Translations under genes and position numbers: made by a program
Shown here: positions 1-56,625 of the stretch, in pieces
Layout: the number at the start of each line of letters is the position of its first letter
Position numbering within the stretch: position 1 is the stretch's first letter
Notes under the pieces: model-generated
Seen by the model: only the letters and a program-made list of their open reading frames with translations
Database searches by the model: none
What the model was told of the DNA's origin: nothing
Assembly: GCA_002887195.1 (NCBI GenBank)
Contig: PJAB01000034.1
Location: forward strand, 1 to 56,625
Source: Chrysochromulina parva
Taxonomy: Eukaryota > Haptophyta > Prymnesiales > Chrysochromulinaceae
DNA length: 56,625 nucleotides
Direction: 5' to 3'

Positions 1-120
1 CCCCCCCCCCCCCCCCCCCCCCCCCCCCACCCCCCCGCCCCCCACTCCCACCTACCCTCCCCCCCCCCCCCCTCCCCTTCCCCCCCCTCCCTTTCCCTCC
101 CCCTTCCCCCCCCCCTCGAA
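1..120. repeat. C-rich low-complexity edge of the window
   Basis: Almost pure C with occasional T/A. It contains long uninterrupted C runs and could be genuine simple sequence or an assembly-edge artefact. The frame of the following gene is open through it, so it may encode polyproline. Confidence 0.7.
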
Positions 121-2718
121 GGTGGGGCGCCATGGGCTTCCCGGTCGAGCCGCTCAGGGAGCAGCTCAGGGAGCACGGCGAGCAGCGCGGCGGCGGCACC
201 GGGGAGCACGGCGAGCGGCTCGGCTGCGCCAACTGGTGGCTCGCGCGCGCCGCCGCCTTCCGCCGCCCCCCCCTCTGCCGTCTGCTCTGCCACCGCCCCC
301 CCCTCTGCCGCCCCCACCCCCTCTGCCGCCCCCACCCCCTCCGCCGCCCCCACCCCCTCCACGAACCCCGTGAAGCCACTCCGGCGGAAGTTTGTCATCT
401 CCTCGGACCCACCAAGCGCGCCACGCCCGCCGAAGCCGCCCACGACAACGCGACTGCCCACACAGCAGCAGCAGCAGGCGCAGGCGCAGGAGCAGGCGCA
501 GAAGCTCGCGGCACAGGAGGCCGCCGAGGAGCAGGAGGCCATGGCGAAGCTTGAGCAAGTCGAGGCCGAGCTGCGCGCAGAGAAGCAGAGGCGAAGGCAG
601 GAAAAGCAGCAGCAGCAGCAGCAGTTGAAGCTCGGCGCTGGCTCAGTGGGCACGCCGAAAGCGGCCATGTCGATGCTCCTGTCCGCCTTGGAAGCGCGCC
701 TTGACGCGATGGTGGAGGAGCGAGCGCTGCTGCAGATGCACAATGGGATGCTGCGCGAGTGGCTCGGGGCAACCATCGCTCCCGCCTCGCTCCACTCGTC
801 GCGTCCGCCTTCCGATTTGTCGGGGGCGCCGTCGGGGGTGCCAACCCCGCGCTCCGACTCGCAGCCGCCGTCGCGCCCCCCCGGATGCGTGCACCCGGCG
901 GCAGGCGGTGGCGGCGGCGGCGGCGGCGGCTCGCCGGGGGGCTCAAGCGCCGGCATCGGGACAGGTACCGGTAACGGCGCCGGGCAGGTGCCAGGCGGCG
1001 CGCCAATGCTCGTGGGCCCGGGGGGTGGCGGCGGCGTCGTTGGCGCCAACATGATGATGCAAGCCTACGGTGGTGATCTGCAATTGCCGACTTTCGTGGC
1101 GGGAATGGCAGCTCACCAGCAGGCGCCGCAGCCGCAGCTGTATGCAACGCAGCTTTATGCACCGCAGTCCATGGCACCGCCAACACAGCAGCAGTCGATG
1201 GCGACGCCGCAGCCCCAGCCACCAATGCAGCCGCCGCAGCCGCAGCCGCAACCGCAACCGCAGCCGTTGTTGCAGCCGCCGCCACAGCAGCAGCGGCCGA
1301 TGCAGCAACCAACGCTGCCGCCTATGCAGCAGCCGCCGCCACTTGTTGTGGTTCAGCCGCCGCCACAGTGGGCTCAGGTGGTGCCCTCGCAGCCTATGGT
1401 GCAGCAGCAGCAGCAGCCTAGCGCGCCCCTCGAGTATTGGCAACCGCCCTCTCAGCCGCCGCCGGCGGCACCGCCGCCACAGCAGCCGCCGCAAATGCAG
1501 CCGCTTGCCGCCGCCCAAGTGCAGCCGCCGTCAATGCCGGAGCCGTCAATGCAGGAGCCACCATTGCAGGAGCCGCCAACGCTGCCGCCCCAGCCACAGC
1601 AGCCGCCCATGCAGCCGCCCATGCAGCCGCCGCCGCCACAGCAGCAGTCGCCGTCGATGCAGCAACCAGCGCTGCCGCCGCCGCCGCAGCAGCAGCCTAG
1701 CGCGCCCCTCGAGTATTGGCAACCGCCCTCTCAGCCGCCGCCGCCGCAGCAGCAGCAGCCGCCGCCGATGCAGCAACCAACGCTGCCGCCTATGCAGCAG
1801 CCGCCGCCACTTGTTATGGTTCAGCCGCCGCCACAGTGGGCTCAGGTGGCGCCCTCGCAGCCTATGGTGCAGCAGCAGCAGCAGCCTAGCGCGCCCCTCG
1901 AGTATTGGCAACCGCCCTCTCAGCCGCCGCCGGCGGCGCCACAGCAGCCGCCGCAAACGGCGGCGCCACAGCAGCCGCCGCAAATGCAGCCGCTGCCAAT
2001 GCAGCCACCGCCAACGCAGGAGCCGCCACCACAGCCGGCAACGCTGCCGCCGCAGCCGCAGCAGCCGCCGATGCAGCCGCCGCCGCAGCAGCAGCCACCG
2101 CCGATGCAGCAACCAACGCTGCCGCCGCCACTTGTTATGGTTCAGCCGCCGCCACAGTGGGCTCAGGTGGTGCCCTCGCAGCCTATGGTTCAGCAGCAGC
2201 AGCAGCCTAGCGCGCCCCTCGAGTATTGGCAACAGCCCTCTCAGCCGCCGGCGCCGACGCCGCCGCCAGTGCAGCAGCCGATGCCGCAGCCGCCGCCGAT
2301 GCAGCCGCCGCCGCCACAGCAGCAGCCACCGCCGATGCAGCAACCAACGCTGCCGCCTATGCAGCCGCCGCCGCCACTTGTTATGGTTCAGCCGCCGCCA
2401 CAGTGGGCTCAGGTGGTGCCCTCGCAGCCTATGGTTCAGCAGCAGCAGCAGCCTAGCGCGCCCCTCGAGTATTGGCAACCGCCCTCTCAGCCGACATCGG
2501 CGACGGCGGCGGCGGTAGCGGTTGTGCAGCCGCCGCCGCCACCAACTCAGCTGCCGCCTCCAGCGCTGCCGCCGCCACCCATGCAGCAGCTGTTGCAGCA
2601 GCCGCCCATCCCCATGCAGCCGCAGCAGCAACCCCAGCCTGCAATTCTTAGTGCAGTGACTGTCGTGCAGCAGCAGCCATTACAGTCGCAACAACCGTCG
2701 TCGTGGATGCCTCAGTAG
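1..2718 (+). CDS. Pro/Gln-rich low-complexity protein, 5'-partial
   Basis: The frame ending at TAG 2716-2718 is open to the left window edge and has no ATG before the conserved-looking part, so the true start lies outside or in an upstream exon. From about position 370 the protein shows a Gln/Glu/Lys-rich coiled coil (about 470-640), then a short leucine-zipper-like helix (about 665-760, L/L/R/L/N/L spacing as in bZIP zippers, but no clear basic region), a Gly-rich linker (about 900-1050) and a very long Pro/Gln/Met tail. The tail has five copies of a unit containing SAPLEYWQ and four of LVxVQPPPQWAQV. Such tails are typical of scaffold or transcription-coactivator proteins, but no function is recognised. 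Introns near the 5' end are possible. Confidence 0.5.
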   Translation, partial: PPPPPPPPPHPPAPHSHLPSPPPPSPSPPSLSLPLPPPLEGGAPWASRSSRSGSSSGSTASSAAAAPGSTASGSAAPTGGSRAPPPSAAPPSAVCSATAPPSAAPTPSAAPTPSAAPTPSTNPVKPLRRKFVISSDPPSAPRPPKPPTTTRLPTQQQQQAQAQEQAQKLAAQEAAEEQEAMAKLEQVEAELRAEKQRRRQEKQQQQQQLKLGAGSVGTPKAAMSMLLSALEARLDAMVEERALLQMHNGMLREWLGATIAPASLHSSRPPSDLSGAPSGVPTPRSDSQPPSRPPGCVHPAAGGGGGGGGGSPGGSSAGIGTGTGNGAGQVPGGAPMLVGPGGGGGVVGANMMMQAYGGDLQLPTFVAGMAAHQQAPQPQLYATQLYAPQSMAPPTQQQSMATPQPQPPMQPPQPQPQPQPQPLLQPPPQQQRPMQQPTLPPMQQPPPLVVVQPPPQWAQVVPSQPMVQQQQQPSAPLEYWQPPSQPPPAAPPPQQPPQMQPLAAAQVQPPSMPEPSMQEPPLQEPPTLPPQPQQPPMQPPMQPPPPQQQSPSMQQPALPPPPQQQPSAPLEYWQPPSQPPPPQQQQPPPMQQPTLPPMQQPPPLVMVQPPPQWAQVAPSQPMVQQQQQPSAPLEYWQPPSQPPPAAPQQPPQTAAPQQPPQMQPLPMQPPPTQEPPPQPATLPPQPQQPPMQPPPQQQPPPMQQPTLPPPLVMVQPPPQWAQVVPSQPMVQQQQQPSAPLEYWQQPSQPPAPTPPPVQQPMPQPPPMQPPPPQQQPPPMQQPTLPPMQPPPPLVMVQPPPQWAQVVPSQPMVQQQQQPSAPLEYWQPPSQPTSATAAAVAVVQPPPPPTQLPPPALPPPPMQQLLQQPPIPMQPQQQPQPAILSAVTVVQQQPLQSQQPSSWMPQ
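1303..2505. repeat. Coding macro-repeat in the Pro/Gln-rich protein
   Basis: Imperfect tandem units of roughly 200-470 bp, each ending in the peptide SAPLEYWQxPSQP (copies near 1418, 1696, 1888, 2209 and 2456). Four also carry LVxVQPPPQWAQVxPSQPMVQQQQQ. The DNA copies are nearly identical, which indicates recent expansion or gene conversion. Between them lie CAG/CCG trinucleotide tracts. Confidence 0.85.
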
Positions 2719-2775
2719 GGAGGCTTAGTTTGTTTGTACAGTTTGGCATGTGCGAAAGTGTGCGCTTCGAGTGTT

Positions 2776-2805
2776 TGGGTGTCGATTATAAACATTGGCT
2801 GTGAA
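2776..2805 (-). repeat. 30-bp dispersed repeat, copy 1
   Basis: Reverse complement of the sequence at 20905-20934 with one difference (A for T at position 20). It lies 58 bp after the stop of the Pro/Gln-rich gene and about 65 bp before the proposed RPP3 start. Confidence 0.85.
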
Positions 2806-2871
2806 CAGAGCGCCGATAAGAGACGGTCGCGGTGCGACACGTGCCGCCCGCCCCGGCGTCTTAATATTACA

Positions 2872-3290
2872 ATGGTGCGCACGGAGCCCTGACGGTCGCG
2901 GCAGGCCTGTGCGCAGATAACCGTCGGCCTGTGAGCCACTCGCCTGTGCGCCGCAGCATCTGCGTTCAGCTCGTGATCGGAAGCACTCGATGTTCCCTGC
3001 CATTCACATTGTGCTCTCACACGTTGCGCCTCTGTGCTCTCTCACCCTCAGCCGACACCGGGCGTGTACCAGTTCAAGGTCGACGTAGGAACGTTCTCGG
3101 CCTCGCCGTATGGCGGCGATACGGCCATGGAGGGCATGGAGGATGTCTCCGCGGGCAGCCTGTACGAGCTCGAGGCGGCGCTTTACAAGGCGTGCGCTGA
3201 GAAGTCTGGCATCGCAACCTACAACTACCAGTGCGATCTGGTGAAGCCGGGTGTCGCGCTTTTCACCGCGTGCATCGGCACCGCCAAGAT

Positions 3291-3326
<36 letters not shown>

Positions 3327-3550
3327 CGCGGCGCCTGCGGCGGCCGCGCCGGCGGCGGCGGCGAAGGCGGCAGCGCCTGCGGCTGCGGCCAAGGCGCCGG
3401 AGCCCGAGGAGGAGGAGGAGGCTGCTGGCTTCGTACGTCGCGCCACCTCGAAGCGCCGCTGCCCACGCCGTCTCTTTAGCTGCCGCGCCCGCTTTCTCTT
3501 CTCATCGAGTGACTGCTCGTCTCTCCTGTTGGCAGGACCTCTTCGATTAA
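2872..3550 (+). CDS. RPP3: 60S acidic ribosomal protein P3 (three exons)
   Basis: Exon 2 (3052-3432) encodes VYQFKV near the start, then GSLYELEAALYKAC, a short stretch ending in LFTACIG, a run of 13 Gly, an Ala-rich hinge and an acidic tail. This order matches the P-protein family, specifically P3. Splicing 3433-3535 (GTACGT...GGCAG, 103 nt) joins AAGF to DLFD-stop, giving the P-protein terminal motif (family consensus GFGLFD or GFDLFx). The proposed exon 1 is only the ATG at 2872-2874, followed by GTGCGC. That intron (2875-3051) ends in a pyrimidine-rich CTCTCTCACCCTCAG, and an intron right after the start codon is common in ribosomal-protein genes. Predicted size is 132 aa, normal for the family. 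It acts in the ribosomal stalk that recruits elongation factors. The family call is solid; exon 1 is inferred. Confidence 0.83.
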
Positions 3551-3739
3551 GAACGCTGGCAGCAAAACCACGTTGGGGGAGTGGCCCTTTCTCTTGTGTG
3601 CGTGAGACTGCGGTTGCACGAGATACAGACGTAGCGGTTGCATATTCTGTTTTTTTCTCTCTAATTTTGTGATTGACACGTGACACGCGTGCAGCCGGCC
3701 CGCGAGCGCAGCCCGATCCCGTGAACAGGTTCCTCGACC

Positions 3740-4972
3740 ATGCTGGCGGGCGGCTCTTCATGGCCAGCGCGCGCCACGGCTAGGCTGCTGTGCATCATGA
3801 GCGCGGCGTCGACAGACGACTCGCCAAACAAGGTGTCTGCGAATCCGTTGCCCACGGCTGAGTACTTCGCGGAATACGGGCAGCTGTATGACCACGTGGG
3901 CATGCTCCAAGATGAGCAGCGCATGACCGCGTATCACGATGCGATCAAGCTCAACGCGGAGCGTCACTTTAAGGGCAAGGTGGTGCTCGACCTCGGGGCC
4001 GGCACGGGCGTGCTCTCGATATGGGCGGCGCAGGCAGGTGCAAAGCACGTGTACGCAGTGGAGGCGACTGACGTGGCCACGCACGCGGAGAAGATGGCGG
4101 AGGCGCACGGCTTCGGCTCGGTGATCACCGTGCTGCGTGGCCGCATGGAAGAGCTCGAGCTGCCGTGCAAGGTGGATGTGCTCCTCTCCGAGTGGATGGG
4201 CTACTTTTTGCTGCGCGAGTCGATGGTGCAGTCGGTGCTGCTTGCGCGCGACCGCTGGCTCGCGCCAGGCGGCGTCATGTACCCTTCCTCGGCGCGGCTG
4301 CTCGTCGCCGCGCTCGATGATCCGCCCTTTGTGCCCTCGCGCCACAGCGAGGTCGAGCGCCACGTGGCCGATTGGGATGTGCTCGCGTCTGACATGTCCA
4401 CGCGCTACGGCCTCAGCCTCCAGGCGCTCGCTCCGGCGTGGCGGGCCGAGCAGGAGCAGTACACGTTCCGGCAAGCGTGGCAGGGCCTCGTGCCCGAGAG
4501 CGCGGGCATCGGCGAGCCGCAGGTACTCCTCGATGTGGACATGGGCACGGTCCAGAACGATGAGCTCTTTGGGTGGAGTAGCACAGTACAGATCAGTGAG
4601 GCGACGCCCGAGACGCCCGTTACGGCCCTCGTCGGCTGGTTCGACGTGCGCTTCTGCGCGGGGCTGCCGGAGGGCGCCGAAGGCTGCGTGACGCTCGACA
4701 CGTCGCCCACGGCGGCGCCCACCCACTGGGCACACACGACCGTACCGTTGCAGCCGCCGCTCACCACGCCGACGGTCGGCGTGCGCCTGACGCAGAGCAC
4801 GCGCTCGCACCACGATCTCAACCTTACGCTCAGCTACGATGCGGGCGCGCCGCCGGAGCGCGTGGGCGCGAGCTTCGCCATCACGGCCGAGTTTCGGGGC
4901 ACGCACGCGCGCAGCGGCGAGGCAGGTGTGGCGCCCGCGGACGGCTTTGCGTACGATGATGATGCTGCTTGA
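3740..4972 (+). CDS. PRMT10: Type I protein arginine methyltransferase, PRMT10-like
   Basis: SAM-dependent arginine methyltransferase. Residues about 80-95 carry motif I (VLDLGAGTGVLS), followed by VYAVEAT. The double-E loop SEWMGYFLLRES is at about 150-162, and the DRWL..GGVMYPS segment after it is the form seen in plant PRMT10. A THW loop (PTHWAH) is near 327 and the beta-barrel dimerisation region fills the C-terminal half. All catalytic landmarks look intact. Two ATGs are possible: 3740 (410 aa) and 3797 (391 aa, MSAASTDD). The extra 19 residues are not conserved-looking, so the second may be the real start. Expected to be cytosolic/nuclear. It follows RPP3 on the same strand and the gene is intron-free. 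Confidence 0.87.
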   Translation: MLAGGSSWPARATARLLCIMSAASTDDSPNKVSANPLPTAEYFAEYGQLYDHVGMLQDEQRMTAYHDAIKLNAERHFKGKVVLDLGAGTGVLSIWAAQAGAKHVYAVEATDVATHAEKMAEAHGFGSVITVLRGRMEELELPCKVDVLLSEWMGYFLLRESMVQSVLLARDRWLAPGGVMYPSSARLLVAALDDPPFVPSRHSEVERHVADWDVLASDMSTRYGLSLQALAPAWRAEQEQYTFRQAWQGLVPESAGIGEPQVLLDVDMGTVQNDELFGWSSTVQISEATPETPVTALVGWFDVRFCAGLPEGAEGCVTLDTSPTAAPTHWAHTTVPLQPPLTTPTVGVRLTQSTRSHHDLNLTLSYDAGAPPERVGASFAITAEFRGTHARSGEAGVAPADGFAYDDDAA

Positions 4973-5171
4973 TCGGCTTCGGCTTTCGCGGCATCGCGGG
5001 GTTCTGCGGTGAGATAGCTGCAAATATATTACAATTCATGCCTGACATGTAGACCCCGGCTCACACACATCAGTTCGCGGTCGTGTGTGCCGCTGGCCAA
5101 GGCTCAGCACTTGCATGCGACACGAGCATCCACTACATCGCAAAACAGTCCATTGAGATACGCAGAGGGTC

Positions 5172-5784
5172 CTAGAACTTGTTGAGGTCGATCTCGTACT
5201 TCTTGGCAGTCTCATCCAGCCCCAGCTTGCGGATAGTGCGCAGCGTCGAGGTGGCCACCTTCAGGCGCACGAAGCGGTCGAGCTCCTTCGAGAACAGGCG
5301 CTTCGTCTGAAGGTTGGGCTCCTGCAACCGGGCCCACTTCTTGTTGGAGAAGCTGACGCGGTTGGCGTTATTCGAGCGTTTGCCGGTGATGTCGCAGATT
5401 TTGCTCATCTGCTCACAGCAGCACGAGCAGGTCAGCAGTGTGCACCCAGTGCGTGTGCGGCGTGAGGCATGGCGGTGCCAGCCTGGATGGAGTTTGGCAG
5501 GCTCAGCCTCCGAGAAGCACGCTGCGAGTAGCATGTGCTGCCAGATGCAGAGCGCCGACCCGACGGCGCCCGCGCCGCCTGACGGCAGTGCATTCGCAGG
5601 CGTCCAGCTCAAGAGAGCCTTCCAGAGAGCCGCCGTGTTTGGAAAAGAGGGCAGCGCGCACCTGGATGGAGTCCGCAGCGCAGCGCGAGACAGCCGCCTG
5701 CGAAGCAGGCCGCAGCAGCGGCGCAGCCTGGAAGCCGGCCGCGACGCCGAGCAGCAGCAGCAGTGTCTTGACAACGCGAGCCAT
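5172..5784 (-). CDS. rpl28: Plastid 50S ribosomal protein bL28 precursor (two exons)
   Basis: Exon 2 (5408-5172) gives the complete bL28 domain, from MSKICDITGKRSNNANRVSFS to an acidic KYEIDLNKF end. Exon 1 (5784-5662, 41 codons) begins MARVVKT, then a Leu-rich signal peptide and AAGFQAAPLLRP, i.e. Phe close to the predicted cleavage site followed by a Ser/Ala/Arg transit-like stretch. That is the bipartite presequence used for complex plastids. The proposed intron 5661-5409 starts GTGCGC, ends GTGCTGCTGTGAGCAG and keeps phase 0. The donor is a choice: exon 1 stays open further, so a longer leader is possible. Mature protein about 78 aa, normal for bL28. It is divergent from the TPR gene at 5921 with only 136 bp between start codons. 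Confidence 0.85.
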
Positions 5785-5920
5785 GGCAAGGAATGTGGAC
5801 TGCACTCGTCGCGATCTCGAGATTTCCCACAGGAAGTTCAACGGTGCCCTCGTTGCGTTCACGCAAGAACCTTACTAAATACATTTAGCGCGACGGGCGT
5901 GAAGGTGGAGAGATGCGTGC
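5785..5920. promoter_or_regulatory. Bidirectional promoter, bL28 / TTC23-like
   Basis: 136 bp separate two divergent ATGs, so both promoters and both 5' UTRs must fit here. An AT-richer patch near 5870-5888 (ACTAAATACATTTAG) stands out from the GC-rich surroundings. No TATA box can be assigned with confidence. Confidence 0.5.
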
Positions 5921-7531
5921 ATGGTGAGGGATCCAGATTTCGCGGCTATTATGGACGCGCTCACCGCCCTTGCTCCACCCGCGGAGCAGCTCACGCACCT
6001 GTCCGCGCGCGCCGAGTCCCTCCTATCCGGGAGCCCGCCGCGCCTGGAGGAAGCCGTCGAGCTGCGGCAACACTGTCTCGCGCTCGCGCAGCTCGCGTGC
6101 CGGGACGACTCTGCTCAGCTCGCACGCGCAGCGGCCGACCTCGGAGCGGCCTACCTGCAGGCCGGGCATTTTGCGGCGGCCGCGCGTCACGCCGCGAACG
6201 CCGAGAGTCTGCTGTTCCAGACGGCGCAGCCCGAGCCGTCGCTGCACGCGCACATTCTCGTCACGCTCGCGACCGCGCTCGCCGACAGCCATGAGCACGC
6301 ACGGGCACTCGAGTGCTTCCCGCGCGCGCTCGCGCAATCGGAGAGCGCCTTTGGCAAGCGCCATCTGTCGACATGTCCGATGCTGCGCGCCTTCGCGCGG
6401 CTCGCCGCCGCACGTAACCCGCCCGACTTTGCCCGCGCAACGCAGCTGCTCGAGACAGAGCGACGCATCCGGCTTGAGCATGCGAGCGAAGACGAGGTGA
6501 GCGCGCCCGCCGACGTTCGTGCGCAGCTTGAGCTCACCCAGCTCGACCAGGAACGTGCCATCTTGCTGCTGCGCCACGCGAAGCATCTCGATCAACGCGC
6601 GGCCCACGCCGCCGGCCCCGCCAGCGCTGGCGCCATCGGACGCGGTGGAGGCAAGGCCGGTGCTTGCGCGAGTGCGGGCGCGCGGCCCGCCTCGACGCGT
6701 GAGCGGCCAATGCCACTTCAGCCGCAGCAGCCGCAGCAGCCGCAGCAGCCGCAGCAGCCGCCGCAGCAGCAGCTTGCGAAGCATCGGCGCGCCGGCGGCG
6801 GATCCGCTCACGGCGGCGCTCACGGCGGCGACGTTGGCGGCGTTCTGATCGAGATGAGTGCCTCGGAAATGGTCGCACTCGCCACCCGCAAGAGGCAAGA
6901 GGCTGCCGAGCTGCTGCGCTCCGCCGCGGACGCTGCGAGGCCGAGCGAGACAGTTGCTCAGGCGCGGCGGCTCGACAGGCTCGAGGAGGAGGCAGCGGAC
7001 GTGGCAGAGGAGGAGGAGGAGGAGGAGGAGGAGGAGGAGGTCGAAGGAGATTCGGACGAGGCGAGGAGCCCAACAGAGGCGCGGCTCGCTGTGCAGCTCG
7101 CCGCCGCGTACGCCGAGCTCGAGCAATGGCACGACGCCGAGCGCTCCTACCTTCGCGCGCTGCCGTATTATGAGCGCTCCCGAGGCCATGCAGACGAGAC
7201 CGTCGTTTCGCTGTGGGTCGAGGTGGCAGCGCTCCGGATGCGTCGGCGAGCGTACTCGGCGGCGGCGCGAGACCATGCGCACGTGCTCGAGATGCAAAAA
7301 GTGCTCCATGGGCCGAGGGCCGCCGAGCTCATCCCAACGGCCGAGCGGCTGTGCAAGGCGCACGTGCTCATGCGCCAGTGGAGGGAGGCGCGCGAGGCGC
7401 TGAGCTTCGTGTTCGAGCTCGTGTGCGAGCGGCATGGGCGGGAGCATCGCGAGGCCGCGCGCGTCGCTGACGTGCTCAAGTCGCTCGACAAGTACGCCGG
7501 CCCCGAGAGCGCGGAGGAGCTTGCCAACTAA
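5921..7531 (+). CDS. TPR protein, TTC23-like
   Basis: 536 aa of helical repeats. The N-terminal 110 residues (PAEQLTHL... EAVELRQHCLALAQL... AYLQAGHFAAAARHA) align by eye with the start of TTC23/TTC23L, tetratricopeptide proteins of the primary-cilium base linked to the EvC zone. A Gly/Ala and (PQQ)n linker lies at about residues 225-300 and a poly-Glu run at about 362-378. A second TPR group (about 385-525, with LEQWHDAERSYLRALPYYER and WREAREALSFVF) follows. The split of the TPR array by low-complexity linkers is typical of this genome. Kinesin-light-chain-like TPR proteins are the main alternative. Assignment to the family is moderate; TPR itself is clear. Confidence 0.68.
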   Translation: MVRDPDFAAIMDALTALAPPAEQLTHLSARAESLLSGSPPRLEEAVELRQHCLALAQLACRDDSAQLARAAADLGAAYLQAGHFAAAARHAANAESLLFQTAQPEPSLHAHILVTLATALADSHEHARALECFPRALAQSESAFGKRHLSTCPMLRAFARLAAARNPPDFARATQLLETERRIRLEHASEDEVSAPADVRAQLELTQLDQERAILLLRHAKHLDQRAAHAAGPASAGAIGRGGGKAGACASAGARPASTRERPMPLQPQQPQQPQQPQQPPQQQLAKHRRAGGGSAHGGAHGGDVGGVLIEMSASEMVALATRKRQEAAELLRSAADAARPSETVAQARRLDRLEEEAADVAEEEEEEEEEEEVEGDSDEARSPTEARLAVQLAAAYAELEQWHDAERSYLRALPYYERSRGHADETVVSLWVEVAALRMRRRAYSAAARDHAHVLEMQKVLHGPRAAELIPTAERLCKAHVLMRQWREAREALSFVFELVCERHGREHREAARVADVLKSLDKYAGPESAEELAN

Positions 7532-8061
7532 GTGATGTAGCGATGTACCCAAATAAGGACGGCGCCTTCGAACGCGACGCAAAGCGTGCGTGACCCAAAT
7601 AGCCCCCATTGAAGCTTTATTGTAACCCCATTTAATTCCCAAACAAGTGTAGGGTTGGGGCCTAATAAACATGCAAACTATCGTTATGGTGCGCGCGGCG
7701 TGACGCGGCGCGGGGACGTCCGGGTTCTATTCCGCCGAGACAACCCGCTTTGACCGGACGGAAAAGCGAACGCGGGCGAGCGAGTGCGGATCGAGCACAT
7801 GCAGCTGCAACCATTGGCATCGCATGCTGCACGCACCTGCAGAGTGTAAAACTCTACCTTCACCCTTGCGGATCTGCGTTTCGTTCTTTGCGCTCTATCG
7901 ACTATCCTTGCGCTCTGATGCTTGATCGCGCTATCGACCTATTCTGGCGCTCCGGTACCGTATCTCGGTGATCTCAATCTGCCTGCTTTTCTTACTGAAG
8001 GTCTCCGAGCGGATCACGGCCGAAACACGCGTCCTCGGCCGCTCGCCCAGATCTGCGTCTC
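7532..8061. other. Gene-free interval between convergent genes
   Basis: Holds the 3' ends of the TTC23-like gene and of the minus-strand frame ending at 8062. No RNA gene or conserved frame is seen. A pyrimidine-rich stretch lies at about 7855-7950, with a short CGGTACCG palindrome near 7954. Confidence 0.5.
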
Positions 8062-8682
8062 TCAGATCCAAGTAGTCCCAAAGCCCATGCCGGTCAGCGA
8101 TCTCAAGCTGAGCGTGGAGACGTCGTCGTCGGTAGGAAGACGCTGAGCGGCCACATCCAGCCGGTCGGCCGAGGTGGCGGCGTTAAGGGGAGCCTCCCCG
8201 CTGGGAGAGGAGCCCTTCTCGGCGTCCGAGAAGGTCTCATCGCCGTAGACCATGGTCGCCTGGTTACTCTCCTCCCCGGACTCCTCGCTGCGAGCCTCGT
8301 CCTCCTCCTCGTCGTCGTCGCGGCCGCTCTCGAAAGCCTCCCGATAGCGATCCGGCGACTCGAGCAGCGCGTACAACTGACGCGGCATGCCGAACTCGAA
8401 CTCGCTGAACCGCTTGCGCAGCTGCGTGACAGCGGCCTTGGCGCGGGCGGCTGCCGAGGCCGCGGCAGCCGCCGAGGCCGCGGTCACCGCGTCGATGGGC
8501 TCAATGTACTTGCCACTCTCATCAAATATCTCTGCATGGCTCTCGGGCTCGACGTCGTCAAACTTTTGGGCACCTGCCCATAAGGCATTCGGAGGGACTT
8601 CAGAGGTCGAATCAGAGGTCCCATCAGAGGTCCAATCAGAGGTCCAATCAGAGGTCATCAGAGGTCCAATCAGAGGTCCCAT
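8062..8682 (-). CDS. Hypothetical acidic protein or displaced C-terminus of the CRAL-TRIO gene
   Basis: 206 aa from an ATG that itself lies in a minisatellite. After 25 residues of repeat-encoded Trp/Ser/Asp units comes unique sequence: KFDDVEPESHAEIFDESG, an Ala-rich helix, then QLRKRFSEFEFGMPRQLYALLESPDRYREAF and an acidic Ser/Glu tail ending GFGTTWI. No family is recognised. The upstream ORF on the same strand stops at 8762 inside the same repeat but in another frame, so the two may be one gene split by repeat slippage or by an unseen intron. Codon use and low-complexity style match the neighbours. Confidence 0.45.
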   Translation of the reverse strand: MGPLIGPLMTSDWTSDWTSDGTSDSTSEVPPNALWAGAQKFDDVEPESHAEIFDESGKYIEPIDAVTAASAAAAASAAARAKAAVTQLRKRFSEFEFGMPRQLYALLESPDRYREAFESGRDDDEEEDEARSEESGEESNQATMVYGDETFSDAEKGSSPSGEAPLNAATSADRLDVAAQRLPTDDDVSTLSLRSLTGMGFGTTWI

Positions 8683-8812
8683 CAGAGGTCCAATCAGAGG
8701 TCATCAGAGGTCCAATCAGAGGTCCTATCAGAGGTCCAATCAGAGGTCATCAGGGGTCCAATCAGAGGTCATCAGGGGTCCTAGTCAGGGGTCCAATCAG
8801 AGGTCCATCAAT
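8600..8812. repeat. Minisatellite based on AGAGGTCCAATC
   Basis: About seventeen units of a 12-bp repeat with 10- and 11-13-bp variants (CAGAGGTCATC, CAGAGGTCCCATC, CAGGGGTCC). Because unit lengths are not all multiples of three, the array moves between frames. It holds both the stop of the 1339-aa ORF (8762) and the first ATG of the next frame (8682). Confidence 0.9.
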
Positions 8813-11800
8813 CTCGTGGGCACCTTCGATCAGCAGCCGCTCGGGGAAGTGCCCAAACACAAGGAGCGCGAATGTGTCGTAACGTCCGATAGTCGCTGGC
8901 GCCTCCTTGGGCGGGGCAACGGGTGGTGCCCGGGACGGCGCCTTCTTGTGCGGGGCAACGGGCGGGGCCTTGTGCGCCGCCTCGGCTGCCCGGGACGGCG
9001 CCTGTGATGGTGCCTGAGACGGCGCCTGCGCCTGGAACAGCTTCTGGAACAGCGGCTGGGGCGGCGGCTGGGGCGGCGGCTGGGGCGGCGGCTGGGGCGG
9101 CGGCTGGGGCGGAGTGAAGCGCGAGGCGAAGGAGAAGACGCCCCCGACTACGTTGTCGACGATGGAAGCGAGCACTCCAGGCACAGGCGCCGTCCCGAGC
9201 ACTCTAGACGGCGCCGCTCCGAGCACTCCAGGCGGCGCCGTCCCGAGCACTCCAGCCGCAGGCGCCGTCCCGAGCACTCCATGTGGCGCCGTCCCGAGCA
9301 CTCCAGGCGGCGCCGTCCCGAGCACTCCAGGCGGCGCCGTCCCGAGCACTCCAGGCAGCGCCGTCCCGAGCACTCCCGGCGGCGCCGTCCCGAGCACTCC
9401 AGGCGGCGCCGTCCCGAGCACTCTCAGCGGCGCCGTCCCGAGCACTCCCGGCGGCGCCGTCCCGAGCACTCCAGGCGGCGCCGTCCCGAGCACTCCAGGC
9501 GGCGCCGTCCCGAGCACTCCCGGCGGCGCCGTCCCGAGCACTCCAGGCGCTTCGGCCGACGATGGCTTCGTCGACGCCGTTCGCTCGTCATGTGGCCAGG
9601 AGCCACCCTCCTGATCGCCCTTGCCCGCGCCTTTGCCCGCGCCCTTGCCCTCGCCTTTGCCCTCGCGCACTTGATCCTCAGCCAGAGGCGCAGGCGCAGG
9701 CACGGGCACTGGCTCGGTAGGAGGCCGCCATCCCTGCGGCACGAGCACTGGTTGTGCCATCCCGAGCGGCGCACGCAGCGACTCGAGCCGTCGGCGCAAC
9801 AGACTCGAGTCAGACGCACGCACAGACGGCATCACACTGAATTCGAGCTTCCCGCCCTCCGCGCCCTCAGTCGCCGTCGGTGTCATCCCCACACTCGGCT
9901 TCGCGCCCTCAGTCGCCGTCGGTGTCATCCCCGCGGCGGCTGTTGGCATCGCCGTCGCCGGCGTTGAGGGAGCGAGCGTCGTCGTGAGCATGGACGTTGA
10001 GGGCGCGAGCGTCGTCGTGAGCATGGGCGCGGCGGCCGAGGATGGAGTCGCCTCATGCGCGCTGTGGTGAGCACTTGCATGCAAGGCCGAGGATGGAGTC
10101 GCCTCATGCGCGCTGTGGTGAAAACTTGCATGCAAGGCAGAGGCCCCCACGGCCTCCGCTGCTGCTGCCGCATCGGCTGCCGCCGCTGTCGCCTTCGCGC
10201 TCACGACAGCGCTTGGCGCTGGTGTCGGGCTGCTGGGCGAGGCACGATGCGTGCCACCGGGCGTCGAAGCTGACGAAGCTGACGAAGCTGACGAAGCCAC
10301 CGTCGCCGCTGCGGGAACCTCTGCCGCCGCTGGCGCACCTCCGAAGACCGATTCGAGCCATGGAATCCGTGCAGCTGACGAAGCTGACGAAGCTGACGAA
10401 GCTGACGAAGCTGATTCGAGCCTTGGAATCCGTGCAGCTGACGAAGCTGACGAAGCTGACGAAGCTGACGAAGCTGACGAAGCTGACGAAGCTGATTCGA
10501 GCCATGGAATCCGTGAAGCTGGTAGCGGAAGCGGTACGGCTGACGAGGGTGCGGCCGCGGGCGACGCGTCGTCTTGGGCGCCCTCCGCGAAGGTGAGCCG
10601 GGCCGCATCGAGGGGCGTCACGGCGCCCTTTGCCATTCGCTCAGGACGGCGCTCCTCCGCATCGTCCTTCTGAGCAGTAGCAGCGGCCCGCACAGCTGCC
10701 TCGGCGCTCGTAGGAGGCGCGCCGTCCTGAGCGAGTCCAATGGGCCGTTCCCACTGCACAGTCCCGTCCTCATGCCAGTAGAAGGTGTCCTCACCGGGCG
10801 GTTTCACCTCCTTGAGGTTTGCTCGGCGGGCGGCATGCTCGGCGTGCCAGCCTGAGGGGAGAGGCGTCGTGGTGGTCACGTTGACGGCCTCGCTGTGCGC
10901 CGCCGCCGCCACGGAAGTGGCTGTTACGGTGGCGCTCGCGGTTTGTGCGACTGACGCAGTGGGAGGTGACGCTGTGGAAAGTGACGCTGCTTGCCGCTGC
11001 TGCTGCTGCCGATGCTGTTGCTGCTGGTGCTGGTGCTGCTGCTGGTGCTGCTGCTGCTGCTTGAGTTCAAAGGAGAGGGTTCGCTGGTTGCTGAGCTTGT
11101 TCATGCGCTCCTGCTCCACCGCCGCGATCGCGGACTCTTCCTCTTCTGGTGACGTGCCTGATTTGGGCAGCAGCGATGGCCTAATATGGGCCGCACATCT
11201 CGACGACTCCTGCACCGCCGGCGGCGGCGCAGACGGCGAGTCGGCGAGTACGGGCGACGTCGGTGCGTCCTCGAGCCTCGCCACGGCATCGACGTCGGCA
11301 GAGGAAGGTGGGCGCACTCGAGCCACTCGAGCCACTCGAGCGGGTCGTGCCTCGAGAGGTCCACGCGGAGCGCTCACTGCGGCGCTCCGATTCGCCGCCA
11401 TGCCCCGAAGCATGAATTCTTCGAACTGCTCGGCATCCTCATCCTCGACGTCGGACCCGTATGAGCCGATGGCCGTGCCTGAGGGTGCCATGCGCGCGGC
11501 TGCCGCGGGCTGCCCCAACGTCCGGAGTGTCCGCTCCTCGGCCTCGCCGATGGCGACCGCGCGCGCCGCCTGCTCGGCCTCGGACACACGCGCGACGGAG
11601 CCGCTCGGAGCGCCGTAGTGAGCGCTCGACAGGGCGCGACCGCGCGCTTCCGCGGCCGCGCTGGCGGCTTCGGCGGCTGCCACCTCACGAGCAGCGGCGC
11701 TCATCTCTTCCAGCCACATGGCCGCTTGCTGCTGCGGGCTCTGCGCCACCAGCTTGACCGGCTTGCGCGCCGTGCGCCCGTCGCCGTCCGGCGCTGTGCC

Positions 11801-12781
11801 GAGCACCAACGACTCGAGCCAGCGCTTCTGGGAGCGGAGCACCTCGGGTGCCTCGAGTGGCGCCAGCGGCGCAGACGCGTGCGGCGGCGGCGGCGGCGCA
11901 GACGCGTGCGGCGGCGGCGGCGGCGGGATCGGACTGAGGCGCACAGCCGGCTTTCGCGGGTTGTTGGGCACACTGCGCTCTCCGGTGAGCGGTGGCAAGC
12001 TCGGGCAGAGCCCCTGGAGCGAGAGCTGCGTCTTGCCGTTCAAGTGGCTAGGCAAGATGACGGGGCTCATCAGTTGCTCGATCGCGGGCCTCCAAGCACT
12101 CTCCGACGTGTAGAGCTGCACGAGCGCTCGCGCCTCGTCGTCGAGAAACTTGGAGATGACATCCCAAAAGGGCACGAAGAAGGACGGCAGGTTGATCATG
12201 AAGAGCCGGTACAGCCGGTCCGGGTAGTGAGCCGCGTCGTGCGCAGCGAGCGACTGCACGTAGAGCATGAACTTCATCGAAGAGATCTGCGAGAAGCCGA
12301 TGCCGTGCAGGTCGACGATCACGGTCCACTGCCCGCGGTGCTCAAGCGAGAACGAGCAGCGCTCGGTGAGCCACTCGTTGTACCGTAGGCACGTGGCAAA
12401 GTCGTTGCCACTCTTCTGCAGCGACGCAAAGTGGCACCGGCCGACGTTCTTGTACAGGACCGGCCGTCCGCTGTAGTCACGCCCGAGCAGACCATGCGGC
12501 AGCTGGGTCATATAAGTGTTCTGCGCGATGGGGGACGGAAAGAGCTGGCGCGCTGGACGTTCCGCGAGCGCCAGCAGGTCGTGCTTCTCGCGGTACTCGA
12601 GGTCCATGCGCATCTGCGCGAAGGCCTTGTCGGCTGTGGCTGCAGTTGTCGCAAACCGTGAGGCAAGCGCCTCGAGACTCTCACCGCAGCGGTTTTTTTC
12701 CGCAGCCGCGAGCAGCTTCTCGTCCTCATGGAGCATGCGTAGGAGCACGGCGCTCGACGCTTTCTCCTGGCTTCGGCCCAT
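8762..12781 (-). CDS. CRAL-TRIO (Sec14-like) protein with WW domain and long repeat tracts
   Basis: 1339 aa from ATG 12781. Residues about 10-70 form a helical CRAL-TRIO N-lobe. Residues about 94-250 are the lipid-binding CRAL-TRIO fold (GRDYSGRPVLYKNVG; WTVIVDLHGIGFSQ; YPDRLYRLFMINLPSFFVPFW; LPSHLNG). Family members bind or exchange phosphoinositides or other small lipids. Near residue 640 there is a WW-type Pro-binding module (LPSGWHAEH ... DTFYWHEDGTVQWERP). The rest is low complexity: Gln/His runs, Ser-Ala-Ser tracts, about sixteen PPGVLGTA octapeptides, and PQPPPQP repeats. The WW module beside Pro-rich repeats suggests self or partner binding (inference). It is divergent from the secreted-protein gene at 12977. 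The C-terminus ends in a minisatellite and may be longer after splicing. Confidence 0.8.
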   Translation of the reverse strand: MGRSQEKASSAVLLRMLHEDEKLLAAAEKNRCGESLEALASRFATTAATADKAFAQMRMDLEYREKHDLLALAERPARQLFPSPIAQNTYMTQLPHGLLGRDYSGRPVLYKNVGRCHFASLQKSGNDFATCLRYNEWLTERCSFSLEHRGQWTVIVDLHGIGFSQISSMKFMLYVQSLAAHDAAHYPDRLYRLFMINLPSFFVPFWDVISKFLDDEARALVQLYTSESAWRPAIEQLMSPVILPSHLNGKTQLSLQGLCPSLPPLTGERSVPNNPRKPAVRLSPIPPPPPPHASAPPPPPHASAPLAPLEAPEVLRSQKRWLESLVLGTAPDGDGRTARKPVKLVAQSPQQQAAMWLEEMSAAAREVAAAEAASAAAEARGRALSSAHYGAPSGSVARVSEAEQAARAVAIGEAEERTLRTLGQPAAAARMAPSGTAIGSYGSDVEDEDAEQFEEFMLRGMAANRSAAVSAPRGPLEARPARVARVARVRPPSSADVDAVARLEDAPTSPVLADSPSAPPPAVQESSRCAAHIRPSLLPKSGTSPEEEESAIAAVEQERMNKLSNQRTLSFELKQQQQHQQQHQHQQQQHRQQQQRQAASLSTASPPTASVAQTASATVTATSVAAAAHSEAVNVTTTTPLPSGWHAEHAARRANLKEVKPPGEDTFYWHEDGTVQWERPIGLAQDGAPPTSAEAAVRAAATAQKDDAEERRPERMAKGAVTPLDAARLTFAEGAQDDASPAAAPSSAVPLPLPASRIPWLESASSASSASSASSASSASSAARIPRLESASSASSASSASSAARIPWLESVFGGAPAAAEVPAAATVASSASSASSASTPGGTHRASPSSPTPAPSAVVSAKATAAAADAAAAAEAVGASALHASFHHSAHEATPSSALHASAHHSAHEATPSSAAAPMLTTTLAPSTSMLTTTLAPSTPATAMPTAAAGMTPTATEGAKPSVGMTPTATEGAEGGKLEFSVMPSVRASDSSLLRRRLESLRAPLGMAQPVLVPQGWRPPTEPVPVPAPAPLAEDQVREGKGEGKGAGKGAGKGDQEGGSWPHDERTASTKPSSAEAPGVLGTAPPGVLGTAPPGVLGTAPPGVLGTAPPGVLGTAPLRVLGTAPPGVLGTAPPGVLGTALPGVLGTAPPGVLGTAPPGVLGTAPHGVLGTAPAAGVLGTAPPGVLGAAPSRVLGTAPVPGVLASIVDNVVGGVFSFASRFTPPQPPPQPPPQPPPQPPPQPLFQKLFQAQAPSQAPSQAPSRAAEAAHKAPPVAPHKKAPSRAPPVAPPKEAPATIGRYDTFALLVFGHFPERLLIEGAHEIDGPLIGPLTRTPDDL
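9179..9565. repeat. 24-bp tandem repeat encoding PPGVLGTA
   Basis: Roughly sixteen units with the core GCCGTCCCGAGCACTCCAGG followed by CGGC on the plus strand, some with one or two extra codons. The sense (minus) frame reads PGVLGTAP. The opposite strand also stays open as GAVPSTPG, which reflects the base composition rather than a gene. Confidence 0.9.
10264..10500. repeat. 9-bp GCTGACGAA arrays
   Basis: Three arrays (about 10268-10296, 10376-10412 and 10436-10494) separated by a conserved spacer around ATTCGAGCCNTGGAATCCGTGCA. In the coding (minus) frame they read Ser-Ser-Ala repeats with SARIPWLE spacers. The spacer-plus-array unit has itself been duplicated, so this is a nested repeat. 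Confidence 0.9.
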
Positions 12782-12976
12782 CGCGCTGACGCTTTTGAGA
12801 ACTTGACAATCCTTCTCCTCCCAAACATGGAAACTACATGAAACCCCTCAGGGGGCGTCCTTACATCCTGTGTGCCGCTGGATGAATTTGTTTTGCATGC
12901 ATGCAACCAGTTGAGCTTTCGAAATCGTGGCGGTATCGTGGCGAGCCTTTGCCTCGAGCGCGAGCAGGGATTCAGG
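12782..12976. promoter_or_regulatory. Bidirectional promoter, CRAL-TRIO / secreted protein
   Basis: 195 bp between divergent ATGs. It contains the palindrome TGCATGCATGCA (about 12894-12905), also seen as TGCATGC-type sequence near 23600. No TATA box is visible. Confidence 0.4.
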
Positions 12977-13375
12977 ATGAATACACTGTTCATGTCATTA
13001 TTGATCGCGGTGGCAACGGCAGGTACCGCTGATGAAGATATCGCGATGGTGTGCGATGCGTGCAGGCCTGCCACCAGATGGGCGTATGACATCAGGTCAC
13101 TGGACGAGCGAGCAGCCCTCGAGAGCATCTCATACACGTGCTTCACTCACATCAAGCGAATCTGTTTTGCTTTAGCCTTACAGTCCGGTGAGGAAATGGA
13201 AGATCTGGGCGACGATGCGGTTTGGCCGCCTCCCGGGCACGACGAACTGTTGTTGCAGTTCAGGTTCTGCGCCGGTCACACAGCTCAACATAGGGACGAA
13301 CTGTCGATGGCAGCCATCATGCGTTTGGGGCAGTTTCTTATCAGCGACTGCAGCCACAGGCAAGACGAGCTCTAG
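12977..13375 (+). CDS. Small secreted cysteine-containing protein, unknown
   Basis: 132 aa. ATG 12977 is chosen because the residues that follow (MNTLFMSLLIAVATAGTA) form a good signal peptide; the frame is open upstream without an ATG. The mature part holds a CDAC pair, then single Cys in YTCF, RICF, RFCA and SDCS, with an acidic centre (EEMEDLGDD). Six Cys in a small extracellular helical protein recall saposin-like folds, but the spacing does not fit well. Function unknown. Divergent from the CRAL-TRIO gene. Confidence 0.55.
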   Translation: MNTLFMSLLIAVATAGTADEDIAMVCDACRPATRWAYDIRSLDERAALESISYTCFTHIKRICFALALQSGEEMEDLGDDAVWPPPGHDELLLQFRFCAGHTAQHRDELSMAAIMRLGQFLISDCSHRQDEL

Positions 13376-13961
13376 CTGGTAGCTGCACAGTCTCCGAGCG
13401 TACTCACCTTCCATCGAATAATTTTGCATTGCGCGTGAGTTGCCGTCTTCTTCATATCTTCAAATGGGGCGGCTGCACATCGATCATCGTTCATCGACTA
13501 ATCATCGACCACAGCGAGCAGGGCTCCTGCGGCGAACAAGGATGTTGGCCGGCCCGGCGCGGCCCCAACACCCATGCTCTCCGGACACCGGACACCGGTC
13601 ACAGTCGAGTCCTTCTGAAGAAATGCTGGTGCTCGGGCCTCGGCGCCGGCGCGAGCGGCGTATTCCATTCGGCAAACGTAATGCGATATGTGACACAACT
13701 GTTTCAGTAGTAATATTCACGTGGTGATGGTTCCTCAAAAATAATATGCACTACGCCGCATCCGGAGGTGAGCCGGGCCCGTCGGCCAATGGCCGGCGGC
13801 GCACAGGGTTGCGCACAAATCACTGCGTCAGTGTCACATGTAGTCGGCGCGAGATTTTGACCTTGGAGGAGGGTTTCAACACTCAGGTAATAATTACCCT
13901 ATGGAGTATGGTGTTTCTACATAGTGTGTAGACATTAGAGACGGTACGGTACTAAACGTCA
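13376..13961. other. Gene-free interval
   Basis: Contains the 3' ends of the secreted-protein gene and of the convergent FkbM gene. Short frames here have no conserved look. A GGTACGGTAC motif sits at about 13943-13952. Confidence 0.5.
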
Positions 13962-14976
13962 TCACGGCCAGTGGTGCGCGTAGACACCCGCGTCTCGGAG
14001 CGACTGGTACATTTGCGTGGCGTTCTCCAACGTATAGAAGCACCAGAACTGCGGCGTGCGGCACCACTTGTACGTGTGCATCATGTAAGGATGGCCATAG
14101 TGCACCTCAAGCATGATCTCATCAATGAGCGCATGCGTCCCGTCGACAAGCAGCGTCTCAACGATGTCGAACTCATACCCCTCCACGTCCATCTTGACGA
14201 CGACCGCGTCGGCTGGCTGCAGGCCGAGCATCGTCTCCAAGAAGTCGGAGAAGCCGATCGTCGGAGGCGTCGTCTCTGGTTTCGAGCGAGAACCAATGAA
14301 TGCCTGCATGAAGAAGTGGCGACGCGAAAAGGTTGCCGCACGGGCGGGGTGCATGCCCTGTTTAGTGAGGAGGCGCACGAGCTCGTCGTGCGGCGGCAGC
14401 TTGTAGAGGCCAGCGACGGCTTCAAAGGCTGAGCGGGGTCGAGCGAGACTCGATCCAGCGAACGTTACATAGCCAGTCATCGAGCGAGGCCGATGGGAGA
14501 GTTCTGTGATGAGCACTACCGTAATACTCATCAAAGTCGAGGAGAGGCGGGTACAACTTCAACATCGAGAGGAAACCAACCTTGGAATCGAATTGTCTCG
14601 CTCCGATGTCGAGATACACCTTCCGGCGGCAGTTGGAGAAGTTGGCGTGGTATCCGAGGAAGTGAGGAGGCACACGCTTAAAGTAGCTCCTCGGCCCATT
14701 CAGTGGGCCGCGAAAATGACCAGCTGGCCACAGCTGCTCGAGTGTGCTTAAGCTCGTCTCTCTGGGACAGGCTTTCGGATTGCGCCACCGACGGTGATGC
14801 GCCGGGGTCGTGCCCTTCCAACGGCGCGCCACCTCCATTTGCTCCTTTTCCGCGTTACCGCACGAGACGGGCGGATGGCCAGCTGCAGCATACACTGCCT
14901 GCACGCGCGGCTCGCAAGGGTTCTGCGCGTGCAGGCTGCCAAGGAGGCCAAACAGTGCGAACCTGTGCGCGTGCAT
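13962..14976 (-). CDS. FkbM-family methyltransferase, secretory (two exons)
   Basis: Two frames appear broken but join cleanly across an intron at 14519-14429 (91 nt; GTAGTG...CCCCGCTCAG). Exon 1 14976-14520 and exon 2 14428-13962 give 307 aa in phase 1 and restore DFDEYYAFEAVAGLYKLPP, the SAM-binding acidic-loop strand of FkbM enzymes. Motif I is KVYLDIGARQFDSKVGF; further on comes VVVKMDVEGYEFDIVETL, the FkbM hallmark. ATG 14976 starts MHAHRFALFGLLGSLHAQ, a probable signal peptide, so it likely works in the secretory pathway. FkbM relatives O-methylate sugars or small molecules; the substrate here is unknown. The tail is rich in aromatic residues and Cys. Confidence 0.8.
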
Positions 14977-15544
14977 GAGCCGGGCCGCGGCCGATCCCGC
15001 GTAAAATGAGCGAAAAAGCACATCTTGACGCTTACGACGCTTTTACTCTAGGACTTAAGGTCGGTCGGTCGTTACCCGCGGCCTTACGGCTACACACGAA
15101 CAAGACGCAAGCGTGCATAGAACCGGCGCGTATGTGACTCAGTATGCTTCATGTACACAGTATGAGGTCGCGAAGGTCGCGAATACACGATCGCGCCCCA
15201 ACAACAATCAACAAACCATCTCCACACACACTACGCGCGGTGACTAGACACTATTGCGCGGGCCATATTCGCATTTGGGGCCCATAGGCTCCGGAAGGCA
15301 GGTGCCCTCCATTTCTTGGGGGATCAAAGAGCGTTGTGGTCGTGGCAGCCGCGTCGCCAGCTTCGCGTGTGTGTCCGTGTGCCAGCCGGTGTGAGCGCGC
15401 GAGCGGGCGGAGCTCTGGAGCCTGGAGGGGAGGCGTCTCGCGACGTGAGACAAAAGACACGTTCGCGGGCCATTGCGATGGTTAACGCACCACGACACAA
15501 CCATCAACCACCAGGTCCACAACCCAACATGCAGGGCACCACAA
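14977..15544. other. Gene-free interval
   Basis: Upstream region of the FkbM gene and 3' flank of the BART-domain gene, both on the minus strand. A short tandem GGTCGGTCGGTCG lies near 15059-15071, and GGTCGCGAAGGTCGCGAA (a 9-bp unit twice) at about 15165-15182. No RNA gene seen. Confidence 0.5.
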
Positions 15545-18115
15545 TCATGCTGCTGTCATCTTTACCATGCACAGCAGGTCGTCAAGCAGCCGCTCTTCTT
15601 GATCCTCGCGCAGCCTTCGCTCGGCCTCGTCGAGATCGCGCCGCACCGGCGCCGCCGAGTCCTGCACGTCCAGCGCCGCTCCCTCGCAGCCCGTGCTTGG
15701 TACGTCGTCCGTCGACCGGGGCGGCTGCGACGGCGACTCGCCCTGTTGCGCGTCGTCCGTCGACCGGGGCGGCTGCGACGGCGACTCGCCCTGTTGCGCG
15801 TCGTCCGTCGACCGGGGCGGCTGCGACGGCGACTCGCCCTGTTGTGCGTCGAGCATTTCCCGACGCGCGTGCAGCTTCCGGCGCGCGTACTGCTCCCGCT
15901 CGTACTCGAAAGCGCTCCGGAAGCCATCCGGCGGGAGTGGACCATCCGGCCCTTGACCATCCTGCTCATCAGCCTCTTGCCCCATAACGCCCGTCCACCA
16001 TCGGCGCGCCCACGGCCTGTCTTGAGCGCTGTCTTGAGCGCCGCCCGCCGCCTCGTCGCCTGACGCGCCGGCGGCGCTCGCCACCAAGCCCATTGCCGCT
16101 TCCACTGGCAGCACACAGTCTGGGCGCAGGGCACGCACATCGAAGCCCTCCTCGTGATACACGGGAGGCGCGAGCGGTGCGCGGCGACGCGGGCGGCCGC
16201 CGTCGTCAAGGGCCATCGAAGAGGCGCTGGGGGCGCCGAAAGCCTCGGCCGCCTCTTTGATGGCCGCCTCCTCCTCCGCCAATGCAGCCTCCGCCGCCAA
16301 TGCAGCCTCCGCTGCTGCTTCAGCCTCCGCTGCTTCCGCGGCCGCTGCCTCTGCGGCCGCTGCCGCTGCCTCTGCGGCCGCTGCCGCTGCCTCTGCGGCC
16401 GCTGCCGCTGCGGCCGCTGCCTCATCTGCGGCCGCTGCCTCTGCGGCCGCTGCCTCATCTGCGGCCGCTGCCTCTGCGGCCGCTGCCTCATCTGCGGCCG
16501 CTGCCTCATCTGCGGCCGCTGCCGCTGCCTCTACGGCCGCTGCCTCTGCGGCCGCTGCCTCATCCGCGGCTGCGGCCGCTGCCTCTGCGGCCGCTGCCTC
16601 TGCGGCCGCTGCCTCTGCGGCCGCTGCCTCTGCGGCCGCTGCCTCATCTGCGGCTGCGGCCGCTGCCTCTGCGGCCGCTGCCTCTGCGGCGGCCGCTACC
16701 TCCTCTGCGGCTTCCTCCTTGCTCATCAGGACAAGCCGCTGGCCTCGGTCTGGCTGTCGGTCTGGCTGGGCCGGCGAGAGCTGCCCTATCGAGAGCCACT
16801 CACTCTGCCCACGCAGCGAGCACGCCAGCGCAGCTGCCGCCTCCTCCGCCTCGGGCTCGGGCTGCAATCGATCAACGATCGGGGGCTCTGCGGCAGGACG
16901 CTCAAGATGACGCTCACGCTGCATTCGGTTACACGGCCTCCACCAGGGAGACAATGTGGAAGTCGCTTCAGCCTCGATCTCCAGGTTGCGCTGCACCATC
17001 ATCTGCTTGAAGGAGACGAAGTCATCGACGGCCAGGAGTTGCTCGAGCACGCCTTGGCCCACGTCTGTGGTTGTGAACTCTGCACAGAGTTTGACGAACT
17101 CGTGCTTCGTCGTCCCCAGGTCGGACAGGAACCTCTCGATCAGCGAATCTGCCATGTCACGGTAGGCGTTAAAGATGTCATGGGTGAGTTCATGCTCCTC
17201 GTCAGAGCCAAACACGAGGCAGTTGCCGTCCATGAAGTTCCCGACGGGCACGGTCCAGTCAGGGCTCCTGAGGAAGCCGGTCAACGCGTCGAAGAGCCAC
17301 ACCGAGTCTCCCGTGGTCTCCACCGCCGCTTCGGCCTCCGCCGCCGCTTTGGTCTCCACCGCCGCTTTGGCCTTGGCCTCCTCCGCCGCCTGCACCTCCA
17401 CCTGTAGCCGAGCGCGGTCGAGATCAGCAAACGCGCGATTCGCCTCGGCCTCCGCCTCGGCTTCGCCGCGCAGATTGAGACCCCAGATATGCGCACGCAG
17501 CTCCTCCTTCTCGTGCGAGGACGGCATGCCGCGGCCCTCGCCTCGCTCGCGAAGCTGCCGGTGGCGGCATCGGCAGAGTGCTGCAAAGGCGCTGTAGTCC
17601 TCCGCCGCCCGCACGTGCGCAAGGATGGCCTGCGCCGCCTCAGCCGCGAGCGTTGCACCCACGCGCTCGGCGAAGCGTGAGGGCGCCACGTTAGCCTCCT
17701 CGGCGGCGAGAGCGTCGGCGACGCGCTGTGCAAAGTCTGCCTCGCTCAGCCCCGAGTCGGTGGCGGCGGCAGAGAGGCAGCGCTCAAAGAGTTCGACGTA
17801 TTGGGCGTGCACTTCGGTGCAGCAGAGAGGTTGTTCGGCGTGCTCGTCCTCCGGAAAGAGCTCGCAGTACTGGGTGATGAAACGATGGAGGGCGGAATAG
17901 TGCTTGCCGTGAGAGAGGATATCAAGCACGTCGAGGAGGATCGAGTCAGCGTCATCAGCGGCGCCGGGATTGCCAGATTCGGGTCGCGAGAGCCAGGGCG
18001 CCGACATGAACGTATTGCTGGGTCGATTAGACCTTGCTTGTATTGCTGCGCCAACGACGACGCCGCCGGCAGCGACGGCTAGCGTTCCACCCATTGTGTT
18101 CACGTGTAGAGGCAT
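15545..18115 (-). CDS. Double BART-domain protein, CFAP36/ARL2BP-like
   Basis: 856 aa from ATG 18115 (later ATG 18094 also possible). Residues about 269-384 match the BART domain as in CFAP36/CCDC104: LTGFLRSPDWTVPVGNFMD, then CLVFGSDEEHELTHDIFNAYRD, and VDDFVSFKQMMVQRNLEIE. BART domains bind Arl2/Arl3 GTPases, and CFAP36 is cilium-associated. Residues about 52-180 look like a second, more divergent BART copy closer to ARL2BP (HRFITQYCELFPEDEHAE ... VHAQYVELFERCL ... AEDYSAFAALC). The C-terminal half is a long EAAAA/DEAAAA helix and a tail with three identical 16-residue repeats. It is divergent from the reductase gene, 169 bp away. Confidence 0.8.
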   Translation of the reverse strand: MPLHVNTMGGTLAVAAGGVVVGAAIQARSNRPSNTFMSAPWLSRPESGNPGAADDADSILLDVLDILSHGKHYSALHRFITQYCELFPEDEHAEQPLCCTEVHAQYVELFERCLSAAATDSGLSEADFAQRVADALAAEEANVAPSRFAERVGATLAAEAAQAILAHVRAAEDYSAFAALCRCRHRQLRERGEGRGMPSSHEKEELRAHIWGLNLRGEAEAEAEANRAFADLDRARLQVEVQAAEEAKAKAAVETKAAAEAEAAVETTGDSVWLFDALTGFLRSPDWTVPVGNFMDGNCLVFGSDEEHELTHDIFNAYRDMADSLIERFLSDLGTTKHEFVKLCAEFTTTDVGQGVLEQLLAVDDFVSFKQMMVQRNLEIEAEATSTLSPWWRPCNRMQRERHLERPAAEPPIVDRLQPEPEAEEAAAALACSLRGQSEWLSIGQLSPAQPDRQPDRGQRLVLMSKEEAAEEVAAAAEAAAAEAAAAAADEAAAAEAAAAEAAAAEAAAAEAAAAAADEAAAAEAAAVEAAAAAADEAAAADEAAAAEAAAADEAAAAEAAAADEAAAAAAAAAEAAAAAAEAAAAAAEAAAAEAAEAEAAAEAALAAEAALAEEEAAIKEAAEAFGAPSASSMALDDGGRPRRRAPLAPPVYHEEGFDVRALRPDCVLPVEAAMGLVASAAGASGDEAAGGAQDSAQDRPWARRWWTGVMGQEADEQDGQGPDGPLPPDGFRSAFEYEREQYARRKLHARREMLDAQQGESPSQPPRSTDDAQQGESPSQPPRSTDDAQQGESPSQPPRSTDDVPSTGCEGAALDVQDSAAPVRRDLDEAERRLREDQEERLLDDLLCMVKMTAA
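15703..15846. repeat. Three 48-bp tandem repeats
   Basis: Three almost perfect copies encoding DAQQGESPSQPPRSTD on the minus strand near the C-terminus of the BART protein. The near identity implies recent duplication. Confidence 0.9.
16265..16710. repeat. GCGGCCGCTGCCTCT-type array encoding EAAAA
   Basis: Long 15/18-bp repeat array, GCGGCCGC-rich. On the minus strand it encodes EAAAA and DEAAAA units predicted to form one long charged alpha helix between the BART domains and the C-terminal tail. Confidence 0.9.
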
Positions 18116-18284
18116 CTCTTTTATCCGCCTCGATGAAACTCTCAAATACGGCCTCGAATTTAGTAAATGCGGAAACGCCCAAATCGGCGCTCAGAGCCGT
18201 CGATATGCCGAAGAGCTCCTCGCTATCCCTCGTGTGGTGGCTTACGGAGTCCAACCCTGCACCGTTCTTGGTACAGTAGACACG
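18116..18284. promoter_or_regulatory. Bidirectional promoter, BART gene / reductase
   Basis: 169 bp separate the two ATGs. The plus-strand frame of the reductase is open through this region but lacks an in-frame ATG before 18285 that would make a sensible N-terminus. Confidence 0.45.
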
Positions 18285-19223
18285 ATGCTGCTGCTCAACA
18301 CCCTTTTTGCGCTCGCGCTATCCACCGCCGATCCTGTCGGCTTCATCGGCTTGGGCATCATGGGCCAGGGTATGGCCCGCAGGTTGCTGTCGCTCCCGCG
18401 TCCTCTGCACGTGTGGTCTCGCAACCATGAGGTGACGAAGGCGATTGCCGCTCAGTATCCTGGCATGATCACCATCGCTGCATCGCCAGCGGCCGTCATC
18501 GACGCGTGCGAGCGTACCTATCTCATGCTCTCGACGCCAGAGGTGTGTGAGGAGGTTTACACCATGGAATCTGGCGTTCTAGAGGGCTGCCGCCCCGGTA
18601 AGGCGATCATCGACTGCGCCACGCTCCGTCCAGAGGACATGGCTTCGCTCGGTGAGCGCGTGCGCGCGCGCGGAGGCTCTTTTGTGGAGGCGCCCGTGAG
18701 CGGCTCCAAGGCGCCCGCCGCAAATGGCGCCTTAATTTTCATGTGCGCGGGCGACAAAGCAACCTTTGAGGCGGCTGAGGCGGAGCTGGGTGTGATGGGC
18801 AAGAAGTCGGTGTTCTGCAGCGAGACGGTCGGCGCCGCCACGCAGATGAAGCTCGTGGTCAATCTGATCATGGGCACGCAGCTGGTAGCCCTCGCTGAGG
18901 GCCTCGTGCTCGCCGACAAGCTCAATCTGAGCTCGAAGGACGTGCAGGCGGTCCTCGACCAAGGTGCGATGGCCTCACCCATGGTCGCGCTTAAGGGTCC
19001 GCTGATGGCCAAGCACGATTACTCAACGGCATTCCCCCTCAAGTACGCGCTCAAGGACATGCGCTTTGCGCTCAGCCTTGAGGAAGCGCCCGAGCTGCCC
19101 GTATCCGCGGCGGCCACTGCGCTGTACGCGGCCGCCGATGATGAGGGCGGCTTGGGCGACGCTGACTTTTGCGCCGTCATGGAGGCGGCGCGAGGAGCGA
19201 TCGGCGAGAAGCGTGAATGTTAG
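18285..19223 (+). CDS. GLYR: Glyoxylate/succinic semialdehyde reductase (beta-HAD family)
   Basis: 312 aa. NADP(H)-dependent reduction of glyoxylate to glycolate and succinic semialdehyde to gamma-hydroxybutyrate. The Rossmann motif VGFIGLGIMGQGMARRLL starts at about residue 17. The substrate loop APVSGSKAPAANGALI and AGDK follow, as in plant GLYR. The catalytic Lys lies in MKLVVNLIMG, and the C-terminal helical domain has FPLKYALKDMR. The usual DxST segment reads DCAT, a small change. ATG 18285 adds only MLLLNTLFALALSTA, a hydrophobic leader that could be a signal peptide (secretory, or the first part of a plastid presequence, although no Phe follows it). Expected length for the family is about 290 aa, so the leader is genuine extra sequence. 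Confidence 0.88.
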   Translation: MLLLNTLFALALSTADPVGFIGLGIMGQGMARRLLSLPRPLHVWSRNHEVTKAIAAQYPGMITIAASPAAVIDACERTYLMLSTPEVCEEVYTMESGVLEGCRPGKAIIDCATLRPEDMASLGERVRARGGSFVEAPVSGSKAPAANGALIFMCAGDKATFEAAEAELGVMGKKSVFCSETVGAATQMKLVVNLIMGTQLVALAEGLVLADKLNLSSKDVQAVLDQGAMASPMVALKGPLMAKHDYSTAFPLKYALKDMRFALSLEEAPELPVSAAATALYAAADDEGGLGDADFCAVMEAARGAIGEKREC

Positions 19224-19773
19224 TGTCGCTCTTTATGTTGCGGAAGCACCGCGGGGTGAAGGGGTCCTTGCGTCTTCTCCCTACTCAGTACTGGTATCCT
19301 CAGTGCGGGCTGACCGGGTCCCCGCCCCGCCGCGCGGCCGCCCGTGCGACGCCGAGCGCCCCCTCAGCCGTTGAGTTTTTCCTCTCTGCCGAGGAGCAGC
19401 GTTAATTGCGATTTGCGTTCGTGAACCGAAACCGCAACGGTCGAACGGATCGCAGACCCATGCCCGCGCAGACCACGCGCCACGAGGACGTCGCCTTCTC
19501 GACGCGAGTCGGTGGTTACGCGTACGTCTGGACCCAGGGTTGATACACTGTCATCGTAGGCGAAGACGTAGTACGCTTGTTTCCCAGCACACTCCGGTGC
19601 GTCGAATTTTCCCGTACCATCTGCAGTGCGCCCACCCACCCACCGCAACACCACCATCACAAACGCACAAGGGCCACGTCATCCGTGTCCCCACCGGGCC
19701 ACCCTCATACCCTGTGTGATCTCCGTCGTGTCGCTTCGAGGCGAGCCGCAGCTGCGTGAGATTGCTGCGTTAA
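19224..19773. other. Interval between convergent reductase and FkbM genes
   Basis: Mostly 3' flanking sequence. A 96-codon minus-strand frame (ATG 19657, stop 19364) has mixed composition unlike a simple shadow, but no motif; it is listed separately as weak. Confidence 0.4.
19364..19657 (-). CDS. Weak small ORF, unknown
   Basis: 96 aa frame from ATG 19657 (KFDAPECAGKQAYYVFAYDD in the middle). It lies between two convergent genes, downstream of nothing obvious and with no recognisable domain. It could equally be chance; reported only because its composition is not repeat-driven. Confidence 0.2.
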   Translation of the reverse strand: MVVLRWVGGRTADGTGKFDAPECAGKQAYYVFAYDDSVSTLGPDVRVTTDSRREGDVLVARGLRGHGSAIRSTVAVSVHERKSQLTLLLGREEKLNG

Positions 19774-20781
19774 TCACGTACGCACGGCCGCATGTCGATG
19801 ACCGCGTTCGTCGGTTCTCACAACCATGCGCGCGTGGCGCGTGTGAGCTGTCTCGACAAACGAACGACGCCTGTGCATGGAGACAGTTCCCTCAGGCGAC
19901 GAGGGCGGCGACGGGGGAACGTCAGGATATATCCGCCTCCACAACGACCAAAAGCACCAGAGATGCGGCGGCGCTCCGTGGCGGCGCTCCGGCGGTGCTA
20001 TGTGGGCACAGTTTTGGACGCGAAAGCCCAATTGCAAAAGGATTCGATGCACCCGCCTTTGGCGGGCTAAGTCGGAATCGTCATTCTCCAGGACAAGCAC
20101 GCGTGCGGACCCAAGCAGTGCTCTCGCTTGGTGAAGCGTGTCCAGCAGCGCAGAGAAGCAGCCTTCACAATCCACGATGACAGCCGTCCAGCCTCCATGA
20201 AGCAACATAGACGATGGTAGTGAAGGCACAACAGTCGAGTTTCCCCCCTCTGGTGCTTGGAAGCCGAGCCCGTTGGCAGTCCTCCCTAGCTCAACGCCAG
20301 ATAGCCGCAGCGGTGGGTTGGAGAACGCAGGCACGAATGCCAAATTGCTGAAATTCGCACCATTGCGCTCGGCAATGCGGCGAACGTGCGGATCCGCCTC
20401 AGCCGAGATGACCCTGCCTGATTTTCCGACTGTCGCGGCAGCGACTATGCTGCTGCGCCCAATGTTTGATCCCAGCTCCAGCACTATGTCCCCCGGAATC
20501 AGGTTTTCGTTGATGTAGCACTGCTCGATAATCTCTTCCTTCCATGAGCCTCCTTCAAGGTCCGGATTCATGCGGTGAATCCGGGTGAGAGATGGCACCA
20601 GCGGATGCCTTCGTTTGTGATGTGCCCATCCCGATCCATCATCACCAGGAGGAAACCACGCAGGTCGCTCATAATGGTTAATCCGACCTGCGCAACTCCG
20701 TGATGGTTGCCTGCTGGTGATGCCTGGATGATGTCCGTAGCCGGCAACGTTCGGAGGGAGGTGAGCCAGAAGGTCCGCCAT
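19774..20781 (-). CDS. FkbM-family methyltransferase (second copy type)
   Basis: 335 aa from ATG 20781. SAM-dependent methyltransferase core: WKEEIIEQCYI, then motif I IVLELGSNIGRSSIVAA, SGRVISAEADP as the acidic loop, and WTAVIVDCEGCFSALL, the FkbM signature (D-x-E-G) where the paralogue at 13962 has DVEG. The C-terminus (about 70 residues) is Arg/His/Pro-rich and may be disordered. No signal peptide is seen, unlike the other FkbM gene, so location is probably cytosolic. The two copies are only distantly similar and are not a recent tandem duplicate. Substrate unknown. Confidence 0.75.
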   Translation of the reverse strand: MADLLAHLPPNVAGYGHHPGITSRQPSRSCAGRINHYERPAWFPPGDDGSGWAHHKRRHPLVPSLTRIHRMNPDLEGGSWKEEIIEQCYINENLIPGDIVLELGSNIGRSSIVAAATVGKSGRVISAEADPHVRRIAERNGANFSNLAFVPAFSNPPLRLSGVELGRTANGLGFQAPEGGNSTVVPSLPSSMLLHGGWTAVIVDCEGCFSALLDTLHQARALLGSARVLVLENDDSDLARQRRVHRILLQLGFRVQNCAHIAPPERRHGAPPHLWCFWSLWRRIYPDVPPSPPSSPEGTVSMHRRRSFVETAHTRHARMVVRTDERGHRHAAVRT

Positions 20782-21230
20782 GCACGAGTCTCGCGAGAAA
20801 AGGAGTCTCTCGCTGCTACGCAGCGGTCGCTCGCGTGCGTCGCCGCGCTCGCTCTTCGCTCACGAAGTGCGGTTTTCGCGGCGCCGTCAGGCGCCGATTA
20901 TGAATTCACAGCCAATGTTTATATTCGACACCCAGGACACCGGACCGGCGTACATACGGATTCACACCAACACGTTTAAAAGCCGTTCATTCACGACACA
21001 CCAACACAATTCACAGCTGTCTCCAAGACAGTCAAGAGGGTCGAGTTGGGGTCCCCCCGCCTAATCATTCGGATCCAAATTCACGAGACAACGGGGCAAA
21101 CATGATCGGTTGGAGATGCCGCACGTGTAATTTTGATGAAACATCTCTGCGGATTCGGTGCCGTGCAACCTGGGCTGCGAACCTGTGCCTCAGTAATAGC
21201 TAATACCTCCACATGATACCAAACATGCAA
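20782..21230. other. Gene-free interval with a dispersed repeat
   Basis: Upstream of the FkbM gene and downstream of the kinase gene. Holds one copy of a 30-bp sequence also found inverted at 2776-2805. Otherwise AT-richer than the genes, with no RNA gene seen. Confidence 0.5.
20905..20934 (+). repeat. 30-bp dispersed repeat, copy 2
   Basis: TTCACAGCCAATGTTTATAT followed by TCGACACCCA. It matches the reverse complement of 2776-2805 at 29 of 30 positions, while flanks on both sides diverge. Confidence 0.85.
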
Positions 21231-23381
21231 TCAGCTATTCTCCTCTCCCACGAGCGCAAAGGATTCTTCGCCCAACGCATCCTCTTGCGCTCGCGGGCAG
21301 AAGAAGATGGCGCCGCCCACGAGGGCCGCGTAGACCAGGAAGAGCACTACCCGTTTCGTCGTGGCCCACGGCCTCTTCCCGCTATGGACTCGGCTGGCGC
21401 TCTTGCCAGGTGTGGGCGGCTCTGCGGTTTCGCACTCGACATGCACGCTGTTGGTCGTGGCCGGCATCGGCCCATCGTGCACTGTCCATGGGTCAAAGCA
21501 GAGCTCTCGGAGAGAAGCCCGGTCCGACGGCAGCACCTGCAGCATTGAGTCGATGATCTGGCGTGCGCCCACGCTGAGCACGTCGTCCAGCACGTAGTTG
21601 AGCGCAAGGATGTTTGCCACGAGGGACTCGTGTGTAGCGCCTACGAACGGAACCCCGCCCGTGAGCATCTCGTACAAGGTCGCTCCGAGCGCCCACACGT
21701 CCGACGGCGGTCCGAGCTGCGCGCGCCCCCACGCCGTGTCAGCATTGTAGCCGGTCAGCTGCTCAGGCGACGCGTAGAGGCGAGTGCCCTCCTGCAGATT
21801 CGCCGGCTGCTCCCCCAGGGAGCGAGCCAGGCCCCAATCGACCAGCACCGCCGTCGGACCGCCGTCGGGGCCCTTGAGCTGCACGCGCACGTTGGCGGGC
21901 TTGAGGTCGCAGTGTAGGATGGACTGGCTGTGCGCGTGCACGAGAGCCAACAGCACGTGCCGGAACAGCCGGCGCGCGAGCGGCTCTGGCAGTGCGCTTC
22001 CCGGTTGACTGCGGATGTAGTCATGCAGCCCGGGGCCCTCTATGCGCTCCATGACGATGTACAACGAGTCTGCGAGCTCGACCACGTCGGCAAGCTGCAC
22101 GATGTGTGCGTGCCCCTTGAGCTGACGAAGCACGTGCACCTCTCGCATCGCAGCTTCGACGACTCGTTCCTCCTGCGCACGTACGCGAAGGATCTTGACC
22201 GCGAGCCGCGACGAGGAGGGGGGCATCCCGCCCGCGGCCAATGGGCCGCCGATCGCAGGCAGCTCGCCGCTGCTCGTCGTCGACGAGGCCTCAACGACGA
22301 CACTATTGGCGCCCTCTCCCAGTCGAGAGCCCAGTTGGAGCAACTGCTCTGTGGACTTTTCAAGGTCGCCGCGATTGGGCGGGCGCGGCATGTTGGCCGT
22401 GGGACGCCACTCGGGGTACGAGTAGAGGAGCTCGCGTGCGGCGTGCACGAGGTGACTCCAAGCCGCGTGCGTCGAGTCCTCTCCGGAGCCTCGTTGGAAG
22501 ACGCGCGAGAGCGTGCGTCGTTCAAACCAGTGGCAGTTGAGAGTTGCGGGCACCTCGACCACCCCAAGCTCGCCGCGGTCCGCGAGCACGCTCATCACGT
22601 CGGCGAGAGAGGCCGCCATCGACTGCTGAAGCATGCTCGCTACGAGCTCAAAGATCGTGGGAAAGGCCGCGAACGCCTCGCCGGCGATGACGGCGTCAAA
22701 GGAGCCCAGATGCGAACCGCATCGGATAGCGAGTTCTCGGTCTTGCGTGGAAAGGCACACTCGCGACATCGAGGTGGCCTTCAAGGAGCCCGCCCAGCTC
22801 GTCAGCGCAGGCGAGCTGTCGATGAGCGCGTAGGCCTGGCAACGCCGGCTGGACGCGCGGGTCTTGGAGGCACGCTCATGCGACGGCGGCACGAGTGGCG
22901 CATCGGCGATCTTGCGCAGCAAGCGGGCGTCGTACAGGTGGTCGGCTCGCAGGATGAGCAACGGCTCCTCGCCCGCAAATAAGGCACGTGCAGCAAGTAC
23001 CGAATTGGCCGTGTTGCGCCATTGGCTGCCGGCCGAGCTGCCCAGGGTCAAGTAGACAAAGTCGATGGCCAAGCGCGCAAATCCGTACGCTGTCACGCAC
23101 TCGGCGACTTGGGCCGCATCGTGGCCGAGAGTGACGACGACACGAACAACGCCAGCCATCTCAAGCCCAGCGAGGAGGTGAAGCATCAGCGGGCGCATGT
23201 CCACACGCAGCACGCACTCGCTGTCGCGACTTGTGAGTGCACAGGTGGCGTGCACAAGTGCTCGAGTCACTCTTGGCGGACCGAGCGAGGAGATCATCTT
23301 ACGCCGCTCGATGTCCGTGCTGGAGACGACGCCGAGCTTGGCGAGCATCTTACGCCGATCGACTTCGCTCTGGGAGGCCAT
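21231..23381 (-). CDS. Nucleotidyltransferase-like domain fused to Ser/Thr protein kinase, with C-terminal TM
   Basis: 716 aa from ATG 23381. Residues about 5-30 contain two copies of xxRRKMxxxLG. Residues about 50-300 resemble sugar-phosphate/phosphocholine nucleotidyltransferases: a Rossmann-like start, SQWRNTANSVLAARALF, then PLLILRADHLYDARLLRKI in the place of the metal-binding Asp. The first-motif Gly/Arg loop is degenerate (CVLRVDMRPL), so activity is doubtful. From about 350 comes a complete protein kinase: LGEGANSVVV loop, LAVKI lysine, HCDLKPANV catalytic loop, DWG in place of DFG, SPEQL in place of APE, then PPSDVWALGATLYEML. A TM segment (VVLFLVYAALVGGAIFF, about 675-692) and a 24-residue tail end it, suggesting a tail-anchored membrane kinase. 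Divergent from the UBA gene. Confidence 0.8.
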   Translation of the reverse strand: MASQSEVDRRKMLAKLGVVSSTDIERRKMISSLGPPRVTRALVHATCALTSRDSECVLRVDMRPLMLHLLAGLEMAGVVRVVVTLGHDAAQVAECVTAYGFARLAIDFVYLTLGSSAGSQWRNTANSVLAARALFAGEEPLLILRADHLYDARLLRKIADAPLVPPSHERASKTRASSRRCQAYALIDSSPALTSWAGSLKATSMSRVCLSTQDRELAIRCGSHLGSFDAVIAGEAFAAFPTIFELVASMLQQSMAASLADVMSVLADRGELGVVEVPATLNCHWFERRTLSRVFQRGSGEDSTHAAWSHLVHAARELLYSYPEWRPTANMPRPPNRGDLEKSTEQLLQLGSRLGEGANSVVVEASSTTSSGELPAIGGPLAAGGMPPSSSRLAVKILRVRAQEERVVEAAMREVHVLRQLKGHAHIVQLADVVELADSLYIVMERIEGPGLHDYIRSQPGSALPEPLARRLFRHVLLALVHAHSQSILHCDLKPANVRVQLKGPDGGPTAVLVDWGLARSLGEQPANLQEGTRLYASPEQLTGYNADTAWGRAQLGPPSDVWALGATLYEMLTGGVPFVGATHESLVANILALNYVLDDVLSVGARQIIDSMLQVLPSDRASLRELCFDPWTVHDGPMPATTNSVHVECETAEPPTPGKSASRVHSGKRPWATTKRVVLFLVYAALVGGAIFFCPRAQEDALGEESFALVGEENS

Positions 23382-23704
23382 GCTGGGCTCGGGCGGTTGG
23401 AGCCGCACAAGAGCGGAAGCGGCCGAGCGCCCCGAAGGGCCGCGCGGGGACGTTTTGCGTTTCGGCAAAACTTATGGGCGCACCCAAATGTTCCCCAAAT
23501 GTGTGTGCCATTGATGGCGAGGAAACATGCGCACGCCAAGTTCTGTACTTGAGGAGAAAAGTTCCAGTTCTTTGCATTACCGGTACATGTACAGTATCTG
23601 CATGCAAATTCTCAGCGAAGTTCCTGTCAGGCGCGCGGACCTGTGTTGTTCTTGCTGCAAAAAGTCTCCAAGTCACAGCTTGCCTCTCTCTACACGCGAG
23701 TCAA
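23382..23704. promoter_or_regulatory. Bidirectional promoter, kinase fusion / UBA protein
   Basis: 323 bp between divergent ATGs. Includes TTACCGGTAC (23577-23586) next to the palindrome GTACATGTAC; the same 10-mer occurs twice in the 32136-32487 divergent promoter. Confidence 0.5.
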
Positions 23705-25348
23705 ATGCCCGATTGTTTCGAATTATCGATGCCCACGGACCAAGTCGCAATCGACAACCTCGCGGACCTGACGAACGCCGCACCGAGCCTCTGCAAGGGT
23801 GCTCTTGAAGCATATCGAGATGTTAACCAAGCCGCAAACTGGATCCTTAGCCTCTCCGCGGAGCAGCAGGCCATCATGCTGCCCTCAAACTCACCGTTGA
23901 GCGATCTGGATGCCATCGCGATCAAGTGGCAGGGTGCATCGTATGCGCGCCACAACCAGAAAGGCACAATGACGGCCACGATGACCTCCGACCACATCCG
24001 GCTCCACGAGCAACTTTCTGCCTCGGGCAACGAGCATCTCGTGTGCGAGATAAGCTCCTTGAAGCTCAACGGGCCCGTAGAGGACCACGAAGGCCAGTGG
24101 CAGGTCGCCAAAAAGTCGCGCGCCAGTGCGCGCTGTAACCTTCGTGCCAAGGCCGCTGATGCCAAGAACAACAAGAAACCCGACCCGCGGTGCCGTCGCG
24201 TGAGCACGTCTTCGTCTGCCCCACCCGCCGCGCCCGCCGCCCAGTGCAGACCGAGCCCGAGCATCGAGCCCCGCGCGCCCGCGCGCCAATCATCGCCGGC
24301 AACGCCCTATCTCGATGCCGCGCGTGCAGCGCACCCCGCCCTGCTTGCTTCGTCTCCTCTCACAGTGGCGGCGACGCCGACTCAGGCTCCATCGCCTGTT
24401 GAGACAACACCACCGGTACCGGTCAAGGCGCCGGCCCCAGTTCCACGAGCGGCTGGATGTACTGGCTCCCTGTCGGGGCACGCGGCCGTGGAGGATCCGA
24501 TTAGGGCGCAGGCCAAGTCGGCGCTCGCCCCGCTCGTGCAGCGCTCGCTGCTCGAGAGCCTCAACCTGTCGCTCTCATCTTCACTGCTGCCCATGGCAGA
24601 GCTGCGCCCCCCAGTGCCCTTGTCGCTCTTGGGCGTACTCTCGCCGCAAATGCCGGATGGAGGGCTGGCGCTTCTCTTGCCCTTTCCGTCACCGTCCGAG
24701 ATCCGCCATTGGCCATCAAGCCAGCTGGCTGCGCCCGACGCGCCGTTAGACGCGCCGCCGGTTTCAGCTGCAGGTGCGGAGGCGGGGGAGCGGGACGAGG
24801 CGGAGGTCGCGCGCGCTGCGGAGGCGGAGGCGCGCGCTGCGGAGGCAGAAGTGCGTGCAGAGGCGGAGCGTACGGCGCGTGCGGCTCTCGAGGAGAAGAG
24901 GGTGGCAAAAGAGGAGAGCATGCGTCAGGCAGCGACTCAGCTTTCCATCAGCCGCGCCGATGACGGCGCGATCAGCGAGAACGTTCACAGCACGATGCTC
25001 ATGTTGGCGAGGTCCATGCAGCACGAGGTGCTCCCAACGCGCCAGGGATCTTACCAGGGATCCATGCGGCCGGCGAGGCCGATCCTCGCGGCGCTCGAGC
25101 AAATGGTACAGGCCGGGAACAGCCTGAACAACGACTTCACGGCGGAGGAGGCGCATCGCGGACTCACGAACACCGCGCAGAACCACTCGTGGCCTGCAGC
25201 ACGGATGCCGCCGGCAGGGGACCCAGAGGATGAGGCGGACGGTGTGCACCCGGATGTGCTGCTGCCGTGCAAGTGGTGGAAGCGCGGCACTTGCCACTAC
25301 CACGGGTCGCATCTGTCGGCCGATGGCAAGACCATGTACTTGCACTGA
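23705..25348 (+). CDS. UBA-like domain protein with C-terminal Cys/His tail
   Basis: 547 aa from ATG 23705. Residues about 15-55 resemble a UBA ubiquitin-binding helix bundle (AIDNLADLTNAAPSLCKGAL, then EAYRDVNQAANWILSLS). A basic stretch follows (VAKKSRASARCNLRAKAADA), then Pro/Ala/Ser linkers. A charged coiled coil AEAEARAAEAEVRAEAERTA runs at about 365-410. The last 30 residues read CKWWKRGTCHYHGSH...YLH, a C-x7-C-x-H pattern reminiscent of a CCCH or RanBP-type zinc site, but incomplete for any family I know. Probably an adaptor in ubiquitin or RNA handling (inference). Divergent partner of the kinase fusion. Confidence 0.55.
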   Translation: MPDCFELSMPTDQVAIDNLADLTNAAPSLCKGALEAYRDVNQAANWILSLSAEQQAIMLPSNSPLSDLDAIAIKWQGASYARHNQKGTMTATMTSDHIRLHEQLSASGNEHLVCEISSLKLNGPVEDHEGQWQVAKKSRASARCNLRAKAADAKNNKKPDPRCRRVSTSSSAPPAAPAAQCRPSPSIEPRAPARQSSPATPYLDAARAAHPALLASSPLTVAATPTQAPSPVETTPPVPVKAPAPVPRAAGCTGSLSGHAAVEDPIRAQAKSALAPLVQRSLLESLNLSLSSSLLPMAELRPPVPLSLLGVLSPQMPDGGLALLLPFPSPSEIRHWPSSQLAAPDAPLDAPPVSAAGAEAGERDEAEVARAAEAEARAAEAEVRAEAERTARAALEEKRVAKEESMRQAATQLSISRADDGAISENVHSTMLMLARSMQHEVLPTRQGSYQGSMRPARPILAALEQMVQAGNSLNNDFTAEEAHRGLTNTAQNHSWPAARMPPAGDPEDEADGVHPDVLLPCKWWKRGTCHYHGSHLSADGKTMYLH

Positions 25349-26106
25349 GAAACGGACAAGGACGAGAGCTGAGAGAGGGGGCGCTCTCACCGCTACTCAC
25401 CGCTTTCGAGAGGGACGTCTAGGGACATCAAGACAAGGCACCGGCCGTGAGGATGGCGTGGCACTTGGCGTGACGTTCAAGCTGAGCGAGGCTTGAAGCT
25501 GTTCGAAGCTGGAGGCGACGGAAATCCCTACAAGCTACGTCCGATCTGAGGCAGGGGAAGCGCACCAGTGAGGCTGAAAACTCTGTGGGGCGTGTGGGAC
25601 ATGCGGGATGTGTGGAGCGTGTGTGCAGTAAAAGAGCAGATAGGCTGAACTGAGTGTGTGGCGGGTTGCCTTGTGGATGTGGTGCGGAGGTGGGACGACG
25701 TATAGGCGGGTGTCTCGAGCGAACGATTGGGGCACTACCAGGTGGAATGCTCGGGCGTCTCATTGCGCGTGCGTCATGGGGGAGTCGCGCAACGAGAGTC
25801 TACGTCGCGCGTGAGTTTTGACCGGAGACGCCACGCGACGCGAACACATCTTCAACAGGCCGGTACGAACAGGAAACACCGCACAAACAGCGTCAGCGAG
25901 GAACCGAACGGAACGGAACAGCATCCCCGTCGGACACGTCTGGTCCTCGAGACCTTGGCACATGGCAGACGAGACAGAGTGAGACTCTACTAGTTTCGGC
26001 ACACACAGAGAGAGAGTCAGAGAGAGAACACCGCCCAAGACAGCGATACATCACGATGAGCAGAACGCATGCCATTTTGCCGTACCATGCGCACAAGGGC
26101 GAGCGA
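25349..26106. other. Gene-free interval
   Basis: 758 bp between convergent genes. Rich in GTGTG/GAGCG stretches with a short AGAGAGAGTCAGAGAGAGA run near 26008-26026. No conserved frame or RNA gene recognised. Confidence 0.5.
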
Positions 26107-29100
26107 CTACATGTACGGAGCAGGACGCGTCGAGAGCTTGGCGTGCACAGGGCGAGGAGCCGGAGCGCCCCCGTGCTCGTGCTCGGTACGACGCCCGGCC
26201 TTGGACCACGCCCGCCCCTCCTCGATCACGCACGCGCTCACGACGCGCCGCAGCCCTCGACGCGCCGCTCCAGCTAGGCTCCTCCCGCGCAGCCACTCCA
26301 CATCAACCGCCTTCGCTCCCTCCATCTCTCCCCCCATCAGAGTGCCGATCAGTGCGAACAGGGGCGCAGGAGGCAGCGCGTCTGCCAGCCTCTCGAGCGC
26401 CTCACACCGCACGTCCGCCCACTTGGTCTGGCGCGACCCCCAGCAGGCCGGGGGCGCCGTCGCGGGCGTCAGCGAGGCCAGCAGGGCGGCCCAAGCTTCG
26501 CGACTCTGACCGCATAGCTCGCACCCCTCAGCGGGGCAGCGTGCGTTCAGATAGCCGAGCGCTGCACGCGGATCGACCGGAGCGAGGATGCGAACCGCCT
26601 CAGCGGGCGTAGCAGCGACCAGCGCACGGGCGGGCCACGTAAAGTCAGCTGCACGGCGCAGCTGCTCGCGCAGCTGCTCGATCGCGTCCTCGGCATGCGT
26701 GTCGACGGCCAGCGCGCTGAGGGCTGCACAGAGCACATGCTGCGCCGACGGCGCGCCGCGCAGTCGCGTGTGACTGGAGAGGCTGCTGAGGAGGCTACCC
26801 TCCGCCTCGGCGTCCAGCATGGCCTCGGCGTCCAGCATGGCTCTGGCCGCGTCCAGCCCGTTGTCACGCGTCGTCTCGGGCTGGGCCGCCACCCTCGCGA
26901 GGGTCTCTTGGCACATCTGCGTGCGAAGGGCTCGTCGCGTCCGCGCGCCCAGCCGCTGCCGATGCGCCGCCACGGCGTGCACGGCTCCCGCACCTGGCGC
27001 GGGCGCCGTCTCGAGCGCCGTCCTGAGCGCCGTCTCGAGCCACGGCGCCATCGGCGGCAGCTGCAGCTGCAGGCCAGGGAGATCGCAACCGAGCAGGGCG
27101 GCGCGCCACGCAGCCGGCAGCAAGGCGCTCACGGCGGCGCTCACGGCGGCCAGTGTGGCCCCCTCTGCCTCGTCGCCCGTCGCGCCGTCCCGAGCGCCGT
27201 ACCAAGCGTCGTCCTGAGCGTCCGGAGCCAAAGAGTCCGGCTCGCTCTCGGCGATCAGTCGCAGCACAGCTCGCGCCAGGGTGCTCAGGAGCTGCGGCGA
27301 GGCGCGTGCTCGATGCGCCCGCTGCTGCTGCGGCAGCGTCTCCGCGCCAAAGACGGTGCAACTCAGCACGCATGCATAGAGCCATCGACCGACCGACGCA
27401 TCAGGCAAAGCCGCCAGATAGGCCAGCCGCGCCGCCTCGGTGGGCGCCAGCTGGCGAGCGGCCACGAGCGCGCACAAGCAGTCGCACAGGGCGAGAGGGC
27501 GCACGGAGACGAGGAGGCGCGCGAGGCCGGTCGGGCGGGCGGCGCCGTCTCGGGCGGCGCCGTCTCGGGCGGCGCCGACTGGAGCAGCGTCGTCTCGGGC
27601 GGCGCCGTCTCGGGCGACGAGCAGCCTCGTGTGGGTGCGTGCCAACTGGAGCAGCGTCGAGGGTGGCACGCTGCGGAGCGCCGCGCTTGCGGTGGCGGCG
27701 TCCTGGGCCGACAGTGCGAAGGCGCCAAGCACGGTGAGCCACAAAGGCGATCGATCGATCGGCACCGCGGGCACAGCGGGCGGCACAGCGGGTGGCACAG
27801 CGGGCGGAACGAGGAGCAGGGCGTGGAGCACGAAGGTATGCTCGATGGGCAGTGCGCCGAGCGCCGAGTTGAGCAGGGCGTGCGGCAGCCGGTCGGACGC
27901 GCCGTACCGAGCGTCATGCATCGACAGGGTGCGCGTGAGGTGCGCCGCCAACGCGGCCGCCCCGGCCACGGGCATGGCGGCGAGAGAGGGGATGAGAGAG
28001 CTCTTCACACTTGGATAGAGGAGGAGCTCGATCACTGCGACGCTGATGGCAGTACGATGGCTGGCAGGCTCAGTGTTGTCGAGCGACAGTAGCTCAGCCA
28101 CCGTCGCGCCGCTCGCGAGCCGCAACAGCGCGAACGAGCGCGCTGCAGCGCCACGCATGCCACGCGGCATGCGCGCACTCTCGGGAGGCGCGCCCGTGAC
28201 GGCGCCACGCACGCTTTCATCCGTCGCCAGCCGCGCAGCCTCCGCCGGATGGACGATCAGAGCGCAGCACCGCCGAAGCTGGCGCCATGTCTGAGCGGCA
28301 GCGCTGCCCTGAGCGCTCGCGCTGCCCTGAGCGCTAGCGCTGTCCTGAGCGCTAGCGCTGCCCTGAGCGCGGCGACCCTCGGCCTCCAAGGGATCATCTT
28401 CTTGCAACCCCAGCGCTGCCGCAAGCAGCAGCAGCGCTTGCAGTCTCCACTGCGAAGCGCTCAGCACGGCGCCGATCGGCCTCTCGAGCGAGGGCATGGC
28501 TGCTGCCAGGTCTTCCTCCGCCGCGGCAACCTGGCCCGTAGCACCATCGGACTTGGCGCTCACGACGGCGCTGGCGGCGGCTGAGACTCGGCGGAGGCCG
28601 CCGTCGTCATCGTCGTCGTCCGAGTTGTCCGCGTGAACGTGGCGTGCTGCCGCGAGCGCCGTCGTGGGCACCACCTGCCCATGTTCGAGCTTCTCCGCGA
28701 GCGCCGTCGTGAGCGCCTCGTCGTCCCTATTTGGGTTCTTCTCCTCGAGCGCCGTCGTGAGCACCGGGGAGGTGAATGAGATGACATCCCACAGCATCGA
28801 GCTCAGGCGACGCCCGCCCCCCCAGTGCCCGAGGAGGGCTGAAGATGAGCCCTCACCCTCAGCCTCGGTCGCGTCCGCCTCTACCGGTGGCGCCGTTGCG
28901 AGTACGCCCACAAGCGCCGTGGCTACGTTACCATATTTGGAAGGTGACGCGTGCTCAAAAATTGGACGAAGCGCCGTCCCGGGCAGTGCAGCGTGCTCCA
29001 TAGGACGAAGCGCCGCGTCTTGCGGAGACGTCGCCTGAGCCGACCGCGTCGTGTCGGCGTGGCTGTCCTCTCGCTCGGCAGCCTTGCTGATCATCTCGTC

Positions 29101-30861
29101 GCAGATCTCGTGCAGGAGCCGGCGTGTGTCGATCGTATGCAGCATCGCACCGGCGCCGGCCCCACAGCCGAGGGCGCCGAGCTGGGCGCCGTCAACGGCC
29201 TTGGGCGCGCCTCGCAGCTCGGCGCCCAGCTCGACGCTCTCGGCGCCGTCGCAGGCTCTGGGCGAGCCACGTGGCTCGGCGCCCAGCTCGGCGCTCCGGC
29301 CTCGGGAAGAGAGGCTGTGGGAAGAGAGGCTGTGGGAAGAGAGGCTGTGGGAAGAGAGGCTGTGGGAAGAGAGGCCTCGGCTGCTCCGCTCAGCCGTGCG
29401 CGCCGCAGTCTCGGCCGCCGCGGCCGCCGCCATCGCTGCATCCGCCACCGACATAAGGGATTCAGCGTGTGCTCTTCCCACAGCCTCTCTTCCCACAGCC
29501 TCTCCTGCCCCCAGAAGGCCAGACTCGAAACTCGACTGTTCGACGGCAGCGTCGAAGGAGCTCGGGACAGCGCCCGGCCCCCTCTCGAGAGCGGAGGCTG
29601 CAGCTCCAGCGCCCGGGACAGCGCTAGCCACACTCGTGGGCGCGGCGCGCGCTACCGTAGCCTGCGCAGGTTGTGGCACCACGACGGCTAGCCCCTTGCC
29701 CTTCAGGGGGACGAGCACGCACCTACGAAGCGCGTGTGTGGCTGGGGCCGCGAGCGCCGTGGCGAGCGCTGCGGCGCTGGTGGCAGACGACAGTGTGCCT
29801 GGCGCCGTCCCGGGCGCCATGAGTCGATCGAAGCCCGACTCGAGGCTCGCGAGCGCCGTGGTGAGCGCGGAGGGCTGCGAGCTGAATGGTACGTGCCAGG
29901 GCAGTGACCACGATCGAAGCGGCCTCGGTGAGGGCAGGGGCTCGCCGGCCACCTCCGCCGCAGCATCCCCAAGAGCTGCGGCGTCGGCGTGCGATGTTCG
30001 CAGCGGCCAGGCATGCACCTTCCCCGACGTCGCGTCCAGTGTCAGCAAGGCCCCCTGTTCACACTGGAGTTCACACGCGGAACAGAGGATGCCGTGCTTG
30101 CCGAAGGCATATCGCGCGAGCGGCGGCTGCCTGAGCAGCCGCTCGGCCGCATACGCATCCGAGTGGGCGCCATCCAGCGCCATCAGAAAGCCCTCCGCAG
30201 TGCCGCACACAAGCAGAAGCGGGTCCGGCAGAGCGCACCTCGGGTCCGGCAGAGCGCACCTCGGGTCCGGGAGAGCGCACCTCGGGATCGGCGCCGCAGC
30301 CTTTGCTGCACATGTGTCGTTACATTTGTCGTCCGCCACCGCCGTCTCCGCCGCAAGCTCTGTGCCGCGCGGGTCGGGGCGCAGAGTCGCCCGCTGGGGC
30401 ACGAGCCTCACGCTGTGTACCCCCGCAGCTCGCATGAACCGTTCGTGAAAGATCCATCTCACGCCGAAGGAGCGAGCTGTGAAGGAGCGAGCTGTGAAGG
30501 AGCGAGCTCCGCCGCCGCTGGTGCCGCTAGAGCCCCCACAGCCGGCGCCCATCTCGACGCCCATCCGAAGCGCCGCTGAGGAGGCACCAGTGGAGGCACC
30601 CGTGGGGGCGGGTGGCAGCAAGGAGTGGCGCTGCGAGCGCGTGGGCAGGCAACGTCCTGGCTGCTCCGATGGCCAAGGCTCGTGGAACGCGAGAGAAGGC
30701 GCATCGGGCGCGTGGTACGATGGTAGGGTGAGTCTCATCTGCATTGCTGCGGCGTGGCCGCTCAAAGCACGCGTGGTGGCTTTGGGCATGAGGCTGGGAC
30801 CAGCCTGACTGACCCCGCGCCCCTCTTTAAGCGCGCTTGGGGCGATCAGCACGCAGATGAG

Positions 30862-30897
<36 letters not shown>

Positions 30898-31911
30898 CTC
30901 GTCGTCCTCGTCGTCGTCGTCGTCCTCGCCATCGTCGGCACCCGTCACATCCGGCGCGTCCCTCAGAGCGTCCCACTCCTCCTCACCTACGTGCATGCAT
31001 GCAGCCGCGCCGTCCTCGTGCATGCATGCAGCCGCGCCATCCTCGTGCCAACGCACGCGCACCCAATCGTAGGCGTCGTCGCGGGCGACTTCGGACGGCG
31101 CAGCAGCGCTGGCCACAGCAGATTGCATGCCATCACCCATGCTGCCAGCCGTGCCGCCCGCCACCTGGGCGGTCGCGTGGGCGGTGGCGTGGGCGGTGGC
31201 AGGCGGCTTGGGCGATGCAGCACGGATCAGGCCAGCGTCGTATCGGGCGTCAACGAGGCTCAGCACGAGCACCTCGCTCAACGATGCTAGCGCTATGAGC
31301 GTGCCACATACGTCCACGCGAGCTGTCTCCATCCGAAGCGGCACGCAGCACAGCAGGTGGAGCGACTCCCTCCCAGTGCCGCTGATGGCGTCGTATCGGG
31401 CGCCGAGTGCGTCGTTGCGGGCGCCACTCTGCAGGATTAGTAGGCGGTCGGTGCATGCGACGACCACGATGCCCGAGTGCTCGCACGCGGCGACGCAGCT
31501 TGCGTCCGCCGCGTGGCCCGCGCGCTGGCCGCCCGGACCGAGCGACAGCCACACGGCAGCAGCGGAAGACGCGGCAGACGCGGTGGAGGCGGGGGCAGCG
31601 GCGGTGGCGGCGGACGCCGCCTCTCGCCGTGCGGAGAGCGCTCGAGGATACACGGCAGCGTCTCCATGCGAGCTCGCCTGAATCAATGACTGCAACACGA
31701 GCAGGTCGTCGCTACGCGGGACGACGCACATTGCAAAGGCGATGCCAGCACCCGCGCAGCGCAGCACCCGGCGCAGCGCCCACGTCGTATCTCCCTCTCC
31801 TGCGTCAAAGATCCTCAGCGTGCCATCTGCACATCCAATGACGACCGAGCCCTTACCAGCAGCACAAGCGCACGTCACGTGGACGCCGTCGAGCGCGAAC
31901 GAAGGCAGCAT
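26107..31911 (-). CDS. Giant beta-propeller-like protein, unknown
   Basis: 1934 aa from ATG 31911. The first 60 residues read like WD40 blades (VHVTCACAAGKGSVVIGCADGTLRIFDAG), and further blades appear (VVVACTDRLLILQSG; ARVDVCGTLIALASLSEVLVLSLVD; LLLVCGTAEGFLMALDG). The middle is low complexity: a run of about 20 acidic residues, SSHSL repeats, RCALPDP repeats. The C-terminal 900 residues are helical, Ala/Leu-rich, and end with a Cys motif CPAEGCELCG and a basic tail. A propeller followed by a long alpha-solenoid resembles vesicle-tether/coat proteins (BLOC-2 HPS5, Vps class), but no specific match can be claimed. It starts 5 nt after the NDUFAF8-like stop codon. Confidence 0.6.
29310..29506. 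repeat. Coding inverted repeat around GAAGAGAGGCTGTGG
   Basis: Left arm (about 29308-29372) has four to five tandem copies of GAAGAGAGGCTGTGG. The right arm (about 29474-29506) has two reverse-complement copies (CCACAGCCTCTCTTC). On the minus strand one arm encodes SSHSL repeats and the other EAVGR repeats. The transcript could fold into a stem of about 30 bp with a loop of roughly 100 nt. Confidence 0.8.
30857..30935. repeat. GTC/CTC trinucleotide run encoding poly-Asp/Glu
   Basis: Nearly pure GTC with CTC interruptions on the plus strand; minus-strand reading gives a DDDDDEDDEDDDDD-type acidic block in the propeller-like protein. Confidence 0.9.
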
Positions 31912-31916
31912 CGCAC

Positions 31917-32135
31917 TTATGCGCCGCGTGCACGGGCCTTGCTGATCTCCTTCCGGAAGCACTCGTTGAGTGCACGAAACTCCTTATCACAGGCGCCCTT
32001 TTGGACGCCGTCAAAGTGCTGCGAGATGCACTGGCCGTACTGCCTCGAAGCGTCACTACACGCAGCGAAGCTGGTCACGAGGCGGCGGACGAGCTTCTTG
32101 CCGTCGCTTCCGCTGTGCGTGTTCGGGGAGGGCAT
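31917..32135 (-). CDS. NDUFAF8: NDUFAF8-like twin CX9C protein
   Basis: 72 aa. Two CX9C pairs are visible (C-SDASRQYGQ-C and C-DKEFRALNE-C), the twin CX9C coiled-coil-helix fold of mitochondrial intermembrane-space proteins oxidised by Mia40. The surrounding residues (SFAAC...YGQC; CDKEFRALNECF) fit NDUFAF8, an assembly factor that works with NDUFAF5 in complex I maturation. Length is right for the family. ATG 32135 is the only sensible start. The stop codon lies 5 nt before the ATG of the giant gene, and 352 bp separate it from the divergent ion channel. Confidence 0.8.
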   Translation of the reverse strand: MPSPNTHSGSDGKKLVRRLVTSFAACSDASRQYGQCISQHFDGVQKGACDKEFRALNECFRKEISKARARGA

Positions 32136-32487
32136 CTAGCGCGCGGCGAGACCGTCCCGAAGTCGCGTACCGCCACGTCTCCATTTTCTCGGATGAATCT
32201 GTTGAGAGTGAACAGGCTACCGGGTAGACAGTGTAGGGAACCAATAAGGTCCGCACCTAAGCTCATGTAGGACCGCACTGAGCACTCCTCTCCTTTCGAT
32301 GAACACCTAATTAGGAAGTACGGGACTGTTCCCTCCCGGTCTTTTTACCGGTACGGGACTGTTTACCGGTACCGGTACATTACTGTACCGGTACCCAGTA
32401 CATCGGCCGACATCGAAGGAAGCCGAAACTTCCGACCGCGTGCCGCCCTCTATACCCACACACAGCGCGCGCGCGCGCGCGCCTGGC
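32136..32487. promoter_or_regulatory. Bidirectional promoter, NDUFAF8 / ion channel, with ACCGGT palindromes
   Basis: 352 bp between divergent ATGs. It holds two exact TTACCGGTAC 10-mers (32345-32354, 32363-32372), a duplicated GTACGGGACTGTT, and a perfect 12-bp inverted repeat (GGTACCGGTACA 32368-32379 / TGTACCGGTACC 32384-32395) with a 4-nt loop. A (GC)n run lies at about 32465-32482, just before the channel ATG. Confidence 0.6.
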
Positions 32488-35400
32488 ATGAGGGCAAGCT
32501 ATCGCACAAAAGCTATGATTGAATCCGCGCCACGATTTGCACACGTCATCGTCTTCGCCCTGATGGTGAGCGTCACCGATGCGCAGCCGCCACATCCGGC
32601 GGCACCACCAGATCCCGGGAGCGGCGACGACGACGGCGGCTCGGTTGATCCGCCTTCACCGCCGCCGCCTTCACCGCCGCCGCCGTCGCCGCCGCCGCCG
32701 TCGCCGTCGCCGCCGCCGCCGAATCGCCCCCCGCCGCCGCCGGATCGCCCCCCCCCGCCGCCACAAACGGCGGCACCACCAGATCCCGGGAGCGGCGACG
32801 ACGACGGCGGCTCGGTTGATCCGCCACCAACGGCGGCACCACCAACGGGAGCAGGCAGCGGCGCAGGAGGCGGTGGTCCTGGCCCCGGCCCTGGCCCGGG
32901 TCCTGGTCCTGGCCCTGGCCCGCCGGGACCAATCTGGTCGATTCTTTCGGGTGAATCGTATTGCGAGGTCACCTCCGATGGGTATTGCATCACCGATGGC
33001 CCTGGCAGCCATGGCAACCTCGAGGCTTGCACGATACGAGCGGAAGTGCCAATGACACTTCGATTCCTCGAGTTCAACACCGAGAGCGGATACGATTTTG
33101 TCACGATTGGAGGCATTGCTTACTCCGGCTCCGCAGCCCCGATGAATGTGCAAGTGTCCGCCGGAACACTCTTGACATGGTCAAGCGATGAAGCGGTCTC
33201 GCGTTCAGGCTTTGTGATCTGTACCACTGCTATTCCACCATCATCGCCACCGATGCCACCGTCACCACCAATGCCACCGCCACCACCGACATCACCGCCG
33301 ATGCCACCGGCACCGCCGGGGCCACCGGCGCTCCCGCCAATTCCACCGTCGCCGCCGCCTCAAAGACCGGGCCTCTGCTATCACAACGATGGGGAAAATT
33401 ACTGCTCGTTTATCGACGACGGCAGTTGCGACGATGGCGGGCCCGGTGCTGAATTCGACGAATGCGCCTTGGGCACAGACTGCAACGATTGTGGGATCCG
33501 CATCTTGTATTCCCCACCGTCGCCCGGATATCCGCCGCTCCCGCCGTTGCCAGCCGGAGCGCTCATCATTGGAGGCGTTCCCGTGGTGCGCGTCACCTTC
33601 TCCTTCCCCCCACGAAATGTTACACAGGAGGAAGTGTTTGAGTTCATGAAGACAGTGGGCAACGTTGCGCGCTGTGCTACCCCCCCAGTGCCTTGCCAAG
33701 TATCACGTGAGCTGACGGCAACCAGCCCGGAATTCCGTCGAATACGCTCAACGGTCCTTGCGAGCACTATGACCTTTCGGCTCACCTTCCCCGAGTCCAC
33801 CTTCAACGGCTCCCGTGGCTCGGCCGTCCCCGCCCCAGCGGGTGCGGCGCGCGCCCATGCGGCGCGCAACGCTCTCACGTCAACGCCACTCACCGCGCCG
33901 GCGTATTCGACGGACCGCACCATCACATTCACCCTTCGACTTGCCGGTGACGTCGCCGCGTTCACCGAGAGTGTGCGAGGTGAGATTACCAGCGCGATCG
34001 CGACCGCGGCGAGTGTGAATGCGTCTCTCTGCACCGAGACGTGCGAGTGGGCCTCCGATGGCGATTGCGACGACGGCGGTCCTGGCTTGCAGTACACATC
34101 CTGCGCCATCGGCACCGACTGCACCGACTGCGGCGTGCGCAAGCTGGTGGAACTGAATGTTACGTCGTGCAGCGTCGTGGCCTGTGGCACGGCCACCGGC
34201 GTCGTCGTTGCCGTACGTATCCGGACGCTCACAGCCAGTGCGACCAAGGTCAACTCGAGCATTTCAAATGCGATCAGGAGCCCGAGCCTCGCGACCCTCA
34301 TGCTCGCCAACGTCAACGTCACGGGCGTACGCCGTGCTCGACGTCTCGCGGCTTCTGTGATAGCAATCATGGCGATGCCCAACGTGATTGGCGGGCCCAA
34401 CGTGATAGGCGCATTCGGAATCACCAACCTACCACAAGCAACCATCACCTCCGCAGCTGTACCGTACTACAAGCCACCCTCCCCTCCGCCTGCGCCTCCG
34501 CCTCCCGCAGCACCACCGGGCCTGTGCTCGAACACGTGCGACGCCTCTGGCAGTGGGGGGACCCCGGGTGTGTGCAACGACGGCGCCTCTCCAGACCCTT
34601 TCCCTTTTCGGCAGCTCTGCCCGTTCGGCAGCGACTGCAACGACTGCGGCTCGCGCGACTTTTGTGTCACCTGCTCGCTCGAGTGTCAGAGGCGCAACAA
34701 TGCGCTGACCGACAGAAATCGCCAAAATGGGTGCATGGAGTCCATGTATGTCGACGCGGGTTGCGACCCCAACTGCAACAACCGCGAGTGTGGCTACGAC
34801 GCCGGCGCATGCACACAGAGCCAGATCCGGCCAGTGTGCATGGCTGAGCAAGATCTTGGTCGCATTGACTATAGTACAAAGCCGGAGGCACTCGGGCTCC
34901 TTGTGAGTGCAAGTGATGGCTCCTTCGAGTTCTTGAACAGCACGCTTTCCCCCGGCACCTCTACGCACGTCATGGGCCTCGTGCCGGTCGCGCTCTCGCT
35001 CAACCTCTCGCCCATCCGCCTGGTGCTGCAGAACGACTTCAACGAAAACTACATCTTCGCCGAGATGACGTACACGCTGCAGTGGGCCGACCCGCGCCTC
35101 GCTCGCTCGCCGTGTGCGGGCGCACTTTCGGGGATGCTCTCGCTCGACTTCGAGCAGGGCATGAGCCAAATTGCGCGCGAGGCGGCCCGCGCGATGCGCT
35201 CCAAGTTTTGGGTGCCCTCATTAGTGCAGACAGACGCCGTCCCTGGCTACCGTGGCCTCGACGACACCACCGATTTCAGTCTAGGTACGGAGACGATTCT
35301 TATAGATGGTGCGCCAGGGTCGAGAGATGAAGGGTTAAGGGTCCCCATCCCAGTGCAGCCTTGGCTCGATGGCTATGGCACCGAGCTGCCGGAGTCCGCA

Positions 35401-37158
35401 CCATCAGCAACGCCCTCGGTCGTCCTCCCGATTGCCAACCAATTCACGTCGGGGCCACGCAACACATCAACATGCGTCGGCTGCGCCTCCTGGACGGGCG
35501 ACATTGAGTTCCAGCTGCTCCAGTCGCACCACATCTACTTCTTCTATCCCTTTGACCAGCAGGAACTCAGGTTGACCGTAGAAGTGGCCGGTGCCTGGCT
35601 GTACGGCTGTGTGGGCACGGGCGCGGACTCGCCTGTGCTGGCCGCGATGGGCCTCACGGAGGAGAACAAGGACACGGTGTTGCTGCCGCCGACGGCCGAG
35701 TGGTACTTGAACGGACCCCTGTCCGAGTCGGTGCGTGTGGCGCATCCATTCGAAAACGGAGTGGAGCAGGTGCACCGATGCGAGGTCGTTATGTTCGCGA
35801 ACCGCAACCCGACCGTCTTCATCTTCCGCTCGCTGGTCACGACGATCATTGTCGTCTTCGGCTCCTTGCTCACGGCGATCTTCATGCATGCCGAGGAGCA
35901 CAGCGGCGACCGCGCGGCTGTGCTGTACATCGCCTTCCTCATCTCGCTGACCAACATGGCGACGACCAACCTGGGCCTCGGAAAGGTCTCCACGCTGCTC
36001 TGGTACGACCTCTTCAACCTTTCGCAGCTGCTTCTCTCGCTGGTCGCGGTGGCCGAGACGATGGTGGTTCACCTCCTCTTCAAACATAACGCGGGTAAGC
36101 TCGCCGCGCACATTGACTCTGTCTGCCGGCAAACGCTGCCGGCCCTCTACATCGGCGTGACGACGGGCATCTTCGTCTACGGCATGGGCTGTGGCCGAGT
36201 TCTTTACACGATGGTGGGCTATGCGATCATGGGCATCTTCATCATCACGATGATCCCGGCAACCCTGTTCTTTGTTTGGGCCCGGCAGGGGCGCCTGGGG
36301 CGCTGGCAGGCAAAATGCATCAAAGAGCTCAAGAAGGCCGATCCCGACGATGGCGAAGAGTACGACAAGACAGTGGGGAAGGTCTTCCACGCCTTTGACG
36401 TGGACGAAAGTGGCGAACTTGACACGGACGAGTTGCGCGACTTGTTCGTTGCCCTCCACCCGAAGATCTCTCGCGATGACCTGAGCTCTTGCATTCGGTG
36501 TATGTCTGCGTACGTCGACCCGAGGGGTGTGCTTACGGAACCCAAGTTTCTCGACGCGCTCATCGAGGGCGAACGTACACTGTCGCAACGCATCAAAGAG
36601 CGCAACGCCAGCACCAAGGTCCCTATGCTGCGGATGAAGACCCGTGACCTCGGACAATTTCAAGAGGTGCCCATGATGGCCATCGCCGACGATGAGCGCG
36701 AGAAGGTCCTCGAGGAGGATGTCATCCGCAGGCATCGCAAGATTGGCACGCCTGACACGGATGCCTCGCCGCTCGTGACGATGCCACAACGGGCGGAGGT
36801 GGGTACGGTGTCGTCCACTTCTACAAACTCTTTGGGCGGGGCAGACCGTTCGCACAAAGCGCAGTTCGCCAAGGGCGACAAGGTCCTCTACACTACTAAG
36901 GCCTTTGGCCCGCAGATCCGCGCCGAGATCAAGCGGGTGCACACAGAGACGACGCCCCCTTGCTACACAATTCGATATGAGGGCCTTGCCATCGAGAAGC
37001 AGACGGAAGAGCACCAGCTCACACTTGCCTTTCCGCCGCTGCCGCCGCCGCCAAGCGGCAGTCCAGCTAGCGCGCTAGCGCTTGAAGCTTCACAAAAGCT
37101 GAAGGAGCAAGTCTCCGAGCAAGTGTCCAATCAGTCGCAAGAGGCAAGACGAGTTTGA
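32488..37158 (+). CDS. Chimeric Cys-loop-like pentameric ion channel with EF-hand
   Basis: 1556 aa from ATG 32488 (ATG 32515 also possible). A signal peptide (FAHVIVFALMVSVTDA) leads into SPPPP wall-protein repeats. Next comes a CUB-like module (about 32945-33235) and three LNR-like units of form C...DGG...C..G.DC.DCG (about 33370-33510, 34027-34140, 34522-34660), the third followed by a further Cys-rich block. A ligand-binding-like region (about 34930-35810) ends in YFFYPFDQQELRL, the FPFD core of the Cys-loop, here without the loop-forming cysteines. Four TM helices follow (about 35815-36290; FRSLVTTIIVVFGSLLTAIF is M1). After M4 is a canonical EF-hand loop DVDESGELDTDE (36399-36434), then an SH3/Tudor-like patch (GDKVLYTTKAFGPQIRAEI). 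No intron. A Ca2+-modulated surface channel is the inference; ligand unknown. Confidence 0.78.
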   Translation: MRASYRTKAMIESAPRFAHVIVFALMVSVTDAQPPHPAAPPDPGSGDDDGGSVDPPSPPPPSPPPPSPPPPSPSPPPPNRPPPPPDRPPPPPQTAAPPDPGSGDDDGGSVDPPPTAAPPTGAGSGAGGGGPGPGPGPGPGPGPGPPGPIWSILSGESYCEVTSDGYCITDGPGSHGNLEACTIRAEVPMTLRFLEFNTESGYDFVTIGGIAYSGSAAPMNVQVSAGTLLTWSSDEAVSRSGFVICTTAIPPSSPPMPPSPPMPPPPPTSPPMPPAPPGPPALPPIPPSPPPQRPGLCYHNDGENYCSFIDDGSCDDGGPGAEFDECALGTDCNDCGIRILYSPPSPGYPPLPPLPAGALIIGGVPVVRVTFSFPPRNVTQEEVFEFMKTVGNVARCATPPVPCQVSRELTATSPEFRRIRSTVLASTMTFRLTFPESTFNGSRGSAVPAPAGAARAHAARNALTSTPLTAPAYSTDRTITFTLRLAGDVAAFTESVRGEITSAIATAASVNASLCTETCEWASDGDCDDGGPGLQYTSCAIGTDCTDCGVRKLVELNVTSCSVVACGTATGVVVAVRIRTLTASATKVNSSISNAIRSPSLATLMLANVNVTGVRRARRLAASVIAIMAMPNVIGGPNVIGAFGITNLPQATITSAAVPYYKPPSPPPAPPPPAAPPGLCSNTCDASGSGGTPGVCNDGASPDPFPFRQLCPFGSDCNDCGSRDFCVTCSLECQRRNNALTDRNRQNGCMESMYVDAGCDPNCNNRECGYDAGACTQSQIRPVCMAEQDLGRIDYSTKPEALGLLVSASDGSFEFLNSTLSPGTSTHVMGLVPVALSLNLSPIRLVLQNDFNENYIFAEMTYTLQWADPRLARSPCAGALSGMLSLDFEQGMSQIAREAARAMRSKFWVPSLVQTDAVPGYRGLDDTTDFSLGTETILIDGAPGSRDEGLRVPIPVQPWLDGYGTELPESAPSATPSVVLPIANQFTSGPRNTSTCVGCASWTGDIEFQLLQSHHIYFFYPFDQQELRLTVEVAGAWLYGCVGTGADSPVLAAMGLTEENKDTVLLPPTAEWYLNGPLSESVRVAHPFENGVEQVHRCEVVMFANRNPTVFIFRSLVTTIIVVFGSLLTAIFMHAEEHSGDRAAVLYIAFLISLTNMATTNLGLGKVSTLLWYDLFNLSQLLLSLVAVAETMVVHLLFKHNAGKLAAHIDSVCRQTLPALYIGVTTGIFVYGMGCGRVLYTMVGYAIMGIFIITMIPATLFFVWARQGRLGRWQAKCIKELKKADPDDGEEYDKTVGKVFHAFDVDESGELDTDELRDLFVALHPKISRDDLSSCIRCMSAYVDPRGVLTEPKFLDALIEGERTLSQRIKERNASTKVPMLRMKTRDLGQFQEVPMMAIADDEREKVLEEDVIRRHRKIGTPDTDASPLVTMPQRAEVGTVSSTSTNSLGGADRSHKAQFAKGDKVLYTTKAFGPQIRAEIKRVHTETTPPCYTIRYEGLAIEKQTEEHQLTLAFPPLPPPPSGSPASALALEASQKLKEQVSEQVSNQSQEARRV

Positions 37159-37411
37159 TGGGCCAGAAGATCCTCGACGCGCTTGGATGCGTTTGAGACG
37201 AGAGTGCAACATCCATGCGGGGAATGCGGGCTGGTGATTCATTCCATGGGCGGCGAGGCGTGAGTGGCGGGCTCACTGTCACTTCTGTCGTCTGTCTACA
37301 AAAGTGACAGTGAGCGGGTTGGGGTTCTGAGGAACGATGTTCATCGTTGCGATAACTATGCCGTGCAGCATCGGTGCCAGGGCCACAATCAGTCGAGTGG
37401 GTGTGCTGTTG
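37159..37411. other. 3' flank of the channel gene
   Basis: Contains a perfect 14-bp inverted repeat (see separate entry) and then the left target-site repeat of the retroelement. No coding potential seen. Confidence 0.6.
37271..37315. terminator. Perfect 14-bp hairpin downstream of the channel gene
   Basis: GCTCACTGTCACTT (37271-37284) and its exact reverse complement AAGTGACAGTGAGC (37302-37315), loop 17 nt. It begins 112 bp after the channel stop codon, so it probably lies in the 3' UTR or just after it. Role unknown (RNA processing or stability are possible); the terminator label is only a placeholder. Confidence 0.55.
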
Positions 37412-37425
37412 GCTGTTTTCAATAA
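37412..37425 (+). repeat. Target-site duplication, left copy
   Basis: GCTGTTTTCAATAA, identical to 46931-46944 and immediately followed by the (GTAA)n tail of the retroelement. Confidence 0.9.
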
Positions 37426-37449
37426 GTAAGTAAGTAAGTAAGTAAACAA
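37426..37449 (+). repeat. (GTAA)n 3' tail of the retroelement
   Basis: Six perfect GTAA units on the plus strand, i.e. (TTAC)6 at the 3' end of the element. Tetranucleotide tails instead of poly(A) are known for several LINE clades. Confidence 0.9.
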
Positions 37450-37584
37450 CGCCAACAGGCAGCGCACACGTGGCGAGGGGGTCTCCCCCAGGCATACTAA
37501 GCGTGTACGGTGTTCAACAACACGAGAGTTGAAGCTGACGAAAGCCATCAGCCAACCCTCGGTTGCGGCTCGAGAGCTGCGGGG

Positions 37585-39093
37585 TTACACAGGTGCCCTT
37601 CTCGCCCGCTCTCGTAGCCGAGCGCTCCATTGCTTGAGCTCCATCTCTCTCTCCTGCCTCTGTCTCGCTCCATCTCGCTCCGCGGCGCGCCGACTAGGCG
37701 CCCGCGTCCCGCGCGTTCCAAACAGCTCGCTCTCGAGCTGTCTCGCCTCGTCGCGCAAGTCCTTCGAGAGGTATGTGACGCTGACCCACGATTCCTCCCA
37801 GAGGTCTCCATCGGAGTCTTCACCTTCCCATTCAACGAGCACGTCCAATGGCCGCCCACGCCGACCCTCATGTCGCCGCACCGCCATGATACGTCGAACA
37901 GCCCATCGCCCTCCATCATCCGCCTCCTGCCCGGCAACGACCGGGCCCATGGCGACGCGTTGCCGAACGTCCCGCCGCGCGCGCTGCACTTCTTGCCGAC
38001 GACGCTTCACGCGCTGTGGGTCCCGGCGCGGCTCGATCTCGATCCGAATGACCTCGCCCACGTCCATCGCCACCTGCCCACTCAACGTGTGAGAGGACGG
38101 AGCCTGTTCCGGTCCATAGAAAAACTGTCCGACCTTGATGAAGTGACCGAGTCGCAGGTTGCCGATGTCCAGTGCCTTCCATTCACCAGCGCTCAACGTC
38201 TGCTTGACGTCAAGGAGAGCCCGCAGGCCCTCATGACGAAACTCGAACCTCTCTTCGGTCTCAGCCTCTGTAAGGATTGCCCACCTAGTGCCATCTGCTA
38301 GGCATGCCCACCGCCGCATGCCTTCCCGCTGCGCCGCAAGCGCCCGATTCCGCCGAATCCTTGCCTCCCTCTGGAGACAAAGGTTGAACGCAGTCCAACC
38401 GCCAGCGCGTAACCATCGCCGCCAGGCACGCCTCCTTCTCGCCCGCAACGCCGCCACGCCCTCACGCGCTCTCTCGACTTCCTGCTGCCTCCCCGTCGAC
38501 GCCGCAAGTAACTGCTCGCAGAGCAACTCGCGGACGGGTCCGTGCGAAACACGCCTGCCGCTTTTACCAAGTCCTTGCGCGAGCGCCATGCGCCACGCCA
38601 CCCATACTCGCAGCAGCAGCCATTCGCCCGGCCCGTTGTTCGCCTGCTCATCCCCGACCTCGTCAAGCCTCCTCTCGACTTCCTTACGCAAGCGTCGCCT
38701 TTCGCCAGTTGTAACTCGCATAACAAACTCCTTGGCGAGCCGCAATTCACGCAAAGCCGCCGCCCGACGAACCGTCGTATGGAAAAGTGCTCGACTCCAG
38801 GATCCGAAAATCTTATCGAGAAGCCGCAAGTCGCCAAGGCGCCCCCAGAACGCTCTCCTCCCCTCCTCGCAGCGCTCCTTACCCAGCTTCTGCAGATGAC
38901 ACCCGCTCACCACCATTTCCGTCAGCGCGAGCCTCCAACGTCCGCTGCCGTCCGCTCCCGTACCCGAGATACGAACGGCACCAGCCGCTCCCGCCCGGAG
39001 CAACTCGGCCTCCCAAGCCTCTGTGACCCCGCGCTGGATCCGGTTCCGTAAGCTCTGCTGCTGAGCGACCTGCCACGCGGGATCGGGTAGTCG
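37585..39093 (-). CDS. Retroelement ORF2: chromodomain frame (-1 relative to ORF1)
   Basis: Open from after a TGA at 39094-39096 to the stop at 37585, overlapping the end of ORF1. It has no ATG at its 5' end, so it is probably reached from ORF1 by frameshifting or was once fused to it. The first residues after the likely crossover (DPAWQVAQQQSLRNRIQRG) continue naturally from the RNase H tail of ORF1. The next 300 residues are Arg/Leu-rich helices (RRLRKEVERRLDEVGDEQ). Near 37900-37770 lies a chromodomain-like segment (WAVRRIMAVRRHEG...LDVLVEWEGEDSDGDLWEESW), a methyl-lysine-histone reader that can guide integration. The C-terminus is basic. Confidence 0.7.
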   Translation of the reverse strand, partial: RLPDPAWQVAQQQSLRNRIQRGVTEAWEAELLRAGAAGAVRISGTGADGSGRWRLALTEMVVSGCHLQKLGKERCEEGRRAFWGRLGDLRLLDKIFGSWSRALFHTTVRRAAALRELRLAKEFVMRVTTGERRRLRKEVERRLDEVGDEQANNGPGEWLLLRVWVAWRMALAQGLGKSGRRVSHGPVRELLCEQLLAASTGRQQEVERAREGVAALRARRRRAWRRWLRAGGWTAFNLCLQREARIRRNRALAAQREGMRRWACLADGTRWAILTEAETEERFEFRHEGLRALLDVKQTLSAGEWKALDIGNLRLGHFIKVGQFFYGPEQAPSSHTLSGQVAMDVGEVIRIEIEPRRDPQRVKRRRQEVQRARRDVRQRVAMGPVVAGQEADDGGRWAVRRIMAVRRHEGRRGRPLDVLVEWEGEDSDGDLWEESWVSVTYLSKDLRDEARQLESELFGTRGTRAPSRRAAERDGARQRQEREMELKQWSARLRERARRAPV

Positions 39094-42000
39094 TCATCCA
39101 CCCCAAACTTATCGCACATCACGTCAACCCATTCGTTGACCGGCTCGCCCACGTGCGACGTCTGCCAAAGGAGCACCAAGGCCGCAACCCGCCGCCGGAG
39201 GCGCTCAAAGTGCTCGAGCAGTTCAGCAGCGAGTCGGTCTCCACGCGCGCGAGCGCCAAGCCGCCCAAAACGGAGCATCGCTCGCACCGGCGACGTGGCA
39301 TCAAAGACCATGATTACCCTCTCATCCGTCCCTCGCACAGTTGCGTCCGTGAGCGCATCGAGTTGCGCTGCAAGTTCGGCTATGTAGTTGTCCTCGTTCA
39401 CGTCCTCCTCGCATATCCGCCCGCCCAGTACGTGCCCCTCGTGGTCAATCGCGGCTCTCGTAGCAATTTTCACCGTCCCTCCTTCCGTCTTGACCTCACG
39501 CCATCCTCCATCCAAAGTGTAGATTCGCGTCGCCTTGATGCGCGCTGACCACGTGGTAATTTTTTCCCACAGGTTGCGCTGCGCGGCCAATTGGACATGC
39601 GTCGCCTGCCTCTTGTTCCCATCGCCCGGAAAGACTTCCACATCGCCAAGCGCCAGCCGAGCGCGTGCAACGATCTGCACCGCCGGATCGAGCTGAGCGA
39701 GCTGCCGATGATCAAGTCTCCAGCCGTCCCGGGAGCACAGATAGCCCTCCGTGTCGAAAATGAACTGCGAGCGTAGCTCGCACGCCCGTTCCATCCAGCC
39801 CTCGAGAAACCCCTGGTCATCGACGTCCGAGCGACACAGCCAAGAAGCTTCGCCGCCCCGTGGCTCCTCCGCGCTGTCGATGTCACAAAACACTCGCCCC
39901 CCACGAGCGTCCGCCTGGATATCACCGCCTCCGACACACCATTCCTCGGCTTCCGGTCTTTTGATGCCTGGAAAGGCGTTCCGCAGCGCGGACTCCCAGT
40001 CGACTGGCGTTGGCGCAACCCCGCGCTTGAGTTCACCGAGCGCCTGTCGGATGGCGCCCTGCAGTTTGGGCACGTTCTCCGCGTCCGTCATCACCGTGCT
40101 GCTCAGCCCACCGCCCTCGAGCCCGACGCCCCCGCCTCCAACGCAAAGCCCTCGCTGATCCCACGCTCTGTACGCTTCGCGCTCCGGTACCGCGCCAACG
40201 TCAAGACGCTCCTCGACGCCAGCCACTGTTCTGTCCCATTTAGCCCTAGCGCCTGCCGTCAGCCACGGATAGAGCCGACGCGCCTCCTCAAATGACATCA
40301 ATCTAGGGCCCTCGTGCATCGCTCCCCATGCATACAGCTGCCCTGCAACCCGAATCCGTGCGTCGAGTAATCTAGGCGCCGGCTCGATACCTAGGCCGCC
40401 GCGCTGTTCCGGTTCAAAGAGCGGGATTGATTCCAGCGACCGAAAGTGGGGCCGACCTTCATGCAGCGGATCACATGACGCCGGGCTGCGTACCCATCTC
40501 CAGTTCTCCCCGGGCGGCTTGTCGCCCTGCAAAAGACTCGAAATAAACATAAAGGTCTCCCCGAGGTACCTCCGCCGGCCTCGCAGCTGCCTCTCAAGGG
40601 CGCTCGTGAGATGGCGCCATGAAAACAGTCGAGGGTCTCCCTGCGCCCCCCATCTCGACAGGCTGAGAGCCAGCGCCGATCGAGCCGCCGCCCGTTGAGA
40701 GGTATCCGCGGTGTCCGCAAGGGCTCTGGTGAAGGATACATAGAAAGAAGCGCAACCTATCGCCCATAAGTGCCGCCGCCCTCCAGCTGCGCCGCCCCCG
40801 CCTTCGTAGAGCAAACAAACAGGTGTGGTCGCGTCCCGTCGCGCCTTTTTGTTGAACATCCCCCTCCACTCCTTCTCAATGGCCTCCATCCACTCGAAAG
40901 GATAGTAAACCGTGCTGCACTTGAACCCTGCGAGCCCTTGAAAGAGACCGTTCGAGACCAAGATCATATCGCGTCGGGACGGCTTGTGCATGCGAGCCAC
41001 GCGGCCAATTGCAACCCGCAGCTGCTTCTTTAGCGAGTCGGCCGCCGCCTCATCCCCGCCCATCGCGACGCGCAGAACGCCTAGATGTTTGTAGGCCTCG
41101 CTCCGTGAGAGAGTTGGCACACGGACCCCATCCAGAGTAACCAGTTGAGGATCAGGGATGTCGCACTCCCCACCCTGCCCGTCACGAAACACTCCGGTAA
41201 CCACGGTCTTGAGCTTGCCCTTGATGCCCAGTTTGGACCCGGAGATCGGAACCCAGACGCTCCATATCGCCCATGCTCGCCTCAGATCAACTTCGCTACC
41301 AAACGTCCCCGCCCAGTCGTCCGCGTAGGCGAGGCTCGCAATCGCTCGGATGCAACCCTCCTCATCCTCCCCAAAACCAAACAACTGAACCCCATGCACG
41401 TGTAGTTTGATCGCCCACAGGATGGTGTTGAGGATGATTTTTGCCCGATCCGGCGAGAGCACTTCCCCCATCAATGCTCCCATGTGGTTCCTGAAGGAGG
41501 CGCTGAGCCCAATGGAGGTGTCAAATTGACACTCGACCGCCTCCGCAGCAACCGCACGTCCAGCCCCGTAGATCTGTCCGACCAACTCAATGACCTGAGG
41601 GGGAAGCCCGACCAAGAGCTCGGCTACCGTGAGAGCCTCGCGATCAATGCGCGGGAAGAACGTCGCCAAGTCAACGTATAGTATCCACAATGATTGTTGC
41701 TGCCGCTGCGCCTGTTGAATCACGGCAGCCAGAGGGAGCCCGGCGTCGACAGTGCCATACCCGGGCAGCCAACCACACTGCTCCGACCGAAGCCTGCCTG
41801 TGATAAGTCGATACGCCGTCGCCCTCACCATATGCATAATTAATTTCATATCTTGCGCCATAAGAGCGATTTCCCGCCGCTCTGAGATGAGGGCGGGGTT
41901 ACTGGGAGGCGGCTTCGTGAGAAGAACATAGATGACCTTTCGCCACGACGGCGGAAAATCGCCCCCTCGCAGGTCCGCCATGAGGCAGTCATAGAATGCT

Positions 42001-45000
42001 CTCTGTATCTCCCGGTCGGCATGTATGAGCAGCTCTATGGAGAAGCCGCCATAACCAACCGCCTTTCCCCGTGGCACCCTCTTGAGTACTTGCAAGAAGA
42101 CCGGGAACGTGAGCTCCTTGGTGAGCTCCCACGCACCACCGTCCCGTCCACGTAAGGTCTCATACGTCGGGCAGAAAACCTTACAGAATGCCTTGAACGC
42201 TTCGATGATCGCTGGAGTAGATGAGAGACCCTCAACGAGCCGATCGCCCTCCCGCGCAAGGCCATTGAGAAAGGCATCTGGATCATCTGCCGCGAGCGTC
42301 GGGGCGCTGTGAACGTCATCTCGCGGATGAAATTGGTCGAACGCCAGGCTGGTGCGTTGCGGACGGATTGCCTTCCACGCTCTCATCGCAACCTGCGCCA
42401 AGTCCTTGCTGCCCTTGCCCTCGACGATCCCCAGAGACAGTTCTCTGAGTCTCTTGTCATCCCGCTGCTGCCTGCGTACCAATCTCCGATTCGCACTCGT
42501 CCAGCACCGTCGGCACCGCTTGATGATCTTGGACCAACACACCTCGTCTCCCGCCCCCTCGTATCTCTCTCGAATGAGCCAGAGCCGAGAGTGGTAGTTG
42601 AAGAGGCCACCGCGCACCTCGTGTGGCGCAAGACCCCGATGTCGGGCCGCATATGCCTCCTGAAGCCATCTTCGCCACCTGTGTGCTGTCTCCAAAGGGC
42701 ACTCCTCCCACCGCCTCCGCGCCTCCACAGCGGCCAGCTCAGCCACCCTCCGGAGCGAGCGTACCGCCTCGGTCGTTGCATGCATCACGCCTCGCGCCGA
42801 AAGAAGATCCTCATAGGCGCCACCCTCACGCACTCGATCGCGATAGTTGTCTTTGGCTCTAGCATCGCCTCTCGGCAGTGCAGATCGAGGCCTCTTCTCC
42901 CCTCTCAATTCCAACTGCGGAATTTCTCTCGAGAAGGTGACCCACGCATGGTCTGAGAGCGGTTTGGCAGATCCCGTCGCTAGACCATCGGAGTTGAAGG
43001 CGAAGTCCACCACCGTCCGCCGCCACCACCCGCACTCCGACCCTATTGTCACAGCTCCATCCAGCATGGATCCATAGTCATCGGAGTCGCTTGTCTCACC
43101 AGCGTCGCCGCCTTTCCGAGTCCAAACAACCAACGGCTGTGAAGCTGCTGGTAAAACGTATTCCGCCCCCGGCTGCGAGATATAGTCCCGGAAAGCCCGA
43201 TCGTTGGCGTTGAGCACCGCCCGCGATGATCGCCACGCCTCCTCCGCCACATAGTTGAAATCACCCACGACGAGACATCCTTTCACGGTCTGAGATGGAT
43301 CGGCCGCCCACGTGTACGTGGCCTGCAGCTGGCTTGCGAAACTCGAGGCACCGCTGTGATGCAGGCCATGGACCGCGGCAATCCTCGTCTGCAGTTGCTC
43401 TTTTGTCCCACGCCCTTTGATCCATACCCCCAGAACCCGCTCCTCGAGCCGTACGTGACGCTCGATGGTACAGGTCGCTTGCTTGACGAGCACGGCGATG
43501 CCGTTTGTAAAGGATTCGCCGCTTTGTCGTTGCTCGCGTTGACTCCCCCCCTCGCCAACCATCCAGCGAACGACGTAGCCGATCTTTTTCGCCATAGCGC
43601 GTAGTCCAAAGGTCCCAGCTGTGTACGCATCCTGTGAACCCATAACCTCGAGAAGAAAACAGACATCCACGTCTTCCTCCTGCAACCTTCTCATAATCCA
43701 CAGTGCCTTGGCCCGAGACGCTTCACGGGCAGGACATGCGTCCGCGTGGAATTCACGCGCGTTCCAAAGCGCTACGTTGAACATCTCTGCAACCGTGTTC
43801 CCACGAAGCGCTCTCATCCGCCTCTTCCATGCTTTCCTGCTGAAATGCCATCGATGCCGTCGTCTCCGCAAGCTGCTGCCTGAGTCCGCGAAAGTGCCGT
43901 ATGCCGTGCCTGCCGTCCACCTCGGCCTCGGAGAACGTTGCGACCGTGGCACGCGGACGCACGCAATCGACTTGCCTCCTCGCCGCCCATTAGAATCTGT
44001 GTTTGGCCTCGCTCGTCTTCGAGAGTGCACCTGCTGGTTGGGCAAATCCCATCTCGGGCTCGGCTCAGGCTCCGGTTCGTACTGCAAATCCACCTCAGGC
44101 TCAGGCGTCGGATCTGGCTTCGCAACACGCCCTCGCACGCAGTTCCAAAACACGTCTCCAATGTCCTTGCAGCTCGTCGAAAGCTGCGCCATTGTGCCCA
44201 ACGGGTGCATAAACCGAGAACCCTGACGAGCTCCATAACACTGCAGCGCGACCGTATCGTAGCAATTGAGCGTACCCATACCGTCATATCGTAGGCCCAC
44301 CGTCGCGCAGCACGCCGTCGTAGACTCACTCGCATCGCATCGACCGACAGAAAGGGCCAAAACCACGAGCGTCGCGTGGATTACACGCGTGAATGCGCGC
44401 CGACTGCTCGCAGCGTTACCAAACTTGCCGTGCCCATCTCGACGCGCTGTGCCGAGCACCATCGTCGCGTCCCGAGACTTGGTCGTCGATAAGGGTGTAG
44501 ACATAGACATAGACATAGACTCGACACAAAGTATGCCGCCTAATGGTGTGCCGTCTAATGCCCCCGTCGACGCAGTATGTCTCTGACTCTCGACCACGTC
44601 TGAGACCCTAGGCCCTACTTTGCTCCTGCCGAAGCCCGGCGCGCTCGAACGCTCTTCGCCAATGCGACATGTGACCCTCCGCCCCTGCGCGACGAGCTGA
44701 TCCCCGCAGGCGCGGTCACGGGTAGCTGCTCCTCGTTCGCCTATCCTATTGTCGGCTGTGGCTTTGCCAACTAGCCCGATCGAGTCGCGCTCGACGCCAT
44801 GTGCTGCGTGTTCGCAGCCGCCCGCTCTAATCCCGATGACCGTCCCGTCCTCTTGATCCCTGTTGAGTAGCACATCATCTTCACAGTGAACTTCGGCACC
44901 AACTGTCGCAAAGAAAGTAGCCCCGTCCGCTTTGTCAATCGCCGATGTCGGCAGACCTGCGCGTGCGAGCGTAGCGAGGGCGGTGACTCTTTCATGCATG

Positions 45001-46901
45001 GTCATGGCCTGTCGCAGCACCGCACTCTGCCTCCGTGCCAGGGCCAAGGCCGCCTCCACATACCCCGCCGAGCCATCCTTCAGCTCCTTGATCTGGGCTC
45101 TCTGCACGAGCATCTCCCGCTTGACGTCGCCCATAAACGCGTGCAGGGCTTGTGTGAGCTGCGCCGCCTCGGCCGTAAACCCGAGTTGCATCTGCTGCTG
45201 CTGCTGCATCACCTGCTGCATCTCGCCCATCTGCTTCTTGAACGACTCCTCAGTGTCCGCGAGCGCCTTGACGTGCGCCGCCTCGGCGTCAACCAGCGAC
45301 TTGACGTGCGTCGCCTCGTTCTCGCTCATCAGCTTCTGCATGTCGCCCATCGCGGTGGCGTGCTGGTTCTGCATGTCGGTGATCACCGTCGCCTGCTTGT
45401 CCATGAGCTCCTGCATGCGAACCGTGTACGCAGTGAACTTGGTGTCCTGTTCCACGAGCGTGTCAGCGTTCAGCTTGATCTGTTTCTCGAGTTCGCCTTT
45501 GAGCTTCTTCATCTCCTCCGAGCTCTTGGTGTTCATCTCCGCCGAGATCGCAGCCACACGGTTGAGGCCATTGCGAACACGCGCCGTGCCCAGGTCGCCC
45601 GACCAGATGATACGGACCTCGGCTCCCGACGCCAGCTTCGTCGGAATGCCCTTAACTTCCGCTGCGTCATTGCGCGAGTCCTTGCAGAGCGCTTGCAGCT
45701 TCTTCTCGATGAGCTTCTCAGCGGGGAGCTTGATGCGGAGCACGAGCTTGATCAGCCCAGTGGCCTCCGTGTCCATCTCGGCACGCGGGATCACCATGAG
45801 CACATCATCGCCGAGCTCTGTGAGCACGGCCTCGAGCCCTTCGCCATCCTCGCGAAAACCCCGCTTGATGTTGAAAATACCCGCCTGGGGAGCGACGTAC
45901 ACCTCGAACGAGGCCTGCAGCTCCTCCGTTGATACGAGCTTCTTCATCTCCATCTTGATGCCGGCCGGGAGGCGAAGCAGATCGACCCCCTTCGCCGTCA
46001 GCTCGACCGTCTTGTCCGTGGGGTACACGGCCCATCCATCGTCACGCTCGGGTCCGCGAACTCCAATCGCCTGAAGAGCATCCTGCAGTGACTTCTTGAA
46101 CTCGGTGAACTGCTGATCCTGGGCGTCCTTGTCCTTAGGGTCCGCTTCCTCAGAGATGAACTCGGTCCGAAGCGCCATAATGAGCGCGTTGGTGACGTGA
46201 GGCAGTGCCCACGAGGCAAACCCTAGGGCCATGGCGTCCGCGCACCACTTGAGCTTCTCCTTGTGCCGATCCACGCTGCGCTCGAAGGAGATGTCGAACT
46301 CGCCCGCAGTGCCGGTGTCAAAGAGCCCCGCGATATACTTCTGCCATGGGAGGCTGAGCTCGACGCCTTGCGTCAAGTTGTGAATGCGCTGGTAGACGTC
46401 GAACATGTGAATGATCAGGGTGGCCAACGCACCGACGCATGCCGACTTGGGCATGACGAGCATAGCCTGCGTGTTCTGAAGGCCCTCCTTCATGAGGAAG
46501 AGGTCATTGTGCTTGAAGCCATCAAGAGACTTCTTCGATGTGATCTTGACAAGTGCAGTCGGCATCATCTCGATCGGCGAAGTCGTGAGGAACGCCTCGA
46601 GCTGCGGCTCCGCGCCGATCACCTTGATGGTGTTCGCGACGATGTTCTCGGACGTGTCGGTAATGCAGCCGCTGCGCGCAATCACGAGGTGCGATTCCCG
46701 AGTGTTGCATTTCTCCGATGTGGAGGGCGTAGATTCATTTGTCTTGTGCGCGGCCGGAGGTGACGATGAGAAGAGCGCGCGCTTGATTGGGCCACCAATG
46801 AGGATGGGTGGGGCGTCCTTCAGAGGGGTTGCGATCGCCATATCGGCAGTTTGAGCGCCAGGAGCAGGGTGCGACGCGGCCATGTTATCCGGAAGAGACA
46901 T
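38922..46901 (-). CDS. Retroelement ORF1: Gag-like, APE endonuclease, reverse transcriptase, RNase H
   Basis: 2659 aa. Residues 1-about 640 are Gag-like, with a coiled coil and poly-Gln (about 480-590). Residues about 690-1035 are basic and low complexity, with a hydrophobic and Cys-rich island (about 838-925). An APE-type endonuclease spans about 1039-1320: NVALWNAREF, LLEVMG, VVGDFNYV near 1213 and SDHAW near 1316. The reverse transcriptase is about 1590-1960: GKAVGYGGFSIELLI, LYVDLATFFPRI, and the catalytic YADD near 1858. RNase H lies at about 2455-2600 with the acidic residues in TLDGG, AELAAQLDAL, VFDATS and NEWVDVMCDK. All enzyme landmarks look intact. The 65 residues after RNase H are out of frame with the better continuation in ORF2. 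Confidence 0.88.
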   Translation of the reverse strand: MSLPDNMAASHPAPGAQTADMAIATPLKDAPPILIGGPIKRALFSSSPPAAHKTNESTPSTSEKCNTRESHLVIARSGCITDTSENIVANTIKVIGAEPQLEAFLTTSPIEMMPTALVKITSKKSLDGFKHNDLFLMKEGLQNTQAMLVMPKSACVGALATLIIHMFDVYQRIHNLTQGVELSLPWQKYIAGLFDTGTAGEFDISFERSVDRHKEKLKWCADAMALGFASWALPHVTNALIMALRTEFISEEADPKDKDAQDQQFTEFKKSLQDALQAIGVRGPERDDGWAVYPTDKTVELTAKGVDLLRLPAGIKMEMKKLVSTEELQASFEVYVAPQAGIFNIKRGFREDGEGLEAVLTELGDDVLMVIPRAEMDTEATGLIKLVLRIKLPAEKLIEKKLQALCKDSRNDAAEVKGIPTKLASGAEVRIIWSGDLGTARVRNGLNRVAAISAEMNTKSSEEMKKLKGELEKQIKLNADTLVEQDTKFTAYTVRMQELMDKQATVITDMQNQHATAMGDMQKLMSENEATHVKSLVDAEAAHVKALADTEESFKKQMGEMQQVMQQQQQMQLGFTAEAAQLTQALHAFMGDVKREMLVQRAQIKELKDGSAGYVEAALALARRQSAVLRQAMTMHERVTALATLARAGLPTSAIDKADGATFFATVGAEVHCEDDVLLNRDQEDGTVIGIRAGGCEHAAHGVERDSIGLVGKATADNRIGERGAATRDRACGDQLVAQGRRVTCRIGEERSSAPGFGRSKVGPRVSDVVESQRHTASTGALDGTPLGGILCVESMSMSMSTPLSTTKSRDATMVLGTARRDGHGKFGNAASSRRAFTRVIHATLVVLALSVGRCDASESTTACCATVGLRYDGMGTLNCYDTVALQCYGARQGSRFMHPLGTMAQLSTSCKDIGDVFWNCVRGRVAKPDPTPEPEVDLQYEPEPEPSPRWDLPNQQVHSRRRARPNTDSNGRRGGKSIACVRVPRSQRSPRPRWTAGTAYGTFADSGSSLRRRRHRWHFSRKAWKRRMRALRGNTVAEMFNVALWNAREFHADACPAREASRAKALWIMRRLQEEDVDVCFLLEVMGSQDAYTAGTFGLRAMAKKIGYVVRWMVGEGGSQREQRQSGESFTNGIAVLVKQATCTIERHVRLEERVLGVWIKGRGTKEQLQTRIAAVHGLHHSGASSFASQLQATYTWAADPSQTVKGCLVVGDFNYVAEEAWRSSRAVLNANDRAFRDYISQPGAEYVLPAASQPLVVWTRKGGDAGETSDSDDYGSMLDGAVTIGSECGWWRRTVVDFAFNSDGLATGSAKPLSDHAWVTFSREIPQLELRGEKRPRSALPRGDARAKDNYRDRVREGGAYEDLLSARGVMHATTEAVRSLRRVAELAAVEARRRWEECPLETAHRWRRWLQEAYAARHRGLAPHEVRGGLFNYHSRLWLIRERYEGAGDEVCWSKIIKRCRRCWTSANRRLVRRQQRDDKRLRELSLGIVEGKGSKDLAQVAMRAWKAIRPQRTSLAFDQFHPRDDVHSAPTLAADDPDAFLNGLAREGDRLVEGLSSTPAIIEAFKAFCKVFCPTYETLRGRDGGAWELTKELTFPVFLQVLKRVPRGKAVGYGGFSIELLIHADREIQRAFYDCLMADLRGGDFPPSWRKVIYVLLTKPPPSNPALISERREIALMAQDMKLIMHMVRATAYRLITGRLRSEQCGWLPGYGTVDAGLPLAAVIQQAQRQQQSLWILYVDLATFFPRIDREALTVAELLVGLPPQVIELVGQIYGAGRAVAAEAVECQFDTSIGLSASFRNHMGALMGEVLSPDRAKIILNTILWAIKLHVHGVQLFGFGEDEEGCIRAIASLAYADDWAGTFGSEVDLRRAWAIWSVWVPISGSKLGIKGKLKTVVTGVFRDGQGGECDIPDPQLVTLDGVRVPTLSRSEAYKHLGVLRVAMGGDEAAADSLKKQLRVAIGRVARMHKPSRRDMILVSNGLFQGLAGFKCSTVYYPFEWMEAIEKEWRGMFNKKARRDATTPVCLLYEGGGGAAGGRRHLWAIGCASFYVSFTRALADTADTSQRAAARSALALSLSRWGAQGDPRLFSWRHLTSALERQLRGRRRYLGETFMFISSLLQGDKPPGENWRWVRSPASCDPLHEGRPHFRSLESIPLFEPEQRGGLGIEPAPRLLDARIRVAGQLYAWGAMHEGPRLMSFEEARRLYPWLTAGARAKWDRTVAGVEERLDVGAVPEREAYRAWDQRGLCVGGGGVGLEGGGLSSTVMTDAENVPKLQGAIRQALGELKRGVAPTPVDWESALRNAFPGIKRPEAEEWCVGGGDIQADARGGRVFCDIDSAEEPRGGEASWLCRSDVDDQGFLEGWMERACELRSQFIFDTEGYLCSRDGWRLDHRQLAQLDPAVQIVARARLALGDVEVFPGDGNKRQATHVQLAAQRNLWEKITTWSARIKATRIYTLDGGWREVKTEGGTVKIATRAAIDHEGHVLGGRICEEDVNEDNYIAELAAQLDALTDATVRGTDERVIMVFDATSPVRAMLRFGRLGARARGDRLAAELLEHFERLRRRVAALVLLWQTSHVGEPVNEWVDVMCDKFGVDDDYPIPRGRSLSSRAYGTGSSAGSQRLGRPSCSGRERLVPFVSRVRERTAADVGGSR

Positions 46902-46930
46902 TAATCAAGGGGGACGAGGGTTCGTCCCCT

Positions 46931-46944
46931 GCTGTTTTCAATAA
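46931..46944 (+). repeat. Target-site duplication, right copy
   Basis: GCTGTTTTCAATAA, 14/14 identical to the left copy at 37412-37425; it lies 29 bp upstream of the ORF1 ATG on the element strand. Confidence 0.9.
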
Positions 46945-47307
46945 TTAAGCCGGACCTACACGTCGTTTCGGAGGGGAATGACGCTTTGACGCTTGTTTGC
47001 CTGGGTACCCCCCCTCGCACGTGTGCGCTGCCGTCAAAAGCGTGTTTCACTTAAGACTTATTTACTGGAGGGGAGCCGCGGCCGCGGCGGAAGTTGTGGC
47101 GGCGGCGGTGCGGGTGGCGGCGGCAGTGCCGGTGGTGGTGGGGGCGGAGAGGGCGGCGGCGCGCAGGGGGCGGGCGGCTGCCGCGGCGAGGGCGGAGGAG
47201 GAGAGTGCGGCGGCGGCCGCATTGGCGGCGGCCGCGTTGGCGGCGGTGTGGGCGTCGGTGCCGGAGGGCGGGGGCGGGACGACGAAGGCACCGACTCATC
47301 AACCGCG
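46945..47307. other. 3' flank of the WD40 gene, GC-rich
   Basis: Between the retroelement and the WD40/coiled-coil stop. At about 47085-47280 the sequence is GGC/GGT-rich and would encode polyproline on the minus strand (stop 47058) if read in another frame than the WD40 gene; see findings. Confidence 0.5.
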
Positions 47308-50300
47308 TCACCGCTTTGGAGGCGGCGCACGCGCGCGCGCGCGCGCTGCCTGCTCGACGAGCCGCTTCTCCTTCTCCTTCGTCATCTGCTCCTCGTCTTC
47401 GCTCTCGGCGAACTCATCGTCCTCGCTCACCCAAGAATCGAGCCTCTCCACCGCCACCTCGGCACCAAATTGGCATACGACCTCATCAACGAGAGTCCCG
47501 AAACAGCCCAGCAGTGCGAGCTCCACGCGCACGAGCTTGGCGCTCTCCTCCGCCACCACCGCCTTCTCAATCGACCACAGGAAAGGCTCGAGTGGCGTCG
47601 GCTCCGCACTCTCGAGTGCCTCGTCCACAATCCCCCACGCGGTCGTCCTCATAAAGTCGATGATGTTCTTGTGCTCCGAGAGCGCACCTGCCTGGTCCCG
47701 GCCCAGGTAAAAGTGCGGCGAGAAGATGCGCTGCTCAATAGGTACGGCGCCGATGCGAGCGGAGCCCGTACGCACCGCGAGCAGCTCGGAACGCCGATGG
47801 TCGGTGGGCGGCTGCAGGTAGTACACGAAGACGCCGGAAGCCTTGTGCTGGGGCACGGCGGACGAGCAGCCGACGGCGATGCGCTTGCCATCGGAGGTGA
47901 CGGCGAGTGAGTCGAGTGAAACGCTCATGTCACGACCGAGAGGTCGGATGGGGGGACGTACCTGCACGCCGGAGCCGAGGCTATAGATGCGCACTGCATT
48001 GTCGAGGAGCAGAAAGACGTAGTCGGTGCCGGGTAGGTCGAGGTACGACGAGACGACCATTTTGACCGGCCTCTCGGCCTGCTTCCCCTGTTGCTTGAGC
48101 AGCACTCTCGTCTGTGCATCCCATCCACCTTGATCCCCCAAAGGGATAGTCACCTTGAGCTTCAGAAACTCGCGCTGTCCTTTGGTGACGCTCAGCTGCT
48201 GGATGCGCATGTGCGGGCCCTCCGGCAGGTTATCAAAGAGAGTGAGGGTCACGAGGACTGAGCTCGTCGGGTTGAGGCAGGCGGTGATGAGAGAGCCCTT
48301 GACCCTCTTGTGCGCGTACCGGCACGACGCGTGGCGTAACAGCGTGCCGCGATTGTCACGGTCGACGATGGTCATCTCGCACGTGTGATTCTCCTCTATC
48401 GGGTCACCGTAGAAGCTGCGCACCGTGCCATCGTCGAGCCGTTGCGTGCGCCACGGCCGCTCAGGCAGTAGCTTCAAGTGGGCGTTGACGAGCCAGTCGT
48501 GCTCTCGCGACGCACTCGCGAACGCATCCGAGTAGCCGGTGATGTTGCCCGCACTCCGGGGAGCTGGTTCCGGCTCCTTGCCCTTCTTGCCCTTGGGCGC
48601 GAGCGCAACGGAGTCTCCGATGGCGCCACGCTGCAGGCCGGCGGGAGGGAAGTGGACTTGCTCTGTGCTCGGCTCGGCGGCGTTTAGGCGCACCGTGAGG
48701 CCGAGCTGCATGGACTTGGCCGGACGGAACCATCCGTAGTCGGAGTAGTTCTCCTTGCGGTACGGCCACTCTAGCAGCAAGCCGAGCTCGTCGACGGTGA
48801 TCATGAGCGAGTTGTTGTGCACGAAGCCGACGAACACGAGGGGCGCCGGGTGGCCGGTGAAGTACTCGCGTGAGATGAGAGAAGCAGGGAAGAGCGGTGC
48901 CAACGTCTCTCCTGGGCCTCCTCGCTCGCGCGAGCTCGGGCGCGGGCCGCCGCTCTTGGCGCGCTCCTTGCCGCGACCGGCGCGAGCCGCGGCAGCCTCA
49001 GCGGCGTCGGGCTTCTCGCCGACCCTGCGCCTGGCGAGCACCTCCGCGGCCTCCTCTTCGGTGCCAAGGGGCAAGGGGCGGCAGACAGGCGCGGAGTACA
49101 CTGAGCGCTCGGCCCCTGGCCGGTTGCACTTGGCAAGCAGCCCGCCGCGCATCGCCACGACAAAGGCGGGCTGCGTGCCCATGAGTGTGAACGACGGATG
49201 GAACTCGGCTACCAAAGGGTATACCTCATCCAATTCGCGCTTGGGCCCTGCGGGCCGCAGTGCCGACGCAGCCACCACCTGGTTGGTGGCAGCGGCGGCG
49301 GCGCGCCTGGCCTCAGCTTCAGTGTCCTTGGGCGTCGGGACGGCGGCCGTCCCCTTCTTGGGCGGCGATGGCGGGGCTTGAGGCAGTGCGTCGGGTGCAG
49401 CATTCTCTGCCTTCTTGCGGCCTGATCCGAAGAAGCCGCCCGTCTTTTTGGTGGCCGGCTGCAGCGGCTGCGGCATCGGCGCCTCGGCAACATCACGCCC
49501 CGGGTTTCCTTTTCGGGGCGAGGAAGGCGGCAGTGTCTCCCCGAGTGAGGAGAGGGCTTTGCCGCTGAGGGCGCGGGCGCGGGCCGCAGCCTCTTCCATC
49601 GCCGCGTCATCAATCATCAACTCGGCTTTGACCAGGTGAGTGCGAGCGAGCACTTCGACCAGCAGATGCGGCCGCCGCTGCTCCCCCGACCCGCTCACCT
49701 TTGCCGACTGGCCCACAACCTGGTCGGAGAGCTTCTTGGGCAGCGCCCCTTCCCAAGCCTCTTGCGAGTTCTCATTCGCAACTTGCATGGCATTCGCCGC
49801 CTCGGCCCAAGCGACCTGCGCCGTCTCGAGCGCCTTGGCGGCACCCTCTTTCTGTTGGGCCTCAGGCGTACTCAACTCCTGCGCCTTTTCCTGCGCCTCG
49901 AGATAGGCCACCTGAGACCAGAAGGCTGTAGCTCGATGCTGCGCAAGCCCCACCAGAGAGTTGACCATGCCGGTGACCGACCAGACCCTAATGAAGCCCG
50001 CCGCGTCGGTGGTGAGCACCTCGGACGAGTCGAACGACCATCGCACGCTAAGCACGTCATTCGGCCGGTCGCACGCAACCCGAGGGATCCGGCGGATCAA
50101 CTCCGCGCCCGGCCGGCGCTCGGCGCAGTGGTAGATGAGCAGCCCGCCGCCGCGCGTGCCAACGGCGAGCATATGGCACTTGGGAGTGAACTGCACGGCC
50201 GTCGGCTGCTGCGACGGCTCGCCAGCCTCGGCAAGAAAGCTCTCGATCAGCTCGGTCCCCGCCCAGTACGCCCCCTCCTTGTCAAGGAAGACCTCTCGAA

Positions 50301-50839
50301 TCGTCTTGGAACATTTTGGAAGATCGGGCGCGTCCGACATGGGAATGATCACCACGCCACCCTGACCGTCATCCGAGTCCACGTCGTCCGAGGAGGAGGA
50401 GGAGTCGGCATCGTGGATAGTCTTGCGCGGCCGGCGGCCACGCCACTTGGTCGTCAGGGGCGCATGGTGCTTATGAATCTTGGACGGGAGCTGCGATCTC
50501 GAACGCGCCATGTCGTTGTACATGCGTGGGAGCTCCGCCGCTGGCTCGGCGTCGAGCAAGCCGCCCGCCGCTACGCGCCCTATCGAGCGTAGCAGGATGC
50601 GCCGGGCGAGGCTCGAGCACAAATCTCGCTCCGCCAGCGCCTGCCGACACGCCGCATTCGTCTCCTCGCGTACCAGATCCGTCAGCATGCGCGTGGCGAC
50701 CTTATTCACGCTCGTGGGGTCGACCACCGCCTCCTCTCGCAATCTCGCTTTCTCCGCCGAGCGCGCGATGGCGACTGCGAATTCCACATCGGCCTTCACG
50801 TCCTCGGCCTCGTCCTCACCATCTGCGCCGTCCTCGTCT

Positions 50840-50883
<44 letters not shown>

Positions 50884-51912
50884 CTCCGAGCTCGAGCTTC
50901 GCCGTTCAGCAGCCTTGGCCTTCGCAATCTCCCTCGCAATCTCCCTCCTTTGGCGCGCCTCGCTCGCCAGCCGGCGCTCAAGCGCCTTGTGCGAGCGCTC
51001 CCAGTTGGCGTATTCCTGCCGGAGTTGCGCCTCGTCGGGGCCATGCTCGCCTGCGCTGCTGATCTGCCCGATCATCTCACTGACGAGGTCGTTCGCCACC
51101 GAGCGCGACACCTTAACAGCTTCCAGCTGCTCCGTCTTGTAGGTCTGCGGTCCCAGCCAGCCAGAGTACCCGCGCCCACCCGCGCCCTTACGGTTTTCGG
51201 CCAGGCTCAGCGTGAACGCCTTCTGGCGCGCGTGCAGCGACGCCTGCTGTTGCTCGAGGGTGGCCGCGTACGCACGGCGCACCTCCGTAGCGCTCTCGAG
51301 CGGGTGCACGTGGCTCGGATCTTCGTCAGTGTCGGCCAGCTCCGCCTCGCCGCCGCTTGCCGCGCCCGCCGCTGCCTTGCCGTCCAGGCCGCCCTCCTCG
51401 CCCACACCATCGGCCGACGAGTCGTGCGCGATGGCCGTGGCCGCCGCAAGCTTGTCCTTGTGCTTACGGGCCAGCTCGGTGCGCCGCGCCTCGAGCGCCT
51501 GCACCTGCCGTTCCAGATCGAGGCGCTGCTCGTTGAGCGTTTGGCGATCAAGTTGCTCCTTCAACCGCTGCTCCGACAGCTGCTGCTTGCGCCGCGCCAT
51601 CGTCAGCTCAGCACCGCGCGCCTCCTGATCCTCGACTCCTGCGTCTGGCTTGACCGAGGTACTAGTACGTGGCGGCCGCGCGACGGCGTAGGAGCGCAGC
51701 ACGTCCTCGGGCAGCGAAGAGCCCCCCGCACCACCGACACCAATGCCTGCTACGAGCGCAGCCTCACCCTTGCTGAGCGACGCCACACGCGCCTTGTAGT
51801 GCGCTGCCTGCGCCTCCAGTGCCTCGGTGCGCTTAGCGACCTCAAGCTGCTTTTCACGCGTCGCCGCGAGCTCGCGCTGAGCTGCAATGCGTTCTGCATC
51901 GAGATCCGCCAT
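47308..51912 (-). CDS. WD40 and coiled-coil protein, unknown
   Basis: 1534 aa from ATG 51912 (MADLDAERIAAQ). Residues about 1-150 are a long charged coiled coil (AATREKQLEVAKRTEALEAQ). An acidic (DE)n run lies near 350. A first propeller part has VQFTPKCHMLAVGTRGGGLLIY and VRWSFDSSEVLTTDAAGFIRVWSV (about 610-690). A second follows after a Ser/Pro-rich linker (LVFVGFVHNNSLMITVDELGLLLEWPY; ITACLNPTSSVLVTLTLFDN; SLDSLAVTSDGKRIAVGC). The C-terminus is acidic then basic. The coiled coil plus split propeller suits axonemal or ciliary WDR proteins (inference). The last codons (ARARARAPPPKR) sit on a (GC)n run, so the end may shift. Confidence 0.6.
47329..47346. repeat. (CG)n dinucleotide run
   Basis: About eight CG units just inside the 3' end of the WD40 gene, encoding RARARA. 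A one-step change would move the reading frame into the polyproline frame below. Confidence 0.85.
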
Positions 51913-52296
51913 TGTTATTGATTGACCGCACACAAATTATTGATGTCAATGGTGCCAATGTGCGCTGCACGCCGTTGCTGGTGCCCCAAGTCGCCACCCT
52001 CGACGGCCGGACCCCTCTACTCTTCATCATGTGAAAAGACGTCTATGAAAGGAAAGTTGAGCGCCGTATTGGTGATTTGAAGCATGAATATCGCAGGAGA
52101 GAACAGCCGACAACCGACAACGCGGAACACTGACAACGAATCTACATGTAACTTGTCTCCTAACTTGTCGGAGACAACCAATCGAAGACAACCTGCTCGA
52201 GATACAATTCTCAATTGTCAATTGTCAATTGTACGATAATCCGTAACTGTAAGTCGAATCCATGTCCGGATACAATTACTTGGAGCAACTCTTGTG
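51913..52296. promoter_or_regulatory. Interval between two minus-strand genes
   Basis: 384 bp serving as the 3' flank of the ankyrin gene and promoter of the WD40 gene. It contains an 8-bp stem TTGTCTCC/GGAGACAA with a 9-nt loop (52153-52177) and a triple TCAATTG repeat (52211-52231). It is clearly AT-richer than the genes. Confidence 0.5.
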
Positions 52297-53592
52297 TCAC
52301 AAGACTTGAACGACTTCCTCCTTCTGCCGATTGCGATTCTCGGTCCGCGGCGAAGTCAACGAATCGAACATGTCGCAGAAGTCGCGATCGAGGGGGGGCT
52401 CGCCCGTCGCCTTGTCCTCCGAGACAGCACTCCTATCAGAGGTGGGCGCGCTGACGTTTCGAGAATAACGCGTGGCCAGCTCCTGCTGCTTCGTCGCCAT
52501 CTCATCGCAGAGCAACTTGTAAACTGCGCGCTGGTTGCAGAGCAGGGCAAGGTCGGCAGCGGTACGATTGTCCTTATCCTTAAAGGTGACGTTGGCACCC
52601 GCGTCGATGAGCAGCCGGCAGCACTCGATCGCGCCGCGTGCGGCCGCCCAGTGGAGAGGTCGACGATCTCTGTCCTTGTCGAGCCTGTTCGGGTTTGCAT
52701 GGGTCCCAAGCGCCTTGTCGAGGATCTTTTTGAGCTCTCGGGGCTGGTTGAGTGCGCAGTGTAGGGAGAGCGCGTCGTGCATCATCGCACCGCTCATGGG
52801 CTTTGGATCCACCTCAGCCGGCCCGTACGTGAGAAAGTAGTACACGTCCATCGCGCCATACGCCTCGGCGAGCTCTGCCGCAGTCTGGCCGCTGGCATTG
52901 AGGGCGGCGTCATCAGCACCCGCGCGCCGGAGCTCCTGCACACAGTGCATGTGGCCGCGTGCGGCTGCCCAGTGCAGAGGGTAGCGGTCGCCGTCCCGAT
53001 CGCGCGTCATCACCGCCTGCTTGTCCGCAACGGTCACGCTCTTCAGCTGCGATAGCTGGTCCAGTGCGGCGTGCAGCGAGAGGGCGGCGATGCCCTCGAA
53101 GACCTTTTTCGGATCGCGGTGCTCGGGTCCGCGGTTAGTATAATAGAACGTATTCGCCAAGTCACTTACCGTAGAGAGCACCTGGCGCGCCGAGCGCATC
53201 GATGCAAGATTGGTCGATGTCGATGTGGACGGGCTCTTGGCCTTGCCCGGTGAGTTGGACAACTTGCCAGTGTCCAGGACAGGGCTCTTGCCCGGTGAGC
53301 TGGACAACTTGCCCTGCCCCTCGGGTGGCGCCGGTAGATCCGGGAGATAGATTCGCGGGCGATGGACAGCGGCGTGTGCGCGCATCTCTTGCTCGTGATG
53401 CTGCTCGTGCTGCTGCTGCTCGGACGACATGATACGTGTTCGGTACGCCATGGCGGAAGACATCTCGTCTTCCTGCGGCGTGGATTTGGTCTGCTTCTCG
53501 TCGTTCACGGGCTGCTCAATTTTGACCGTCTCCTTCTCCTCGACTTTGACGCTGAGGTCGACCACTGCATCGGAACTTTGGTTTGCACCCAT
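52297..53592 (-). CDS. Ankyrin-repeat protein with likely N-myristoylation signal
   Basis: 431 aa from ATG 53592. The start MGANQSSD fits the N-myristoyltransferase rule (Gly2, Ser6), suggesting membrane attachment. A disordered, Gln/His and SSPGK-repeat region follows (about 15-125). Two ankyrin groups occupy about 150-370. Each begins with a helix (ALSLHAALDQLSQLKSV / ALSLHCALNQPRELKKI) and has RPLHWAAARG and AAARGHMHCVQEL; the second group repeats the layout of the first, so the region duplicated as a block. The tail is charged. No catalytic domain; probably a scaffold tied to a membrane. Confidence 0.78.
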   Translation of the reverse strand: MGANQSSDAVVDLSVKVEEKETVKIEQPVNDEKQTKSTPQEDEMSSAMAYRTRIMSSEQQQHEQHHEQEMRAHAAVHRPRIYLPDLPAPPEGQGKLSSSPGKSPVLDTGKLSNSPGKAKSPSTSTSTNLASMRSARQVLSTVSDLANTFYYTNRGPEHRDPKKVFEGIAALSLHAALDQLSQLKSVTVADKQAVMTRDRDGDRYPLHWAAARGHMHCVQELRRAGADDAALNASGQTAAELAEAYGAMDVYYFLTYGPAEVDPKPMSGAMMHDALSLHCALNQPRELKKILDKALGTHANPNRLDKDRDRRPLHWAAARGAIECCRLLIDAGANVTFKDKDNRTAADLALLCNQRAVYKLLCDEMATKQQELATRYSRNVSAPTSDRSAVSEDKATGEPPLDRDFCDMFDSLTSPRTENRNRQKEEVVQVL

Positions 53593-53820
53593 GGGAGACG
53601 CCCTTTCGCGAACACAACAGCTCCAAAAACTTCAGCGCGCTTGCTGCGCGTCAGGTTTGAGATTCGTTTGCAGGAATCCTAGAGGAATCCGTACATATAT
53701 AGTAAAAGGTCGGCCAACAAAAGTGTTGAGACCTTCGGCTCATTTCGCCTAATTCGACGAAGTCCGGGTGTTCCACAGCTATTTCCGGAAACCGGAAGTT
53801 TGCAAAGTTGACGAGACGCC

Positions 53821-53875
<55 letters not shown>

Positions 53876-53986
53876 TCCGACGCGAGAGCAGAATTTAGAT
53901 ACGCACGGCGGAGGGAAACAGGATGTCAGCATGATGAACAGGCTCCCTGCCCCCCGCCCCCCGCTTTTTGCACGCGACTAAATGCT
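53593..53986. other. Upstream of the ankyrin gene, with a (GTGC)n microsatellite
   Basis: 394 bp. (GTGC)n at about 53822-53876, roughly 13 units with few interruptions, sits about 230 bp upstream of the ankyrin ATG. The rest shows no feature. Confidence 0.6.
53822..53876. repeat. (GTGC)n microsatellite
   Basis: About thirteen tandem GTGC units on the plus strand, ending in GTCCGACGC. Confidence 0.9.
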
Positions 53987-56431
53987 TCACCGATTGCGAT
54001 CCACTCGATTACTTTGGCCCACCCACAGTTCGATGATGAGCGTCTCGCGCGTGCCCGCGGTGACGGGGCGCACGTTGTGATAGTCCTCCGAGCGAAAGAG
54101 GATCCCATCGCCCAGGCCGAGAGCATGCGCGACAGCCACACCCGTCGAGGGGTGACCTTGCCACGTGAGGAACTCGCCGCCTCGGAGCATCGAAGGATCG
54201 GTGAGTAGGACCGATAGGGTGAGGGAGCTGCCTGAGTCCTTGTGATCTGGGTCCATGAGACCCGCGCCCACCGAGTAGTGATGAAGCTCGACGCAGCGCA
54301 CGTTCAGCCCGGCCGCCGCCTCTCGCCCCCGCGGGTCATGATCCTTCATCGACTGAACGATTGACTCGATGACTTCCACACATGGGCCGCTCAGCAGCCC
54401 ACTCGCCATCGCAGCGTGCAAGAAAATGACCTCGTGCCCGGCGCCGTCGTCGTGCACAGGCCATGCACAAGCATGCGAGCGGAGCGCGAGGAGCTTACCG
54501 ACCTGTACCGAGTCCACGAGACGACCCAGCACGGCCGGCGTGAAGTGCTCGAGCTGTAGCAGTGCAGCCACCTCCGTGTGCCCCTGCCCGGTCGCCCATT
54601 CAAGCGCCGTTTCGCCGTCCGCGTCGCAGATGTCAAGGGTGACCTGCGCACGCACGAGGCTGCGCACGATGCCCGGGTGCCCGATGAACGCCGCGGCATG
54701 CAGAGCAGTCACTCCTTCTTCGTCCTGCATGTTCACCTTCGCACCGTGCTCCAGGAGTGCATCCACAACTGCTCCCGCGCCGCCCGCGCTCGCCTTTTGC
54801 AGCAGCGTCGAGCCGCTGTTGTTGGCCTGCGCGTTGACCTCGCCGCCGCCGCGCAGCCAAGCAAGCACCCCTTCCAAGTCGCCCTTGGCCGCTGCGCCGA
54901 GCGCGCTGGCAAACGCCGCAGGGTCTGCGGGCGGACGCAGCTCGGACACGCGCGAGAGGGGATAGCTCGCGTGGGCCTCCTGCCATCGCTCACGCAGCTC
55001 CTCACGGCTGAGAGGCACAGCCTCCGCCTGCAAGGCCGCAGGCGGTCCGTCAGCCAGCACGCCATCCACGTACCTCCACAACCCTCGCCACCGTGCCTCA
55101 GAACGAACGGTGGTGCCGACGAGCGAGCGAACCATTCGGAGGAGAGCGAACGGGACGAGCACCATGCGCGCTGTGTCGAGTACCATGCGCGCAGTCTCGG
55201 CCGCGTCGGAGCCGGGCGCCAGTGGCGCGAGGTCCGAGCGGGATAGTGGGGGATCCAGCGAGATCCGGCGAGATCCCCTGGCCAGCGGCGCGGGGTCCGA
55301 GGCTGCGCACTTGGTGCTCAGGTCCTCGAGCGCGGGCGCGCTGGTGGACGTCACAGCAGAGTTGAGTAGCTGCAGGCAGCGGCGCAATCGAGCGTCATCA
55401 GCAGGCACGGAGGACGAGGAGAGGACTGTGCATAGGAGCGCGGCGATCGGCCGTGGCACGTGCACAGAGGGCAGCTGGCGTGCGGACGAGCCATAGCTTG
55501 CCTCCCAGTCGATGAATCGGGCGAGGGCCGCCTCCATATTGAGTAAGGAGAATTGGGCGACGAGCGTGGGACGCATGGCATACTGTCGGCCATCGGGGAA
55601 GAGCGAGGGCATGCAGAACGAGATGGCGAGCAGGGCGGTGCGGTGCAGCCCGGGGGCATGCGCGCCGCCGCAGCGCCACAGGCGCGAGTCCAGAAGTACC
55701 GCATCACCGCAGCGTAGGTCGAAATGAACCCCAACGCCGTCGCGCAACGCGTCCGCGCCGCGTGTGCGCACATCGGCGTGCACGGCGGCGGCGTGCGAGC
55801 GTGGCCACACAAGCGGAGCGCCTGCGCGGTACCCGACGTCACACAGCGCTATGAGCACTGTGAGCACGGACGCGCCGCGCTGCGCCAGCGCCTCCTGATA
55901 GTGCGTCTGCGCGTCCTCGACGCACGCTGGGGTGGCGCAGTGCATAGGCTTGATCGGGGCGCCGCCATCGCTCATCTCGCACGACAGCTCGCAGAGGGCG
56001 GCGTCATCCCCGAGTTGCGCCGCGAGTGCGGAGGCCATGGGCGCCGATCCACGGACGGCGAGCACCGCGGCGCGAGTGGCATGTGTCAGGCCCAGCTGGA
56101 CTGCGTAGCGACAGGGCGATGAACCGTCGCAGCTCAAGAGCGACTCGCCGAGCGCCGCGTCCGCGTTCGCGGCGCATCCAGCCGCTGTACGCTGATCGAC
56201 CAATCCAGGCACCACCAGAATGCCATACGTGTTGATCGCTGAGATGGCTGCACGAATGCCCTGAGACTTCTTCATCGGGCGGTCCTCTCGCCGAGGTAGC
56301 AGCCACGGCGACTCGTCAACCTCTGAAAGTAGCACGTGCGCCGCCGAGCGCGTGCCCAAACGCTTGTGCGAAAGTGGGCTGGCCTGCTCCAGTGGAGGTA
56401 ACGATGGGATCGGATGGACGACAGGCAGCAT
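53987..56431 (-). CDS. PhyH-like / ankyrin / prolyl-4-hydroxylase-like fusion
   Basis: 814 aa from ATG 56431 (upstream frame has no ATG; ATG at M53 is an alternative). Residues about 55-280 resemble phytanoyl-CoA dioxygenases (LIALCDVGYRAGAPLVWPRSH; CGDAVLLDSRLWRCGG). However, the HxD is HCA (KPMHCATP) and the distal His position reads W-R, so the Fe site looks lost. Residues about 517-622 hold three to four ankyrin repeats (GVTALHAAAFIGHPGIVRSL; GETALEWATGQGHTEVAALL). Residues about 680-805 are a prolyl-4-hydroxylase-like 2OG oxygenase with a complete site: HKD (near 729), GGEF, distal His in SEDYHNVRPV, and Arg in TRETLIIELW. So a dead-looking oxygenase is joined by ankyrins to an active-looking one. 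Substrate unknown. Confidence 0.8.
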   Translation of the reverse strand: MLPVVHPIPSLPPLEQASPLSHKRLGTRSAAHVLLSEVDESPWLLPRREDRPMKKSQGIRAAISAINTYGILVVPGLVDQRTAAGCAANADAALGESLLSCDGSSPCRYAVQLGLTHATRAAVLAVRGSAPMASALAAQLGDDAALCELSCEMSDGGAPIKPMHCATPACVEDAQTHYQEALAQRGASVLTVLIALCDVGYRAGAPLVWPRSHAAAVHADVRTRGADALRDGVGVHFDLRCGDAVLLDSRLWRCGGAHAPGLHRTALLAISFCMPSLFPDGRQYAMRPTLVAQFSLLNMEAALARFIDWEASYGSSARQLPSVHVPRPIAALLCTVLSSSSVPADDARLRRCLQLLNSAVTSTSAPALEDLSTKCAASDPAPLARGSRRISLDPPLSRSDLAPLAPGSDAAETARMVLDTARMVLVPFALLRMVRSLVGTTVRSEARWRGLWRYVDGVLADGPPAALQAEAVPLSREELRERWQEAHASYPLSRVSELRPPADPAAFASALGAAAKGDLEGVLAWLRGGGEVNAQANNSGSTLLQKASAGGAGAVVDALLEHGAKVNMQDEEGVTALHAAAFIGHPGIVRSLVRAQVTLDICDADGETALEWATGQGHTEVAALLQLEHFTPAVLGRLVDSVQVGKLLALRSHACAWPVHDDGAGHEVIFLHAAMASGLLSGPCVEVIESIVQSMKDHDPRGREAAAGLNVRCVELHHYSVGAGLMDPDHKDSGSSLTLSVLLTDPSMLRGGEFLTWQGHPSTGVAVAHALGLGDGILFRSEDYHNVRPVTAGTRETLIIELWVGQSNRVDRNR

Positions 56432-56625
56432 TGGAATTGAATGTGAACGCAAACTTGTGGGTGCACATGTATGGATACCGGGTACCGGGTACCGGAAAAA
56501 AGACACCGGGGGGAGCCGGGACACACACGGGACACGCGGACGCACAAAGGCACACGGACCGCACAGACGAACCTCACAACCATCCAAACCCACCAACAAC
56601 GCGCAACCCGCACGTCAGCGCGACG
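56432..56625. promoter_or_regulatory. Upstream of the oxygenase gene
   Basis: Contains TACCGGGTACCGGGTACCGG (56476-56495), a triple repeat close to the TTACCGGTAC motif of two other promoters. Window ends here. Confidence 0.4.

Follow-up and report, generated by a model that had tools for sequence, protein, structure and literature searches.

The window analysed here, a 56,625-nucleotide stretch of contig PJAB01000034.1 from the haptophyte Chrysochromulina parva, contains on its minus strand a non-LTR retrotransposon of 9506 bp (37426-46931) bounded by a 13-bp target-site duplication. Because TTATTGAAAACAG flanks the element as an exact match on both the 5' side (46932-46944) and the 3' side (37413-37425), with no third occurrence in the window, we place the borders at 37426 and 46931. 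Each of the five other genome copies that matched the 5' end of this element starts at 46931 or 46932 (query 30 or 29), and the limits proposed in an initial annotation (37426-46930) lie within one base of those defined by the duplication. The 5' terminus can form a 20-nt hairpin with an 8-bp stem and a 4-nt loop (46910-46929, minus strand; fold of 46880-46935 z -1.74, with 9/200 shuffles equally good). At the other end, the 3' UTR is predicted, with weak z-scores, to form an outer 8-bp stem enclosing an inner hairpin, followed by a second small hairpin (37440-37515, minus strand), and the element closes with a (TTAC)n tail (37426-37447, minus strand). Two convergent long open frames, 32440-37158 and 47308-51933, flank the element and have weak Pfam matches to EF-hand and LNR and to WD40-propeller families, respectively; the insertion thus appears to be located in a gene-dense region.

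Frame 1 (38922-46901, minus strand; 2659 aa) encodes an N-terminal domain, a coiled-coil-like stretch, and the enzymatic domains of the element. The N-terminal domain (aa 90-440, 45582-46634) is conserved in 7/84 relatives by profile; the initial annotation had called this part Gag-like, a designation that our data do not support, as the domain had no PDB sequence match and its structural model reached a pLDDT of only 39. It is followed by the coiled-coil-like stretch (aa 450-640, 44982-45554), recognized by eye from the sequence. Between this stretch and the endonuclease lies a hydrophobic segment and then a Cys-rich motif (aa 850-960, 44022-44354), with a by-eye likeness in relatives P0003 and P0007 and, also by eye, absent from P0022. 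The APE-type endonuclease (EN; aa 1040-1330, 42912-43784) carries the motifs WN, GDFN, and SDH and matched Pfam PF03372 above the cut-off (E 4.4e-6, aa 1046-1318). The reverse transcriptase (RT; aa 1640-1990, 40932-41984) has a YADD motif at 41316-41327 and a Pfam RVT_1 match below the cut-off (E 3.1e-5). Searching the RT family profile against PDB returned 13 rows. Ten of them, all with E-values of 0.04 or better, were R2 and LINE-1 proteins (three of these are named only as RTs, and we take them to be R2 or LINE-1), and the other three (E 0.19 or worse) were unrelated. The RNase H region (39036-39584) retains the D/E/D/H/D motif residues with a weak profile match to RNase HI (E 0.12), and several relatives carry the source name ribonuclease HI; homology within this frame stops near aa 2610, such that about 39036-39071 lies beyond a break discussed below. 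A single frame that joins EN, RT, and a probable RNase H, as proposed, is supported by the Pfam EN match, the RT profile, and the RNase H motif residues, the last accompanied by the weak RNase HI profile match noted above.

These features identify an APE-type LINE: a non-LTR RT with an APE-like EN upstream in the same protein, no LTRs, a target-site duplication, and a simple-repeat tail. The LINE-type assignment of the initial annotation was borne out by the Pfam EN match, the RT profile matches to R2 and LINE-1, the duplication, and the (TTAC)n tail. No direct repeats of at least 25 bp were reported in 34000-50000, thus no LTRs, and no integrase family appeared among the Pfam matches of either frame at E<=1; membership among the chromoviruses, the LTR elements known for their chromodomains, is ruled out on both counts.

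Frame 2 (37585-39003, minus strand; 472 aa) overlaps frame 1 by 82 bp and encodes a C-terminal region whose counterpart in C324 and in relatives is read continuously with RT and RNase H. In the predicted protein P0061, which shares 91% identity with frame 1 across 2620 aligned columns, the sequence runs uninterrupted from residue 2607 to the frame-2 start at residue 2871, and the window has 68 nt (39004-39071, minus strand) in place of about 789. A second copy in the host genome, C324, has one 1838-aa frame comprising RT, RNase H, and chromodomain and shows 77% identity across the span from RT to RNase H, though aa 1455-1630 are missing from it and stops and frame changes interrupt it farther upstream. 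The overlap of the two frames would also fit a designed frameshift arrangement, which would not appear as one protein in a protein database, and the read-through relatives other than host copies are known from protein sequences alone. Such a design is nevertheless very improbable, given that both P0061 and C324 read through, that more than 260 residues separate the matched parts where the window has those 68 nt, and that the net loss at the join, about 721 nt, is not a multiple of three. We attribute the separate second frame to this loss of about 0.72 kb and the accompanying frame shift: judged from its sequence, the window element is a damaged copy and its two frames are not the original arrangement. 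Both open reading frames thus exist as first described, including the overlapping one with a chromodomain, while their separation stems from damage and the description of the element as complete was wrong.

The frame-2 chromodomain core (37717-37911, minus strand) is divergent. In Pfam it matched Chromo below the cut-off, at E 0.1 with the whole frame and 0.0075 with the domain alone, and the C324 frame had no Pfam Chromo match at E<=0.5. A 35-row family profile was more sensitive: against PDB it matched CDYL (E 4.5e-5) and Swi6 (2.2e-4), then HP1, MPP8, Rhino (4quc, listed as RE36324p), and others, and the best 17 of its 61 PDB rows were all chromodomain proteins. Nine of the 35 profile rows matched Pfam Chromo themselves with E-values no higher than 1, the best being 2.7e-5, and the relative P0051 scored above the Pfam cut-off (34.5 bits vs 25.1, E 1.9e-8). 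The predicted model (pLDDT 78) has strands at 17-25, 34-40, and 53-56 and a helix at 62-76, and Foldseek rows 1-20 were all chromo or chromo shadow domains, with probabilities up to 0.98 and no E-value reaching 0.001. Homology and a predicted fold of three strands with a C-terminal helix together identify the C-terminal domain as a divergent chromodomain, in agreement with what was claimed from the letters of the DNA.

Whether this domain belongs to the element was addressed with relatives and with other copies in the host. Two protein searches, each limited to scoring the nearly 8000 candidates with the most shared words (sources ena, jgi, and lgn), yielded 84 relatives. In these we scored domain presence with the domain profile, run with speed filters off and a threshold of i-E below 1e-3. 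The chromodomain was found in 62/84 relatives, 15 of which had supplied seeds to the profile and so match by construction; it was present in 61 of the 73 relatives that extend 500 aa or more beyond RNase H, and 42/84 had EN, RT, RNase H, and chromodomain within a single predicted protein. P0002, P0006, and P0022, predicted proteins of 2947-3214 aa known from protein sequences alone, run without interruption from the N-terminal domain (which is cut in P0006) through EN, RT, and RNase H to the chromodomain. A tandem second chromodomain occurs in four proteins (P0053, P0060, P0063, and P0067). Among the 22 relatives without a profile match, 10 have fewer than 500 aa after RNase H, P0061 and P0024 stop shortly before the chromodomain position, P0035 and P0039 have weak Pfam Chromo matches (E 0.022 and 0.0082), and P0037 has a similar stretch by eye; no chromodomain was seen in P0055, P0056, P0078-P0081, and P0083, each of which extends 500 aa or more past RNase H.

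Within the host genome, the family chromodomain occurs at 15 places on 13 contigs (E<=0.001, window included), five of which span most of the domain. Other LINE-like host loci gave no Chromo match at E<=0.5 in their long open frames, and the domain therefore marks this clade rather than all LINEs of this genome. Its location in a different frame within the window might suggest an unrelated host gene, or a fragment of one, adjoining the LINE. This reading is refuted, and we give it almost no weight: the chromodomain frame lies inside the target-site duplications, C324 and many relatives read its counterpart continuously with RT and RNase H, and the domain recurs across the genome. The same observations (15 host places, the in-frame copy in C324, and 62/84 relatives) answer the objection, raised with the initial annotation, that other copies might lack the chromodomain.

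Comparison of the window with C324 indicated constraint on the domain; synonymous differences between them are near saturation. In this comparison dN/dS was 0.064 for the chromodomain, 0.049 for RNase H, 0.095 for EN, and 0.012 for RT (a rough value, as dS was 5.3). Values were higher for the 353 codons preceding the chromodomain (0.139), the 38 codons after it (0.25), and the stretches before EN (0.25-0.34), and two linkers had no computable dS. The chromodomain is under purifying selection, like RNase H.

The family has also left short copies consisting of little more than its 3' end. The terminal ~85 bp of the 3' UTR are present at many genome places, and a 23-base 3' UTR motif occurs 39 times including this copy, compared with 0 occurrences of the reversed control. 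A 3'-end search gave 42 matches from 40 of 88 candidates scored, of which 14 start at query 386-389, within four bases. Of the short copies (~90 bp of 3' end, starting at query 380-394), all 10 that were fetched (L055-L064; region 37432-37515 of the window) are flanked by 13-16-bp duplications, where the longest duplication in 100 shuffles of each was 8-12, and 6/10 share a start point to within two bases. These duplications support target-primed reverse transcription (TPRT) from the (TTAC)n tail. The short copies represent either a tiny non-autonomous SINE-like passenger or a preferred or fixed truncation at the base of the 3' structure. They resemble Chlamydomonas SINEX with RandI/Dualen tails, as described in the available part of that report, in being short non-autonomous copies that carry the 3' end of a LINE together with a simple repeat, but unlike SINEX they contain little beyond the ~90-bp 3' end (PMC3747384).

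What the chromodomain does may be reflected in its methyl-lysine cage, whose positions we assigned on the assumption that they correspond to those of HP1. Cage positions 1 and 2 are aromatic in 64/68 instances, while position 3 is aromatic in 1/68 and a gap in 12/68, and all three are aromatic in 1/68. The window has W, W, and E, keeping two of the three cage residues; with Glu in third place, it lacks the three aromatic residues of a canonical methyl-lysine reader. Read by eye, P0051 has Tyr, Trp, and Trp. The host genome has 48 Pfam Chromo matches, 46 above the cut-off, and one Pre-SET match, from which we conclude that the host has chromodomain readers and a likely histone methyltransferase. 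Chromo matches in the host often fall in open frames of 1000-3000 aa (C434, C829, C29, C11, C1108, and others).

Docking on chromatin would be the simplest reading of the chromodomain, and these LINEs may choose their landing sites in this way. In the process we envisage, the structured 3' UTR would be recognized by the element's own RT, the endonuclease would nick target DNA, TPRT would start from the (TTAC)n tail, and RNase H would remove the template RNA. The C-terminal chromodomain would most likely tether the ribonucleoprotein (RNP) to nucleosomes, probably through a methylated histone tail, and this tethering, which might also operate without a methyl mark, would bias the insertion site. 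Alternatively, the domain may have kept the chromodomain fold and not read methyl-lysine, binding instead RNA, DNA, or a partner protein and, for example, holding the RNP together; chromo shadow domains and the chromodomains of cpSRP43 bind in that manner. We regard this as somewhat unlikely, since the first two cage positions are so consistently aromatic, P0051 has aromatic residues at all three, and the best sequence matches include the histone-reading chromodomains of CDYL, Swi6, and HP1. The alternative also overlaps in part with the tethering model, which allows a tether without a methyl mark. Overall, we favor with fair confidence a damaged APE-type LINE whose relatives encode a polyprotein ending in a chromodomain that would tether the RNP and bias insertion.

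APE-type LINEs with RNase H include I, R1, Tad, LOA, Ingi, and the L1 elements of plants and oomycetes. As these are commonly described, they share with the present element the EN-RT-RNase H order, target duplications, and a simple-repeat 3' tail, and the element differs from them in its long single polyprotein with a C-terminal chromodomain. Searches covering part of the open-access literature found no chromodomain-bearing LINE, a result that does not establish that none has been described. For another haptophyte, Tisochrysis lutea, a study lists 14 LINE families as close to Tx1 of the L1 superfamily, with no chromodomain mentioned in its accessible portion (PMC5963040).

Among LTR elements, chromodomains have been acquired repeatedly, according to the available sections of two reports (PMC5348765; PMC5006619). 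Chromoviruses and Chronos likewise carry a chromodomain in the polyprotein that, in the accessible account of Chronos, is proposed to steer integration; they use LTRs and an integrase, whereas the element described here has the parts for endonuclease-primed insertion and no integrase was found in it (PMC5348765). Skipper elements of dictyostelids, as far as the available text describes them, also include both canonical and diverged chromodomains, the diverged form having the first and third cage residues changed, with differing integration sites, but they are LTR elements, unlike this LINE (PMC5006619). Celine, a centromeric LINE of poplar, similarly occupies a chromatin-defined niche; unlike the element here, its proteins have no domain similar to the CRM chromodomain, according to the part of that report available (PMC11288735).

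Two relatives have SET domains in their predicted polyproteins: in P0060 (2605-2718, Pfam E 7.3e-7) the domain follows two chromodomains, and in P0050 (44-158, E 3.6e-9) it is N-terminal and could be read-in from a neighboring gene. The combination of a chromatin reader and a writer in one LINE would be remarkable. Tentatively, and with somewhat less than even confidence, we suggest that a deep and widespread LINE clade fuses chromodomains, sometimes in tandem, to its integration machinery, that the P0060 lineage adds SET, and that such elements would read, and sometimes write, a histone mark at the insertion site, an independent TPRT-based counterpart of the chromoviruses. How LINEs without sequence specificity choose their sites is an open question, and a chromodomain in covalent linkage with EN and RT would offer a direct, removable handle on that choice. 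Our data suggest that the solution used by chromoviruses arose again in an unrelated integration machinery.
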